A stretch of DNA of 64,000 nt. It comes from Syncephalis fuscata. Lineage: Eukaryota > Zoopagomycota > Zoopagomycetes > Zoopagales > Piptocephalidaceae. A program made the translations under genes and the position numbers. The stretch is taken from contig JAHLTZ010000036.1 in assembly GCA_025786725.1 (NCBI GenBank), forward strand, positions 62,001 through 126,000, written 5' to 3'. The notes below the pieces were generated by a model. It saw only the letters and a list, made by a program, of their open reading frames with translations, was not told where the DNA came from and did not search any database. Of this stretch, positions 1 through 64,000 are shown piece by piece (position 1 is the first letter of the stretch; the number at the start of each line of letters is the position of its first letter).

Positions 1-1230
1 ATATCTCATTCTCTTCAACGGCCGGTCCTACGTCACCATCAATTGGATATGCACAATACCGAATAATGCCACTCAAATCAATATAGAACGTATCTATCAA
101 CAGGAACAAATGAGTCATTCGTTAAAGCCATCTACTATAGAATCAGCTTACCAAATGGTGTTGGAATAGTTGCTTGCGTCGTTTTATCTAAAGTTTGGCA
201 GCACAGCGGATACCGCTCACTAATACATAAATATAGAAATAAGCCTGTGATTACTCATCGACCATTCAATGATAACACGCTACTTTTAATAGTTACCTCA
301 TCCATCTAAAAAACTTTGGTTTTCCCATCAGATGACAGTAATCTGAAAATGCCAATAAAATAGAGAAATAGATACAAAGTGGTGACGTTCTTTATTAAAC
401 AATTAATTAATTATTTCATTGTTTTAAACATTTTACGTATTTTACACTATTTAGTATCACTTATAGCGGACACTTTATTATTACGTATTTTGAACAAAAA
501 AGATCTATTCATAGTAATAAAAGGGCTGTACTATCTCTACTAGGGCCTTATAAAATATAAAGTTCAGTTAATTTTATTTTATTTTGTTTTAATCAAAGTC
601 AAGCACTTCATAAACTACCATGCATCAACCATGTGTACATAGGCCCATGCTATTCCAATGTTTCTAGGCCCTGTGTCTATTCATCTATAGTATGAGCGTA
701 TCTATGTGGATGAATAGGTGAACAGGAAGAATATTTCTCTTCTTAATTGTATATAAGGTCAGTGAATTACTGTCACAATTCAGAGTCCGTCCTTGACTTC
801 ATTGATTGATTTTGCTATCCATGCTGTAGCGCGTTATCTCGTCTATTCTTTCCCTTTAGTCTACTGCTACTCTACTACTACTACTACTACTTTACTACTA
901 CTATTATTATAGTTGCAACAATAGCATTATTGCTATAAAGCATATTAATACACGTTATTACTTTGAATCTATTTATTAAATTCATTGTTTTGTTGAATCA
1001 AGTCAACTAAATCACTTTTCTGATTCCACTAGAGTCGATATCAGAAATTCATCACCTGTATCGACGTGCAGGGTTTACTGGCTAATTGGTAAGAGCATGG
1101 ATATGCATGCTGTATCATTGAGTTTGCTATTATGACTATTATCAGTATTACTATTAGTAGAAATATAGTAGTATGGATGGAGGACAGGCCATGTGCTATT
1201 CACTCATGGTTATGTAGCGTGTGTATTTAT

Positions 1231-1249
1231 GTGTGTGTGTGTGTGTGTG
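1231..1249. repeat. GT microsatellite
   Basis: Nine to ten GT dinucleotides, followed by GGAT/GGGT-rich sequence. Confidence 0.9.
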
Positions 1250-1631
1250 GATGGGTGGATGGGTGGGTGTGTGGACTGCCTTGAATGATTGATGCCCAAC
1301 TTGGTTGTACTCTTTCCTGTTTAGCATTAAATTCAGAGGGCGTAAATGAAAGAGTGAAAGTGAGCGTGAGTAAGTGAGTGAGTGACTAATAGTAAAAGTG
1401 AAAGTGAACTTTTGATAGCTTGGTGGCTTGAATGAACGCGACTACGTAAGTTTACTTTACCTTATACTTATTCAACATCTATTTGTCTATCTATCCATTA
1501 ATCTACTCGCCTATCTATCTGTCTGTCATTTCATCGGTCAGTCTATCGTTTATTCATTCTATTTGTAAGTTGTCTTCATTTCTTTATTGTGTCTAGGTTG
1601 CACACATCAACATTGAGGTCACCGTTGTAGA

Positions 1632-1653
1632 AACACACACACACACACACACA
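1632..1653. repeat. CA microsatellite
   Basis: About ten CA dinucleotides. Confidence 0.9.
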
Positions 1654-2376
1654 ACGTGCCAGCCATTCTTCTCCTCTACTTCTACTTCTACACTTCTACT
1701 TCTACTACTGCATTTGTATGCATTTATACGGCTTGCTTATAACTGTTGATTGTTACTGTCCAAATTCATCTAACCTTTCTTTCTCTTTGAACACACAAAC
1801 CGTAACTTGTGCTGACGTAGTTGAAAGACGCCGTTCTATTACTATTTTGTAGTTTCATCTATTGGTCATTATTTCGCTACTCTTTACTGCTTCTAGTCGG
1901 CCATTCCTTCTAGGCTATTGTTTAGCAGTTGGCGATTCGTTTAATATTGCGGCTGTAGTGACTTAATCTTTGTGCTGAACCATTAGATTAAGTACATGCG
2001 CTGGCATGCAGATAGCCTTGTATCTGTTTAACGCAAGAGTACGCTGTTACTACGGTTATTGCCACTGCCACTACTACTACTACTACTACTGCTAGTACAG
2101 CTATTGTTGCTACTGGTAAGTTAATAAACGAGTTGGTGAATCTAAGGCGGTTTTATACACTATAACAACTGTCTATGATTGTCTATGACTTGCCTTGTTA
2201 TCGCGTGTGCTCTATTGTCTAACAATACTGGTCTATTAAAGCCATTAATCCATTAATGATACTGACTTGTATTATAGACGACATTTGCAGCTATCATTGA
2301 ACAACCAGTTACTTTACTTTGATCATATTAACTGGCAGTACTCGTTAAATACTTTTACATCAGATATTGTTTTACT

Positions 2377-5300
2377 ATGGTAAGTGAATTCAATATTTAT
2401 TATGTGATAACACTAATAATTAACTAATTGACTAACTAACTAACTAACTAATTAATTAATTAATTAATATTAATATGATAATGATCAATAGGATATATTC
2501 GACTTGGTCGAATCTTTGGCATCTAAAAATCGCCATGGTGGTCTACCACCCAATCATCCCAATCATCCAAGTCAGCGACAATCGCCACAGGTACTAAATC
2601 CTGATTATGACGATACGGGACCTTATATTCCGTTACCTCCCGCCGGCCGTCGCGGTGTTCATTTCTCCGGTAGTGCCGCCAATGGTGCATCTACAGCCGG
2701 TGCCAATAATCATGCCAACATACCATCGGTCAATGTTAATCTATATAACGAGAACGGCAATAACATGCATAACGGCGGAGGTCCACCGAATAGCCGACGT
2801 AATCATCGAGAAGGCGATAGCTCGTTTTTCCAACGCTTTCGCGGATCGCCGAACGGTTCACGTAATCCATCGCCAGAACGGTCCATTGGAGAAAATGGTG
2901 AGCACGGCATGCGTTATCTTACATCAACGGCTACCCGACCGCGCAAGCGATCTGAGCCCAATCTGCTCCATCCAAGTGGACGTGCGCGTTCGGGATCGCA
3001 GTGGAGTGAGATGATTCGACTCCCTCTCGAGGGTGGCATAACGCGTGATATTAACGATAACCATCAATCTATACCTTTATCAGGATTTGACAATTCAGGA
3101 TTCGGAGGAGGAGGCAATTCTGTGTATCAGCATGGAAATTCCCATCGGCGGACATCTTCGCAATCAAATGTAGCGGATTTAAATGTACCGCCACCGGTGA
3201 TGCCAGTTCCGACGGGGCCAAAGCCACAAGAAAAAGACAGAAAAGTATCCAAAACACAGAATATATTTAAACTACGAAGACGACCCAAGGATGTGGAAGG
3301 TAAGAGTCATTATGACGATATTGATTGAGTTGAGACACATGAAAGAACGGAGATTAATTACGTATTGGTAGTGCCACCTACAGATAGCAATATTGCTAAT
3401 AGTAACGGTAACCGGCGTTGGGGCAATGAACTTGGATTGGACACTGAAGCTATTTACAACACTTATGAAGACAGTTCATCAACATCTTCTCGACATAGTA
3501 GACTAGGTGTTCATGAAATGCATCCAACAATGACAATGCTACGTAAACGGCAAAGTATGATTCGGGTAAGTATTGGATTAAAAGATAAATTGATTCGTAT
3601 ATATACACATGTATTAATTAATGTTAATTAATGTTGATATAATAGGTTGATCCAATGGGTATTGCTATTAATGGTAAGTGTAATAGACTTGATAACATGG
3701 TAACTAATAACTAATAATTATATTATAGCGGGTAATATGCCAGCCATGGGACTTGACACATTCCAAGATATGCCACCTTTACGGAAAGCATCTGTTGCTC
3801 ATACCGAAGCAATGATAAGAGCACCATCTGCTTATCATCATGAACCAACCGATCCTAATACATCATATTCGGGTAAATCACAAGAGAAACAAGTAAGTAG
3901 ATGTATAGAAATGGAAATGGAAATGGAAATAGTATATGAAGTATATGAAGTATATGGAGAACTGTGTAGATAGTAATAGATGTATATCAATTGGTATATT
4001 ATTAATTGATTAATTGATTAATTGTAGTAGTAATTACACATCTACATATTTCTCTATAAATAATAAGCGGTTGATGACATGGAATATTACAAATCAATTA
4101 TACTAATGTATTCTCAGTATTGTATTCGCGTTTTTCGTTTAGATGGCACGTTTGCCACTGTCACATGTGGACTTGGTACAACTACCGCTGAATTATGTCA
4201 GATTGTAGCGCGTAAATTCTTCTTAACAGATACATCACGCTATGTAATGGTATTAAGACGCCATAACCTTGAACGTGTTCTAGGTGCCCATGAACATCCA
4301 GCATTTCTACAAAAGCGTTGGCTTGAACAAGCAGGCTATACGGAAGCAGATAATCTATCAGATCATGGTCGTGAAGATAACAGTTACCTATTCCAATATA
4401 TGTTTGCTGAACCACCATCTCACATTGGACTGCCTGTACCCAAAGTAAGTAATTATCTACTAATACATCTATTGAATAGTATATTAATATATTGATTGAT
4501 TTGTTTAGGATGCGGATATTGATCCAACTGCAGCAAGACACTTTGATTTCCAAGCACGAAACCTTCCTACTATTCCAAAATCATTCTTCCGTTATGCAGC
4601 GGGTATCATTACGTTAAATCTATCACAAAATCATTCATTAAGTCTACCCATTGAATTTGCTCAACAATGCGATCAACTACGTGAATTACGTTTGGCCAAT
4701 AACGATTATAAGAGTGTACCTGAAGCAGTTCGACACCTAGCCACACTTAGTCATCTTGATCTGTCATGCAATCGATTAGCCGAATTGGATCATGCTCAGT
4801 TGGATCAAGTACAACCACTAACTAGTCTCATGTTACAGAATAATCGTTTAACTGAACTGCCCCCTAGTTTTGGTCGGTTTGTTTCATTAACGTCGCTTTA
4901 TTTGTCAAATAATCGATTTAACCATGTACCTCGAGTCATATGCGAGATTCGCTCATTAACCGATCTTGATCTATCATTTAATAAGATATCTACTATTCCG
5001 AATGAGATTGGTCAACTTACAAAGCTACAACGATTATTGCTTGTCAGTAATCGTATTACAGGCACATTACCACGAACATTTGATCAATTGATTGAATTAC
5101 GTGAACTGGATTTACGACAAAATGGTATTCAAGATCTGGGTGTACTGGCCAGTATGTGTAACTTGAACCTGCTATTCCTCGACTACAACACTGTATCGAC
5201 ATTGACGTGCGAGTTCCGTTCGCTACAACGACTTACTTTACACAAGAATCATTTAACGTCGTTTAAACCATCGGCCATGCCCACTACCTCGCTTACTTCG

Positions 5301-8300
5301 TTGGATCTGTCAAAGAGTAAATTGCCCCAACTACCTGATGCTATGTTTGAACAACTACCCATGCTGGAACGACTTGTACTCGATGACAATAAGTTTGTCT
5401 CTGTCCGGCATCCATTTGTTCATTACGCCACTTAACACTGCTTAGCTGTACGAACAATCTACTGGCCTCATTGCCTACGGAAATATACCATTTGGAATAC
5501 TTATCCACCTTAACGTTTACGGCAATAACTTGGAACGTCTCCCCCAGAGATTTGGTACTTTCAACGACTAAGCACCCTTAATTGCAGCTCCAATCTATTG
5601 AAGACCTTCCCCGATCCACCGGCACCTGGTCAAAAGCCACCACCACCACTATCCCATACCATGAATCCTGCCTTATTATCAGCGGGTGGAGGTCCCGGTG
5701 GCATGGCTACAGCACAAACACTAGTAGCCGGCAATAGTTCGACCACCTCTGTCTCATCATCACTTAGTAATTCATCAGTGCCAGTTAGTATGCGGCAATC
5801 ATCCTCATCGGGTTCATCACTCGCATCATCATTACGTCATTTATTGTTGGGTGATAATGGTCTTACAGATGATGTATTTTCGCCATTAGCACATTTTACG
5901 GAATTACGTACACTTAATCTTAGTTTCAATGATATTTACGATATTCCATCGGGTGGTCTATATCATCATCCAAGCCTTGTTCATTTACATTTATCGGGTA
6001 ATCAAATTACCAGTCTACCAGCTGAAGAAGTGGGTCGTCTACGCAGTCTACGTGAATTATTTGTCAATGGCAATAAATTACACGCACTGCCGGCTGAATT
6101 GGGCAAGATTGTTCGTCTACAAGTACTTGATGTTGGTAGCAACGTACTCAAGTACAATATATGTAACTGGCCCTATGACTGGAACTGGTAAGGGAAAGTT
6201 TATTCTATCGATAGCATACTAACTAATTATTGATAAAGGAATGGAATCTTGAATTGAAATACCTTAACTTGTCTAATAACAAACGATTAGAGATTAAGGT
6301 TAATCGACATGACATTGCTATCCGCAATCGTAATTTGACCGACTTTAGTACGCTGCATAACCTTCGTGTACTTGGTTTAATGGATATTACCCTGATGGTA
6401 ACACCACCGGATCAAATGCATGACCGTCGTATTCGTACATCGGCCTCTGAAGTGAACTATATGAGTTACGGCATGGCCGATACACTTGGTCGATCCGATA
6501 TGTTATGTGCATGGGATTTAGTCGTGCCTAAATTCCGTGGTAATGAAGACGAATGTCTATTCGCGCTATTCGATGGCCGTATGGGTAGCAAGTTTAGCGG
6601 TGGACGTGGCTGTCGTATTACAATGTATTGAATGACAAATTCCCTCGCCAGTTTGAAATTGAATTACGTAAACTGCGTACCGACGAACAAGTGGAAGATG
6701 CGATGAAACGAGCCTTTTTAAACGTCAACAAAGACTTGGGTGCCGTTGATGTAGCCGAACCACGTACCGGTGCAGCCGCCCTCGTCATCTACATTGTCGG
6801 TACACGTCTATACTCGGCCAATGTCGGTGATACACTCGCGGTATTGGCTCGTCAACGCTGCGATGCTATACCGCTATCGATGAAGCACACGCCATGGCTA
6901 CCCGATGAAGTAGCGCGTATTCAAGCAGCCGGTGGCTATGTGTCACACCAAGGTCTAGTCAATGACGAGCTTGAAGTGTCACGATCTTTGGCCACTTCCA
7001 TTTAACACCGATCATTAATGCCAATCCACATATTACTAAAGTGGATCTATCGGATGATGATGAATTTGTTATACTGGCCAGTAAGAGTCTGTGGAATCGT
7101 ATGTCATACCAGACTGCCGTTGATGTGGCCAGAACGGAAAGTGACGATTTAATGCTTGCAGCCCAGAAGTTACGTGACTTTGCCATCTCCTACGGTGCCG
7201 ATGAAAGTATTATGGTCATGGTCATTGGTGTGGGTGATCTATTCGATTCACGTCTTCAAAATAGACGTATGGTCAATAGTAGACAGCAACAGTATAAACC
7301 GGGAGCAATGCACTTTGGCCTAGTAGATACGACATCCACCGAAGAGATTCGTACAGGTGTTAAGAAGAATAGACGCAAAGAGAACCTGCCTGGTGATTCA
7401 GTGAGTATAGAGATAATAATTATTGGTGGCAATGGTAACTAATGACTATTTAATAATAGACACTACGTCGATTACAACAAGAAGTAGAGGCGCCTAAAGG
7501 ACAGGTGGCACTGGTATTTACAGATATTAAAATTCAACTTTCTTATGGGAAACATTACCTAAAGCAATGCAGTCGGCCATTAAAACACATAATGAAATTA
7601 TGCGACGCTACTTACGTAATATTGGTGGCTATGAAGTAAAGACAGAAGGCGATGCCTTTATGGTCTGTTTCCCCTCTGTTGTATCGGCTATGTTGTGGTG
7701 CTTAACCGTACAGCTACAACTACTACAAGCGGATTGGCCCCAAGAAATTCTAGATGCCGATGATGGCAAAGAAGTGTACTGGGAAACCGAAGATGGCGAA
7801 CGTGAGCTTATTTACCGTGGTCTATCGGTGCGTATGGGTGTTCATTGGGGATCACCTGTATGTGAAGAGGATCCGATTACTCGTCGTATGGACTATTTTG
7901 GTCCTATGGTCAACAGATCAGCCCGTATATCCGGTGTAGCTGATGGTGGTCAAATCTGTATTAGTCAAGATGTTATTTCACAGATTATGATGGTGAATGA
8001 ACTAATAGATTCGGAGGAATTACTCGACAGTGTACAGAAAGATTTACGTCGACAAGCATTAGCGTTAAGAAAACTTGGTTTTGTGTTTATCGGTATTGGT
8101 GAACGTAAATTAAAAGGTCTAGAAGGTGCGGAAGTATTATCACTGGTAAGTAGTAATGGTTATTATTGTGTTGTTGCTGTTGTATAAGTATTCATTATTA
8201 TATAATAGATTTATCCGCAAGCATTAAGACGACGATGGGACTTTACTGATATAAGCAACAATGGCACCAAGGTAATATATATATATATATATAGTGTATA

Positions 8301-8936
8301 TACTATATAACAAGAGATTAACTATTAAATGTTTATTTAATTATATAGGGATCATCTAGTAATGAACCTACAGCTGTACAAATACTTGATCCAGATACAG
8401 TACGACAGCTTGGCTTCTTCTGTCTACGTCTTGAACGTATTACATCAGGCACGGTCATTTCACTAAAGAGAAAGTCACGTATTGACTATCTTAATGGTCT
8501 ATTGACCTTCCATGTTAAGGATAATGCCGAAGATGAAGAACTATTAAGAATTACCGAGAATTTAATTACGCGTATCGAGGTAAGATCAATCTATATAATA
8601 TAATACAATATGATATAATTGTGTATTAACTTTATATTTATTATTTATTGTCATGGATAGAATGCTACATCAACCCTCTATCTAAATCGTATCGAGGGAT
8701 ATGCCGATGTACTTGATGATATTAGTCAACGCGTAGATAAAGAAACAAGTAATGTACTCCAATCGATTATGGCTCTATTAGGTCGAGGTACACTGCCTTT
8801 TAATCCATCGAATACATCGTCAACATCATGGATATCCAATGAAGAGAATGAAGAGGATGAACCATCAGCTATTATGGATTCATATGCCGATATCAACGAT
8901 GAAGAGGAAGAGGAAGAGGAAGAAGAATACAATTAA
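2377..8936 (+). CDS. CYR1: Adenylate cyclase (RA-LRR-PP2C-cyclase type)
   Basis: This enzyme makes cAMP from ATP and is the Ras-regulated node of fungal PKA signalling. The model has 12 exons: 2377-2379, 2492-3299, 3372-3565, 3646-3673, 3729-3892, 4118-4444, 4509-6187, 6239-7400, 7460-8145, 8209-8271, 8349-8579 and 8661-8936. The ATG alone forms the first coding exon. Domain order is a low-complexity N-terminus (1-399), a Ras-associating domain (about 400-505), leucine-rich repeats (about 530-1065), a PP2C-like domain (about 1110-1450; DECLFALFDG, NVGDTLAV) and a class III cyclase domain starting near 1475 (VFTDIK, EGDAFMV). The acidic tail ends EEEEEYN. Seven one-base losses break the frame near 5404, 5510, 5544, 6187, 6627, 6983 and 7532. 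Restoring seven bases makes the exon sum 5628 nt (1875 aa), the usual size for the family. I read these as sequencing indels. It is tail to tail with the SET gene. Confidence 0.93.
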
Positions 8937-9189
8937 AATAACGGCAATCATTATAACTATCCTATACAAGACTATGAATTGTTATGATTATGTTGTTGTT
9001 TATAACTACTTGCCGTTACTGCCACTACCACCATCTCTATTATTATTATTTTACTATTTTTATTACTATTACAACTATTATTATAAAGATCACCGTTATC
9101 TTGTATCTTTTCTATTTATTTACACTAGTACATTAATATAAATGTTATTTATTAATTAATAATAATTATAAAATAGAGGTTTTTATTTA

Positions 9190-11255
9190 TTAACGTCGTT
9201 TACATCCATGTCCTTTTGTACGCTGTCGATGACTATTACCTGTACCATTTAACTTTTTACTATTAACCCCTGTACTGCGACGTATCACTTTATCACATCG
9301 TTCAATACAAGCGAGTAGAATACGTTTCTCATTAATACGACAAGTTAAAGCATTAAACGTATCTCTATCCACATCATTCAACTAGATATCAATAGATAGA
9401 TAGATATATATATTAATAACAATAACAATAATAATAGTTGGTACTTACCGCTTGATTTCGACGTTGTTCATCTTGTTCAAGTGTTGTATCTGGTGGCGTA
9501 TAGACAGTTAATCGACAACGGGCCACTTCACGTAATGCCCTACATAGATTGGCAATAAATGGTGTTGCTCGTTTACCACTTCCTTGGGTTAATAGTACAA
9601 GTGTATCTTCAATTAATGGACGTAACATATCAATACCGCGTGTTGTATGTAATGCCGATTGTTGACAGGCTGCAAATGCATCATCTTTCATACGAGCCAT
9701 AGCAATTAATGAAGTGAATAACAAATCAGGAACACCACCAAAAGTGATACCAAAATATTCTGGTAACGCTTTACTTTGTTGCTCGTCTTCGTCCTCTTCA
9801 CTGTCACTATCTTCACTGTCACTATCACTATTCTCTGGTTGGAATTGATTCATATTAGTGGCAAAGAATTCAAATCTTTTTTGTAATGCTTCTGGACTAG
9901 TCGCTTGTCGTTCACATATTTCTCTTATCATACTAATAGGAATACTAACGACATCACAGGGATTAACATCTTCAGCAAATCCATAACGAGTAAGTAAATG
10001 AGCATTGCCGTGATATCCATAAGTGTTATAGACTTCATCGCCGGGACGTGCTTCATTAACAACATTCATTTCAAGTCTATCCTCTTCGTCCTCTCCATCA
10101 TAATCATCTCCACCAGTTGTTTGTTCTTCATATTCTTCATAGTCATCGCTATCTTCTTCATCGCCATCTTCTATCAATCCTTCTCCAATCCCTCCATTCT
10201 ATCAATATCAACTAGATGAGGGGCATCTAATTGTAGTAATGCAGCCTGTATTTCAAGTCCTGGGGCCACTGATGTAAAGGGTGGATCCTCTGGATCAATG
10301 GCATGTTCACAGCCAAATGCTGCACCACAAACTAGACAGACATCGAGTTCTGATTCAATATGAACATGTTCATCCCATGATCGATGATTGAATCTAGTAT
10401 ATAGTATATAATATATAGTATGTATATATATATGTGTGTGTATATATATATTAATACAATATATGATTAATTGTACTAATTAATAACTTACATATCGGCC
10501 AAGGGTACCATGGCATCACCGTGATAGTCATCGACAAAAAAGGCCCGCGATGCAACTACTGAACTTACACGTATAAACTGATCAAGTGTATAGTCTTCCG
10601 CCTTTAATAGATCTGGATACTTGGTCACCAATGGTGCAACCTGTGTACGATAATCATGTTCAATACCAAGCTATAAATAAAAGTGTTAATAAATAGATAT
10701 ATATATATATTATAACTAGTTACCTTGTCATTAACAATGGATTCTTCAAGTTCGGTGCCTTTAAGCCAGTTCAATGACGCTTCTGACCAGAATAGTGGTA
10801 ATGGTTCACGATGAGGTAATGATTGTAAATAGCCATACCATGGAGATGATTTACCTCTGGATAGTTCAAACATAACACCGAGTGTGAGAGCTACACGGTC
10901 ACTGATACTCATATCATCTTCATCTTCATCTTCAGTATCAGTATCGGTTATTGAAGCGGCATCTTCTAGAATATTGGCAATACCACAATTCTTGGCCGAT
11001 AATACAGCACTTCGAGCAATACGGCAGACTATTTATATTTATTTATATATATTGAATCAATAACTATATATTTAGTATGTTTATAGTTACCTGTATCGTC
11101 TTCTTTAAGTGGTTTACGAGCAAATACGCCAAATTCATAGCCCGTCATTTCTTTAATCACTCGTATTTCAAGACGCTCTTTATCATACCATACTTTTTGT
11201 CTTCAAACCAACCTAACAGCAGTTGAAGCTGTTTTGTCTTGGTTGACTGGTCCAT
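9190..11255 (-). CDS. SET-domain lysine methyltransferase (Rkm/SETD6-like)
   Basis: The product is predicted to be a Rubisco-LSMT-type SET protein that methylates lysines on non-histone targets such as ribosomal proteins. Exons on the minus strand are 11255-11091, 11028-10724, 10670-10492, about 10393-9449 and 9381-9190. The N-terminus has the family start (LLGWFEDKK, then VWYDKERLEI with GVFARKPL). The SET core shows SRAFFVDDYHGDAMVPLAD followed by the NH motif (FNHRSWDEH), and later EVYNTYGYHGNAHLLTRYGF with the SET tyrosine. A CxxC...C insertion lies between these halves (VCLVCGAAFGCEH), and an acidic loop follows. Two single-base losses, an A near 11205 and a G near 10179, shift the frame. 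With both restored the exons sum to 1788 nt (595 aa). The exact substrate cannot be inferred. Confidence 0.85.
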
Positions 11256-11940
11256 AACTGTATCAATGTTGTTGTTCTATAAACGATAATGGTGATGGAC
11301 AGTTGAACTAACAAAAGATAAAGAAATTGCGTCAATGTGGGCAGATATTTTTTCTTTTTTCTATTTTCTACTATTTATTGTATATAAATGTTATAATACA
11401 TTCTATTTATTGTATATTGTATAGATTATAGAATATAAAATATTATATAGTAAATACTATTAAATACGTATAATAGAGTTGGTATATGACTGAATAAAGC
11501 GAATAATGGTATATATGTATATATATATATTTATAGCTATATAGTTAAATAATTTACAATTATATTTATTATTAATATTCAATCTATACTACGTCTAATG
11601 TTACAATAATTGATTATAATAAACGTTTAATTCTTGTTATTAAGAAGTAAATATATGTTAGTATTCTATATATCTATTATATGGCAGAGTAGGATCGGTT
11701 AATCTCGGTGGGTAGAAGGGAGCACGTATAAAGGGAAAACGGACCTTTATTTTTATTCCGTTTCCGTTTTTTACACGATCGCTTCATTGTGTTTTCGTTG
11801 CTTGTTCATTAGCGTCGGTCTATTTCACTTGTTGTCGTTACGATTTACATAACTGCGACACGCTATTGTCGCTGTTACTTCGTCCAGTCTACCTTTTATC
11901 TACGTATACATTTTATTTAACAGCAACACCAACACTACAA
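11256..11940. other. Divergent intergenic region, SET gene / TIM17
   Basis: This 685-bp AT-rich gap separates two divergently transcribed genes and should hold both promoters. A pyrimidine-rich stretch (about 11740-11900) precedes the TIM17 start. No gene or clear motif is visible. Confidence 0.6.
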
Positions 11941-12737
11941 TGCCACGTTCAGACCACTCTCGCGATCCATGGTATGTACTAGTGGTTTGCTGCTTGATCA
12001 GACACTAGTATTTGTTTACTAAAGTGTTCATATGCTTACCTTGTTGTTGTTATATGTAGTCCCTGGGTTATTCTTAACGATATGGGTGGTGCTTTTGCTA
12101 TGGGTGCCATAGGTGGTGGTATATGGCATTCGATTAAGGGAGCAAAGAATGCACCACGGGTAAGTTATGACGTTAGCTGTATAGATAGCATATATATATA
12201 TATGGTATAAATAAACTGTACTAATAAAAGGGTTTATTAGGGTGAGCGTCTTTATGGCTCGATATCGGCTGTACGTGCTCGTGCTCCTGTTCTAGGCGGT
12301 AACTTTGCCGTCTGGGGTGGTTTATTCTCGACGTTTGATTGTGGTATTCGAGGTATTCGACAAAAGGAGGATGCTTGGAACAGTATTATGAGTGGTGCAT
12401 TGACCGGTGGTGTATTGGCTGCGCGTGGTATGTATTATTAATAAGTTAATGGCTGTAATATAGTGTATCTAATGTATGTGTATCTATATAATGTTATTTT
12501 GTATTTGCACTAGGTGGTACGAAACCGGCCTTAATATCGGCGGCATTTGGCGGCGTATTCCTTGGTGTTATTGAAGGTGTCAGTCTTGTGATGGGTCGTA
12601 TGTTTACACCTGAGAATCCTGCTATGATGCCGGTAAGTGATTTTTACTAGGCGATATAGCCATTCAAATACATCAAGGCTAATTGAATGATTGGCTATTA
12701 GATGGGAGATATGGGAGCAACACCAGCCACTCAATAG
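11941..12737 (+). CDS. TIM17: Mitochondrial import inner membrane translocase subunit Tim17
   Basis: Tim17 is a channel-forming subunit of the TIM23 presequence translocase in the mitochondrial inner membrane. Five exons (11941-11972, 12060-12159, 12241-12427, 12514-12632, 12702-12737) join without any frame problem into 474 nt, 157 aa, which is the family size. The N-terminus carries the family signature [19 protein letters not shown] followed by GAIGGGIW and GERLYG. The glycine-rich membrane segments ([42 protein letters not shown]) follow in the usual order. The conserved cysteine of the N-terminal CPW motif is split by intron 1. Identification is secure. Confidence 0.97.
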
Positions 12738-13481
12738 GCCAAGAGTTATCCGGATAGATTTATGCTTTAGTTGACCTGACATTATTTTTAAATGAACAAA
12801 ATATAATAACGATGACTTGTATCACAAATGATTATTGTGCAGTAATAATAACGTGAAATAATAGCAATAGTAATATATTAATATTAATATTAATATTAAT
12901 ATTAGCTAATACTTTATTATATTTAATAGCTTTATATTGTTTTAATTTGTGTAATTCAGTTGTGTGGCAATGGATTTGTCTGGTGAAAGCTATTTTACTT
13001 TGACTCCCACATTTGAGTCTCCAATGCAAAATTTGTTCCAGTTAAAGTTGCGCAGTTATATACACATGATTATAATGCTTTCTAATGACATATTGTTAAT
13101 AAATAAATAATGTAACATACTATTTGATTTCTTTGGAACATTTAAAGTTGTTTATTGTTGTTGTTGTTGATCATATATAGAAGGATTGATTGCGTTAGTA
13201 TATACATGCTATGTACCATTTCATTTTTAACTTTTAATTTTAATACTTGTTAATTGAGTTAGATAAAATATATCATTGTATAAAATACTGAGTATTAGTT
13301 AACATTATTATACAGTTTAATTGAGTTTATTCAAATCATTACAGTGGGTTGCGTAAAATGATTTATTGCGCTGAATGGGGGAATCAAAATAAAATCTAAC
13401 CAGATGCTAGATTCTTCTGCTTTTATTCTTGGATACATACACTGAAAACTAATTAGCCAACCAACCACATTTATTATAAGA
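12738..13481. other. Intergenic region TIM17 / SCOC-like
   Basis: No gene is seen in this AT-rich 744-bp gap. A run of about five AATATT hexamers occupies 12874-12904. Confidence 0.6.
12874..12904. repeat. AATATT hexamer repeat
   Basis: About five units of ATTAAT/AATATT downstream of TIM17. Confidence 0.9.
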
Positions 13482-13837
13482 ATGGAGGACGCTTATCGCC
13501 AGACAGTCAATGCTGCAACTGCCTCTTTAGACTGGGAGGCCAAGGAACGTATGGTAGTGTAGGTTTGGTGGGTAGTGAGTGGTCTACATATGCTGATGAC
13601 TAGTATAATGAATAGCGAACTAACGGAATCTCAACGGCGATTAAAGGGTAAGGCTTGGAACACAGTAGTAGAGATGAGAAATGTTCTAATGGTACAATAT
13701 AATCTATAGAAACGTTGGATAAAATGACAGAGGCACGCGAACAATATCGTGTTTTACAAGAGGAAAATGCTATGCTACGAATTTATTGCAATAATTTAAA
13801 TAATACAGCAAATCGAAAGGAAGAGGCACAACAATAA
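13482..13837 (+). CDS. Short coiled-coil protein (SCOC/Slo1-like)
   Basis: This small protein is too short to stand out as an open frame. Three exons (13482-13558, 13616-13647, 13710-13837) give 78 aa after splicing. Exon 1 ends with ATG GTA GT before a GTAGGT donor, and this choice alone yields an uninterrupted heptad pattern. Residues about 22-70 form a coiled coil (KERMVVELTESQRRLKETLD, then EAREQYRVLQEENAMLRIY), ending in a CNNLNNTA segment. This lines up with the end of the SCOC family helix (SENQVLGQYIENLMSAS type). SCOC proteins act with Arl GTPases at the Golgi and in autophagy; yeast Slo1 is about the same length. The family call rests on the coiled coil and the tail motif, so it is good but not certain. 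Its stop lies 155 bp from that of Kch1-like gene A. Confidence 0.72.
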
Positions 13838-13992
13838 TAATAATAATATAAAACTTTTAATTGTAGAAATATTAGTACTGGCGTGTTTTTATGTTATAAA
13901 TTCATGAGTAACAAAAAGTAATGTTGTATAGATTTTATAAAATCTACTGTGATATTTATTGTGTAAAATATACAATACATTTGTATCATTTA

Positions 13993-15926
13993 CTAAAAGT
14001 TTGGATTATTACGAGTACGTGAGCGATTTGACGACGACGTGTACTGTTCTTGTCCATATCGAGATGTTTGCTGTGTTGGTGAACGCTGGGATCGCGGCTG
14101 TGATTGTTGTGGCTGTCGTCGTTGTGATGATATATACTGTGATTGTACTGTTGTTGATGACTGGAGTTCTGATGGTGCAATAAGTGGACCATTTCTACCG
14201 TTATTGTTGTGTCGATTTAAAGATTGTTGTTGCTGGTGTTGCGCCAATAGTGTACCACTACTGCCTGCAGTAAAGCTACGTGATTGTCGTTTTGGCTGTT
14301 GTGCTAATAATGGTCCATTGCCGCTTGTATTAGCATTATTTGATCGTGGCCGTGGTGGTAGTGTACTAGTCGTTTTTGCTCTTTGGTTCTTCGGTCGACG
14401 CACTGCTACCACGGGTCGTGTATATCGGTCTGACAATTCCCCATCGCTGGTATCGCCGGCATGGCTGCCATTATGGGATCGAGTTTTGTAGCGTCCAGAT
14501 CCAGCTGATGAATTACTAGTAGCTGGTGAGGCTGGTCGACGTGGCAATGGCATAGGTGGGTAGTCGGGACCAATACTAATAAAGCCGTTGTTGCCGTTGT
14601 TTTTAATGGCAGCGCGATTGCCAAAGGGTGGCAATGGTAGATTCGAATGACTACTGTAGTTTGATTCCATGTCTGAATCATCATATTCGCTATTAACGTC
14701 ATTGACATCGACACCGAGTCGTATATTATAGCCATGCTGTACCGAATGGCCGTAGATCGTTTGATCGATTGGCGCCATTACCGCAGACATGGCTTTTGAT
14801 TGCTTTTGAGCACGTCGAGGTTGCCTAGTACGTGTTCGAGAGGAGGATGAATAATCTGTGCCTACAGATTCACGTCTTCCACTATTGTACGCTGCAGTGG
14901 CTGGTCGTACTAGTGAAGCAAGAGAGGCATGCATGTTTTGATTATTGTAATTAATTCCGGCTGATGATAATCTTTTTGGATTAATTACGGCACTAGTTCT
15001 ATTGCCGACTGGTCTGCCACGTGCCCGTTGCATTTCTTCCTCAAGGATCCGACGTTCTTCTAATTCTTTCTTTCTCCGTTTGCGCGATTTACGCGCTATT
15101 AATTCAGAAACACTATTATGATATCAGTAATCCGCCATTTAACGGGTGTAATTTCTACTTACCGTTTATCGATTTTGTGGCACACATATTCTTTCAAATT
15201 GCCACGAATTCTAGAGACTGTTGGATGATAAAGTAAACAAGCTATGATTACAGATGCAATTGTAATAAGCCATAGTATATACGAAATTGTAGCTGTAATT
15301 TCAGGAAGTGTTTTACCAACTCTATGACTACGAATATTTGTGTTCACTCCACTGTTGCCGATAATAACGTTGAGTATCTGACGCGGCGAATTAACAAATA
15401 ATAGACGTTTCCAGCCTATAATGACGTTAGCTATTATGCATCATTATTAACACAGCATACCTTTTAATTGAAAGTAAATGAAATTAGCACTGCGGCCCCA
15501 AAAAGATTTTGTTACATTGATTTGTGCAAAAAGACAGAAAGTCGAATAGGATCTAACGCAATAATAACGATAGGCTGTTCTATTTGTATAGGCATAGGCA
15601 ATATCGCGGCTTTTAACAATGCGGCGAGCCTTGATCCATTCCGATATAAATAGACCTGTTGAAAGAAGCAATGATATACTGTAGATTACCAGACCAACAT
15701 AAAATGATCCACTCTGAGATCTGCCGGAAGTTTTCATATAACTAATTACTGTAATTGCATCGGCTATATATGCACCGACTGATCTCATAATCAGCACATA
15801 AACAATACAGTATCTTAATTGCATCCATGTTGAGTTATTATAAAACTCATTAATATCGACAAAATCAAATTTATGATCGGGTATAATTTCACGTTTCCAT
15901 TTTACCGTGTCTTTACGTTCCACCAT
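13993..15926 (-). CDS. Kch1-like plasma membrane protein, paralog A
   Basis: Kch1/Prm6-family proteins are fungal plasma-membrane proteins linked to low-affinity potassium uptake and to calcium responses. Three exons (15926-15461, 15415-15163, 15112-13993) sum to 1839 nt, 612 aa, with no frame break. The start is the ATG of MVERKDTVKWKRE because it aligns with the starts of the other copies; an upstream open extension lacks conservation. The family core is present: DHKFDFVD, four or so membrane segments, SRDIAYAYTN, then WKRLLFVNSPRQILN and RGNLKEYVCHKIDKR. After the core comes a long disordered, Ser/Arg/Asn-rich tail of about 340 residues that ends SRYGQEQYTSSSNRS. Intron 1 and the adjoining 3' part of exon 1 are almost identical to gene B. 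Confidence 0.85.
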
Positions 15927-17023
15927 ATTAAAAATGGCTATTAGAATTAAAGCTCCACTTAATGAGTAAAAATCAATTAAATGAATCAATTGATAGTCGG
16001 TAATAATAATAATGATAAAGTTCAAGCCAAGAACAAATGTCAGTCTTTTGGTTATCGTCTGCTCTAAATAAACCAGCGTCGAGTAGGAAATCAAATAGGC
16101 AAGGCTGTTATAGACTGGCAATAAAGCCTTCTAAAGTATATCACGTGTACTGACTGAATAGCAGTATATAGTAAAGCAATAATGTAGAAATGGATTGGTG
16201 TAATAATAAGGAGCAATAGAAAGAAGACAACATGGCAATTTATTGCCTTATACTTTTGTTTGGCATGCGTGTTATATTTAGGCCATTCAAGGATTACCAG
16301 TAATCAGCAGGTAAGTTTATACCTTTACTGTGATGCATAAACCGGTTACAATCAATGAACGTGACTATTATGCAGTAGTCTTGGCAATATTATGGCTTGT
16401 ATTTGCCACTCATCACTGGGTAATCATTAAGCCAAAACGGCACATGTTTTATGTTTAATGACGCGAAACAAAGTCGGAAAACAATCTTGTTTATTGAGCC
16501 ATACGTACTTATTGGATTGGATACCTCATATAGCAGTGTAGATATAATTGTAATGAACTATAATGTTGCTATAAAAACAATAGCAGCTATAAGCATATAA
16601 AAGTGTGCAAAACATGAGTTAAATACATTTAGATACTATTTATTAATAATAAAACTAGCTAGGTGTATAGCTTTTTTTTAAATAATTGGTAATTAAGACT
16701 TGGAATACGGTTAAAAACGTGCAATTATAGATTTTGTGCGTGGAAATAAATTAATAATTTATAATTACCAAATACGGTAATGATAATGTATTAATATTTA
16801 AAATTATTGCTGCCATAAAACGGCTGATGTGTATATGAATAATAATACAGCTGATGTTTTAACTGACTAATTAAAAAACATAGTTTTGCTCATGACAATA
16901 TGAATATTAGTATTGACTGTGTCTCTAAATTATAAATCTATAAACAATAAGAATAATATTATATCGAGTTTAAGATTTTATTGAGCTATTTACTATATAC
17001 AATGTGTTAGATATATGAGCTAT
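15927..17023. other. Intergenic region between Kch1-like A and B, with a paralog relic
   Basis: No intact gene is present. A short plus-strand frame (MAIYCLILLFGM, from about 16231) ends quickly before a GTAAGT and is not convincing. Segments 16430-16510 and 16801-16856 resemble the 3' flank and the last codons of gene C (see the separate relic entry). Confidence 0.55.
16430..16856 (-). pseudogene. Relic of a fifth Kch1-like copy (3' end only)
   Basis: On the minus strand 16856-16801 reads LYYYSYTHQPFYGSNNF. It aligns residue for residue with the last residues of gene C (PYSSSTHRPPYGGGNF). The segment 16430-16510 matches the 3' flank of gene C at 21003-21080 (shared words CATGTTTTA, GTTTAATGAC, GAAA/CAAAGT, TTGAG/AGC). 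Nothing upstream of the tail can be aligned by eye. The simplest reading is a truncated, decayed copy left by tandem duplication, with about 290 bp inserted between the two matching parts. Confidence 0.6.
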
Positions 17024-18801
17024 TTACTCAGAGCTTTGACCATCACGGATATGCGAACGCTTTGATGAAGATGTATACTGCTCTTGTCCGTATCGAGATG
17101 GCTGTTGCGATTGTGATGATTTGGATGCTGTATTGAGCAAACTAGCTGTACCATTATTATACCTGCTCGAAGATTCCGATTGGTGTTGTCGTGGTGACGA
17201 TAATGTATCACTAATACGTGTATTGGAGCCGCTATATGATTTTTGGTGTAGTGGCAAGTTGCCAGTGCTGCCTGTTTTTGGACTTTGTGGTCGGCGTACT
17301 ACTGGTCGTGTATATCGGTCGGGAATGTGTCATCATTAATACTACTGGCATGGCTATTATTGCGAGATCGGCTCTTGTAGATTTCAAATTTGGTCAATGA
17401 ATTACTATTGGTAGGCGAGGCCGTTTGACGTGGCAAAACCAAAGGCAGATAGCTATCTTCAGTATCCTCTGCACCACTGTTGCTACCACCAGCACTGCCA
17501 CGACTGGCAAAGGGCGATAACGGCAATATTGGTGGGTCTTTAATGTCAGATTCAAGGTCCAAGTCTTCATAATCACCGTTGATTTCGTTGGCATCGACAC
17601 CAAGACGTGTGCTATAGCCATGCTGCGCCGAATGGCCATAGATTGTTTGATTGATAGGCGTCATTATATCAGACATGGCCATCTTTTGTTTTCCAAAACG
17701 GCGAGGTGGTAAAGTTTGTGCTTTAGACGAGGGTGAGTTATCGGCACTTAATAATTTAGTGTTGTTAGACCGCACCAGCGAGGCAAGAGAAGCGTGAGTA
17801 TCGTCTTTGTTTTCTCCCGCTTTTACGGATGAAGAACTTTCTATATTAATTGTTTTGTTGTTGCTAGCATTAATTGGTTTGCCGCGTGCTCGTTCCAGAT
17901 CTTCCTTAAGAAGTCGGCGTTCTGCTTTTTCTTGCTTTCTACGCTTGTCCCCGTTAGATTTTAGCAGCTTAGAAATGCTGGCACAATATAATTAATATGC
18001 TAGTCAATAGTTATAATTTACTGCTTACCGTTTATCAATTTTATGGCATACATATTTTTTTAAATTGCCACGGATTCTAGAAGCCGTCGGGCGATAGAGT
18101 ATACACGCCATTATAATGGAAACCAGGGTAAAACCCCATAAAACAGTGGAAATTGTCGATCCAATTCCTTGAATCCTTTTTTCAATATTAGGATTATAAA
18201 TGTCAAAACTGTTTTTTACACCTTCAATAGTAAGAATAATATTGATTATTTTATGCGGTGAACTAGCAAGAAACAAACGTTTCCAGTCTAGATCAATGTT
18301 AGCTATTATGCATCATTATTAACACAGCATACCTTTTAATTGAAAGTAAATGAAATTAGCACTGCGGCCCCAAAAAGATTTTGTTACATTGATTTGTGCA
18401 AAAAGACAGAAAGTCGAATAGGATCTAACGCAATAATAACGATAGGCTGTTCTATTTGTATAGGCATAGGCAATATCGCGGCTTTTAACAATACGGCGAG
18501 CCTTGATCCATTCCAATACAAATAAAACTGTTGAAAGAAGCAATGATATACTGTAGACTATGAAGGCAACATAGATGAGTGGATCAACCCTTCCTTCTAT
18601 CACGATTATAGCGAAGGATACTGCCGTAGATACATCAGCTATATATGCACCAACTGATTTCATAATCAGCACATAAACAATACAGTATTTCAACCGCATC
18701 CATGTTGAGTTATCATAAAACTCATTAATATCGACAAAATCAAATTTATGATCGGGTATAATTTCACGTTTCCATTTTACCGTGTCTTTATGTTCCACCA
18801 T
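17024..18801 (-). CDS. Kch1-like plasma membrane protein, paralog B (one frameshift)
   Basis: This is a tandem copy of gene A with the same exon structure: 18801-18333, 18287-18029 and 17977-17024. It starts MVEHKDTVKWKREIIPDHKF and keeps the membrane core, SRDIAYAYTNRTAYRYY, WKRLFLASSPHK and RGNLKKYVCHKIDKR. The disordered tail is shorter (about 315 residues) and shares IYGHSAQHGYSTRLGVDANE and SRYGQEQYTSSSKRS with A. One C is missing from a C run near 17325, where ACATTCCCGACC should continue as DRYTRPVV, as in gene A. With one base restored the exons sum to 1683 nt, 560 aa. SPHK replaces the APRQ/SPRQ motif of the other copies, which may matter for function. Confidence 0.8.
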
Positions 18802-21082
18802 ATTGGCAATCACTGATACGACTTAATTTGAGTTATGGAATACAAATGGATTGAGTGAATGAGTTGATTGTTAATAGAATTAGGTTAAGACGAAAGATAA
18901 ATAAAGGTTTTTGCTTATCAATCGTTCTAAATAGATATCGAGTAGAACTTTAAACAAGTAAAGTAGCTATGTAGTAGTAGCACACTTTGATAGAGTGTAA
19001 CGCGTGTTAGTTAGACAGTAGTATTTAACAACGAGAGTAGTAGTAATGAGAAGAATAATACGGATAAAAATACATCACCTTACAAGATGACATTATATAG
19101 CGTTGCAGGGCACGCATACCGCTTCTAGACTATTCATGGGTATCTACAAAAGCAAGCAAGTTAGCTCATGCCTTTACTACAAATGCATGTACAACATGTT
19201 TTCAATAGAAAAGTGTAACAATGTGTAAAATAGCTGCAGCAATGTATGAAATACTTTCAACTACACTACACATGTTTGTTATCGTCAATGGCTAACTACT
19301 GGTTGCACAAAAATAAAACTATGCTTAATGTTAGGCGTATTCTTGTAAAAACATAACTATAATATTGGGCTGGTAACAATATCACTAAGAAATGCACCAT
19401 GGATTAGACAGTATGTTAAAGTCATATGTGAACAGTTACAGGGATAATGCATATAATGGATGTCAGCGCTAATTACAAAGAACAAAGAACCACATAAGGA
19501 TATAGCCAATAAATAATTGCTAACTGTGGACATATGCACAGTCACCTGAGCTGATATGCTGCATCATGCTGAAATAGTACAAGGCATTCAGGTTCTATCG
19601 TTAGTCACCCTTACTGCAGAATAATAGCATTACTCAATATCAATGAAAACAACCAATTTTTAGTTCCATCTTATTTGTTTTTAGTACCATACAAAGTTAT
19701 CCAGTTTATTATATAGGAACTGTGCATTAAACAACCAATAGAAAATAAGTCTATTGTTAAAGCAATATTAACTAACTAGCATGTTGTATTCTGAGTGCTA
19801 TGGCAGGTATTAATGAATGCCAAAGGCCAACATTATACGATAGTGTCAAAATAACATGCTACTTGTTCATTTAGGCTGCATTCTTTAAAAGCATAATTAT
19901 AGCATTTATTTAGGCCAATAAATTATTGTCTCATCTTTTAAAATATGTGGTGCTATTCCATTACTTTATTGATGTGTTTTATAATATCAGTATTTGGTGC
20001 TAAGTGACTTTCTTCTTTTGGTATATTCACTAATATATTGAATATGTTCTATGATAATGAGTAGTTTTGGGGTAAAATAACTTTATTCTTAATGCATTAT
20101 TGCTTCACTTGTTGTCCTATGATGTACCAACATGTTGGGTAGATTGACTTTTATTATTTACACTCCATTTATTAATGAATTAAACTCACATCTTTATAAA
20201 TATTGACCGACAAACACCTTCTACACTATATCCTTCCATTGCTTTTTTCACAAATCACTTTTATCACTCTAATTATTGGTATTAGCAGCTTCTTTAGCAT
20301 GGTAAGTGCATTTCTGGCTTGTTTTTATGCTATTTGAGCATATTCTGTGATATTCTCATTGTATGCTTTGTTTTACTGTAGACCATTACAAGTTGTGCTA
20401 ATAACATTATTATGATATCAATAGTAGTAGACCGCACTGTTGTATGGGCATAATTGCAAACACAATAACTGTATTGTCTATATTAATTGCTACTTTTTTA
20501 GAGATATATTAATGTATAGCAATACAGAATAGAATAAAAATGATATATATGTACTGAGTGTATGCATACTGGATAATGAATTTATGATGACGAGTATTTG
20601 ATGATTGATGTCACTCACCACCCATCATCACGTTCAATAGATTGGATGTTATTAACAGTAGTCATTTAACCACCAAGTAAACAATAAATGTGATGATGCA
20701 ATGATTAAATAAAACTCACCACTTGTTCCCATGTTCAATAGAACAAAAATGTAGTTCAACTACGCGAATGTTATTAAAAATAGCCATTTGGCCCTCAAAT
20801 CATATTAAATAGTCAAAAAAATCTAGGTACAAAATATATACGGCTGGTTATTGTGTGTCTATTAAACTATTTACGACAATGGAGCTTGTTAGTTGTAGCG
20901 ACAATTACATTTTGGTACTTTACAAATGACTACAGCTTTCATTAATAATCAATAATAAACCTTTTATATTAATCATCTGGCATTGACTAGCTATTGATTG
21001 TACCAAAACAGGCATATGTTTTAAGTTTAATGACATGAAATAAAGTAAAGAAGAAATATGATTCATTGAAGCATAGTAGCAT
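18802..21082. other. Intergenic region between Kch1-like B and C
   Basis: No gene is supported in 2.3 kb of AT-rich sequence. Segment 20060-20180 is about 100 bp similar to 24230-24340 on the other side of gene C. A copy of a dispersed repeat lies at about 20570-20800. Confidence 0.55.
20570..20800 (+). repeat. Dispersed repeat family copy (near full length)
   Basis: It begins near TATGCATACTGGATAATGAA and runs through TATTTGATGATTGATGTCAC, TTCAATAGATTGGATGTTAT and ATGATTAAATAAAACTCACC to CTACGCGAATGTTATT. Similar copies or pieces occur at 41362-41575 (reverse), 41875-42085, 44850-44965, 27815-27910 (reverse) and elsewhere. It carries no coding sequence; two internal blocks (ACTCACCAC...TTCAATAG) resemble each other. 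Confidence 0.7.
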
Positions 21083-23150
21083 CTAAAAATTGCCGCCGCC
21101 ATAAGGTGGTCGATGTGTAGATGAAGAATACGGCTGTTGTTGCTGATGTGGCTGTGGCTGTCGCGGCATAGGCTGCGCGTTACCACGATTGCCATTACCA
21201 TAGTTGCGTTGTGGTCGGCCACGTGTACCGTACCGGCTTGAAGCACCATCATCATCGCTTTCATCGCCATAATTGCTACGATTGTCGCCCTGGTGGTGCG
21301 GTCGGCCACCATATCGTCCTGATCCCATAGAAGAGACACTGCCAGTGGGGGAGGCCGGTCGACGTGGCGGCAGCATTGCATAAGCTTCATTTGTTGGGGT
21401 GTGATTAGGACCGTTGCCATATCGGTTTTGCAGACCAGATGGTGTTTGCGGTGCATTATAGTGGTGATTATTGTGCTGGTGGGCCAATCGGCTATCTCCA
21501 CCATAGTTAGATCCAGCATCCGATCCACCAAAGTCACTACGTGCATAAGGTGCTCGTGGTGGTCCACCATAACGAGATGTATCGATGGGTGGTGGTATAT
21601 GGTGTGGTGGTGGTGGTGGGCGATGATTGGGCCCGCCACGATGACTGCCGGCGTATTCACTGCCACCATAATCACTTCGACCATCGTCGTAACCATTGCC
21701 GGCTGGTCCATTAGGTGGATATGGTCGTCCTGGACGATCGCGTGCTCCACTGTAATCGCTACGCGTATCGTCATAATCGTTGGTATGATTATTATGACCA
21801 AAACGGCTTGGTTCAGCGTGCATAGGTGGTGCACGTTGATAGTTTTGTTGTTGTTGGCCATATCCTGCTGCTCGTCCATATGGATCTTGGTTTACAGGCA
21901 TAGGTGGCATTGGATGTGCCGAGGCATAGTTGGGATCCTGATGTACCAAGGGCTGTCGTGATACAGATGAATAAGTAGTACTTACGGATTCAATACTAGG
22001 TCGACGATACACGGCGGGAGCAGGACGTTTATCTGCAAATTTATTGGTCGTAGAAGGATTTGGTCGTACCATTGCTGAAATAGGACGGGAGTTATTGTCC
22101 ACAGCGTTCAATGTAGGCAAAGTAGGCTGACGTCCGGCGACAGCGGTAATAGCGGCCTTGCTAGTCACATCTTTGCCTTGAGCTCGAAGCATTTCCTCTT
22201 GAATACGACGTTGATCACGCTGTTGTTCCAAGATGCGTTTACGCGATTTACGCAATAGCAAATTAGCAATACTAAATTGTTGAATTAGTATTTGATACAT
22301 ATGCTACACTAAAGTATTACTTACCGCTTATCTATCTTATGACAAACATATTCTTTCAAATTGCCTCTAATGTTGCACAGCAGTGGCACATACAAAAAAC
22401 ATGCTATGACCGTGAACACGGCTGTGATGCACCAGAGTGCAAACGAAAAGGTAGACGTAAAGAACGATGTACGCAATCTTACATCTTGAGGACTTGTAGG
22501 ACGAAACACTGCCCAATCAATACCATGGCCACCCTTGGTAGCAGTGGCCCATATATTAATGGCATTAAGTACTTGACGTGGAGCGTCAGCCAACAACATA
22601 CGTTTCCAGCCTATATTCCACCGTTTGTTATTAGTGTTATTCATAACAAGTGGACTATTGATAGTTACTTACCTTTTAATGTAAAGTAGACGAAATAGGC
22701 AATGCGATCTTTAAGGGATTGCGTAACACCAATTTGTGAGAAAAAGCAGTAATGTGAATAGGACCGAATGCTGTAGAAACGAAAAGCGGCGATATTTGTA
22801 TACGCATAGGCAATATCCCGACTAGCAATAATTCGTCTGGCCTTCTTTCCTTCCCATAGCAGTAATATAAATGATACAGCAATAGAGGCAAGATAAAGCC
22901 AACGTCGTATGTCTAACGGAATCAAGATATCCTTTTCCTTAGACATGCCGTCTGATTTAATCAGCAGATAAGCGGTCCATATATCGGCGCAGTACATTAA
23001 TATTGCCTTAATAACGACAAGAAAAATAAAGCAATAGGTAATTCGTCGGATAGGAGAAGAATCGTAAAATACTTTAACGTCTACAAAATCGAATTTGTGA
23101 TCCTGGACAACTTCACGCTTCCATTTTGCGGTGGAGCAACAGCAACCCAT
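21083..23150 (-). CDS. Kch1-like plasma membrane protein, paralog C
   Basis: Exons 23150-22673, 22610-22325 and 22271-21083 sum to 1953 nt, 650 aa, without frame problems. The start ATG gives MGCCCSTAKWKREVVQDHKF. A glycine at position 2 followed by three cysteines is the kind of N-terminus that is often myristoylated and/or palmitoylated, although this is inference. The core shows DHKFDFVD, SRDIAYAYTNIAAFRFY, LLADAPRQVLNAINIWA (the family motif closest to yeast Kch1) and RGNLKEYVCHKIDKR. The tail of about 400 residues is rich in Pro, Gly, Asn, Tyr and Arg (RYGG/YGGGD-type repeats) and is predicted to be disordered. It ends PPYGGGNF. The GC content of the tail is clearly above that of its surroundings. 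Confidence 0.88.
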
Positions 23151-25880
23151 GTTGTTAAATAGTGCTGCCACCTAAGTGTTAAATATAATAGTAGCAAGTC
23201 GTGCAACGGCCGTCAATACTAGTATAATATGTATGAGCGGTGATTGAAAACCGTTTTATCTACTGCGCCAAGTACAGGTAGATATTGTTTATCTATCGAA
23301 GTTTAAAGATAAATTGTTGTTTGTTGTTGTTATTATTGCTATGGTCGATATTGCTATCACTGCTATTAATGCTGTTAGCTGTTATTATGCTTTTTAATTC
23401 AGATGACAGCAAGTATAGTATTTAATGCAGTCTATGAACCAATGAATAGCTCAAAAGTATCCTGCAATATCGAAGATAAAAATAAGTTCAATTCTGAACG
23501 AGAAGATAAAGGAGAAAGAAGTATGCTAGTGCGCCTTACGGAACCAAGCCGAGGCCCAAGCAGAAAAAATGCGATATAAAAAGAATACTACCACTGTTAC
23601 TGCGAATACACAGGTGAACTTGATTTATCTGCCAAGCATGCCTAAGTACTTGTGTACATCTGCTGCAATGATGAGAACAGTAGCGGTAAGGTTAGTAAAG
23701 ATAGCTGTGATAGTTGGAGTAGCGGAATGTACGAGAGAAGAGATAAACCGCTGAAACAAAAGTAACGAGATGAGTATCCTCGGCGATAAAGAGGCGACAC
23801 TTTTTGAAGAAAGGAGATGATAGAAAGAATGTTCCAAAAATAGTAGCCAAGAGATGTCAATTGCTAAATGTGTTAGGCCAATGCATGAGTGATTGAGTTT
23901 GTCAATTCTAGATTTGATGGATTCTATTAAACTATTGCTTTATAGATACTGTGTTGCATCAGCTCTGAGCAGTTATCTACAAGCTTATACTGGTCAATAC
24001 GCAATAAATCTATGTTTTATACGCACTTGTGTTTATGATAATGATACCGAGTTTAGAAATGAATTGATTGTATTACATTTGTCCCGTTGCCCTACACATA
24101 AATCTATAAATACGACTAATAATAGATACCATTTAAACAGGTAGATCATTGCCTCAGTTGTCGAAATGCACCTAGACTATTTCATTAATATATCACTAAT
24201 ACTATATTTTACAATCGTATTATTTGCTGTTAAATGACTTTTATCCTTAATACGTTGGTTATCCAACTATCAATCTGTTCTATGATATACCGACATGTTG
24301 GGGAACTGGCTTTTATTATTTACACTCCGCTTATTAGCTTATTAGTATTTTATCTCACGCCTTTACCATCTCTTAATTGCACAGCTTACAGTTTACATGC
24401 TATTTTTAATCTTTATTTTATTTTATACAATATTTATTTATTAAACCCTTTTCGCACTTTATTTATGCTGCTAATAAATACTAAATATTCTAATTTGCTA
24501 TAGATTATTATTGCAGATCATAATGGTGGCAGTTTGTGTAGTTTCGACAATAGCAAGTCACATTGCTGTACCGTTATTGAAGATTCGTATCGATAATTGA
24601 ATTAAAATGACCATAGTCATATATAGATAATTTCCAAAATAGTGACTACGGTAACTATATTGCTATTATTTCCTTACCAATTACTTTTCTTTTTCTCTTT
24701 GCTTTATTTCACCATTTAAATAGCCTTATATATTGGTATTAATCTATGGCGTATAAGAGTGTTAATCAAACAACGCTGCGCCAATCTTAGTCACTGGGCT
24801 GTCTTTTCTAATTTGGCATTGTATTGGATATTAATTATCGTTAATGACTATTAGTTGAGTGCTTTTTGGTTATATGTACTATCGATCTAAATTTCAAATA
24901 TACACTGCTATTCGAGATTTGTAGCCATGGATGTTTCTATTGTACATACTAGAGATATTCATAACTTTTACATAACATATTAGTATAGCTAACAATAATG
25001 GTGCAAATGTGTTAATGATGAAAGGCTAATAAAACACAGAAAAGCATATAACCAAATGAATGAACAAAAAAAGAATGCATGAATAATAATAATGTAATTA
25101 TAGTATACAAAACCAAGTGAATACTATGAGCGTAATAAATCGACATTTGTAACAATACAGCTGGCAATAAATAAACACTTTTACTACTTTTGCTTAACCA
25201 ACATACGATAAAACGATAAAACGTAAAGTAATCAGTATAATAAATTTGTTATCCTATACATATATATTTTTAACGTTATATAACCGTACAAGTTTAAATC
25301 TATTGGTGAGGCTATATCCATAAAAGGACTATGGATAAATCGGTCATCATCAAATGAATGATTTCTACGTTATTTTATGGTAGTGATGCTTTATCATAGT
25401 AACTACTAATCAAGTACAATGACGATATAAAAAAGAATCTCCAATGCATATAAATGGTATTGTCATTACCTAGTTGTGTTATAAATCGCATTTTTATGAT
25501 GGATAAACTGATTGGCCTCTAACATGTGATAATGGGATAAACTAAAGGACATCATACGATATTATATTGCTCGTGGTCTTTGTTCACACCATTATACGAA
25601 CTATATATTGCTCTGCACGCGCGTTTTGTTTCGCTCATGCCTAACCAGCTTCTTCTCCTTTCTAATCTTCCTCTCTTAACAAGCTTGCTTATTTCATTTC
25701 AATACTTGTATTGTCAAATTGCTACCTGCAGCTAACTGCATACCACATTTCCTTATTTTTCTATAAGCTTTAGTTGCGTGTGCGTTGATAATCACCCTGC
25801 CTACAGCCTTGTTACTCACCTTTATTCTTTATCTTTTTCTACAAACAAAGTAGCAAACATCTGCGGAAACAGTGTTCATC
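23151..25880. other. Intergenic region between Kch1-like C and the lipase
   Basis: No gene can be supported in 2.7 kb. A frame at 24234-24503 is hydrophobic and AT-driven, and it overlaps a block that is repeated at 20060-20180, so I do not call it. Pyrimidine-rich sequence at 25660-25850 precedes the lipase start and probably belongs to its promoter/5' UTR. Confidence 0.55.
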
Positions 25881-27449
25881 ATGCTAAAGATTCCTATTAT
25901 AAGCCGGCTTAACTGGCATGACTATCAAGGATTAGTTATTACGCTTGTGTTTGTATTTGTTGAGTCGATTCTTAGACTGCTATTTGCTATTGTGCCACTA
26001 TCGTTACTTCGTCGTTGGATATTCAATCCAATTCTAAGCCATCTGCCAAAACCTGCTCATTCAGATGACCATACAGAGCAGTTTGCTAGCGCACATAGAT
26101 TTACCGATCTTACCAACATATGGAAGTATCCAAGCGAGGAGCATTTAGTCGAGACGACCGATGGGTATGTACTCTGTTTACACCGCATCCCACATGCTCG
26201 CCAATCACCACCGGGCAGCACGCTTGACCAGAAAAAGCCTGTCGTTTTACTTTGGCACGGCTTTATGATGAATTCAGAAGTATTTGTATGCAGTCCGGAC
26301 CGAGAAAAGAATTTGGCATTTATTCTTGCCGATGCCGGGTAGGTCGCTTGTAGTGCAGATTGGCACGTATTTGTGATTATTTAGCATTACTAACGATGTT
26401 GACGTGCTATTATAGCTTTGACGTTTGGCTTGGTAATTCACGTGGCAACAAATATTCCTATAAGCATCGACAGCATAAGCCAGACTCAAATGCTTTTTGG
26501 GACTTTTCCTTGGACGAATTGGCCGCCTATGATATGCCCAACAGCGTAGATTACATTCTCGCTGAGACGGGCATGCCTCAATTGGCCTATATTGGATTCT
26601 CTCAGGGAACGGCCCAGGCATTTGCATCGCTATCGACCCGTCGTGAACTTAACAAAAAGGTATCACTTTTCATTGCATTAGCACCGGCAACAAAGCCACC
26701 TGGTCTAGAGAACCGTCTCGTCAATGCTTTGGCCAAATCATCGCCACATTTTGTCTATCTGCTGTTTGGACGTCGCCGTGGCCTTTCAATTGCGCTATTC
26801 TGGCGCGACATACTACCTAGACGGCTGTATACACTAGCACTTGATCTATGCGTTAACTTACTATTTGGCTGGCATTCAGCAAATATGTCCTATCGTCAAA
26901 AGGTTGTTTGCTATGCACATTTATACTCATACTCAAGCGTAAAAACCATTGCTCACTGGTTCCAAATCATTGGTGCACGTCGCTTCCAAACTTACGACGA
27001 CTTGCCGCCCACTCGACTCACCGACTCAGTTGATGGCGACCAAGCCGGCCACATTTCGCTAACGTATCCAACTCAACGCATCCACACACCAATTGCTCTA
27101 TTCTATGGTGGATGCGACTCGCTATCCAACATTAATGAGCTACTTAAAGATTTACCGGTGCCTGCTTACGCCCATAAAGTGGATCATTTCGAACATTTAG
27201 GTAAGAGAACATGATGTTTTATTTAATTTAAAATGCATACTTATATAGAGTATAACTACTTTACTAGACTTTTTATGGGCCGACGATGCACATCAGGTCG
27301 TCTATCCAGATGTTGTACGTTTACTTTCCGAGAATATTACGCCAAAAGTCAAGATTGCTACAAAAACAAATTGTTTCCAGTCTAATGCCACCGAAGTTAA
27401 ACTTCACTCGCCTGCTTCCTCTCGTTCCAATTCGCCATTAGCTCTTTAA
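25881..27449 (+). CDS. Membrane-anchored acid lipase / steryl ester hydrolase
   Basis: This is predicted to be an alpha/beta-hydrolase of the acid lipase family that includes yeast Tgl1 and Yeh1. Those proteins hydrolyse steryl esters or triacylglycerol at lipid droplets or membranes. Exons 25881-26338, 26416-27200 and 27268-27449 join in frame to 474 aa. A hydrophobic segment at about residues 13-40 is a likely membrane anchor. The AB-hydrolase-associated lipase region follows (EEHLVETTDGYVLCLHRIP). The oxyanion motif is LWHGFMM (about 126). The nucleophile elbow is IGFSQGTAQ (Ser near 214), the acid is the Asp of YGGCDSL (about 383), and the His is in HFEHLDFLWADDA (about 412). Introns use GTAGGT and GTAAGA donors. 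The exact ester substrate is not known. Confidence 0.9.
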
Positions 27450-27814
27450 TTGCCTATTATTAGCATAATATACGTTAATTAATTACATGAAGCTATTGGG
27501 GGTTTGAGTCCCTCATCTTTATTTCAAAAGCATAGAAATTTGTTTTTGGAAATAAAAGATATGGGGCTCTGACTTTATTTCAACATTCTAAGGATAATGT
27601 TAGCAATATGTTATCATATATTTTATTTAGTTTATCAATTCAATATAATAATTTTTTTACATATATTAGCATATTGCAGCTAGTTACATTTAATACGGCT
27701 ACATTGACATTGCTCATTTCAACAATAATACCAGTGATTTATTTGTATTGTTTATTACAGAATATTAAACAAATTATTAACTATTTATTGTGATTTGTGG
27801 TTAAAATGACTATT

Positions 27815-27910
27815 TCTAATGGTATTCAATCTATTGAATATGATGATGAATAATGAATAATATCAATCATCAAATACTCACCATTGTAGATTTATTATTC
27901 AGTATAATTA
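27815..27910 (-). repeat. Dispersed repeat family, truncated copy
   Basis: ATCAATCATCAAATACTCAC and TTGTAGATTTATTATTCAGT match the same end of the copy at 41362-41575. Confidence 0.6.
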
Positions 27911-28429
27911 TAGAACATGTCATCAGTAAACGATGTGTGTAATAAGAATAATATATAAAAAACAATAAGATAAGCAAGTATAGAATAACGCCATCAGTAA
28001 AATAATGATAGCATTGGCAAAAAGAATATTCTGAATAAATTACTATTTAAAGATTTTGCTGCGTAACATTTTTATGCCAATTCATATACGAATGTGACGT
28101 GCTAACACACTTAGAAAGGCAAAGTAATGTTCTACTAGCTATATAAATAAATAAAATGTATCCATTTTAACAAGTCTAGATTCATTCTAATTGTGTGCAC
28201 ACATTTAAACTCCACTTTAAACCGTCAATCAGTTTTTACTATTGAGAAGTGATTTGTTGAAGCAGTGCCACATCAACTCTGATTGAATTAATTGGAGATG
28301 AATCAGTCTGCACTATCTTCAATGTCCGATGTCAGTGTTAATAAATGTTAACTAATATTTTTATGTTACTTACAATAAAATGTCATAAATAAATAAATGT
28401 TGGCCCATATTATTGTCGCTGTAAAATAT

Positions 28430-28530
28430 TCAAAGCATCATAATTTAATATTTAATGTCACTCACCATCCAGTTCCATGTTTAGTATAACAACAAATGTG
28501 TAGTTCAATCATGTCAATTTTTGGTTTTTT
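28430..28530 (+). repeat. Dispersed repeat family, diverged piece
   Basis: AATGTCACTCACCATCCAGT and TGTGTAGTTCAATCATG resemble internal parts of the family; a weak match. Confidence 0.4.
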
Positions 28531-31500
28531 GACACTGAATCACATGTTAACTAATAAATTATTAGATTGGAGTTATTGCATTTTGACTTTCTATTCTTTA
28601 TTTACCTATTTCACCATCTTTTTCTTATTACTATCTTATCGTCTTATCTTCTTATCTTCTTTTTAGATATTTTATTCCGTAGTATATTATGTGATAATGT
28701 TGAATATAACAATATAAATAGCATGAGTATTTGAACATCAATAAAGAACACTATTCAATCCCTAGTCTTTATTTCTCTTATTTTACATCAACACCTGTTC
28801 AAGTAACCTCAACGGCATGCCATATCTTCTGGTTACAACTGTCGCCACAAGATGTTTCTGGTGAATACACTTAACCTATCATTTTTGCATATGGTGGAGA
28901 CCGGTTTGCTTTATCAATGGTCAGCAAAGAAACTACGTCTACCAAGTTGATACCGAATGCGCAAAAGAATGATGAACATCAGAAATGCTAATTTTCCTAC
29001 CTTCTTGTCACCATAGATGAGTATTTTACATCGTAGATATGCCCAAAATGCAATATTAGAAAACTGGAAAATAAAACAGACCATTCAAACGCAAGAATCC
29101 ATGCTGTACGTAGATACAATAACAACAAACGCGGAATGGCATGGAATTGCAATTATGTGGCTTTTATTAATATTTGATTAATCTTTCTACACATGGCCAG
29201 TAACAACAATGATCGGCCTCGTGAATTTCAAAGTGGTCAAATGAACATTATAACTAACCATGTTTGTTGTACATAACAGTGCGACTTGGAACGAATTTTG
29301 CTTTGAAGACCTCAGATGTGGGTCAAAGTACATTTTAACCAACCAAAATAAATCTTTATTTTCAAACAAAACATTTTTTGTTTCTCATGGTTTCATAAAA
29401 TGGTTCTACCGTTAATAGCCGTTTCAACTCCGGTGATCCTATCAATGCTACCGATGGTATCACACATGCAGGCGCATAGACAATAGACGTGCTATCCATC
29501 TATCCACTGATCCGGCGGAGATGACTAACATTCTCATGCTATACCAATGTTTCATCCAATTAATGCTATAACGTCATTTTCTTCTTTAATTGGCCAGCCA
29601 ACGGCATCCAATGCCTGATCTTGAAGGTCATTAATAAAAAAAGAAGCGAGTGATCGCCTGACTGACCGAGTGAGACGCCTCGCTTCCGTTCTTCTCTATC
29701 GTCTTGCGCTATTCTTTATTCGCCAAGCTCTATTTTCTTCTTATATTTTGCACTCACCCAGTCGCTTTCTTTTTGAAACGTTATTTGCTTTGCTGTTTTC
29801 TTATTGTCGGTTCACGTAAAGAGCAGTAAGCAGTGAGCAGAAAAGGGAATATACCCAGAGACGACACCGTGCGTGTGAATACAATTACTACTATTACTAC
29901 TGCCACTACTGCTACTATCTACGATACAGTAGCAATATAGTTGATTTTTTGTACATAGTGGGTAAGTTGATTATCATTGAATGGCCATCAGCTAGTTTGA
30001 GCGATGATTATTAAATCAGTACTATGTTATTATTGTTAAGATGCTTATTTGGCTTTGATAAAAGTGAATTAAGCGCACACAAATAATACATGTAATATTG
30101 ATTGTTTTTTTTATTAATTTCTATGCAATCAAGTAATTGTATTGCGTGCCAATGAAGATAATAATCCTATATGCATAAATGAATGCGTGCTAGTTTGCGT
30201 ATGTATGATTGCGTGTCTACAGTACAAGGCCAAAGATGAGCGGTGAGCTGGTTTTTCTCTTTCTTGTCGTCTTGTGCAGACATGCGCATTCAAATCATGT
30301 TTATGAGTGATATGCCCAGCCATGCGTTTCTATTTTATTATTGTATCTTATCTATAAGTTCATTATTGCTTTACAGCAAAGTAGTATATTAATATGGTAC
30401 TCTTTCGTCAATAGACCTTAATGGACTGTTTTATCATATAATCCAATGTGTTTATTGCATTGCCCTTTTTGTTAATGATCCGCGTGTTCATAAAGTTCAT
30501 CATGCATTATTAAATGTGTGAAAATCGATTTATGTCACCATGGTCACGGCCAGAAATTATTTTTCGCAAAGCGATTGACGTATTGATGCTACTCACGTTG
30601 GCTTGCATCATCTTGCAAGACGAAGTGAAAAAATAAGCATGAAGAGAAATGGTTATGTGAATTGATTTTACTACATTATCACTGTTATATTGTTATGATT
30701 ATGACGAGTTACGTAAAATAGCCGCCACAATAACCAATCGTTTAAATGCTATAATCTTATTCATTTTTTATTTACTTAGTTATTAGACTATTGGTTAATG
30801 GCTGCATTGTTATAATTATAATTTATTTATTTGATGAATTATTATACTTTTGTGTTAGATTTTGATAATTTACAAATCATGCACACTATAATTAATCTCA
30901 AATTATTTTATGCATCATCCGACAGCTCGGGCAACAGTTACGCCTTTGGCATGCTAGAAAGCCCGTTTATGCATGTTGTATGTTTCCTTTCTTGTTCGCT
31001 CTTTAACCGAGTATTCGTTTGTACGCAAGCTACACATTCCATAGTGGTAGAGGTGTGAGAGCGCAGTGAATCATGATGTTTGACCTTGATTATTATTGCT
31101 AAGAAGCCTTGTACCTGCAAGTAAGCACTGTAGAAGTGTGCATATGCGCATTTTCTATGCCGCATGTATCTATTGCCTCCATGTTCTAAAGTTTCCAATG
31201 TGTTGTGCACGCGTTATTACTGATTTGCATTTTCTTATTCTCACTGGCCCTGTTACAATTTATGTATGTATGAATATGTGAATGAATGAATGAATGTATG
31301 AATGTCACGATAAAGTGATGTAATTAAAAGTAGTGACATGGCCAGACGATCTTTTGCCTTGATCAATATTTGCGTTGTGTGCGGCACACGCGCTACGTAT
31401 GCAGTAATGAAATTATTCTAATAGTTTGCTGCTAAACAATATAATTGAATGAAAAATAGCGTGAACGCATTCGAGATAAATTATAGTGCTCTACAGTCTA

Positions 31501-34500
31501 TTCATAGTGCTGTTACTTTTGCTGTTGTTACTGCTGTTGTTGTTGTGACACTGCATCAGCTGTATGCTAAACCCTCTTCAGTTTCGGTTATTGGCTAAAT
31601 TATAGCAATGAAAATGATGATAATTCGCTACACAATGTGCTACACCGAGCTGCTTATGCTTCAACCGCACTGCCTTTTTTGTACGTTTATGCGTGCATGG
31701 GTTGTAATAGATGTGTGTAGCACCAGTGGTGTAAAAGAAAGTGAAGTACAGCGATACAGAGTTTACAGAACAATGCACAGTGATGGTGATAACAAAGGAG
31801 GGCTTGTACTGCCAATGGGCAAAGGTGCCACCATGTCGTGTGGCAGGACTATGTTTTAACCGAACATAGTATAGCTTATGCTGCCTTTACTGCTATGGCT
31901 ATTGCCGTTTCTATCGGCGATGTCGTTTGCCTTTGCTTTCGTGCTCTTAGTTAATATGCATGCGGGAAATACAATTTACAAAATGAAAGCATGTTTTTTG
32001 TACAAGTGCTCGTATCAGTATGTACATTACGGCAATTCAAGGTCAGCACTATAGATTATTATTTTTACGCGTGGCGTGTTCATGAGTACATGCTTTTGAC
32101 TTTCTAACTAGAACCAGCTGTCTAGTGATGTGTCGGATTATTCTCTTACTTTATTGTATAATATTCATTATACGATCGATAAACTATTTTTATTTTTAAA
32201 ATAGTTTAAATGTCGCGGTTTTACTTTTGATCATCGACGTGAACAATTTGTTTACGGGGAAGTGCATCTTGCGATACCGCTAAACTCTTGGCATGTGTAT
32301 GTGTGTATGTATTGCACTCCCGGGATTATAGCCTAGCATGCCATTATTTACGCGCTCACCTTGTACAAGTTTCAGCTCTGTACCTGCGATATGGCTTTAA
32401 AATTGTCGGCTGTGCGCGAGGACATGGAAGGAAAGTGGCATTAGCAGCGGCACAAGAGCAGCAGGAAAGGGAGACAGGGCAGTGGGATTGAGGAGAGTAA
32501 AGGCCAGCGGTAGCTCGTTTTCTTGGTGCTCGCGTATCTCTTTTCTCCCCTACACGCATGCACAAGCACTGCGTCAGCCGTTGCAGGTGCGTCGTCGGGA
32601 CCAGTGCCAGTAACAGAACGAGCGAATGAATGAAGTAACAATGTGGCGTGGTGTGTGTGTAGCCTGCATGTATTTTTCTTGCACCCACCCATCCATTCAT
32701 ACACGTACATATCACAATACATGGTTATCGAGTCAATTGAGCTTTACTCACCCCTCTCTCTATCTGACGCACGGTCCCCCTCTTCAACTCTGCATTTGTC
32801 TATTATTCATTCTTTCCCCACAGCGACGCCTGCTTTTATCTTCATGTGCTATCGCCGACACTCTCGGCTCACATGATACTAATGACGATAGTGCTGGCAC
32901 CGCCGCTAATTCCACTGTCACGGTGGCATTGGCCACTAATAGTGATGTTAATAATACTAAACATCTTGCTATGGTATCGATTGCGTTCGAGGTTGCTGCA
33001 GATATTTCTATTTATTACCGGGAATCCACGTCCAATTTCTCCAATCGATTAATACGTGTTAAAATCCTCATTTAGTTTTTTTCTTTTTTGGCTGAGTTGC
33101 GCCGTAACTTCACATTATAAGCATCTGATTTCGTATCAATCTTTAAACAACACACTCAAAACTCACTATTGCCATTACTTTCGCTCTACTGCTACTACTA
33201 CCTCCATTCAACTCTACCATTATCACTGCCACCACCACCACAACCACTACTACTACTCGTCAACAAAGTTGACCTTTTGTTCGTTCGTGTATTCGTTCGC
33301 TCAATTCTTTTTTCTTTCTGTACCTGAATATTATTGAAATTCAGGCTTATCCATCATCACCACCACTACTGCTGCTATATTGCAATTATTACTAGAATTA
33401 TTGTAGTTCATTAATTCTACTTTTATTCTACGGTTTAACTTTATATTCTTGATATATTTCAATTTGTTATATTGAAGTGTTTTTTCTTTTTCTTTTTTGT
33501 CGACGGATAAGCACACGATTACGTTTTCGTGCTATCTATTACGGTTTATAGTGGTGCTTTTTCGTCACATTACGTTTATTATTATTGTCACTACTATTGT
33601 TATTATTATTACTTTATACTTTTATTATTATTACTATACTGAACTAAACTGCTACGTTTGCGTCGTGCTATATACATGACATTGTATTGCCATTTTCTTT
33701 GTACGCTGATGAATATGCCACTTATGGCAGTGGTAATATAACCGCTTGCTAACATATTTATTCCGCCCAATTAGGCCAATTATTCAAAAGTAACTTCAAG
33801 ACAACCGCTGCTTGTACAACCATCCTTTCAAGCTTGTGACCATTCTACTTTGTAAGTGATTTCATCAGTCGGCCTTTAATGCATTTTACATGCCTAGCGT
33901 TACACAGACAGTGTGTACAATAAGGCATGGCACCGAGTTCATCGTTGCCCCACCGATGATTGTGTACCATTTTGGGGATTGGTGCGATGGTGTGGTATCG
34001 CCTAACGACCATGCCTATTACAATGGTTGGCGTGCAATGCCTATTCTGCTTAGCTATATTCTCTGTGCATCTCAAGTATTTTACTTATACATCACTTGGG
34101 TATCACGTAGAGAATGTGAGTTGGATGGCTGCTGTTGATTTATATGATACGATTAGAGCTGTTTTGCTTTATCGCTTGCTATCTATGATAGATAGATAGA
34201 CGATATTTGCTTTATTACGATAATTTTTGTAGACTGTAGCCTATTGGTAGAAAGTAGCGTGCTACATCTATGTTCAAGTTTAAACTTGATGCCAATGTAT
34301 ATATATGTGTGTGCGTGTGTATATGTATGTGGCAGAGTTGTTTATTATTAGTTACAGTGACTGGTGCGTGCGTGTGGAGAGAGAAAGTGTGAAGGGGTAT
34401 GCCATCAAAGTATGTCTACTACATGTTCGGTCAATTGCGACGCATGTCAATGCACACGCGTTCTTTGCATGCATTATTGTCCTTTGTTGTTGTAAGCAAT

Positions 34501-37347
34501 AGAGCAGCGCGTATCATGGCTGCTAACCAAGTTGACTTTGTCGCGCTGTCTCCATCTCTAGTCGGAGAAATGATTGGTTGCACAGTTACTGCCTGATGTA
34601 TAGCTGGTTTATTCCGATGTCCCCATTTTTACGGCTACCAGTTACTTGCTATACTAAACGAATGGCTGCTGTAAGCTTTTCGTTTGATGTTTTAATTTTA
34701 TTATCCGCTCTCTTCCGTTTCACTGTTCTATTCCAATCCAGTTTATTTTTAACTCTCCTTTTCTCTGTATATGGAGCACGGTCGGTAATCAAACTTCCGT
34801 TGTGTTTACTTGTCAATGTAAAGAACGTCCAATTAAAGGTGGCACGTGGCGGACTACGAATATGCTACTCTTCAATGTCACGTTACTGGTAACATTGGCT
34901 ATCTCGTTATCATATTGACCACATACAGATATATTTATTATTTATCCTTTTTGTCTGCTTCCTTCCTTCCTTATTTCCTTTTTCTTCGCTTTTTAATTAT
35001 TAGCCTTGTGCAAATATGCCGATGCTTAAAAAGTGTCTTTTTATTCGTCAATAGAATTGAGACGAACGGTCCTTTGCTTAATTAAGGCACCCAGTCACAA
35101 ATCTATTAGCCCAGATTTACGCAATTATTGTTGGATTGACTGTAATTGACGGGTGTCTCTTTCTCACTGCTTCCTCTATCCATTGCCGACAACTTCATCA
35201 ACTTGTCTTATTTACCGGTTATCTCTCTTGTTTCCTATTTTCTTATTCTTGTTTGCACTTACTTAATATCCTACTCGCTTACCCTACATAGTAGTACTCT
35301 GTCAACCATCATTTTGCGCTTCAAATTCACATCACCGGAATTGTTGTTATTGAGTTGTATATAGGTGTGTAAACAAGCACATTATTATGTATTTGCGATG
35401 CGTAGTATAGTATCGCGTATGGGTGCGTGCATTTCGTGATGTATACTTTTTGTACCTTTATGCATATTACCTTGCAGTGGGCATGATATTCATAGAAGGA
35501 CAGCATGACTACTTGGAACCATTTGGTTTCATACTAGTCTACTTTTTATTTCGTTTAGACTTGTCACCATTAATAATCTTTCTCTTTATTGTTTTCTACT
35601 CTTCTCTCTCTTTCTCTCTTTATTCTCTAGTCAAATCTTTTTATGGATTCAATTAGAAGATTGCGCATTGTGTATACATACTTGCCTTCCCCTTTTATCT
35701 GTTAGGTTCATTTATCATATTGTTATCGTTGCTTTCGTTTAGTATACATTCTTTGGTGCGTTTGACATTTTCTATCACAATATTGCCACTTTTATTCGTT
35801 CTTGTTGTAATTCCACTCATTACCCTTGACGGCCAATTCGTTAAAGCCAACACCATCTATTATTGGTTAAAGTATGTCTATGCGACAAAATGGAGAACTT
35901 ACTCCTTGTAAACGTTTAATTTCAACGTTTCACTAAACACTCAAGGTCATTTGTAGGAATGACCTTTAAGTAATGGTGTTTATTGACGGTAAATATACAT
36001 ACACACACACACACACACACATTTTGCCAATCCACTTGTGGTCATATGTTTTGATACCAATGGATGTATTAGTGTAAAAAGAGGGAAGAGAAAGATACAC
36101 GTGTAAACATATGGATGTGTAGATGCACAGATGACTGCTGCCCTTGACACTTGACATTGTAACTCGATGCTTCATTCCATGCTATTGGATGTTGTAATAC
36201 TCGTTTTACTATTTGATATCTATGCAGTCATTATATGTCTTTAATGCTTTGGTTTGACAGTGTACATGTAATGCACTTTTATTACTATGTATCATTCATA
36301 ATTAGTAATGATTATTGTTTGATATTTTACGTTAAATTGGTTCATTCAATTTACATTAGTAATATTAGTAATTCATACACTGTTCATTATACCATTTAAG
36401 GCAGGTCATTTACTCTATGTTTGTCACTCATCAAAATGGCTTTGTTGAACCGGTTTTCTTTTAAGCTTTATTCGTTTCCTTTGTAACACTATTTATTACG
36501 GATATACATACCGGGTATAGGAGATAATTAAGTGTACATTACGGCATAACTGGTCATCATTTAATGTAACCAATCTTACGCTGAGACTGCCCCTTTTATC
36601 TTGCATGCATCACTCCTCGGTTGACTCCGATGCCAATATATTTAATAGCGCCGTTTTTTTTGACATTAATATCAACTGCAACTTGTTCTTATATTGCACT
36701 TTTTGTTTGCACATACTCAATTTACTATCTTTTGGATAGAAAATAACTACCTATATATATATATATATATGTATATTTATAGTTATATATTTGTTTGATT
36801 ATCTGTTTTGGCGTTTCATTTACTAATTACAACTATTTTAATAGGCATCAATAGTTGTTCATTTTCATTGAATCGAACCCAGTAAACCAACAACAGTAAC
36901 ATAGTAGTAATTATTAACGCTGTTATTGCTACTACTATTGCTATTATCGACAAACCATCCATTGCACTTCAACCAAACCAATCTTGTGATTACATAACTA
37001 GCAAAACACAAAAGGTAAATAATCAATCAAGTTTAATATTAATTTATTAATAATGTTAATTAATTTTATTTAGTTTGTGTAAGTATTAATATACACATTT
37101 CGGTGTTTGTGTTTATAGTACTTTGTGCTCTATCCATTTCTACAGCCAGTTTATTTGCCTAACATCAAGCAAACTACGATATTTTTTTCATTAGTACAAA
37201 GATCGCTTGATTGTTATTATTATTGCCGTCGACATTATTGCCAATACTGATTGATTCTACTTTGCTGTTACCGTTTATTGGCTGAATCGATTTTTCTACT
37301 TTATTTGTATTTTGTGCGTGCGTGCGTGTGTGCTTACGTATCTCAGT

Positions 37348-40300
37348 ATGGCACAACCACATTTACCTGCCTCGTACAGTTTTCAGTTTCCTGACATTAG
37401 TGCAGCCCCTTCTAATTATTACGGAAGCGAGTCACATCTAGCGAGGTCTCCCAATTCTTTGGAAACACGACGCCGCAAGATTCACTCTTCTGAGTCGTTA
37501 TCTTCGAGTTTCCATCCTTACTCGCCCCAGCAAAATTTACGTAAACGCAATTCTGTGCATAATATGATGATTTCGTCTGTACATCAAAAACCGAACGACG
37601 GCTCTGGTGTCTTTCCCGTTATTAACGAGTTTTCTTTTACCATGCAGCACCCGGGAATGATAACGTCCGATGGTAATAGTAGCAGCTCTGCTGCTGCTGC
37701 TGCGGCCGCCGCCGCTGCTTTCATGCCCACTGGGATGGATTTTACTCAATTGATGAACGGCCAGTTTAATCAAAACACTACCGCCAATGGTAATAATGCT
37801 GGTGCGCCTGATTTCTCTCAAATGTTAGTTACCGGCCATGACTTTCAAGCTATCCAGTCGCCTGGTATACCTACCATGGCTCATAATACAGCGTTTAATC
37901 CGTTGGCCACACCTGGATCAATGCATGCTCGTTCTGACTGCGGATCTCCAGCGGCATTTTCCTCGCCTGATCCTAATGCTATTATGACCAGTGGTCAACA
38001 TACGCCGACGATTGCTCGCACCTTCCTTGGTATGCGTATTCAAGATGATGAGGCCCAATCGCCCAATCTTGGATTTAATCCAGCTGCTGGCATATTACCC
38101 GGTAGTATTAATCAAATGACCGGCCATCCATCTTATCCAATCTTTCGTACTGTTTCGCCGGCTCAATTGCAACAGCCAATGCCAGTTCCACCTTTGCAAA
38201 CAATGCCTCAGCAATCATCGCTGCATCATCATCAACAGCAGCAACAGCAACAACAGATACAGCAACAACAGACTATGTTTCCTAGTATGCTGGGCATTCC
38301 TTTTCCTAATTCATTTTCGGCTCATCCACCTTTACCGCCACCCATTGGTCATCCATCTAATATGATGATGGATCCGCAGCAATTTCAGCGTAATTTCCAA
38401 GGAGCTGCAGCCATGTCACCACCAGAATCACCAGGCCAAATAAAAACGCTATTTACTTCACCTGGATCATCAGGCTCTTCCCGTATACCGGGTAAAGACG
38501 GATCACATCATTCTTTATTAGGCCCAGGTAATATTATACCTGAAGAGGATGATAACGACGGATTTTCTATCGGCCATCCGAATGGCAGTGGCAATCATTT
38601 ACCATTGGAAATAGTTTTTAATCGTCCTCGTATGGAAGTGAATGTTGATGCCATCCGACCAGCGGTCAAACACTATCTTTCACTTGGCGGTGGTGTCGGC
38701 GTTGGCACTGGTGCTGCGCCTGAAGATCCACACGGTGAACGAACTGTTGTATTAATGACAGCACGCGTTGCACAAAAGAGTTATGGTGCAGAAAAACGGT
38801 AAGTTATTAGTTGCTTTATTTATCAATACTACAGTTAACTAACTAACTAACCATCATGTTTGATGATTTATAATAGATTCTTATGTCCACCACCTACTGT
38901 AATGCTCTTGGGCAGTCAATGGTGGACTGCAGCACCTGGTTATGATCAACACGGCCAAGCTGATACAGCCTATCACCCACCTAAGGTTATTATTCATATA
39001 CCTGGTGACAGTGGCGACCAGCCTGGTGTACTTGACTGGTGTAATGCAGCTGGCCAACCAGTACTTGAAGGTTCAACACTAGGCGGTGTTACTGGTCCAG
39101 TTGAAGCATTACCGGTGGCCGGTCGCTGTGTGGCAAAACATCTTTATATTAACGATGCTGACGAGAAGCGAAAACGCGTTGAAATCTCTGTTCGAATTCA
39201 AACAGCAGCTGGCCATCAATTGGGTAAATTTGATAGTCGCCCAATCAAAGTTATTAGTAAGCCAAGTAAAAAGCGACAAAGTGTCAAAAATCTTGAATGT
39301 AAGTATATAAAATGATGACTATATGTTTTATTTAATTAACTAATTAATGGTTTTAGTGTGTATACATCATGGCACGACTGTTTCCTTGTTTAATAGAGTG
39401 CGTTCACAAACTGTTTCTACAAAATATCTCGGTGTTTCCTCGAATGCCACAACACAAAGATGGCACTGTCCGGGTACTTTCAATCCGGCAATGGCCAACA
39501 CCGGTGACGCGGCGGCCTGTTTCGTTGCCCGCACCGATGGTTGGGATCCATTTGTCATCTGGCTAGTTGAGCCGGATCCACTGAAACGAGACCAGCAACA
39601 GTTATTGCAAGATCAAGCAGCCGAGGCCGAAGCAACGCCTATTGGCTATCCACCACCACCTGGCGTGGCTATGCATCCACGCCGCCACGTATCACTAAGC
39701 CAGACTATTAATGGCACAGTGACGGCCATTCCCTCAGGTGCACAGCTTATTCCAGTGCATTATAACCAACTTGTTGTGCTACAATGCCTAACTACTGGTA
39801 TGGTGAGTCCAGTAATGCGTGTACGCAAGGTTGAAAAAGGCAGTATGGTCACTGGTGGCGCTGAAATTACATCGCTGGGCGATGGTACTGAAATGCTAGG
39901 TGATCCAGTATCTCAATTACACAAGGTGGCATTTGAAATCTACCAGCCAAAACCAATAGCTCCACCAGCTTCAAGTGCTGAATCACTTGAAGAGCATATG
40001 ATGTATGGCCAGTCACAGCCATCACCACTATCCGTAAATACTGGGTTTGACACGGCACCTGGCACGTATTTGGCCTGTCTAGGCGATGTTGTAGGTGTTC
40101 ACCCGGCCGTGGAAGGAACTAAACGATTAATGAGTCCACCACATACGCCTAAGACGCCAACGTTGGCTCATAATAATGGCGCAGCAAGTAATCGATCACT
40201 TAGTCCACAAGATGCTCGTGATATGAGTGGCAATACGTCCTCAGTGCCTGGATCACCGCTATGGCCACAACAATCGCAGTCTTCGATAGGATCAGCATCG

Positions 40301-41146
40301 CCGCAACAACAGCCACAGCCACAACAAATACTACAAGAGCCAATACGTAGTCTAAAGCGGCGTGCCACTCAGCCAATGTTAGCTGGTGGTGCTGCCAGTG
40401 GTGGAATACATAAATCATCGCCACCGGTGAAGTCTATTCGCAAGGTTAGCAGTCTTGGTAACTTTGCTGTAAATGCTGCAGCTGCCGCTGCCGCTGCCAC
40501 TGCTGCTGGTGGTGCATACTACGCCGATCCACACCATCCTCACTTTCCATACGGCGCATCGCCATCGTCATCTAGCACGTCCAGCGCTGCTGCTGCTGCC
40601 GCTGCTGCACTAGCAGCTACCGGCACCTCTTGGAATGAAGATGTAGGCGATGCATCGGTATGGACCATTGTAGGTACTGAATGCGTTCGCTATACATTCT
40701 ATCATCCCAATAGCAGCAACGGCAATGCCAATCACGCTAATGGCGACCCGTCGAATGCATTCCAATTCCAGCCGCAGCTACACTTGGCACCAGTAACGCC
40801 TGTGCCATCAGTTCATCGTGTTACTATTACCACGACAGCAACGGCAGCTGGATCAACGACTGATCCAAATATATCGTTGGATAATCTTGGCGGTGAATCG
40901 GCTTCATCTGCTCCACTTGTGCTGCTATCAGGCGAGAACTTTACATCCGATCTATCGGTATGGTTTGGCGATCGATGCAGTGCCCAAACTGAATGGAGAG
41001 GCCGCGAACTTATCGCTTGCTATGGACCGGAGCCAGTGCTCAATAGCGATGGCAGTGGCAATGCAGTCGAGCGACAAGAAGTGCCACTCTTGCTCGTAAG
41101 ATCAGATGGCGTCATTTACAAGACAGGACGTACCTTGATTGTATAG
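37348..41146 (+). CDS. CSL-family transcription factor (CBF1/Su(H)/Lag-1 type)
   Basis: CSL proteins bind GTGGGAA-type sites; fungal members (Cbf11/Cbf12 classes) control adhesion, cell cycle and lipid genes. Exons 37348-38798, 38877-39298 and 39357-41146 give 3663 nt, 1220 aa, with no frame error. The start is the ATG of MAQPHLPASYSF. The first 430 residues are low complexity, with a poly-Ala run and a Gln/His run. The N-terminal Rel-like domain begins near 430 and has the diagnostic KSYGAEKRFLCPPPTVMLLG. The beta-trefoil domain has TVSLFNRVRSQTVSTKYLGV (about 630-650). A poly-Ala insertion interrupts the middle (about 990-1040). The C-terminal IPT/TIG domain (LVLLSGENFTSDLSVWFGDR) closes the protein. 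The long N-terminus and inserts are typical of fungal members. Confidence 0.94.
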
Positions 41147-41361
41147 AAGAGAATAACCCAATTATTTTTGGCTATTATCCAACATTCACTCTACTCTTAC
41201 TTTACCTTCTTCTTTGTCTTCTTCTTTTCAATTTTAGCTGAATATCGCGTAAATGTTGTCTTTTTTCGCTGTGACAATTATCAAATTAAAAACATTTGTA
41301 TTTTGATTTAAACTGAAATACACATTAATTTATTAATGATTATAATGACTTTTTTGTAACA

Positions 41362-41575
41362 TTCGCGTAATTGAACTACACATTCATCTAGTGAACATGG
41401 AGACAAGTGGTGAGTTTTATTTAATCATTACAGCATCACATTTATTGTTTTTTGGTGGTCAAATGACTAACATTTAATAATTAAATCTATTGAACATGAT
41501 GATGGGTGGTGAGTGACATCAATCATCAAATACTCATTATTGTAGATTTATTATCCAATATGCATATATCCACCG
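41362..41575 (-). repeat. Dispersed repeat family copy, left arm of inverted pair
   Basis: Read on the minus strand it matches the copy at 20570-20800 from the GGATAATAAA end through TGATGATTGATGTCACTCAC to CAATTACGCGAATGTTAC. It is in opposite orientation to the copy at 41875-42085. Confidence 0.7.
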
Positions 41576-41874
41576 TTTACCTATATCATTCCCATTTGTC
41601 TCACACTATTATATACCATTCAATGATATACTAGTCATATTTTATTGTTTATATATTCCAATACACTTCATTCATTCTACTCATTATATTATATGCACTG
41701 TAACTCCAACATAGCTAATCGGCACTTCAGCTTGTATATTCATTATATTGTTTTATTGACTTGTTATATAAAAGCTATGAACTGATCAAACCTGTTGACT
41801 ATTTGTTTTTACTTATATTATTAATAAAATCAACCAATATACCAATATATGTATACATTGGTAATAGTATATAT

Positions 41875-42085
41875 ACATATTAGATAATAAAGCTACAATA
41901 ATGGGTATTTGATGATTGATGTCACTCACCGCCCATCGTCATGTTCAATAGATTGGGCGTTATTAAATATTAGTCATTTGACCACCAAGTTATAATAAAT
42001 GTAATAATGTAATGATTAAATAAAACTCACCACCCAGTCTCATCTTCAATAGAAAAATGCTAGTTTAATTACGCGAATGTTATCA
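41875..42085 (+). repeat. Dispersed repeat family copy, right arm of inverted pair
   Basis: It shares TATTTGATGATTGATGTCAC, GTTCAATAGATTGG, GTCATTTGACCACCAAGT, ATGATTAAATAAAACTCACC and TTACGCGAATGTTAT with the copy at 20570-20800. Confidence 0.75.
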
Positions 42086-42201
42086 AGTTGTCATTGCGTA
42101 TTAAATAATAACAAATTGTTTACTATCTGTAAAAAAGATTATTTTTATTTAATTTGTAAATAAAGTAACAGCTACTAATATTTTATTAATCAAACTAATA
42201 A

Positions 42202-44451
42202 TTATGCATGATCCTTTCTTCGCTTTTTACGTTGGTTATTTTTCTTGTCATCATCATCATCGCATAGACCATGACCAAATTTAGCAGTCATAATTTGATT
42301 AATCTCCTGCGTATCTTTGTTAAATTTCCGACTTTTACGTAAACGTTGACGACGATCACGCTCCTGTTCGCGTCGTGCCTCTTCGCGTGCCTCTAAATCA
42401 CGCTCTTCTTTATTTGGCCAAAATTGCGATGAATCAGTCTGGTCTATAGCATTACTATGACTACGTGTAAAACTGTCGTTATCATCATCTTCGTTATTAT
42501 AGGTATTTTTTGTTGATTTCATTGGTGCAAAGCCGGCAAGCATATCAAGTGTATGATCTGCATCTTCTACTATATTTTGTCGCTCTTGATGCATTTCTGC
42601 TGCTGCTGCCGCGGCTAATCGAGATTTTGCCGTCCAATGCTGACTACTACCATTGCCAATGTCGTCATCATTGACACCTAGACCAAAGGTATCGTAGTCA
42701 ATAGCGTCACGATCTGTCACGTCAAATCCAAGTTGTTTCGTCGGCTTAGAGGCCAGTTTACGTTTTAGTGCGCTAATTGGTGCTTGCCCACTGTTAGTCG
42801 TACTATTTTGTAATCCTTGTGTTGCTTGTTGCAATATTGTATTCACAAAATCAGTTGATTGTTTAGTATTCATTGGTATATTTGTAGATATATCATCATC
42901 GTCATCCTTGTCAAAATAACGTGTCCTTGGTTGTTTCTCAATAGATATTTGTTGATGTGATTCAATAACTGGTCCTAGCTCTGGTCCTAGCTCTGGTCCT
43001 AGCTCTGGTCCTAGCTCTGGTCCTAGCTCTGGTCCTAGTTCTGGTCCTAGCTCTGGTCCTAGCTCTGGTCCTAGTTCTGGTCCTAGTTCTGGTCCTAGTT
43101 CTTTATCTAAAATAAAATCCATGCTTTCAAGAGCTGTAGCTCCAGTTACATTATCTTTAATATCTTCAGATACATCATCTTCATCTATAATACATTCATA
43201 ATCACGTCCTACATCTGCAAAAATATCTTCATCGTCATCGTCACCATCATTCAGCTGTAATGCATTTAGCGTTGATGTTACATTTGGCTCTAGCTTTTCT
43301 TTTATAACTGATACAGTAGATGATAATGTTTTAGGCGCTGTTCGTAATGATGATGGTTCTACTCGAGTTCCTGTACGAATATCTTCAATAATACCGCATA
43401 TTTTACTAATTACAAGATCGTTGGCAGCAGATCCTGATCCACGCATGCCAACTTGTCCTTCGCCTTTACTACGAATAACTGCCGTAGGAATATTCCATGC
43501 ATCGCCTGCCTTTCTACTGCCATCTGATCGTGTTTCATCAAGTTGAAATGTATATGCCATACGTCCATATCGAAATAGCTCGTTCAATTGTAGTGTAGGT
43601 GGTTGCTTTAAGCTTGAAACGGCAATGGCATGAATATTCCGCGCTAATCCCGTACGAATCTTCATTTCATCTTGGCTACTCGTTTGAATGTCGGCAACTT
43701 TACTCGCTACTTTTTGTGGTGTCGACCGAATTGTTCTATTATCATCCTGTGTATCATCCTGTTTAATCTCGCGACGGCGTTTATCAAGTAGCGAATAATC
43801 AAGTCCTTTAACTAAATGCGTATGTGACACATCACCGCCTAGCAATTTAAATCGTTCTTCCATTTCCTGGCGTGCCAAACGCTCGCTCGTCTCAGCATCC
43901 TGTGTTTCGTGGTGCAAATCCGCAAGTAATTGCTGATTATCACTCGCCAAATTGGCAAGAATACGCTCTGATTCAGCATAGTCTGGATTAATACCTTCTC
44001 GGCGTTCTTTTGCACGATCACGATATTTTGCAGATGATAAAGTCTCGTTGTCGTCGTCAATATCATTATTGCGCGGCTTTCTATTCTTATTGTATTACTT
44101 TACACTATTTGACAGATCATCTTTCTATTTACCTTGATCGTGGCCGCGGTCTAGCAAATTCGCCCTTGGTTTCCGCTATTGTTCTATTAATACAATTAAT
44201 AGATTAGACAAGTGTTTCTATTACTATCAAGTAGATAGCTTTTATACTTACTTATCAAATGCAATTGATTTCTTAGCAGGTCGAGCAGATTGTTGCTGTT
44301 CTAGTTCAGTTTCTATCGTGCTTGATTGCGACGAATGCGGACGAGGAGTCTGCATCAATCGTCGAAAGTCATCTTGTGTCAATCTATATAGCAGTTAGAA
44401 TAGTTGTAAAAACCAACTGCTATTGAATAGTTACCCTGAATTGTCAGCCAT
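42202..44451 (-). CDS. RED/IK-like spliceosomal protein
   Basis: RED (IK) is a component of the activated B-complex spliceosome, where it partners with Smu1. Exons 44451-44435, 44383-44252, 44183-44133 and 44080-42202 join to 2079 nt, 692 aa, in frame. The N-terminus starts MADNSGLTQDDFRRLMQ. The RED core is clear: KYRDRAKERREGINPDYAE, then FKLLGGDVSHTHLVKGLDYS and LLDKRRREI. Family conservation is weaker after this. An ELGP tetrapeptide repeated 11 times in a row (12-bp DNA unit, about 42971-43102) sits in an acidic middle region. The C-terminus is an Arg/Glu-rich segment with EARREQERDRRQRLRKSRK and a basic end, as is usual for RED. The first coding exon is only 17 nt long. Confidence 0.93.
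42971..43102 (-). repeat. 12-bp minisatellite encoding 11 ELGP units in RED
   Basis: Eleven near-identical copies of a 12-bp unit (plus-strand GGTCCTAGCTCT, with GTTCT variants) lie in frame inside the RED coding sequence. The only differences seen are C/T changes at a synonymous position. Confidence 0.95.
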
Positions 44452-45772
44452 AATAATAACACATGTGATAAAAGAATGAATTGCTAGTAATAAATTTGAC
44501 ACCGTTGATTGGTTCATATACACTAACGATTACTGATATTATTTTACTATTATATAGCGATGAATCATCATCATCGTAAATTCATTGTTATTACTATCTT
44601 GTATGTATATATCCTTTATCCATATATTATATTCTATTGTATGCTAATCTCAATATATAGTGTCCTATTGTATAATAGTCATATGTTATTTATAACCGTT
44701 ATTTGTTTTATATTGACTAAAATAGTGAAAGAAACAGTAATTGGCAAGTCTTATAATAAATAAAAGTATTAATACACGGATAAATGTAGTAAATTTAACG
44801 TGCCCACCGAGCAACAATGCAATACACAATATAGTTGAATAGAGAATATATGCATACTGGATAACGAATCTATGATAATGAGTATTTGATAATTAATGTC
44901 ATTCGCCACCCACTATCATGTCCAATAGATTAAATGCCACTAGAACTAGTCATTTGACTAACAAATTACATAAAATGTTAATAAATTGTTTAATATTAAT
45001 GTAATAACTTTAAAGTAAATTAATAAACCAGTTAACTGGGTAAAAGAATACTTGGACAATTGGACCCACATTGCCATCACTACTATAAGGTCGATATTGA
45101 TGTCTTCATCGTGTAACCGTGTGTATATACAGATATTGTCAGATAACAAGCTAATACAAGATCACAATTGCCTGCAGGTGCAAATGGTTAGTTATTGCTT
45201 AGGCCAAGACCTAGGGTCCAGATCTTGGTTTATCAATGTATACGACGGTCTAGAGCGAAGCCCAGAATCCGGAATGCAATTGATAGCAGTCAATTTTAGT
45301 CTAAGCGTGAAATTAGATCCTCATGGATCACTGCATCCACGCAGGCTAGGCCTTTAAATGAACGCATATCAGCCATGATCACAACACGCGGTAATGTCAG
45401 TTAGTTCTGTGCTTATTCTATTCACTGCATGTAAGTCAGCTCATTTGTCAATAGCATTCGTTGCCTATTTTCCCGCTTTACTACGCCCAAGGCGTGTGCC
45501 ACGACATACCATTGGTTACAATTGCCTATTTGTGGCACACATGTTACTACTCCTGTAATACGGTTGTATTTACGATGCGCAAACACAACGACGTCGCTCG
45601 ACAACTCGCCATTGGGTATTTATTAAAAGAAAGCAATGGGCTATCCCCGGTACACTTCCATTATAGCTCCATCTTTGTTTTGTTAAACACGTTACTCAGT
45701 GCTCATAATTATTAGCTTTTGTTGAATAGTGCTCATAATTTATTATCTTACAACAACGTTACTATTGTCAAT
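44452..45772. other. Intergenic region between RED and the P450
   Basis: No recognisable gene is present. A truncated copy of the dispersed repeat lies at 44850-44965. A plus-strand frame at 45052-45357 (from a TTG) and two overlapping frames at 45422-45715 show no family features or splice support. The GC content rises at about 45160-45560, so a lost or non-coding transcript is possible but unproved. Confidence 0.5.
44850..44965 (+). repeat. Dispersed repeat family, truncated copy
   Basis: TATGCATACTGGATAACGAA, GAGTATTTGATAATTAATGT, TCCAATAGATTAAATG and TAGTCATTTGACTAAC match the first half of the copy at 20570-20800. Confidence 0.65.
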
Positions 45773-47909
45773 ATGCCGGGACCAGATGTATTGTCACTAT
45801 TATCCACTGAATCGCTGTTGTTGGTAGCTGGTGCCTATGCTTCTTACAAGGCAAGTACAGCAAAATGTATTATAGCGTATTGATTGGCTTATTCTTTTTT
45901 GTTAAATAGGTCCTGTCTATGCTTACGTCGCCCATTGCAGCGGTGCCAGGCCCATGGTATACAAAATTCACTTTACTTGAACATATGTACAATATGGCAA
46001 CTGGCGTTTCATGGAAAGCGATATCTGAGTGCCACGATAAGTATGGGCCAATTGTTCGTCTCGGTAAGCATTGCAGTGTTTTGCTAGAAAGTTATACTAT
46101 AGTTGTAGCTAATCCATAGACTAGGTCCCAATGAAGTGAGCATTACCGATATGGATGCACTTCGCACTATTCTTTCTACACACAAGTTCCGTAAAGGAAA
46201 AGTTTACGCGGGACTTCGTTTTCGAGGTGACGACAATATTGTATCAGTTAGGTAAGAAATAGCTTTTACCATAAAATAGTTAAATAACCAGAAATGATTA
46301 TATATAGCGATCCTGTTGTATTTAAATCCCGTGTAAGAGACATGACCGTCTAAATATTTATACTATTTATTAATGTGTAGTTTATAATCACATTGTTTAT
46401 TATTGTAGAAAAAACTTATTGGCCCAGCATTTTCAAATATATCGCTCCAACAAATTGAGCCAGCAGTTAAAGAAATGTGTAATATTAAATTACCCAAACT
46501 TATTGATCAGCGTATTGAGACTGGAAAGCCTGTCGACATGATGGAGGCTTATATGTCCTTAACTTTGGTAACTCCTACGATATGCAATGGTCGATTAGTT
46601 TCATTAACATCAAGACTGCATAATTAGGACATCATTACTGAATTATGTTTTGGCAAGACGCTTAATATGTTAGGTGGTGAAAATCATCACATTCACCCGA
46701 TGCTTGAGGCTGTTGGTTTACTAACCATTGGTGTAAGTTAAACTGTATAAGCAACTGTGGCAGTTTTATTAACAGCATTGAGTAGAAAGTTGTTGCCGGC
46801 GATACTTTGGCCGGTATACTTATGCCAAAGTTTAAAAAAAAGAGGATCAATTATTCAGGTAAGTTTTATTTATAACATGCAGTTTAGTTTTAAACAGCCT
46901 TATAATTTAAAGTTTGTTCAAGATCTTGTTGACGAGCGAAAGGCCATGGAAAATCCACCAAGGGATACATTGCAAGCCTTAATTGAAGCTGTTGACGAAG
47001 ATACTGGCAAACCATTGCCATCGCATAACCTGGCCGCAGAACTTATTGTAATACTGTAAGTTTAATGTTAATTTTATAATTAAATAGCTTATCTTTTATT
47101 TTTTATAGCATGGCAGGATCAGATACCACAGCCGGTTCACTTGTTTGGTAAGCGTATTCACAAACAGCTATTGCTATATTGTTTTTTCTTTGTCTTTGCT
47201 GATACGATATTTCTAGGGCCGTAGTTAATCTACTAAAACATCCTCAATATTTAGAAAAACTACGTCCGAGCTTGATGAGACATTCCCGTCTATTGACGAA
47301 ACGATTACTTACGACAAAATCCAAAACTTACCTTATTTAAATGCTGTTATCCACGAATCGTTGCGTCATTTGCCGATCACGGGTCTGGAATTTGACCGCG
47401 TAACACCACCAGAAGGTGCAACACTTTGCAATCATTTTCTACCTGGAGGAGTAGGTCACACGCACTGCTATTACGTGCAAGCACAACTAACCAACATGTT
47501 TTTGCGCTATTTTCCGTGTAGACTACAATCAAATTAGTAGCTTATCCGATTATGCACGACAAAAATAACTTTGAAAAGCCATATGAATTTTATCCAGAGC
47601 GCTGGCTCGTTAGTTACGAAGAACTGGCCACACTTAAACAGAAGTTCTTTGGATTTAGCATGGGGGCACGCGTTTGTCTAGGCAGAAAGTAAGTTTATGC
47701 TGATTGATCCAATGATGCTGATCATACACTAATCACGCCATGCCATTGCTAGTCTTGCCTGGATGGAATTACGCATGGGACTAGCTCTACTTGTACGCCG
47801 CTACGAGTTCAGTCTCGCGCCGGGCTACGATACCACGCCCATTCTTAAACTACTATTGATCCCTCGTGATGCTGCGCTTATGCTCAACATGCGCAAACGA
47901 ACTGCATGA
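45773..47909 (+). CDS. Cytochrome P450 monooxygenase
   Basis: This is a fungal microsomal-type P450 that would oxidise a small lipophilic substrate using a P450 reductase. Exons are 45773-45850, 45910-46063, 46125-46251, 46308-46332, 46409-46567, 46628-46730, 46764-47055, 47109-47147, 47217-47450, 47522-47688 and 47753-47909. The N-terminal hydrophobic segment is followed by a proline motif (IAAVPGPWYTKF). The I-helix is MAGSDTTAGSLVW, the K-helix ExxR is HESLRH, the PERW motif is FYPERW, and the haem loop is FSMGARVCLGRN with Cys as the iron ligand. Intron 1 has a GC donor. One base is missing near 47265 (CTACGTCCGAGC); adding it gives 1536 nt, 511 aa. A possible 39-nt intron in exon 7 has no stop and keeps frame. 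The overall look suggests a benzoate-hydroxylase-like clan, but the substrate is unknown. Confidence 0.92.
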
Positions 47910-48147
47910 TCTTTATTTTAATAAACTATTTTATTATTTGCACCATTAACATCGCATTATTAGTTTTTCATCGCTGAAATCGCCGCTTATAAATAATATT
48001 TTATTAAATATTTGCTGTTATACACGAGACCAGTAGGCTCGTTAGTGGCTGCGATGCCTCATTTTTTGTCGCCGCTGTTGCTTCCTGCTTAGAAATGGTT
48101 GTGCCTATATTGCATGATGCAACTATTGGTTATCACCTAGCGCTATT

Positions 48148-48608
48148 TTATTGCTCCAGCTGCTTACCATCCCGCCAGAATCGCCAGTGTTTGTACTGTG
48201 CACCGTGCAATGTTCGAGCTGTTTCTAATAAGCGAAGAGACTGTCGAAACTCTGTATGTTGAAGTAATTCCAAGTAATGTAAACAATGCGGATATCTATC
48301 GTTGATCGCTTGTATTAGATTTATGAGGTTGTATATGCTAGATTAGGTACTTGCGCAATAAACTTTGCGTATTCTGGCTTTCTCCAGTAGGTCAGATACT
48401 CCAAGTAGGCAGCAAAGCGCGGATCATCAAAATAATCCTGCTGAGCAAGATCTATTATGTCGATAGTATTAATGAGTGTTCTTGGCCGCGATTAGTTGCA
48501 CATACAATGCAAGTAGAACGGGTTGGCCAGGCACTGAACAAATTCAAGCTCTAGTTCAAACCGACTTACTGACGCTCCATTGTCAGGAGATGTTTTGGCA
48601 ACTGACAT
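48148..48608 (-). CDS. MED31: Mediator complex subunit 31 (Soh1)
   Basis: Med31 sits in the middle module of Mediator, the co-activator that links transcription factors to RNA polymerase II. Two exons (48608-48506, 48451-48148) are joined over a 54-nt intron. The family sequence is unmistakable: SRFELELEFVQCLANPFYLH, then LAQQDYFDDPRFAAYLEYLT, YWRKPEYAKFIA and PHCLHYLELLQHTEFRQSL. A GTAAGT inside the N-terminal exon is read through, because the coding frame continues there with the family motif. Between FIA and PHCLHYLELL there are about 20 extra residues and a one-base frame shift near 48340, most simply a missing A. With one base added the exons sum to 408 nt, 135 aa, close to the usual 127-131. 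It is tail to tail with the P450 gene. Confidence 0.92.
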
Positions 48609-49176
48609 GATGGAAAAAGGATACTTGTAGTCAGAGTGTGATGGAACACGTTGTTGGAAACAACAATATAGTATACAATCACTATCATCATCATCATTAG
48701 TGTCATCACCATGAGGAGTGGTTACAAAGTCACATTTATTCTAAACATAAATTCCAAATGGAAATGTAAAAAACAAATACATTATAAAGTATACAACATA
48801 TGTAGCAAGCAATTAAACTACAATTTACTACAATTTACTACATTGATTTACATTGATTATATTAAGTGTACAAACAAAAATATAGCTATATAACAACAAC
48901 TACTGTGTAATAAACCAACTTGCTGCGCATGATATTCTACTTCCAGTATTTGCCCTTTAGCGTTTTACTTTTAAAACAGCACCCAAAGATGATACAAACC
49001 AGTTAAGTTGATCCTGAACTCCTTAATTACATGGAACATGGCAGCACTGAACAATTGCATTATAAAAGAAGGTGCTAAATACCAACACTTTAATTTCAGT
49101 TGTTACTTCCTACAACTTTATCTTCGTTTCATTACGGTCTCAACTCTTCGATAGATTGATCTACGTTTTACGCAAC
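48609..49176. other. Intergenic region MED31 / secreted repeat protein
   Basis: No gene is seen. The gap separates divergent genes and should contain both promoters. The pyrimidine-rich stretch at 49080-49160 may be the leader of the downstream secreted-protein gene. Confidence 0.5.
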
Positions 49177-49799
49177 ATGCCTTCGCTATTCCGTTACTTG
49201 ACCGCCACTCTAGTGATTTCCTATGCCGGCATAGGATTTAGCGCGCCAGCATCAATGTTCAACAATATGAACACCGCATCTGGGTCCGGCTTAACTGATC
49301 CATTCTCGCAGACTGACATGGGTGGTTCATTTAGGCATAGTTCAACTGATCCATTTTCAAGAACTAGCACAGGTGGTTCATTTGGGCTTAATCCAACCGA
49401 CCCATTCTCGCAGACTGGCATGAATTCATTCGGGCTTAATCCAACCGACCCGTTCTCGCAGACTGGCATGAATTCATTCGGGTCCAATTCAGCTAGCCCA
49501 TTCCCGCAGACTGGCATGAATTCATTCGGGCTCAATCCAACCGACCCGTTCTCGCAGACTGGCATGAATTCGTTCGGATCCAATTCAGCTAGCCCATTCC
49601 CGCAGCTAGCATGATTGGTTCGCCAGTTCGGCAAAATAACAGAATAAACACCCAAAACATTCTAAGCTCTTTAGGCCAATCCAACTCGGGCTCATCAGAA
49701 GCAGCTATGAAATCAAAACAAAACGTGGAACTGCTTAGAGACCATTATCAACGTCAAGCGGAATTAAGACAGAATGTGCGGTCAAATCAGCGCTTCTAG
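49177..49799 (+). CDS. Secreted protein with 16-residue Ser/Asn/Phe repeats (one frameshift)
   Basis: I do not recognise the family. The start at ATG 49177 gives MPSLFRYLTATLVISYAGIG, a classical signal peptide that would be cut near FSAPA. The body is made of tandem 16-residue units of the type SFGLNPTDPFSQTGMN alternating with SFGSNSASPFPQTGMN (48-bp DNA unit, about 49318-49605); the first units are degenerate. The frame then breaks near 49604, where CCGCAGCTAGCATG should by repeat homology read CCGCAGACTAGCATG. The continuing frame adds MIGSPVRQNNRINTQ and a polar, glutamine-rich tail ending SNQRF. With one base restored the length is 207 aa. There are no cysteines. It lies next to another repetitive secreted protein and could be a cell-wall or matrix component, but this is a guess. 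Confidence 0.7.
49318..49605 (+). repeat. 48-bp tandem coding repeat
   Basis: About six 48-bp units encode the 16-residue repeats of the secreted protein. The last four are highly similar at DNA level and alternate between two types, which suggests duplication of a two-unit block. Confidence 0.85.
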
Positions 49800-50338
49800 C
49801 CACTTCAAATTAGATATCTATTTGCAAATCTATTAAATAATAAATTTGATTTTAGTACTAGATTTAATGAATAATTATCATGATAAGCTAATTAGTATTT
49901 AATGAAAGCAATGCAATAACTATATAAACACCTTATTTGTAATAGCATAATAGTCGACGATAATGAAGCATCTAAATAAAAAAATGCATAGTGTAATTAA
50001 GTTTCTTTAGAAGCTGAGTATATGATTTTTAGCTAAATTTATTTTATATCATGTTGCTTCCCATATACTTATAAATAGAGCCCGTGTTTACCATAAGTAG
50101 CAAATGTGTATTTTTTATTCCAAATTAATTGCCAAGAATTCTTTCATGGCTAATTGCATTAATACTCCGCCAAATATAAATTAGTAATGCTTTTTTGGAT
50201 TCAACGTTTATTGCAACTAGTATCTTTTTCCTTACGATTAAAAACTCAACCTACTTCTACTCTTTATTTTATAGAAAAAAGCCATATTATATTAAGCAGC
50301 ATTTATACTTTACGATTTACCAACCTTTCTTTTTAAAC
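49800..50338. other. Intergenic region between the two secreted-protein genes
   Basis: AT-rich, with no gene seen. It should contain the terminator of the first and the promoter of the second gene. Confidence 0.5.
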
Positions 50339-51004
50339 ATGATAAAAGTGGTATGGGGTTCAGTGTTAGTGTTGGTACTTTTACATGCCAACACCAATCA
50401 TGCCTCTCCTGTACCTAATCCATTATATGGTAACATGTACCCAGGCTCAATGGGCAACATGTTCGGCAATATGGACAGCATGTATGATAATATGGGTGAA
50501 AGTTTTTATAACCCAAACAACCAGTTTAACGGCAATATCGATGGAGGAATAGGAAAACGTCAACAAGCATTGAAAGATGCAAAAAAAGAACATAACGTCT
50601 CTTTTACCGCCGAAGAAATGTTAAAGGCGGCTTCTGGTGATTCAAAAGATCAGCAAAAACAACAGGAACAAATGGCGGGCCAAGGAATAGCAGCAATGAT
50701 GTTACAAAAGCAACAAAATTTGCAATATTCTATGGGTGGTATGAACGGTATGAACGGTATGAATACTATGGGCAATACGAACATTATGAGTGGCACGGCG
50801 AATGGAGCACCAACTAATAGAGCAAGCATAAGCAGCTTTCTTGTCAATCCTGCTGGCTTATCAAATGGTCAATCCAGTACCATGGAGACTAACATCAACG
50901 GAAGCGGATTTGGTAATGCTGGAACAAATTCAAACATGATGGGTGGCTCTAATATGATGGGCGGCTCTAACATGATGGGTGGCTCTAACATGATGGCGCT
51001 CTAA
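50339..51004 (+). CDS. Secreted Met/Asn/Gly-rich protein
   Basis: Family unknown. The ATG at 50339 gives MIKVVWGSVLVLVLLHANTN, a signal peptide with a likely cut after HAS; an upstream in-frame extension is not conserved-looking. The mature protein has an N-terminal region rich in Met, Asn and Gly (GNMYPGSMGNMFGNMDSMYD) and a dibasic GKRQQ site that a Kex2-like protease could cut. A charged, possibly helical stretch (QQALKDAKKEHNVSFTAEEM) follows, then Gln-rich and Met-Gly-Asn repeats, including GGMNGMNGMN and three GGSNMM units at the end. The annotated stop comes right after the last repeat. If two G residues were lost there, the frame would run on to a stop at 51039-51041 (NVMGSFIGTNDY). 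There are no cysteines. Its role is unknown. Confidence 0.65.
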   Translation: MIKVVWGSVLVLVLLHANTNHASPVPNPLYGNMYPGSMGNMFGNMDSMYDNMGESFYNPNNQFNGNIDGGIGKRQQALKDAKKEHNVSFTAEEMLKAASGDSKDQQKQQEQMAGQGIAAMMLQKQQNLQYSMGGMNGMNGMNTMGNTNIMSGTANGAPTNRASISSFLVNPAGLSNGQSSTMETNINGSGFGNAGTNSNMMGGSNMMGGSNMMGGSNMMAL

Positions 51005-52101
51005 TGTAATGGGCAGCTTTATTGGAACAAATGACTACTAAATAGCACTAACAGCCATATTACTACTACCACAATGGCTGCAATAACTTCAAAGCTGCTA
51101 AGAATACAAAATTTTAGCGCTAAGAACAATGAAACAGTCTAGAAACAGATATAGTTACAATGATTGGCTTTATGACTAATTTCAGTATTATCGTTTTATC
51201 GACATTATGATCAAGAACAATAGAAACAAAGTCTTGACATTTACGTTAAACAAAAAATTAGTAAAAAAACCAATAAAAATAAGTAATGTTGTTTACGCTT
51301 TAATAAACAACTATATAGCTACCAGCTATTGATTGGTACTTAACAACAGTTTAAAATGTAGACTATATGTAATTGTTGAATAAATACGCTACTGTTGAAT
51401 ATGTTAATTTCATCATTACGTGTTACACGATCATATCACGCGACCAGGCCATACAACAACAATGCCAGTTCTTGTAATTATTTATAGCCATTACAATGAC
51501 AATGACACCAACACCTGCAGACTATCTGATCGGTGCATTCCTTTGTTACAAGCACTAACAACAACATGTTGACCAGTATTGTCTTCTTTATTCCTTCAAC
51601 TCTTTGATCTTTTGTACCCTTGTTATTTTTGTCGTGGATACAACGTGCTAGGCAACCTAAAGCGCAATCTACATGCCTCATATATCTAGTAAGATTAATG
51701 TCACACGATAAAGTGGCCTTGTTTTGTTGTGTCTATTGCTAAACGCTGCCCCGTCCATCTTTCTAAGGTCCTTTCCCATTTCTATCAATTTGCACACACA
51801 CACATTTATGATACTATGCCAATTACTATCGCAAGTTAAAAAAAGTAACATTTTTCTCCGCCTGCTGAGCTGACTGTCAAGTAAATAGTGCCCTGCCAAT
51901 ACGCACTCTTTCATTTACTCACTCACTCACTCACTCACTCACACATCTATACTCGTCATTCTCCTTTTGCCATTTAACATCATCGACCCTTTCACTGAAT
52001 AGTGCTCTTCTTTCACTGACTATAGCTTATTTAATATATTTAATAGTAATATTAATTGGTTTTGAATTGCCACCTAGCAATACTCATTACTTGCGGCCAG
52101 T
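51005..52101. other. Intergenic region upstream of Kch1-like D
   Basis: No gene is supported. A CACT-type tetranucleotide repeat occupies about 51916-51942 in the likely promoter of gene D, and pyrimidine-rich sequence follows it. Confidence 0.55.
51916..51942. repeat. CACT tetranucleotide repeat
   Basis: About six to seven CACT units in the likely promoter of Kch1-like gene D. Confidence 0.9.
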
Positions 52102-54290
52102 ATGTGCTGCACTACAGCAAAATGGAAACGTGAAGAAGTGCCAGATCACAAATTTGACTATATCGATGTCAATGATTTTTTCAACGGCTCTATTATCCGT
52201 CGTTTCACATACCTATTATTATTTGCGGTTATTATTAAGAATATTCTTGTCTATTTGGCCGATTTATGGACAGTCTATCTATTATTTACATCTCAAGAGT
52301 GGGCAGCTAATATTCAGTCACTGAAAAGCCATTTAGACATCATTAAATGGATTTTCTTTGCTTCTATCGTCTCTTCCTTTCTTTTATTACTATGGGAGTT
52401 GCGTAAAGCGGTCCGAGTGGTTAAAAGCCATGATATTGCTTATTCGTATACTTGTACTGGTGCATATCGCTTTTATAGCGTTCGATCCTATCCGCATTAT
52501 TGTCTTTTCTCGCAAATCAATAACTCGCGAAAAAAGATTGACCGAGTAGCTTTCTTTGTCTACTTTACACTCAAGGGTAAGTTGATTAATTCGGATATTC
52601 TGGTATATAGCGATATTTAATGCTGCAAACAGGATGGAAACGGTTTTTATTGGCAGAAGCACCACGTCAAGTGGTTAATGGCATTTCACTTTTCTCAGTA
52701 TATATTGGTAAAAAGGGATTTGATATTAAAAAATTTTACGAGAATGGTGAAACAGCTCAGGCTCGTATTATGTTTGGCCTTATGACATTTACGTTTTGTG
52801 TTTGGGCCATATCTGCGTTACTCTTAGCATTTGCAGCTATTTTATATGTACCATTGTTGTGTCAGATTCGCGGTAATCTTAAGGAATACGTTTGTCATAA
52901 GATTGACAAGCGACTAGCACAACTATTGCGTAATAAATCTCGTAAACGTATTTTGGAGGAACGACGTGAACAACAACGACTAGCTCAAGAGATGCAATCA
53001 CTTCCAGGTGCTAATACTGGTGCTTTGTTGCCTTCTCGTGAACCAACCTTACCTCAAGTACAATTATTGGAATCTAGCACTAGACAGCCAATGCCTCCAA
53101 CTAGTCAGAATGCCGTAATGATATTACCTGACAATAGGCCGCCACCATTGCCGCATTCCAATGCACCAATGAGTTATCAACAACAACAACAACAGCAACA
53201 GCAACATCATCATCGGCCATCGTATAGTATATCCAATAGCCAATATAGTGCTGGTAATCAATACTCAAATGAAGCCACTAGCCAATATAGTGGACGTCGA
53301 CGGGCTGATAGTACTGTGTCGTCCACTTCTGGCTACAGTCAATCACGTCCTATTCAAGGTGCAGATGGTATTAACTATGGCGGTGCCAGACCTCCTATGC
53401 CGCCTATACCACCGCATCATGTCAATTCAAGGCAGCAACCTATACCACCACCATCTCAACGCCCTACTCATTTGTACAACGGCAATAACCATAATGAAGG
53501 TGATCATATTCCTCAGGGATATCGATATGAAAAAGAATTGAGTTCGCCACTATCTGATAATACTTATGATATACCAGATAACGTATCCGAATCAAGCCAT
53601 CGATATGCAAATCAACCCATGGATGACACTGGTAATCGTCCATTACCAAGACCGCCACAGTCTTCTAGTTCTAATTATTCAAAGTCACAGCCTGTACCAC
53701 CACAATCCTCGTCATCTGCTCATTCAAATAAATCACCAACACAGCCATCAGCTGGAGCTGCAAATCCCAATCGCTATCCATATCAGAACATATATGATCA
53801 TCCACCACGAAATGAAGCAGAAGAGCCTTCCAGTATGGCACAGCCATTACAAGGGCATATTCGACACTTTTCCAATGAAGGACATCGTTATGCTTCGTCG
53901 GCTACCGCTTCTAGTGTTCAGAATACATCTCATTATCCGCCTATGAATCGACCGACAGAAATTCGACATCAAATGGCCAATCATCCAGCAGAACACAACT
54001 TTGTCCGTGAAGATAATAGTGTTATGGGAGATATGGATGGTGGTGAAGAAGAAGATAATGATGATGAACCAACGATTAATCGGTATAATAATCGTGGTAG
54101 ATATGCTGGTCGTCATAATTATCAACAACAACAACAGCAGCAGCAGCAACGGCCACCTCAATCACAAGGTTCACAACATTCTAATATGCGTTATCCACCT
54201 CAAGGTGGTCCTTCATCACAAGCACCGCATCAGCTAAGACGTCCTGGTAACAGTCAAAATAGTCATCAAGGAGGCAACGTTTATTTCTAA
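52102..54290 (+). CDS. Kch1-like plasma membrane protein, paralog D
   Basis: This dispersed fourth member of the family has only two exons, 52102-52576 and 52633-54290, giving 2133 nt, 710 aa. It starts MCCTTAKWKREEVPDHKFDY, with two cysteines directly after the initiator. The membrane core ends with FLLAEAPRQVVNGISLFSVY and RGNLKEYVCHKIDKRLAQLL. Intron 1 is at the same place as in copies A-C, but the second intron (after KIDKR) is absent. The tail of about 400 residues is disordered: poly-Gln/His runs, many Pro, Ser, Asn and Tyr, an acidic patch (DMDGGEEEDNDDE) and a second Gln run. It ends HQGGNVYF. A few segments (SRKRILEERREQQR) are close to gene C, so C and D look like the nearest pair. 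Confidence 0.9.
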
Positions 54291-54483
54291 TAACAATATT
54301 TTGTTTTCATATTTTTCTATTAAAATAAAACTTTTAACCTTTTGTTGTATTGAATGAAACAGCACACTATGTTAATTAGAAAGTTTCAATAATGATGTAC
54401 GACCTGTAGATTCAAGCGGAGTCAGTAATATCCGCAATACTTTAAATATCCGCCTATATCATTTACTAGACAAATTTTATTTA

Positions 54484-55084
54484 TTATTTTTTGCATTCGC
54501 CCTGAATAGTTATGACGCAATTTCGGGCTCCTCCGCTATTCCGATGTTCACATAGCCAAATACTATCAAATATTGATTATTGTTATTATTATTAAATACT
54601 GGATAAATGTTACTTACCCTTGCCAAGTACCAAGAGCTAGTCGGCCATTTTGTATTGGAATGTTAAGAGAACAGCCAAATAGTGAACTTTTAACATGAGC
54701 TGGCTGTTTTACCAAATAATTACTAAATGAAAATACTAATGGCGATGCGTCGATAACTTACCATATCATCAGGACCTTCATCCGTATGATGATAAGGTGC
54801 ATCTTCTGGCGCAATACGGTTCATAATCATTTCCATATCTCGACGGACATCTTTATCGCAATTCTCGTTGATTGTTAACGAGGCACTTGTATGTTGTACT
54901 GTTATTTCAAGATGGTTGTTTAATATAGATACCGAGTGGCCGTAACTAGCTACCTACTGAAGAAATTCGCCATGCCAACTCGGAATTCTTTTAGATTCGG
55001 CACTTGGGCTAATAACTCGTCGGTAATTAAATGCATGCCGCGTGGACGTGCACGAATACGCGCTGTAGTCTGATACCAAGCCAT
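54484..55084 (-). CDS. YjbQ/UPF0047 family protein
   Basis: This is a small conserved protein of the YjbQ (UPF0047) family; some members show weak thiamine-phosphate synthase activity, but the cellular role is not settled. Exons 55084-54958, 54898-54762, 54703-54618 and 54562-54484 give 429 nt, 142 aa, which is the family length. Recognisable blocks in order are [20 protein letters not shown], the [11 protein letters not shown] signature, [39 protein letters not shown], and [18 protein letters not shown] with VITIQGE near the end. Intron 1 uses a GTAGGT donor. The gene is tail to tail with Kch1-like D, with about 190 bp between stops. Confidence 0.93.
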
Positions 55085-55598
55085 AGTTGTAAAAAAAGAA
55101 ACGCTATGATAAAGTAAAGAGAAACGTTTTATTATTGTTAGCTACTAATTAAATTGTATCTATTTGTAAGATGAAACAAATGTAACATGTTGCCTTAATT
55201 AATTAGTTTTAATAATAATATCAGTGATTTATTAATATTATTTTAATACACTAATATTAAACAATTTATCAAATATTTATTATAATTTAGAATAAACTAA
55301 TCATCCTTGATAACATTTGCGTAATTAACTTAATGTTTTTTATTGAACATGGAACTGAATGGTAAATGATATAAACATCAAAATTATTCATTGTACGTGT
55401 GATTGCATATTAGTTTGCGTATAATGACAATAATTACAATTATAAACTACGGTTTACTATAGAACAATAACATGAATCCAGACCATCTAATTTAAAAATA
55501 ACAAAAGTGCCATGCATGATCATTGATTTAATCAAATAATAAAATAAAAATGGATCTTGAATAAGCATTACAGCTTTGTTTTTTTTAGCCTTTTTAAT
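55085..55598. other. Intergenic region YjbQ / E1 pseudogene
   Basis: No gene is present. About 55310-55395 resembles part of the dispersed repeat family in reverse orientation (GCGTAATTAACTTAATG, GAACATGGA, GGTAAATGA). Confidence 0.5.
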
Positions 55599-55979
55599 AT
55601 GTCGTCATCGTCCCTGATAGCGTCTGCATCAATATCAAAGTGTTTACTAGTCGATATTGAAGGTAAAACTACACCAATAAGCTATTTTGTTTATTCACGT
55701 ACAACTAGCTTATTTTTGGACGCAAGTAAATGTTCAAGATAGTGTAGCATTTATTTGTCAACAAATAGTATCTATGTAAGCTATAGTATTAGTTTAAGCT
55801 GGCAGATTAATAAAACAATAGAGGATTGTAATAATAAATTTGCTGAATTCCCTATTATTTCTGGTTTTAACACCGCGATTGATATTAGAAAGACTTTCAA
55901 AACTAATATGCTATGGCAGATGAATAACGATTAAAAGACTGATGAATTAAGACGATTGCAAAATAGGTATAGCAATTAG
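55599..55979 (+). pseudogene. Decayed enolase-phosphatase E1 (acireductone synthase) fragment
   Basis: Enolase-phosphatase E1 acts in the methionine salvage pathway. The first frame runs from the ATG at 55599 and contains LLVDIEGKTTPISYF, close to the catalytic DIEGTTTPISF motif of E1. The frame then stops at about 55742. About 260 bp downstream, at the spacing expected for the intact enzyme, 55911-55976 reads LWQMNND, stop, KTDELRRLQNRYSN. This matches the E1 block WQM.xDRKTxxLKxLQG. A stop replaces the conserved Arg, other stops lie between, and nothing of the C-terminal two thirds can be seen. It is therefore a truncated pseudogene. Confidence 0.75.
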
Positions 55980-56261
55980 TCGAACATCGCTGTATTTTAT
56001 AATACCAATAATTAAATTTACTATATTATTAGTACTGACAATGCATTACTAATATTTATATGCAGATAAAATATAGTCACACATATACATATTAATAAAT
56101 ATACTCGATGAAACTATATTTATTACTACAAGTTTGCATAGCTGAGTATGTGCAGACAAATACAGACTTGTTGATATTATAATGCGTCCATTGATTAAAG
56201 GTTGAATAAACTGGGGCATTGGATGGGGCTTGGTAGATGAATGGACCGAATGGCGTATTTG

Positions 56262-58833
56262 TCAAATGATCTTGATTCTTGCCGAATGCATATCTAAAAT
56301 ATATCTAGCTTGCAGGCTAATTATACTAACAATGCCGCTGTCTTGACTGCACCGGTTAGTCTATAATCATACATAAATATATAAAATATTATGTGTTAAC
56401 ATATAAATTAGCATTATATAATGCCACTTACTACCTATCAATAAAAGTCATCAAACACAAAGTGCATGGTATATATTTAGCGCATAGTAAGTTAATATAC
56501 AATATTACTTACCAGCTATTAATACAAGTCATCAAACACACAAAGTGCATGATATGTATTTAGTGCATGGTCAATCAATATACAATGTCACTTACCAGCT
56601 ATTAATATAAGTTATCAAACACACAAAGTGCACGGTACATATTTAGCGCATATTCAGTTAATATACAGTACTACTTACGAGCTGTTAATACAAGTTATCA
56701 AAAACGCAAAGTGCACAGTATATATTTAGCGCATAGTAAGTTAATATACAGTACTACTTACGAGCTGTTAATACAAGTTATCAAAAACGCAAAGTGCACG
56801 GTATATATTTAGCGCATAGTAAGCTAATATACAGTACTACTTACGAGCTGTTAATACAAGTTATCAAAAACGCAAAGTGCACGGTACGTATTTAGCGCAT
56901 ATTCAGTTAATATACAGTACTACTTACTGGCTGTTAATACAAGTAATCAAGCACGTAAAGTGCACGGTACGTATTTAGCGCATATTCAGTTAATATACAG
57001 TACTACTTACAAACTATTAATACAAGTAATCAAGCACGTAAAGTGCACGGTACGTATTTAGCGCATATTCAGTTAATATACAGTACTACTTACTGGCTGT
57101 TAATACAAGTTATCAAAAACGCAAAGTGCACGGTACGTATTTAGCGCATATTCAGTTAATATACAGTACTACTTACTGGCTGTTAATACAAGTTATCAAA
57201 AACGCAAAGTGCACGGTACGTATTTAGCGCATATTCAGTTAATATACAGTACTACTTACGAACTATTAATACAAGTAATCAAGCACGTAAAGTGTATGAT
57301 GTGTATTTAGCGCATATTCAGTTAATATACAGTACTACTTACTGGCTGTTAATACAAGTTATCAAAAACGCAAAGTGCACGGTACGTATTTAGCGCATAT
57401 TCAGTTAATATACAGTACTACTTACGAACTATTAATACAAGTAATCAAGCACGTAAAGTGCATGATATGTATTTAGCGCATAGTCAGTTAATATACAGTA
57501 CTACTTACGAGCTATTAATACAAGTCAGCAAACACACAAAGTGCATGGTATGTATTTAGCGCATAGTAAGTTAATATATAGTGCCACTTACTGGCTGTTA
57601 ATACAAGTAATCAAGCACGCAAAGTGCATGGTATGTATTTAGCGCATAGTCAGTTAATATAGAATACTAGGGGGACGTTGCTAGCCCAGTTGGTAAGGCT
57701 CCGGGTTCAAACCTCAGTTTGAACCAATCCTTAAGTGGAAAATCCCCCCCCCAGTTTTCTCTAGTTAACAAATTGCAAACCAGAACCCAATAAGTAGGTC
57801 CGGAAACAAGACCTTGGCCAGAATAGTCGAGGAAAACTCAATTGGGACCAACTTCAAGAGAATAGTGCTGTGTAGCACCATTTAAAAGAAGATGGCCCCC
57901 GTGTAAAATCTATATGGACCAGATTTTGCGCAAAAACGTGGCAGTCCACCCGTTAAAAGTTTGGAAAAGTCCAAATATAGTGGGAAGCAGCGCAAATTCT
58001 TCAATTATGCGCAGCGGGGGCTCACAAGCTCTTCAAAATAAAATAAAATAATATAGAATACTACTTACGAGCTGTTAATACAGGTTATCAAACAAGCAAA
58101 GTGCATGGTATGTATTTAGCGCATAGTCAGCTAATATATAGTACTACTTACTGGCTGTTAATACAAGTCATCAAACACACAAAGTGCACAGTATATATTT
58201 AGCGCATAGTAAACTAATATACAGTACTACTTACGAACTATTGATACAAGTTATCAAACACACAAAGTGCACATTATATATTTAGCGCATAGTCAATCAA
58301 TATAAAATGCCACTTACGACCTATTAATACAAGTCATTAAATACGCAAAGTGCATGTTATATATTTAGCGTATAGTCAATTAGTATAAAATGCCACTTAC
58401 TAGCTGTTAATACAAGTTATTGAACATGCAGAATGCATGGTATATATTTAGCGCATGATCAGTTAATATACAATGTTACTTACTTTCTATTAGTATAGAT
58501 ACAGAATATCAGTATCAGCAATATATTTTATATTATTTTACATTAAAAACAACGATCAGTTATTATGCCAATAGCTATGTGCAATCAACACTTACCTTAT
58601 ATTGGCCATGTCCATTATTTGGATGACATACGGTAAGTGCTGGAACAATGAGTCGATAATCACAACTTACCGGCTAATACCATCGTTGGTTGAACATAGT
58701 GTTAGTAAACATATCAAATCTATTACAACTACAACATACCACGACGGACTTGGTTTGGATTAGCATCCACCATAGTTGTACTGGCTACAAAGGCCACGGC
58801 GAGGGTGCAGACGACGGCAATAGAAAGCTTCAT
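56262..58833 (-). CDS. Small secreted protein gene with a putative 3-nt microexon array
   Basis: Family unknown. Exon 1 (58833-58740) encodes MKLSIAVVCTLAVAFVASTT followed by MVDANPNQVRR: a signal peptide and the start of the mature protein. Exon 2 (58639-58596) adds ALTVCHPNNGHGQYK and ends in phase 0 at an AAG|GTAAGT donor. Downstream come 21 tandem units in which an AATAG/AACAG acceptor and the next GTAAGT donor are separated by exactly three bases, at 58486-58484 down to 56434-56432. A candidate last exon starts after ATTATAG at 56360 and reads TNRCSQDSGIV in phase 0, with a stop at 56262; if a GTTAGT donor inside it is used, the stop is at 56195. Full inclusion would give about 100 aa, with a 21-residue Leu/Pro/Phe/Val centre. 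If the triplets are skipped, one 2.2 kb intron joins exon 2 to the last exon in the same frame. Exons 1 and 2 are well supported; the rest is inference. Confidence 0.5.
57655..57669. repeat. Target-site duplication, left copy
   Basis: TAATATAGAATACTA precedes the GGGGGACG start of the inserted element. The same 15 bases follow its tail at 58049-58063. Confidence 0.92.
57670..58048 (+). mobile_element. tRNA-derived SINE-like retroelement
   Basis: This 379-bp insert interrupts one unit of the 83-bp array. It starts GGGGGACGTTGC and contains a pol III box A-like TAGCCCAGTTGG and a box B-like GGGTTCAAACC, although the spacing between the boxes is shorter than in a tRNA. The body is more GC-rich than the array. 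It ends in a simple tail of three AAAATA-type units and is flanked by 15-bp direct repeats. Removing 394 bp restores the exact 83-bp period. It lies in the opposite orientation to the host gene. No second copy is visible in the window. Confidence 0.85.
58049..58063. repeat. Target-site duplication, right copy
   Basis: TAATATAGAATACTA, identical to 57655-57669, directly after the A/T tail of the SINE-like element. Confidence 0.92.
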
Positions 58834-60809
58834 GGTGAGATTGATTTGTTAAGACAAATAAGTAGAATGAACGATAGAGTGTAGTGGTATAAAGTAGGTA
58901 GTAGTAGGTATTTGGCAGAAAGTAGAATATGATGCTGATACTGCTAGTTAGTTGTGTGTATTTTGTAGGCTATTTAAGTCTATGCTTATGCTGCGATATC
59001 AATATGCTATGTTGTATAAACCATGCCATTGATGTGCGATGTAAACCAATAACAATACATCCACGTGATAGTTTAAGGAATACGTATACCAACACATCGA
59101 CAATGTGATAGCATGCTGCCCCGCCTTTACTTCAATTTGTTCAGCAATTACACAATGATGTGGCAATACAAATGATTCAGCACACATGCGGTAGAAATAC
59201 ACCAATTGATGTGTACGGTTTTGTTACACAATTGAACTATGTGGTGTAAACTGAATCTACTGGTTTTAAAAAACAGTGACAGTGCATCGTTGTGCCTTTA
59301 CCATCACTTTCACTGACAATTTTAATTACCAATATTTGCATGCATTTCAGACAGTGCTTATGGATGCAACAGTAACATTAATACACCAACTATATACTTC
59401 TTTACATATAGCTATTGTTGTGCATAAACTAGCTGTAGCTTTTCGTGTCATGGGAATATACCGTTTGTTCGTATATGCATTCAATTCTACACTGGGCTTA
59501 ATTACAAAAATAAGCATTCTTTTTTCAACATGATGCTACTAAATACCGATAAAGATCCCGCGGATATTCGTGAATTGTTTTTATTATCGATTTATGTTAA
59601 TTATATACATATTTCATAATAAGATATTGTATTTAGTCACTAAAAGTGTCAATTGTTTGCTTTTAAGGTGGCGTGAACTGTCTAAATGATATGTAGTTAT
59701 ATGTGCAAATATTGGGATTATGCCTATAAATCTACTCCGTTTACATATACTCAATCTTGATTGTGCAACAGCAGTGCATGCTACAGCAGGCAGAGGCATT
59801 AATGTCATGCAAATGATTTGCGCAACAATAGCTTGATTAGAATAACAGATTTACAATTTGAAATTTGTACTAAATGTTACGCATTTTGGATCATGTTTCT
59901 GCACTCTGTAATTCAAAGCCAATGACGTATTGCGTAAATTATGTCCAATTCAGCGACATTATTCACTGATCATAATGTTTGTCGTTTGTTTTTTTCATAC
60001 CTTCACACATTAGCTATTATTTCCTAAATAGCATGGAAATAAGCAATATTCAAATGCAGCTTAGCTATTTATTTACTATTATATTGTATATCGTCATACG
60101 TAATAGCTGTAGCCATTGAGTGGTATCGATAACTAATGGCTAGTCATTAAACCTACTGCTTATTATTGACACTAAATTATGTTTATTGCTTTTTTTCTAC
60201 GCCTGGATGCATACTTGCTTATTTAATAATAAAATCTACTCATGCATATTACATTGTCATGAGTTGGATTAATAATCTGATTGTTTACTGGTTCTTAAAA
60301 GACATATGATATTTCTATCTTCATATATACAGGCAAAATAAGCTATATTAAATCATATCTGTTAATCATATAACATATTGTGTGCCATTTAGTACTATAT
60401 ACGTATGTTTTTATGAACAGTTTATTAACTATTTAGTATGATGCGGTAGTTAAATAACTATCTTTGCTCAGTTGAAGCAAATATTTGTTCTATTGCTCAT
60501 GGAACTGAGTGGTAAATGACAGCAATCATCTACTAATTTATATAGCATGGAACAGTTATAATGAATCCCCAATTAAATAGGTTAATTCAAGTCTTTTTCT
60601 AACAGGAATCCGGATTTGTTGAGTCATTAATTAATGCGTCGTCATCACTAACAAGCAGTAACCTATTACTCATCTTTTGATCGTTTACCAGCTGGCCATC
60701 ACCACGCAGCTGATATTTGTTTACTCATCGGTTCTACCATCTATTAGCACTACCTCTATTGATCTATCGATACTAGCGCCAGTAGTGTTATACTTGATCG
60801 TCTATTATC
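58834..60809. other. Divergent intergenic region, microexon-array gene / SEM1
   Basis: No gene is supported in about 2 kb. A TATAAAG-like sequence at about 58890 (reading TTTATA on the minus strand) lies some 55 bp upstream of the secreted-protein start and may be a TATA box. The frame at 59276-59533 lacks recognisable features. A short piece of the dispersed repeat (CATGGAACTGAGTGGTAAAT) occurs near 60500. Confidence 0.5.
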
Positions 60810-61263
60810 ATGTCGGCACAGCAAAACAGTCAAGCAGCGCCAATACAGTCGGCTCAGGATAGCGCTGATCTAGCAGAGAAAACGACACTACCCCAATTGG
60901 GCGCGCTTGAAGAAGACGATGAGTTTGAGGAATTCGAAGCAGAAGGTAAATACAATAGATGCTATGGATTGTCTGGCAGGCAGTTATTTATTTAATGTAT
61001 ATATAATAGATTGGAATCAGAATGAAGAAGATGCAGAAGATCAACAACTATGGGAGGACAATTGGGATGACGACGATGTAGAGGACGAATTTGCTGTTCA
61101 ACTTCGGTAAGTTTTATGGTAAAATATAGTTAATATAGCGTCAGTTTATTGAGCATAGAATACGCACTAGGTATATATAATATAACTAACTATTTTTATG
61201 AATTGCTTTATACATAGAAATGAACTCGTCAAAGTGTCACAACCACAGCCTATGGCCGAATGA
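60810..61263 (+). CDS. SEM1: 26S proteasome complex subunit Sem1/Dss1
   Basis: Sem1/Dss1 is a small acidic, largely disordered protein of the 19S proteasome lid; it also serves in TREX-2 and, in many species, with BRCA2-type proteins. Exons 60810-60945, 61010-61106 and 61218-61263 join to 279 nt, 92 aa. The two conserved acidic ubiquitin-binding blocks are clear: EDDEFEEFEAEDWNQNEED and LWEDNWDDDDVEDEFAVQLR. The C-terminal helix follows (NELVKVSQPQPMAE). The N-terminus is a short Gln/Ala-rich extension. It is tail to tail with SUA5, with 162 bp between stops. Confidence 0.96.
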
Positions 61264-61425
61264 AGCATTAAGACTAGTTCTATAGAATGTTATTAGTAAT
61301 AGTAAAAGAATGGAACATTTATTATAATTGAAATTGTTTTAATGGTATATAGTGTTATATGGTATACAGTGTTATATATAAAGAAACAAAGATAAAATCG
61401 CTTTTTACTGATAAATAGTATGGCA

Positions 61426-63171
61426 TTAAATGGATACTTGAATAATATTGGAGGCAGCCTTTCGTAACCGATTCATTACGGCAATGCCTTGTCCATAATC
61501 AAGTACACCTTCAACTAGAATCCATTTTAGATGCGGTACAGCATCTAGAGTACGTAGACCATCGAATAAACGATGTGCCACTTGATCAGGTCTAGTCCAT
61601 GCACCTAGATTATAGCGACAAATAAATGGACTATCAATCGTATTGGCATTACTGTTATTGACACTGCCTTCATCTTCAACACAAAGTAATCCAACCATGG
61701 CATTTGAACCATTGGATTCGTATAATTCTTTAGCTTTATCCAATACACACTGTCGTAGTTGTTGTCGACCAATTATCATTGCTTCTTTATCAGCTCGATT
61801 GGTTGCACTGTTGTAGGTTGTTTTAAGCTCAAATAAAATGACAGGAGCGGTAGGCGAGTAATGTCGATATTTCATACCTGGCGTGGTAGGTGCAGCTTCT
61901 AATTGAGCATCAGAAAAGTCTCGTTGATATACCTGCAGCTTATTAAATGCTGATCCACCCCATTGACGTATTTCCTCATCGGTAATACCACCTGGTCGAA
62001 GTATGGCCGGAGGAGTACGTGTACAATCAAGTACAGTCGATTCAACACCCACTTCACACGAACCAGCATCGAGAATAAGCGGAATACGACCATGTAAATC
62101 ATCAAATACATGACTAGCCCGTGTTGGTGAAGGTCGGCCTGATGTATTGGCCGACGGTGCAGCCAGCGGTAGATTGGCATGGGCAATCATCGCTCTAGCC
62201 ATAGGATGAGCGGGAAAACGAATACCCACTGTTGAACGACCGCAAGTAACCGATAATGGTAGATTAGGATGTCGTGGTAACAGCAATGTTAAAGGACCGG
62301 GCCAGCCTTGTCGTATAATCCGACGAACAGAGACTGGCAATTCTAACCGATTAAATATTTCTTCAATCTGTCGATCATTTAATGTATCGATTGATTCGAG
62401 GGGTTTTGTTGAATCTACTGCTATAGTTGTATCAATAGGATCTGACTCCTTGTTAGAATAAAGAGTAGACCATGGTGCTACTACGCGCTCAAGCATTTCT
62501 ATTGACGAGATATGTACAATAAGTGGATTATCACTAGGACGACCTTTAGCATCAAATATACGTTTTACAGCGGTAGCATCAAGTGCATTTGCCGCCAATC
62601 CATATACCGTCTCTGTAGGCATACCAACCGGTAGACCGAAATGTAATGCTTCAGAAGATGCAATTAGCGCTTGTTGTGTAGCTGTATCCGTACATGAAAA
62701 GGTATCATTGGCCGGTAGATTATATTCAAACGATATTTTATCAGGTGCCGTTGATAGCACACGTGTATTTAATGTAGCATCAACTGCCATTTGAATAGCA
62801 GGCGGTAATGAAGATGACATTACACTGGATTTTACTGGTTCACAACTAACCATTACGTTACTATAAAAGCGGTAATTGTGCTTAAATAGAGGCGGTAATA
62901 ATAATGGCTGTAATGAACGATAAATACAACTACTACCTAGTCTATTAAATGTACTACGGCGATAATAGTGACTTAAATAGGTATTTTGTATAGTAGCAAG
63001 TGTCGTGCCACTACTTGTTGTTCTTATCTGCACGGCTATGGGCAAAGTAGCTAGACGGACAATAGTAGTCTGTAAAAGGAGAGATGTCTTTCTAGTCCCT
63101 ATATAATATTGACTAGAAGCAGTACTATTTGGAGCGTATAATGAACGACAACGAATAGAACACCGCAGCAT
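61426..63171 (-). CDS. SUA5: Threonylcarbamoyl-AMP synthase Sua5 (YrdC-Sua5)
   Basis: Sua5 makes threonylcarbamoyl-AMP from threonine, bicarbonate and ATP, the first step of t6A37 synthesis in ANN-decoding tRNAs. The gene is a single exon of 581 aa. The YrdC domain starts near 165 and carries PTETVYGLAANAL (about 183) and the KGRPSDNPLIVH motif (about 208). PLAAPSANTSGRPSPT and DCTRTPPAILRPGGI follow. The Sua5 C-terminal domain has the linker GMKYRHYSPTAPVI (about 435). The first about 105 residues are rich in Arg, Ser, Thr and Leu with almost no acidic residues, which is a typical mitochondrial presequence. A second Met (MVSCEPVKSS, about 106) directly precedes the enzyme part and could start a cytosolic form. 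Confidence 0.97.
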   Translation of the reverse strand: MLRCSIRCRSLYAPNSTASSQYYIGTRKTSLLLQTTIVRLATLPIAVQIRTTSSGTTLATIQNTYLSHYYRRSTFNRLGSSCIYRSLQPLLLPPLFKHNYRFYSNVMVSCEPVKSSVMSSSLPPAIQMAVDATLNTRVLSTAPDKISFEYNLPANDTFSCTDTATQQALIASSEALHFGLPVGMPTETVYGLAANALDATAVKRIFDAKGRPSDNPLIVHISSIEMLERVVAPWSTLYSNKESDPIDTTIAVDSTKPLESIDTLNDRQIEEIFNRLELPVSVRRIIRQGWPGPLTLLLPRHPNLPLSVTCGRSTVGIRFPAHPMARAMIAHANLPLAAPSANTSGRPSPTRASHVFDDLHGRIPLILDAGSCEVGVESTVLDCTRTPPAILRPGGITDEEIRQWGGSAFNKLQVYQRDFSDAQLEAAPTTPGMKYRHYSPTAPVILFELKTTYNSATNRADKEAMIIGRQQLRQCVLDKAKELYESNGSNAMVGLLCVEDEGSVNNSNANTIDSPFICRYNLGAWTRPDQVAHRLFDGLRTLDAVPHLKWILVEGVLDYGQGIAVMNRLRKAASNIIQVSI

Positions 63172-64000
63172 TCAGTAATACTAATCCTGTAATAATAGTA
63201 TTAATATTATTAAAGGTGTCTACTATTTGGTTTTAAACAAAAAAAAAGAAAAGAAAACCGATGAAACTTCAAATTTTCATTATTCTTTCTTTAATGCAGT
63301 CATTTTAACCAATGGCTTTGTTATTAATGTAGCTTTATATTATTTAATGTTTGTTGAAATGTATTCACTATTAACAGTGTAGGTACTCCTTTTTATTTCC
63401 ACTGATTCCTTTTATTCTATTTATGTGTGTAAATATGCTCACCTTCACCCATTATATCCTACAACATGTATGCCAGACTGAGTGGCGGTGTTTTATTGAC
63501 GCAGGGGGAGTCACATCAGTATAGTATATAGATCTATAGATCTTATTCTCTGTCTATCTGCTTATCTCTCACGCCCACCACATCATCACTCTCCACTTAG
63601 TGTGATGATCCAATCAAAGGGATGGTTTCACACGCGTCTCATACTCATGTCCGCTTCTCTTTAAAAGCAGCGAACAAGTAAGCATGAAGCTTTAGTTCTT
63701 TAAACCGCTACCACTTTCTTGTATCCCAGCACGAGTATATTTTGTTGGTATTGCAACAGCTGCAGTCATTGTGTTATCTTTGCGTTAACTGCTATCTTTT
63801 CTGTTATCTCTTTCTCTCTTTCTCTCTTTCTCGCTTTCACCAACTATCTATTGTGTTGACGTCGGTGGTTATTGTTGTTGGTCTCGACTGTTTTTATTAT
63901 AATCGTTAGATCGTTTAACTTTGTTGTTTTGACCAGTTTATTCAACTGCTCTATCGTCTCTTATTTGTGATTTGTAGATTGTGTCTTTAACGATCGATTA
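63172..64000. other. Upstream region of SUA5 to window end
   Basis: No coding region is seen. The last about 250 bp are pyrimidine-rich (TTTCTCTCTTTCTC runs at 63800-63840). This resembles the leaders upstream of other genes here, so a plus-strand gene may begin just beyond the window. Confidence 0.5.

Follow-up and report, generated by a model that had tools for sequence, protein, structure and literature searches.

The window analyzed here, a 64,000-nt stretch of the genome of Syncephalis fuscata, carries a minus-strand array gene (58833-56356) in which a 94-nt first exon is followed by a run of predicted 3-nt exons. Relatives of S. fuscata live on other fungi. The array is real: as the original prediction had it, 21 minus-strand units each carry a GTAAGT donor, with exactly 3 nt from acceptor to next donor. 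The acceptor, expected to be AATAG or AACAG in every unit, is AAYAG in 20 units and TGATAG in the last, and the supposedly uniform length of 83 bp holds for most units, with one unit of 81 bp and one of 477 bp that contains a SINE-like insertion. One further 3-nt exon, CCG (58673-58671), precedes the 21-unit array. The parts of the gene are as follows, with all 3-nt exons placed by frame-blind splice decoding.

58834..59333, minus strand: upstream flank, comprising promoter region and 5' UTR; alignments within the 500 nt show relatedness across the family
58740..58833, minus strand: exon 1, predicted signal peptide, dibasic site MKLSIAVVCTLAVAFVASTTMVDANPNQVRR and first base of the next codon; 94 nt, ends in phase 1, donor GTATGT; supported by 150 scored relatives in the genome
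58671..58673, minus strand: 3-nt exon CCG
58595..58596, minus strand: zero-length junction ATAAG/GTAAGT, from comparison with paralog L040 and decoding
58484..58486, minus strand: 3-nt exon AAA, unit 1
58401..58403, minus strand: 3-nt exon CTA, unit 2
58318..58320, minus strand: 3-nt exon GTC, unit 3
58235..58237, minus strand: 3-nt exon TTC, unit 4
58152..58154, minus strand: 3-nt exon CCA, unit 5
58069..58071, minus strand: 3-nt exon CTC, unit 6, followed by a 474-nt intron
57669..58048, minus strand: SINE-like insertion inside the intron after unit 6, from a target-site duplication and similar copies elsewhere
57592..57594, minus strand: 3-nt exon CCA, unit 7
57509..57511, minus strand: 3-nt exon CTC, unit 8
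57426..57428, minus strand: 3-nt exon TTC, unit 9
57343..57345, minus strand: 3-nt exon CCA, unit 10
57260..57262, minus strand: 3-nt exon TTC, unit 11
57177..57179, minus strand: 3-nt exon CCA, unit 12
57094..57096, minus strand: 3-nt exon CCA, unit 13
57011..57013, minus strand: 3-nt exon TTT, unit 14
56928..56930, minus strand: 3-nt exon CCA, unit 15
56845..56847, minus strand: 3-nt exon CTC, unit 16
56762..56764, minus strand: 3-nt exon CTC, unit 17
56679..56681, minus strand: 3-nt exon CTC, unit 18
56596..56598, minus strand: 3-nt exon CTG, unit 19
56513..56515, minus strand: 3-nt exon CTG, unit 20
56432..56434, minus strand: 3-nt exon GTA, unit 21
56356..56360, minus strand: start of the last exon, AC plus the stop TAA (56358-56356), in frame with exon 1 by decoding
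56262..56355, minus strand: 3' UTR, ending where the original prediction placed its end; its start resembles the post-stop sequence of intronless paralogs

The phase-0 entry that had been supposed for the array of 21 triplets (58486-56432) was not confirmed: exon 1 is 94 nt long and every 3-nt exon keeps phase 1; a second signal-peptide exon claimed at 58673-58596 contains in-frame stops when read. At the zero-length junction, L040 has a 3-nt exon (AG/ATG/GTAAGT), and the acceptor AG in the window has become AT. This site is either a recursive splice point or plain skipping, and the mRNA is identical under both. The last exon begins at 56360. Its TAA and the bases that follow are conserved in five of the intronless paralogs read, and the L053 version of this exon has matches at 40 scored places. 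After RR, the product of the window gene would be the predicted peptide AETSLPTPTLPIPTISTPPPAGN, then a stop. The phase-0 counts reported earlier (8 Leu, 6 Pro, 4 Phe, 2 Val, and 1 Lys) are correct, but the triplets are not codons; the hydrophobic set is a frame artefact, because codons are split one base and two across introns, and the phase-1 peptide is Pro/Thr rich.

The SINE-like insertion is flanked by a 14-bp target-site duplication, AGTATTCTATATTA, at 58062-58049 and 57668-57655, and similar copies occur in L052 (98%), in L051 (87%), and, in part, in L035. tRNA-like A and B boxes were seen in its reverse complement by eye alone, since ARAGORN reported no tRNA in the insertion.

The 3-nt spacing is far beyond chance. 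An intron followed by exactly 3 nt and GTAAGT occurs 2136 times genome-wide, versus 13 times for gaps of 1 to 2 nt and 17 times for gaps of 4 to 12 nt, in counts that take in duplicated segments and small redundant contigs; a reversed-pattern control over the whole genome gave 0 for 3 nt and 5 for each of the other two classes. Across L039-L058, 237 of the 243 gaps of 1 to 15 nt are 3 nt long. Relatives of the signal-peptide exon number 150 scored loci in the genome, and about 36 family loci are readable, some in part. Well-resolved loci are predicted to have 11 to 47 3-nt exons per gene, nearly all consecutive, such that most of the coding sequence would lie in consecutive, very short, symmetric exons. 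The array introns are similar to one another and mostly 70 to 84 nt long, and L042 is decoded with 49 introns in all.

As far as sequence can establish it, array introns are phase 1, and a codon consists of the last base of one 3-nt exon and the first two bases of the next, so that introns interrupt almost all codons of the mature peptide. In 22 loci with a run of at least 2 adjacent 3-nt exons (394 exons), phase-1 stops were found at 0 of 359 junctions, compared to a shuffled mean of 15.7 and a minimum of 6 in 2000 shuffles. Dropping 6 near-duplicates left a nonredundant set of 16 loci with 0 of 251 (8.6 expected). Genome-wide, phase-1 junction codons include 8 stops in 2566 strict junctions (TAA/TAG, 8; TGA, 0), versus 102 TAT/TAC and 433 TGC/TGT/TGG codons. 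Phase 2 was rejected on stop counts (31 of 359 junctions in the 22 loci; shuffled, 31). Stop absence alone fails to separate phase 1 from phase 0. The 0 phase-0 stops among 237 triplets, an apparent point for phase 0, were set aside as within composition. The proposal that a protein segment is built one codon per 3-nt exon is strongly supported, with 2136 strict instances in the genome, but its frame was wrong.

Frame-blind decoding never used the reading frame. In a first pass, which applied generic splice scores and anchored the last exon at the conserved TAA, 9 of the 18 complete loci gave a clean frame running from ATG to that TAA. Excluding L058, whose exon 1 carries a 1-nt lesion and which decodes cleanly only with a 43-nt exon, leaves 8. 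A second pass with looser skipping and exon costs, settings picked after the first-pass results were known, gave 11 of 18. The remaining loci (9 and 7, respectively) include some decoding errors and some 1-nt lesions (L050 and L058) or decayed splice sites (L045/L046); L045 came out clean in the second pass, in what looks like a fortuitous result. Since the conserved TAA served to choose the last-exon anchor, finding it in frame is a test of spliced length modulo 3. Training of the splice scores used sites next to 3-nt gaps, in loci that include the 22 of the stop sample. Decoding left out L038, L044, and L062, as well as the intronless or uninterrupted L032, L033, L036, L043, L059, L060, L061, L063, and L064; 6 truncated loci fell outside the 18, and L029 was never oriented.

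Intronless paralogs with related flanks encode similar peptides without interruption. Stretches of the 500 nt upstream align at ~66 to 83% between intronless and intron-bearing members, and the upstream flanks of L043 and the array-less L044 align at 99.4%. In the 6 arrays covered by a peptide-similarity test, phase-1 spliced peptides resembled the intronless paralogs (L053, z = 5.2; L054, z = 6.1; L042, z = 4.7; L030, L034, and L051, z = 2.7 to 3.0), while other frames reached a z of at most 1.8. L053 GAKECKECVKNC...ADYC aligns with intronless L064 GAQECEDCVHIC...ADWC at modest similarity, the stop of both lying within TAATCGATGG; the L053 phase-1 peptide also contains GAKECKECVKNCLNANSTDSKPTADYCWDKCRQSKCYS, which differs from the intronless members examined. 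When the spliced L053 peptide was searched against the genome (with no positive control), nothing matched, and no contiguous intronless copy of the L053 peptide or coding sequence was found. Base usage at four-fold third positions in the arrays (T,.57; C,.31; A,.08; G,.04; n = 124) comes close to that of the intronless paralogs (T,.54; C,.23; A,.13; G,.10; n = 149) and departs from that of two other frames in the window (T,.39; A,.37; n = 558). Exon 1 ends in RR in most loci read, with YR or loss in the L047 group, and a 15-nt exon in L042 and L051 adds AVAPLAKR, where intronless L043 carries AVEPLAKR; by sequence, a signal peptide and then Kex2-type dibasic sites precede the mature peptide. 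In a comparison of exon and flank divergence, exon nucleotides differed at 80 of 417 positions versus 163 of 3892 in flanks, a hint of diversifying selection that we do not claim, since unit mispairing and splice-site constraint could explain the difference.

The family is apparently restricted to S. fuscata or close kin. Profile searches of 5.77 billion proteins returned only S. fuscata matches with E values up to 1, and Pfam assigned no family above the cut-off to 7 family proteins. Protein database searches found 13 distinct annotated family proteins, compared to 150 scored loci, and none from the contig of the window. At the one array locus compared (L052), the public model P0126 leaves the 3-nt exons unused and annotates the array into an intron. 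Standard gene finding seems to miss array genes.

No precedent for arrays of single-codon exons was found in the part of the open-access literature covered. Schistosoma microexon genes (MEGs), as described in PMC10526429, encode secreted proteins of a parasite, are hard for automatic annotation, and comprise 35 genes with 10 to 20 short exons, mostly multiples of three and mostly 15 bp (range, 6 to 81 bp in the text and 3 to 81 bp in the abstract), and introns of 100 to almost 5000 bp. The S. fuscata genes share with them predicted secreted products and many very short exons in multiples of three but differ in their single-codon exon runs, ~80-nt copy-like introns, and 150 scored loci; the profile searches of 5.77 billion proteins showed no MEG homology. 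Aphid bicycle genes are fast-evolving putative effectors averaging ~17 exons, with many small internal exons that almost all start at codon position 2 (PMC9168663), as do the S. fuscata array exons (phase 1 throughout the arrays sampled). They are, however, insect genes, for which the accessible part of that source mentions no 3-nt exon runs between tandem intron copies, and the profile searches, which matched only S. fuscata proteins, showed no homology to bicycle proteins. In plants, isolated microexons of 1 to 15 nt, down to a single nucleotide, are spliced in and missed by annotation; on the part of the account available, these occur as singles or pairs in ordinary genes rather than tens in a row (PMC8831610). 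Introners and introner-like elements are near-identical introns multiplied in a genome and inserted into many genes, according to the sections available (PMC4457414 and PMC9860276); the S. fuscata introns are likewise copy-like and multiplied, but in tandem within one gene family.

We consider it very probable that the array gene family produces small secreted peptides by splicing in one residue per exon. Exon 1 would encode a signal peptide ending in a Kex2-like dibasic site, a run of 3-nt exons with phase-1 introns would encode the mature peptide, and the last exon would contribute two bases and TAA. The spliceosome would take out the introns successively by intron definition, probably 5' to 3', because an acceptor and the next donor are only 3 nt apart. 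The locked exon length, the phase, the purging of stops, and the similarity to intronless paralogs can each be read from the DNA, whereas we infer actual splicing, Kex2 cleavage, and secretion of the array peptides.

It is possible, if unlikely, that the arrays instead generate isoforms, a single gene yielding in-frame peptide libraries by including different subsets of its 3-nt exons; frame-preserving skipping, another option in the original prediction, is conceivable in principle. Donors are near-identical, any subset of exons keeps the frame because the 3-nt exons are symmetric (phase 1-1), and at L039/L041 and L047/L049 a natural change of the acceptor from AG to AT implies in-frame skipping. 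However, the purging of stops at nearest-neighbour junctions (0/359 versus 15.7 shuffled) points to selection on a constitutive order, and shuffled junctions, as would arise from skipping, do create stops. Somewhat less likely again is that the intronless genes are ancestral and that introns were later inserted into every codon in an introner-like manner. The array introns do look like mutual copies, and introner-like elements exist in fungi, as the accessible part of PMC4457414 reports, but dozens of insertions in one phase with exact 3-nt spacing would be needed, nhmmer found no array-type introns in other genes of the window (21 matches, all inside the array), and a single replacement of the array with cDNA explains the intronless forms.

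Removal of the whole array as one ~2.4-kb intron, an option that the original prediction put at 2.2 kb, would yield a signal peptide, RR, and one residue. Exon 1 and the last exon are indeed phase compatible (G/AC TAA, an open frame), yet this predicts unconstrained triplets, whereas the purging of phase-1 stops extends across the genome, exons keep a locked length of 3 nt, and it is in phase 1 alone that the array peptides look like those of intronless paralogs; we regard such removal as very improbable. Marginally less probable is a noncoding intron satellite, in which tandem intron copies abut with 3 nt by chance and the locus is no longer a gene; the introns do look like tandem copies of each other, and splice sites are broken or 1-nt lesions present at some loci, but stop purging, exon-like wobble composition, conservation of the terminal TAA, the relatedness of promoters, and the 9/18 or 11/18 loci with clean frames argue against it. 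Least credible is a phase-0 reading with each triplet as a whole codon, which finds few stops in the 22-locus sample (2/394 versus 5.3 expected) and, of the 11 loci that came out clean under looser decoding, leaves 9 free of internal stops, but was rejected mainly by the frame of exon 1 (94 nt, or 97 in some paralogs, ending in phase 1), the phase-1 TAA of the last exon, and the 6 arrays' lack of similarity to intronless paralogs in this frame, with a TGA exon in L053 and L054 also against it.

Under one-residue-per-exon splicing, arrays would grow and shrink by whole units (intron plus 3 nt), and gain or loss of a unit would therefore change the peptide in frame by a single residue. For the intronless members, the best explanation is that cDNA took the place of the array. 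More tentatively, and with somewhat less than an even chance in our estimation, the array may be a device for peptide evolution: with every codon forming a separate unit between introns, always in the same phase, exactly one residue would be added or removed, without a frameshift, by unequal exchange, duplication of a unit, or loss of one splice site, and reverse transcription would occasionally freeze a successful peptide as an intronless gene. The secreted arsenal would then diversify by moving introns, beyond point mutation alone, possibly aided by variable exon inclusion.

If one residue is indeed spliced in per exon, S. fuscata has a natural gene family whose intron density approaches the upper limit, with one intron per codon and a prediction of as many as 49 introns in the gene for a precursor of 84 residues. 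Such genes would offer a direct test of how the spliceosome copes, with very high fidelity, with dozens of successive acceptors and donors separated by 3 nt; by simple arithmetic, a 99% success rate for each of 47 exons leaves 62% of the mRNA full length. The design of the arrays also hints at how the gain or loss of single residues in frame could become routine, and similar families may lie hidden in other genomes. Considering the likeness to schistosome MEGs and aphid bicycle genes, why the secreted proteins of parasites evolve in this manner becomes a question testable in a small fungal genome.

The minus-strand array of 21 units reported in the original prediction stands, with a 3-nt gap in each unit, and on sequence grounds such microexon arrays are genome-wide and coding, in a phase other than the one first proposed. 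The window gene has the following parts.

58833-58740, minus strand: exon 1, encoding MKLSIAVVCTLAVAFVASTTMVDANPNQVRR, a signal peptide with a dibasic site at its end
Between exon 1 and the 21 units, minus strand: 3-nt exon CCG
21 array units, minus strand: GTAAGT...acceptor plus 3 nt each
From 56360, minus strand: last exon, beginning AC-TAA

A second exon previously placed at 58673-58596 was not upheld; the CCG exon follows exon 1. The frame is clean from ATG to TAA, and the decoded mature peptide is AETSLPTPTLPIPTISTPPPAGN. Units are spaced at 83 bp with two exceptions, one of 81 bp and one of 477 bp, and the intron of the latter carries a SINE-like insertion (57669-58048) flanked by a perfect 14-bp target-site duplication. 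Copies resembling it occur at L052 (98%), L051 (87%), and, in part, L035 (L-numbers denote loci with a relative of exon 1); the L052 and L051 copies have positions that fit the long array introns of those loci. Array introns seem to tolerate this element.

The pattern GTAAGT-N60..90-WAAYAG-NNN-GTAAGT occurred 2136 times (967 + 1169) in the 28.95-Mb assembly and 0 times in the reversed control, a count that, like that of exon 1 peptide relatives (150 scored out of 327 candidates), is a lower bound yet includes duplicated segments and small redundant contigs. With gaps of 1 to 2 nt the same pattern was found 13 times (control, 5), and with gaps of 4 to 12 nt, 17 times (control, 5). Across 20 loci (L039-L058), 237 of the 243 gaps of 1 to 15 nt were exactly 3 nt. 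Two arrays of 3-nt exons (G000 C19:4968-8206 and C24:514680-516643) have a higher-order period of ~313 bp, roughly four units, and would code for short tandem peptide repeats.

The proposal that each triplet is a whole codon (phase 0) did not hold. Exon 1 is 94 nt long (97 nt in some paralogs) and so ends one base into a codon, a phase that 3-nt exons preserve; codons are then made of the last base of one exon and the first two of the next (phase 1). Among 394 strictly defined 3-nt exons from 22 loci, with exon order shuffled within genes 2000 times, phase-1 junction codons included 0 stops in 359 (shuffled mean, 15.7; minimum, 6), and 0 in 251 versus 8.6 shuffled once near-duplicates were removed. 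Phase 2 had 31 stops in 359 (shuffled, 31.0). Phase 0 had 2 stops in 394, with 5.3 expected from composition, and stops alone therefore do not exclude it. Genome-wide, 2566 strict phase-1 junctions gave TAA/TAG 8 times, TGA 0 times, TAT/TAC 102 times, and TGC/TGT/TGG 433 times; of the eight TAA/TAG codons, four lie on contig C234 and two are a duplicate pair.

Intronless relatives, among them L043, L032, L033, L036, L063, and L064, have exon 1 as in array genes and then no intron. At L032, L033, L043, L063, and L064, the sequence that follows the stop codon TAA is homologous to the last exon in array genes, which fixes the array phase independently; at L036 the corresponding TAA is not in frame, and the reading stays open beyond it. 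With L064 as the query, 18 of the 150 scored members (L064 included) aligned stop-free to residue 59 or beyond. Compared with contiguous peptides under shuffled controls, phase-1 array peptides scored 60 for L053 to L064 (z = 5.2), 61 for L054 to intronless peptides (z = 6.1), and 44 for L042 to L043 (z = 4.7), with weaker likeness to intronless peptides for L030, L034, and L051 (z = 2.7 to 3.0). The other two frames of these six arrays reached a z of at most 1.8, and phase 0 was rejected on this contrast, on the phase-1 end of exon 1, and on the frame of the terminal TAA. At four-fold third positions, arrays lay near intronless paralogs, unlike two other frames of the window.

The two forms have stretches of the upstream 500 nt in common (L032/L034, 83% over 503 nt; L043/L057, 77% over 474 nt; L036/L053, 75% over 505 nt). 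The upstream flank of intronless L043 matches that of L044 at 99.4% over 500 nt; L044 (G000 C1:495942-503442), in which exon 1 and its donor are intact with no array after them, is apparently a truncated member. Because both flanks are related between the forms, the simplest history would be that cDNA of an array gene took the place of its array, a direction that we infer. The opposite order, intronless genes first and introns added later, is less simple, as it would need dozens of insertions, all at one phase and spacing.

A decoder that uses splice sites rather than frame, its sole fixed point being the conserved last exon, returned clean ATG-to-TAA frames at 9 of 18 complete loci, and at 11 of 18 once skipping of broken units was made cheaper. 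L058, among the 9, carries a 1-nt lesion within its exon 1, required a 43-nt exon, and was not clean under cheaper skipping; L045, among the 11, has decayed splice sites, and its clean frame may be fortuitous. A phase-0 reading was also without internal stops at 9 of these 11 loci. Clean loci included L040 (decoded mature peptide ADETPRPPRPAPPRPGN), L042 (49 predicted introns; AVAPLAKR-DPQRRSSNHSRGRGSSSSSVVGSGNAILGNAIGRPLARPGHGAKA), and L053 (36 predicted introns; GAKECKECVKNCLNANSTDSKPTADYCWDKCRQSKCYS). L054 was not clean, with a stop just one codon early, nor were L050 (2-nt exons) and L046 (decayed sites), and the decoder left L056, L057, and C1:475325 unresolved. L045, L046, L050, and L058, which have broken splice sites or 1-nt lesions, are likely decaying copies.

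Since a 3-nt exon can hardly accommodate both spliceosomal complexes together, introns would presumably be removed one at a time by intron definition. Per-column entropy in the GTAAGT core was 0 to 0.25 bits in L039 and L042 and up to 0.83 bits in L053; in the 3-nt exons of these three arrays it was 1.1 to 1.9 bits, and some intron columns just past the core were equally variable (position +7, 1.0 to 1.7 bits). In plants, exons down to 1 nt are spliced in, according to excerpts of PMC8831610. Compared with L040, both L039 and L041 have lost one acceptor (AG to AT), as have L047 and L049 compared with L048, and the frame stays intact in both cases; L053 has three more units than its close paralog L054, and their peptides differ by matching residues. 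Arrays thus vary in steps of whole residues, with no frameshift. One array gene is present on a single contig as two highly similar copies in inverted orientation (G000 C1:475325-477502 and C1:531726-534399), which differ in some units and read as a natural record of unit-level rearrangement.

Elsewhere in the window, a Sua5-type protein has its closest counterparts in Syncephalis pseudoplumigaleata (66%) and in S. plumigaleata (61%). Two tandem repeats, one of 48 bp and of the TDPFSQTGMNSFG type (49377-49614) and one of 18 bp encoding NMMGGS (50933-51004), lie in open frames whose proteins are apparently secreted, and a 12-bp tandem repeat encoding (ELGP)n at 42969-43102 lies inside a long open frame (42202-44094). 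Four related open frames (15447-16130, 18319-18822, 22665-23171, and 52078-52620) have in common a KWKRE-x-(I/V)-x-DHKFD motif, and each lies close to a long low-complexity frame.

By analogy, the nearest known kinds are the micro-exon genes of Schistosoma (PMC10526429, in excerpt) and the bicycle genes of aphids (PMC9168663, in excerpt), both secreted and with many tiny exons, the latter also with the same exon phase; profile searches found no homology of the S. fuscata family to either. In the open-licence PMC literature on single-codon or 3-nt exon arrays, fungal microexons, and Syncephalis, none of the matches listed describes arrays like those in the window gene in its title or in the opening of its abstract.

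Profile searches returned 13 distinct annotated family proteins, 0 of them from the window's contig. Of the public models, P0122 is identical to the uninterrupted frame of L063 and P0128 to that of L043; P0126, at the L052 array locus, runs into intron sequence after exon 1, and P0123 resembles it as a protein model. All 12 of 12 hits to a profile of the peptide family were S. fuscata proteins (BDF19DRAFT models). Other Syncephalis species gave no match in profile searches of the protein database, so either the family seems specific to this lineage or its members elsewhere have diverged too far to be picked up. No Pfam family reached the cut-off for seven family proteins tested. Several types of peptide follow the one conserved signal peptide and, at most loci, a dibasic site: some are Cys-rich and begin with CX2CX3C, others are rich in Pro/Thr or in Gly/Ser, and others are short and charged. 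The genus Syncephalis comprises mycoparasites, and a natural guess is that these peptides would be secreted factors against the fungal host.
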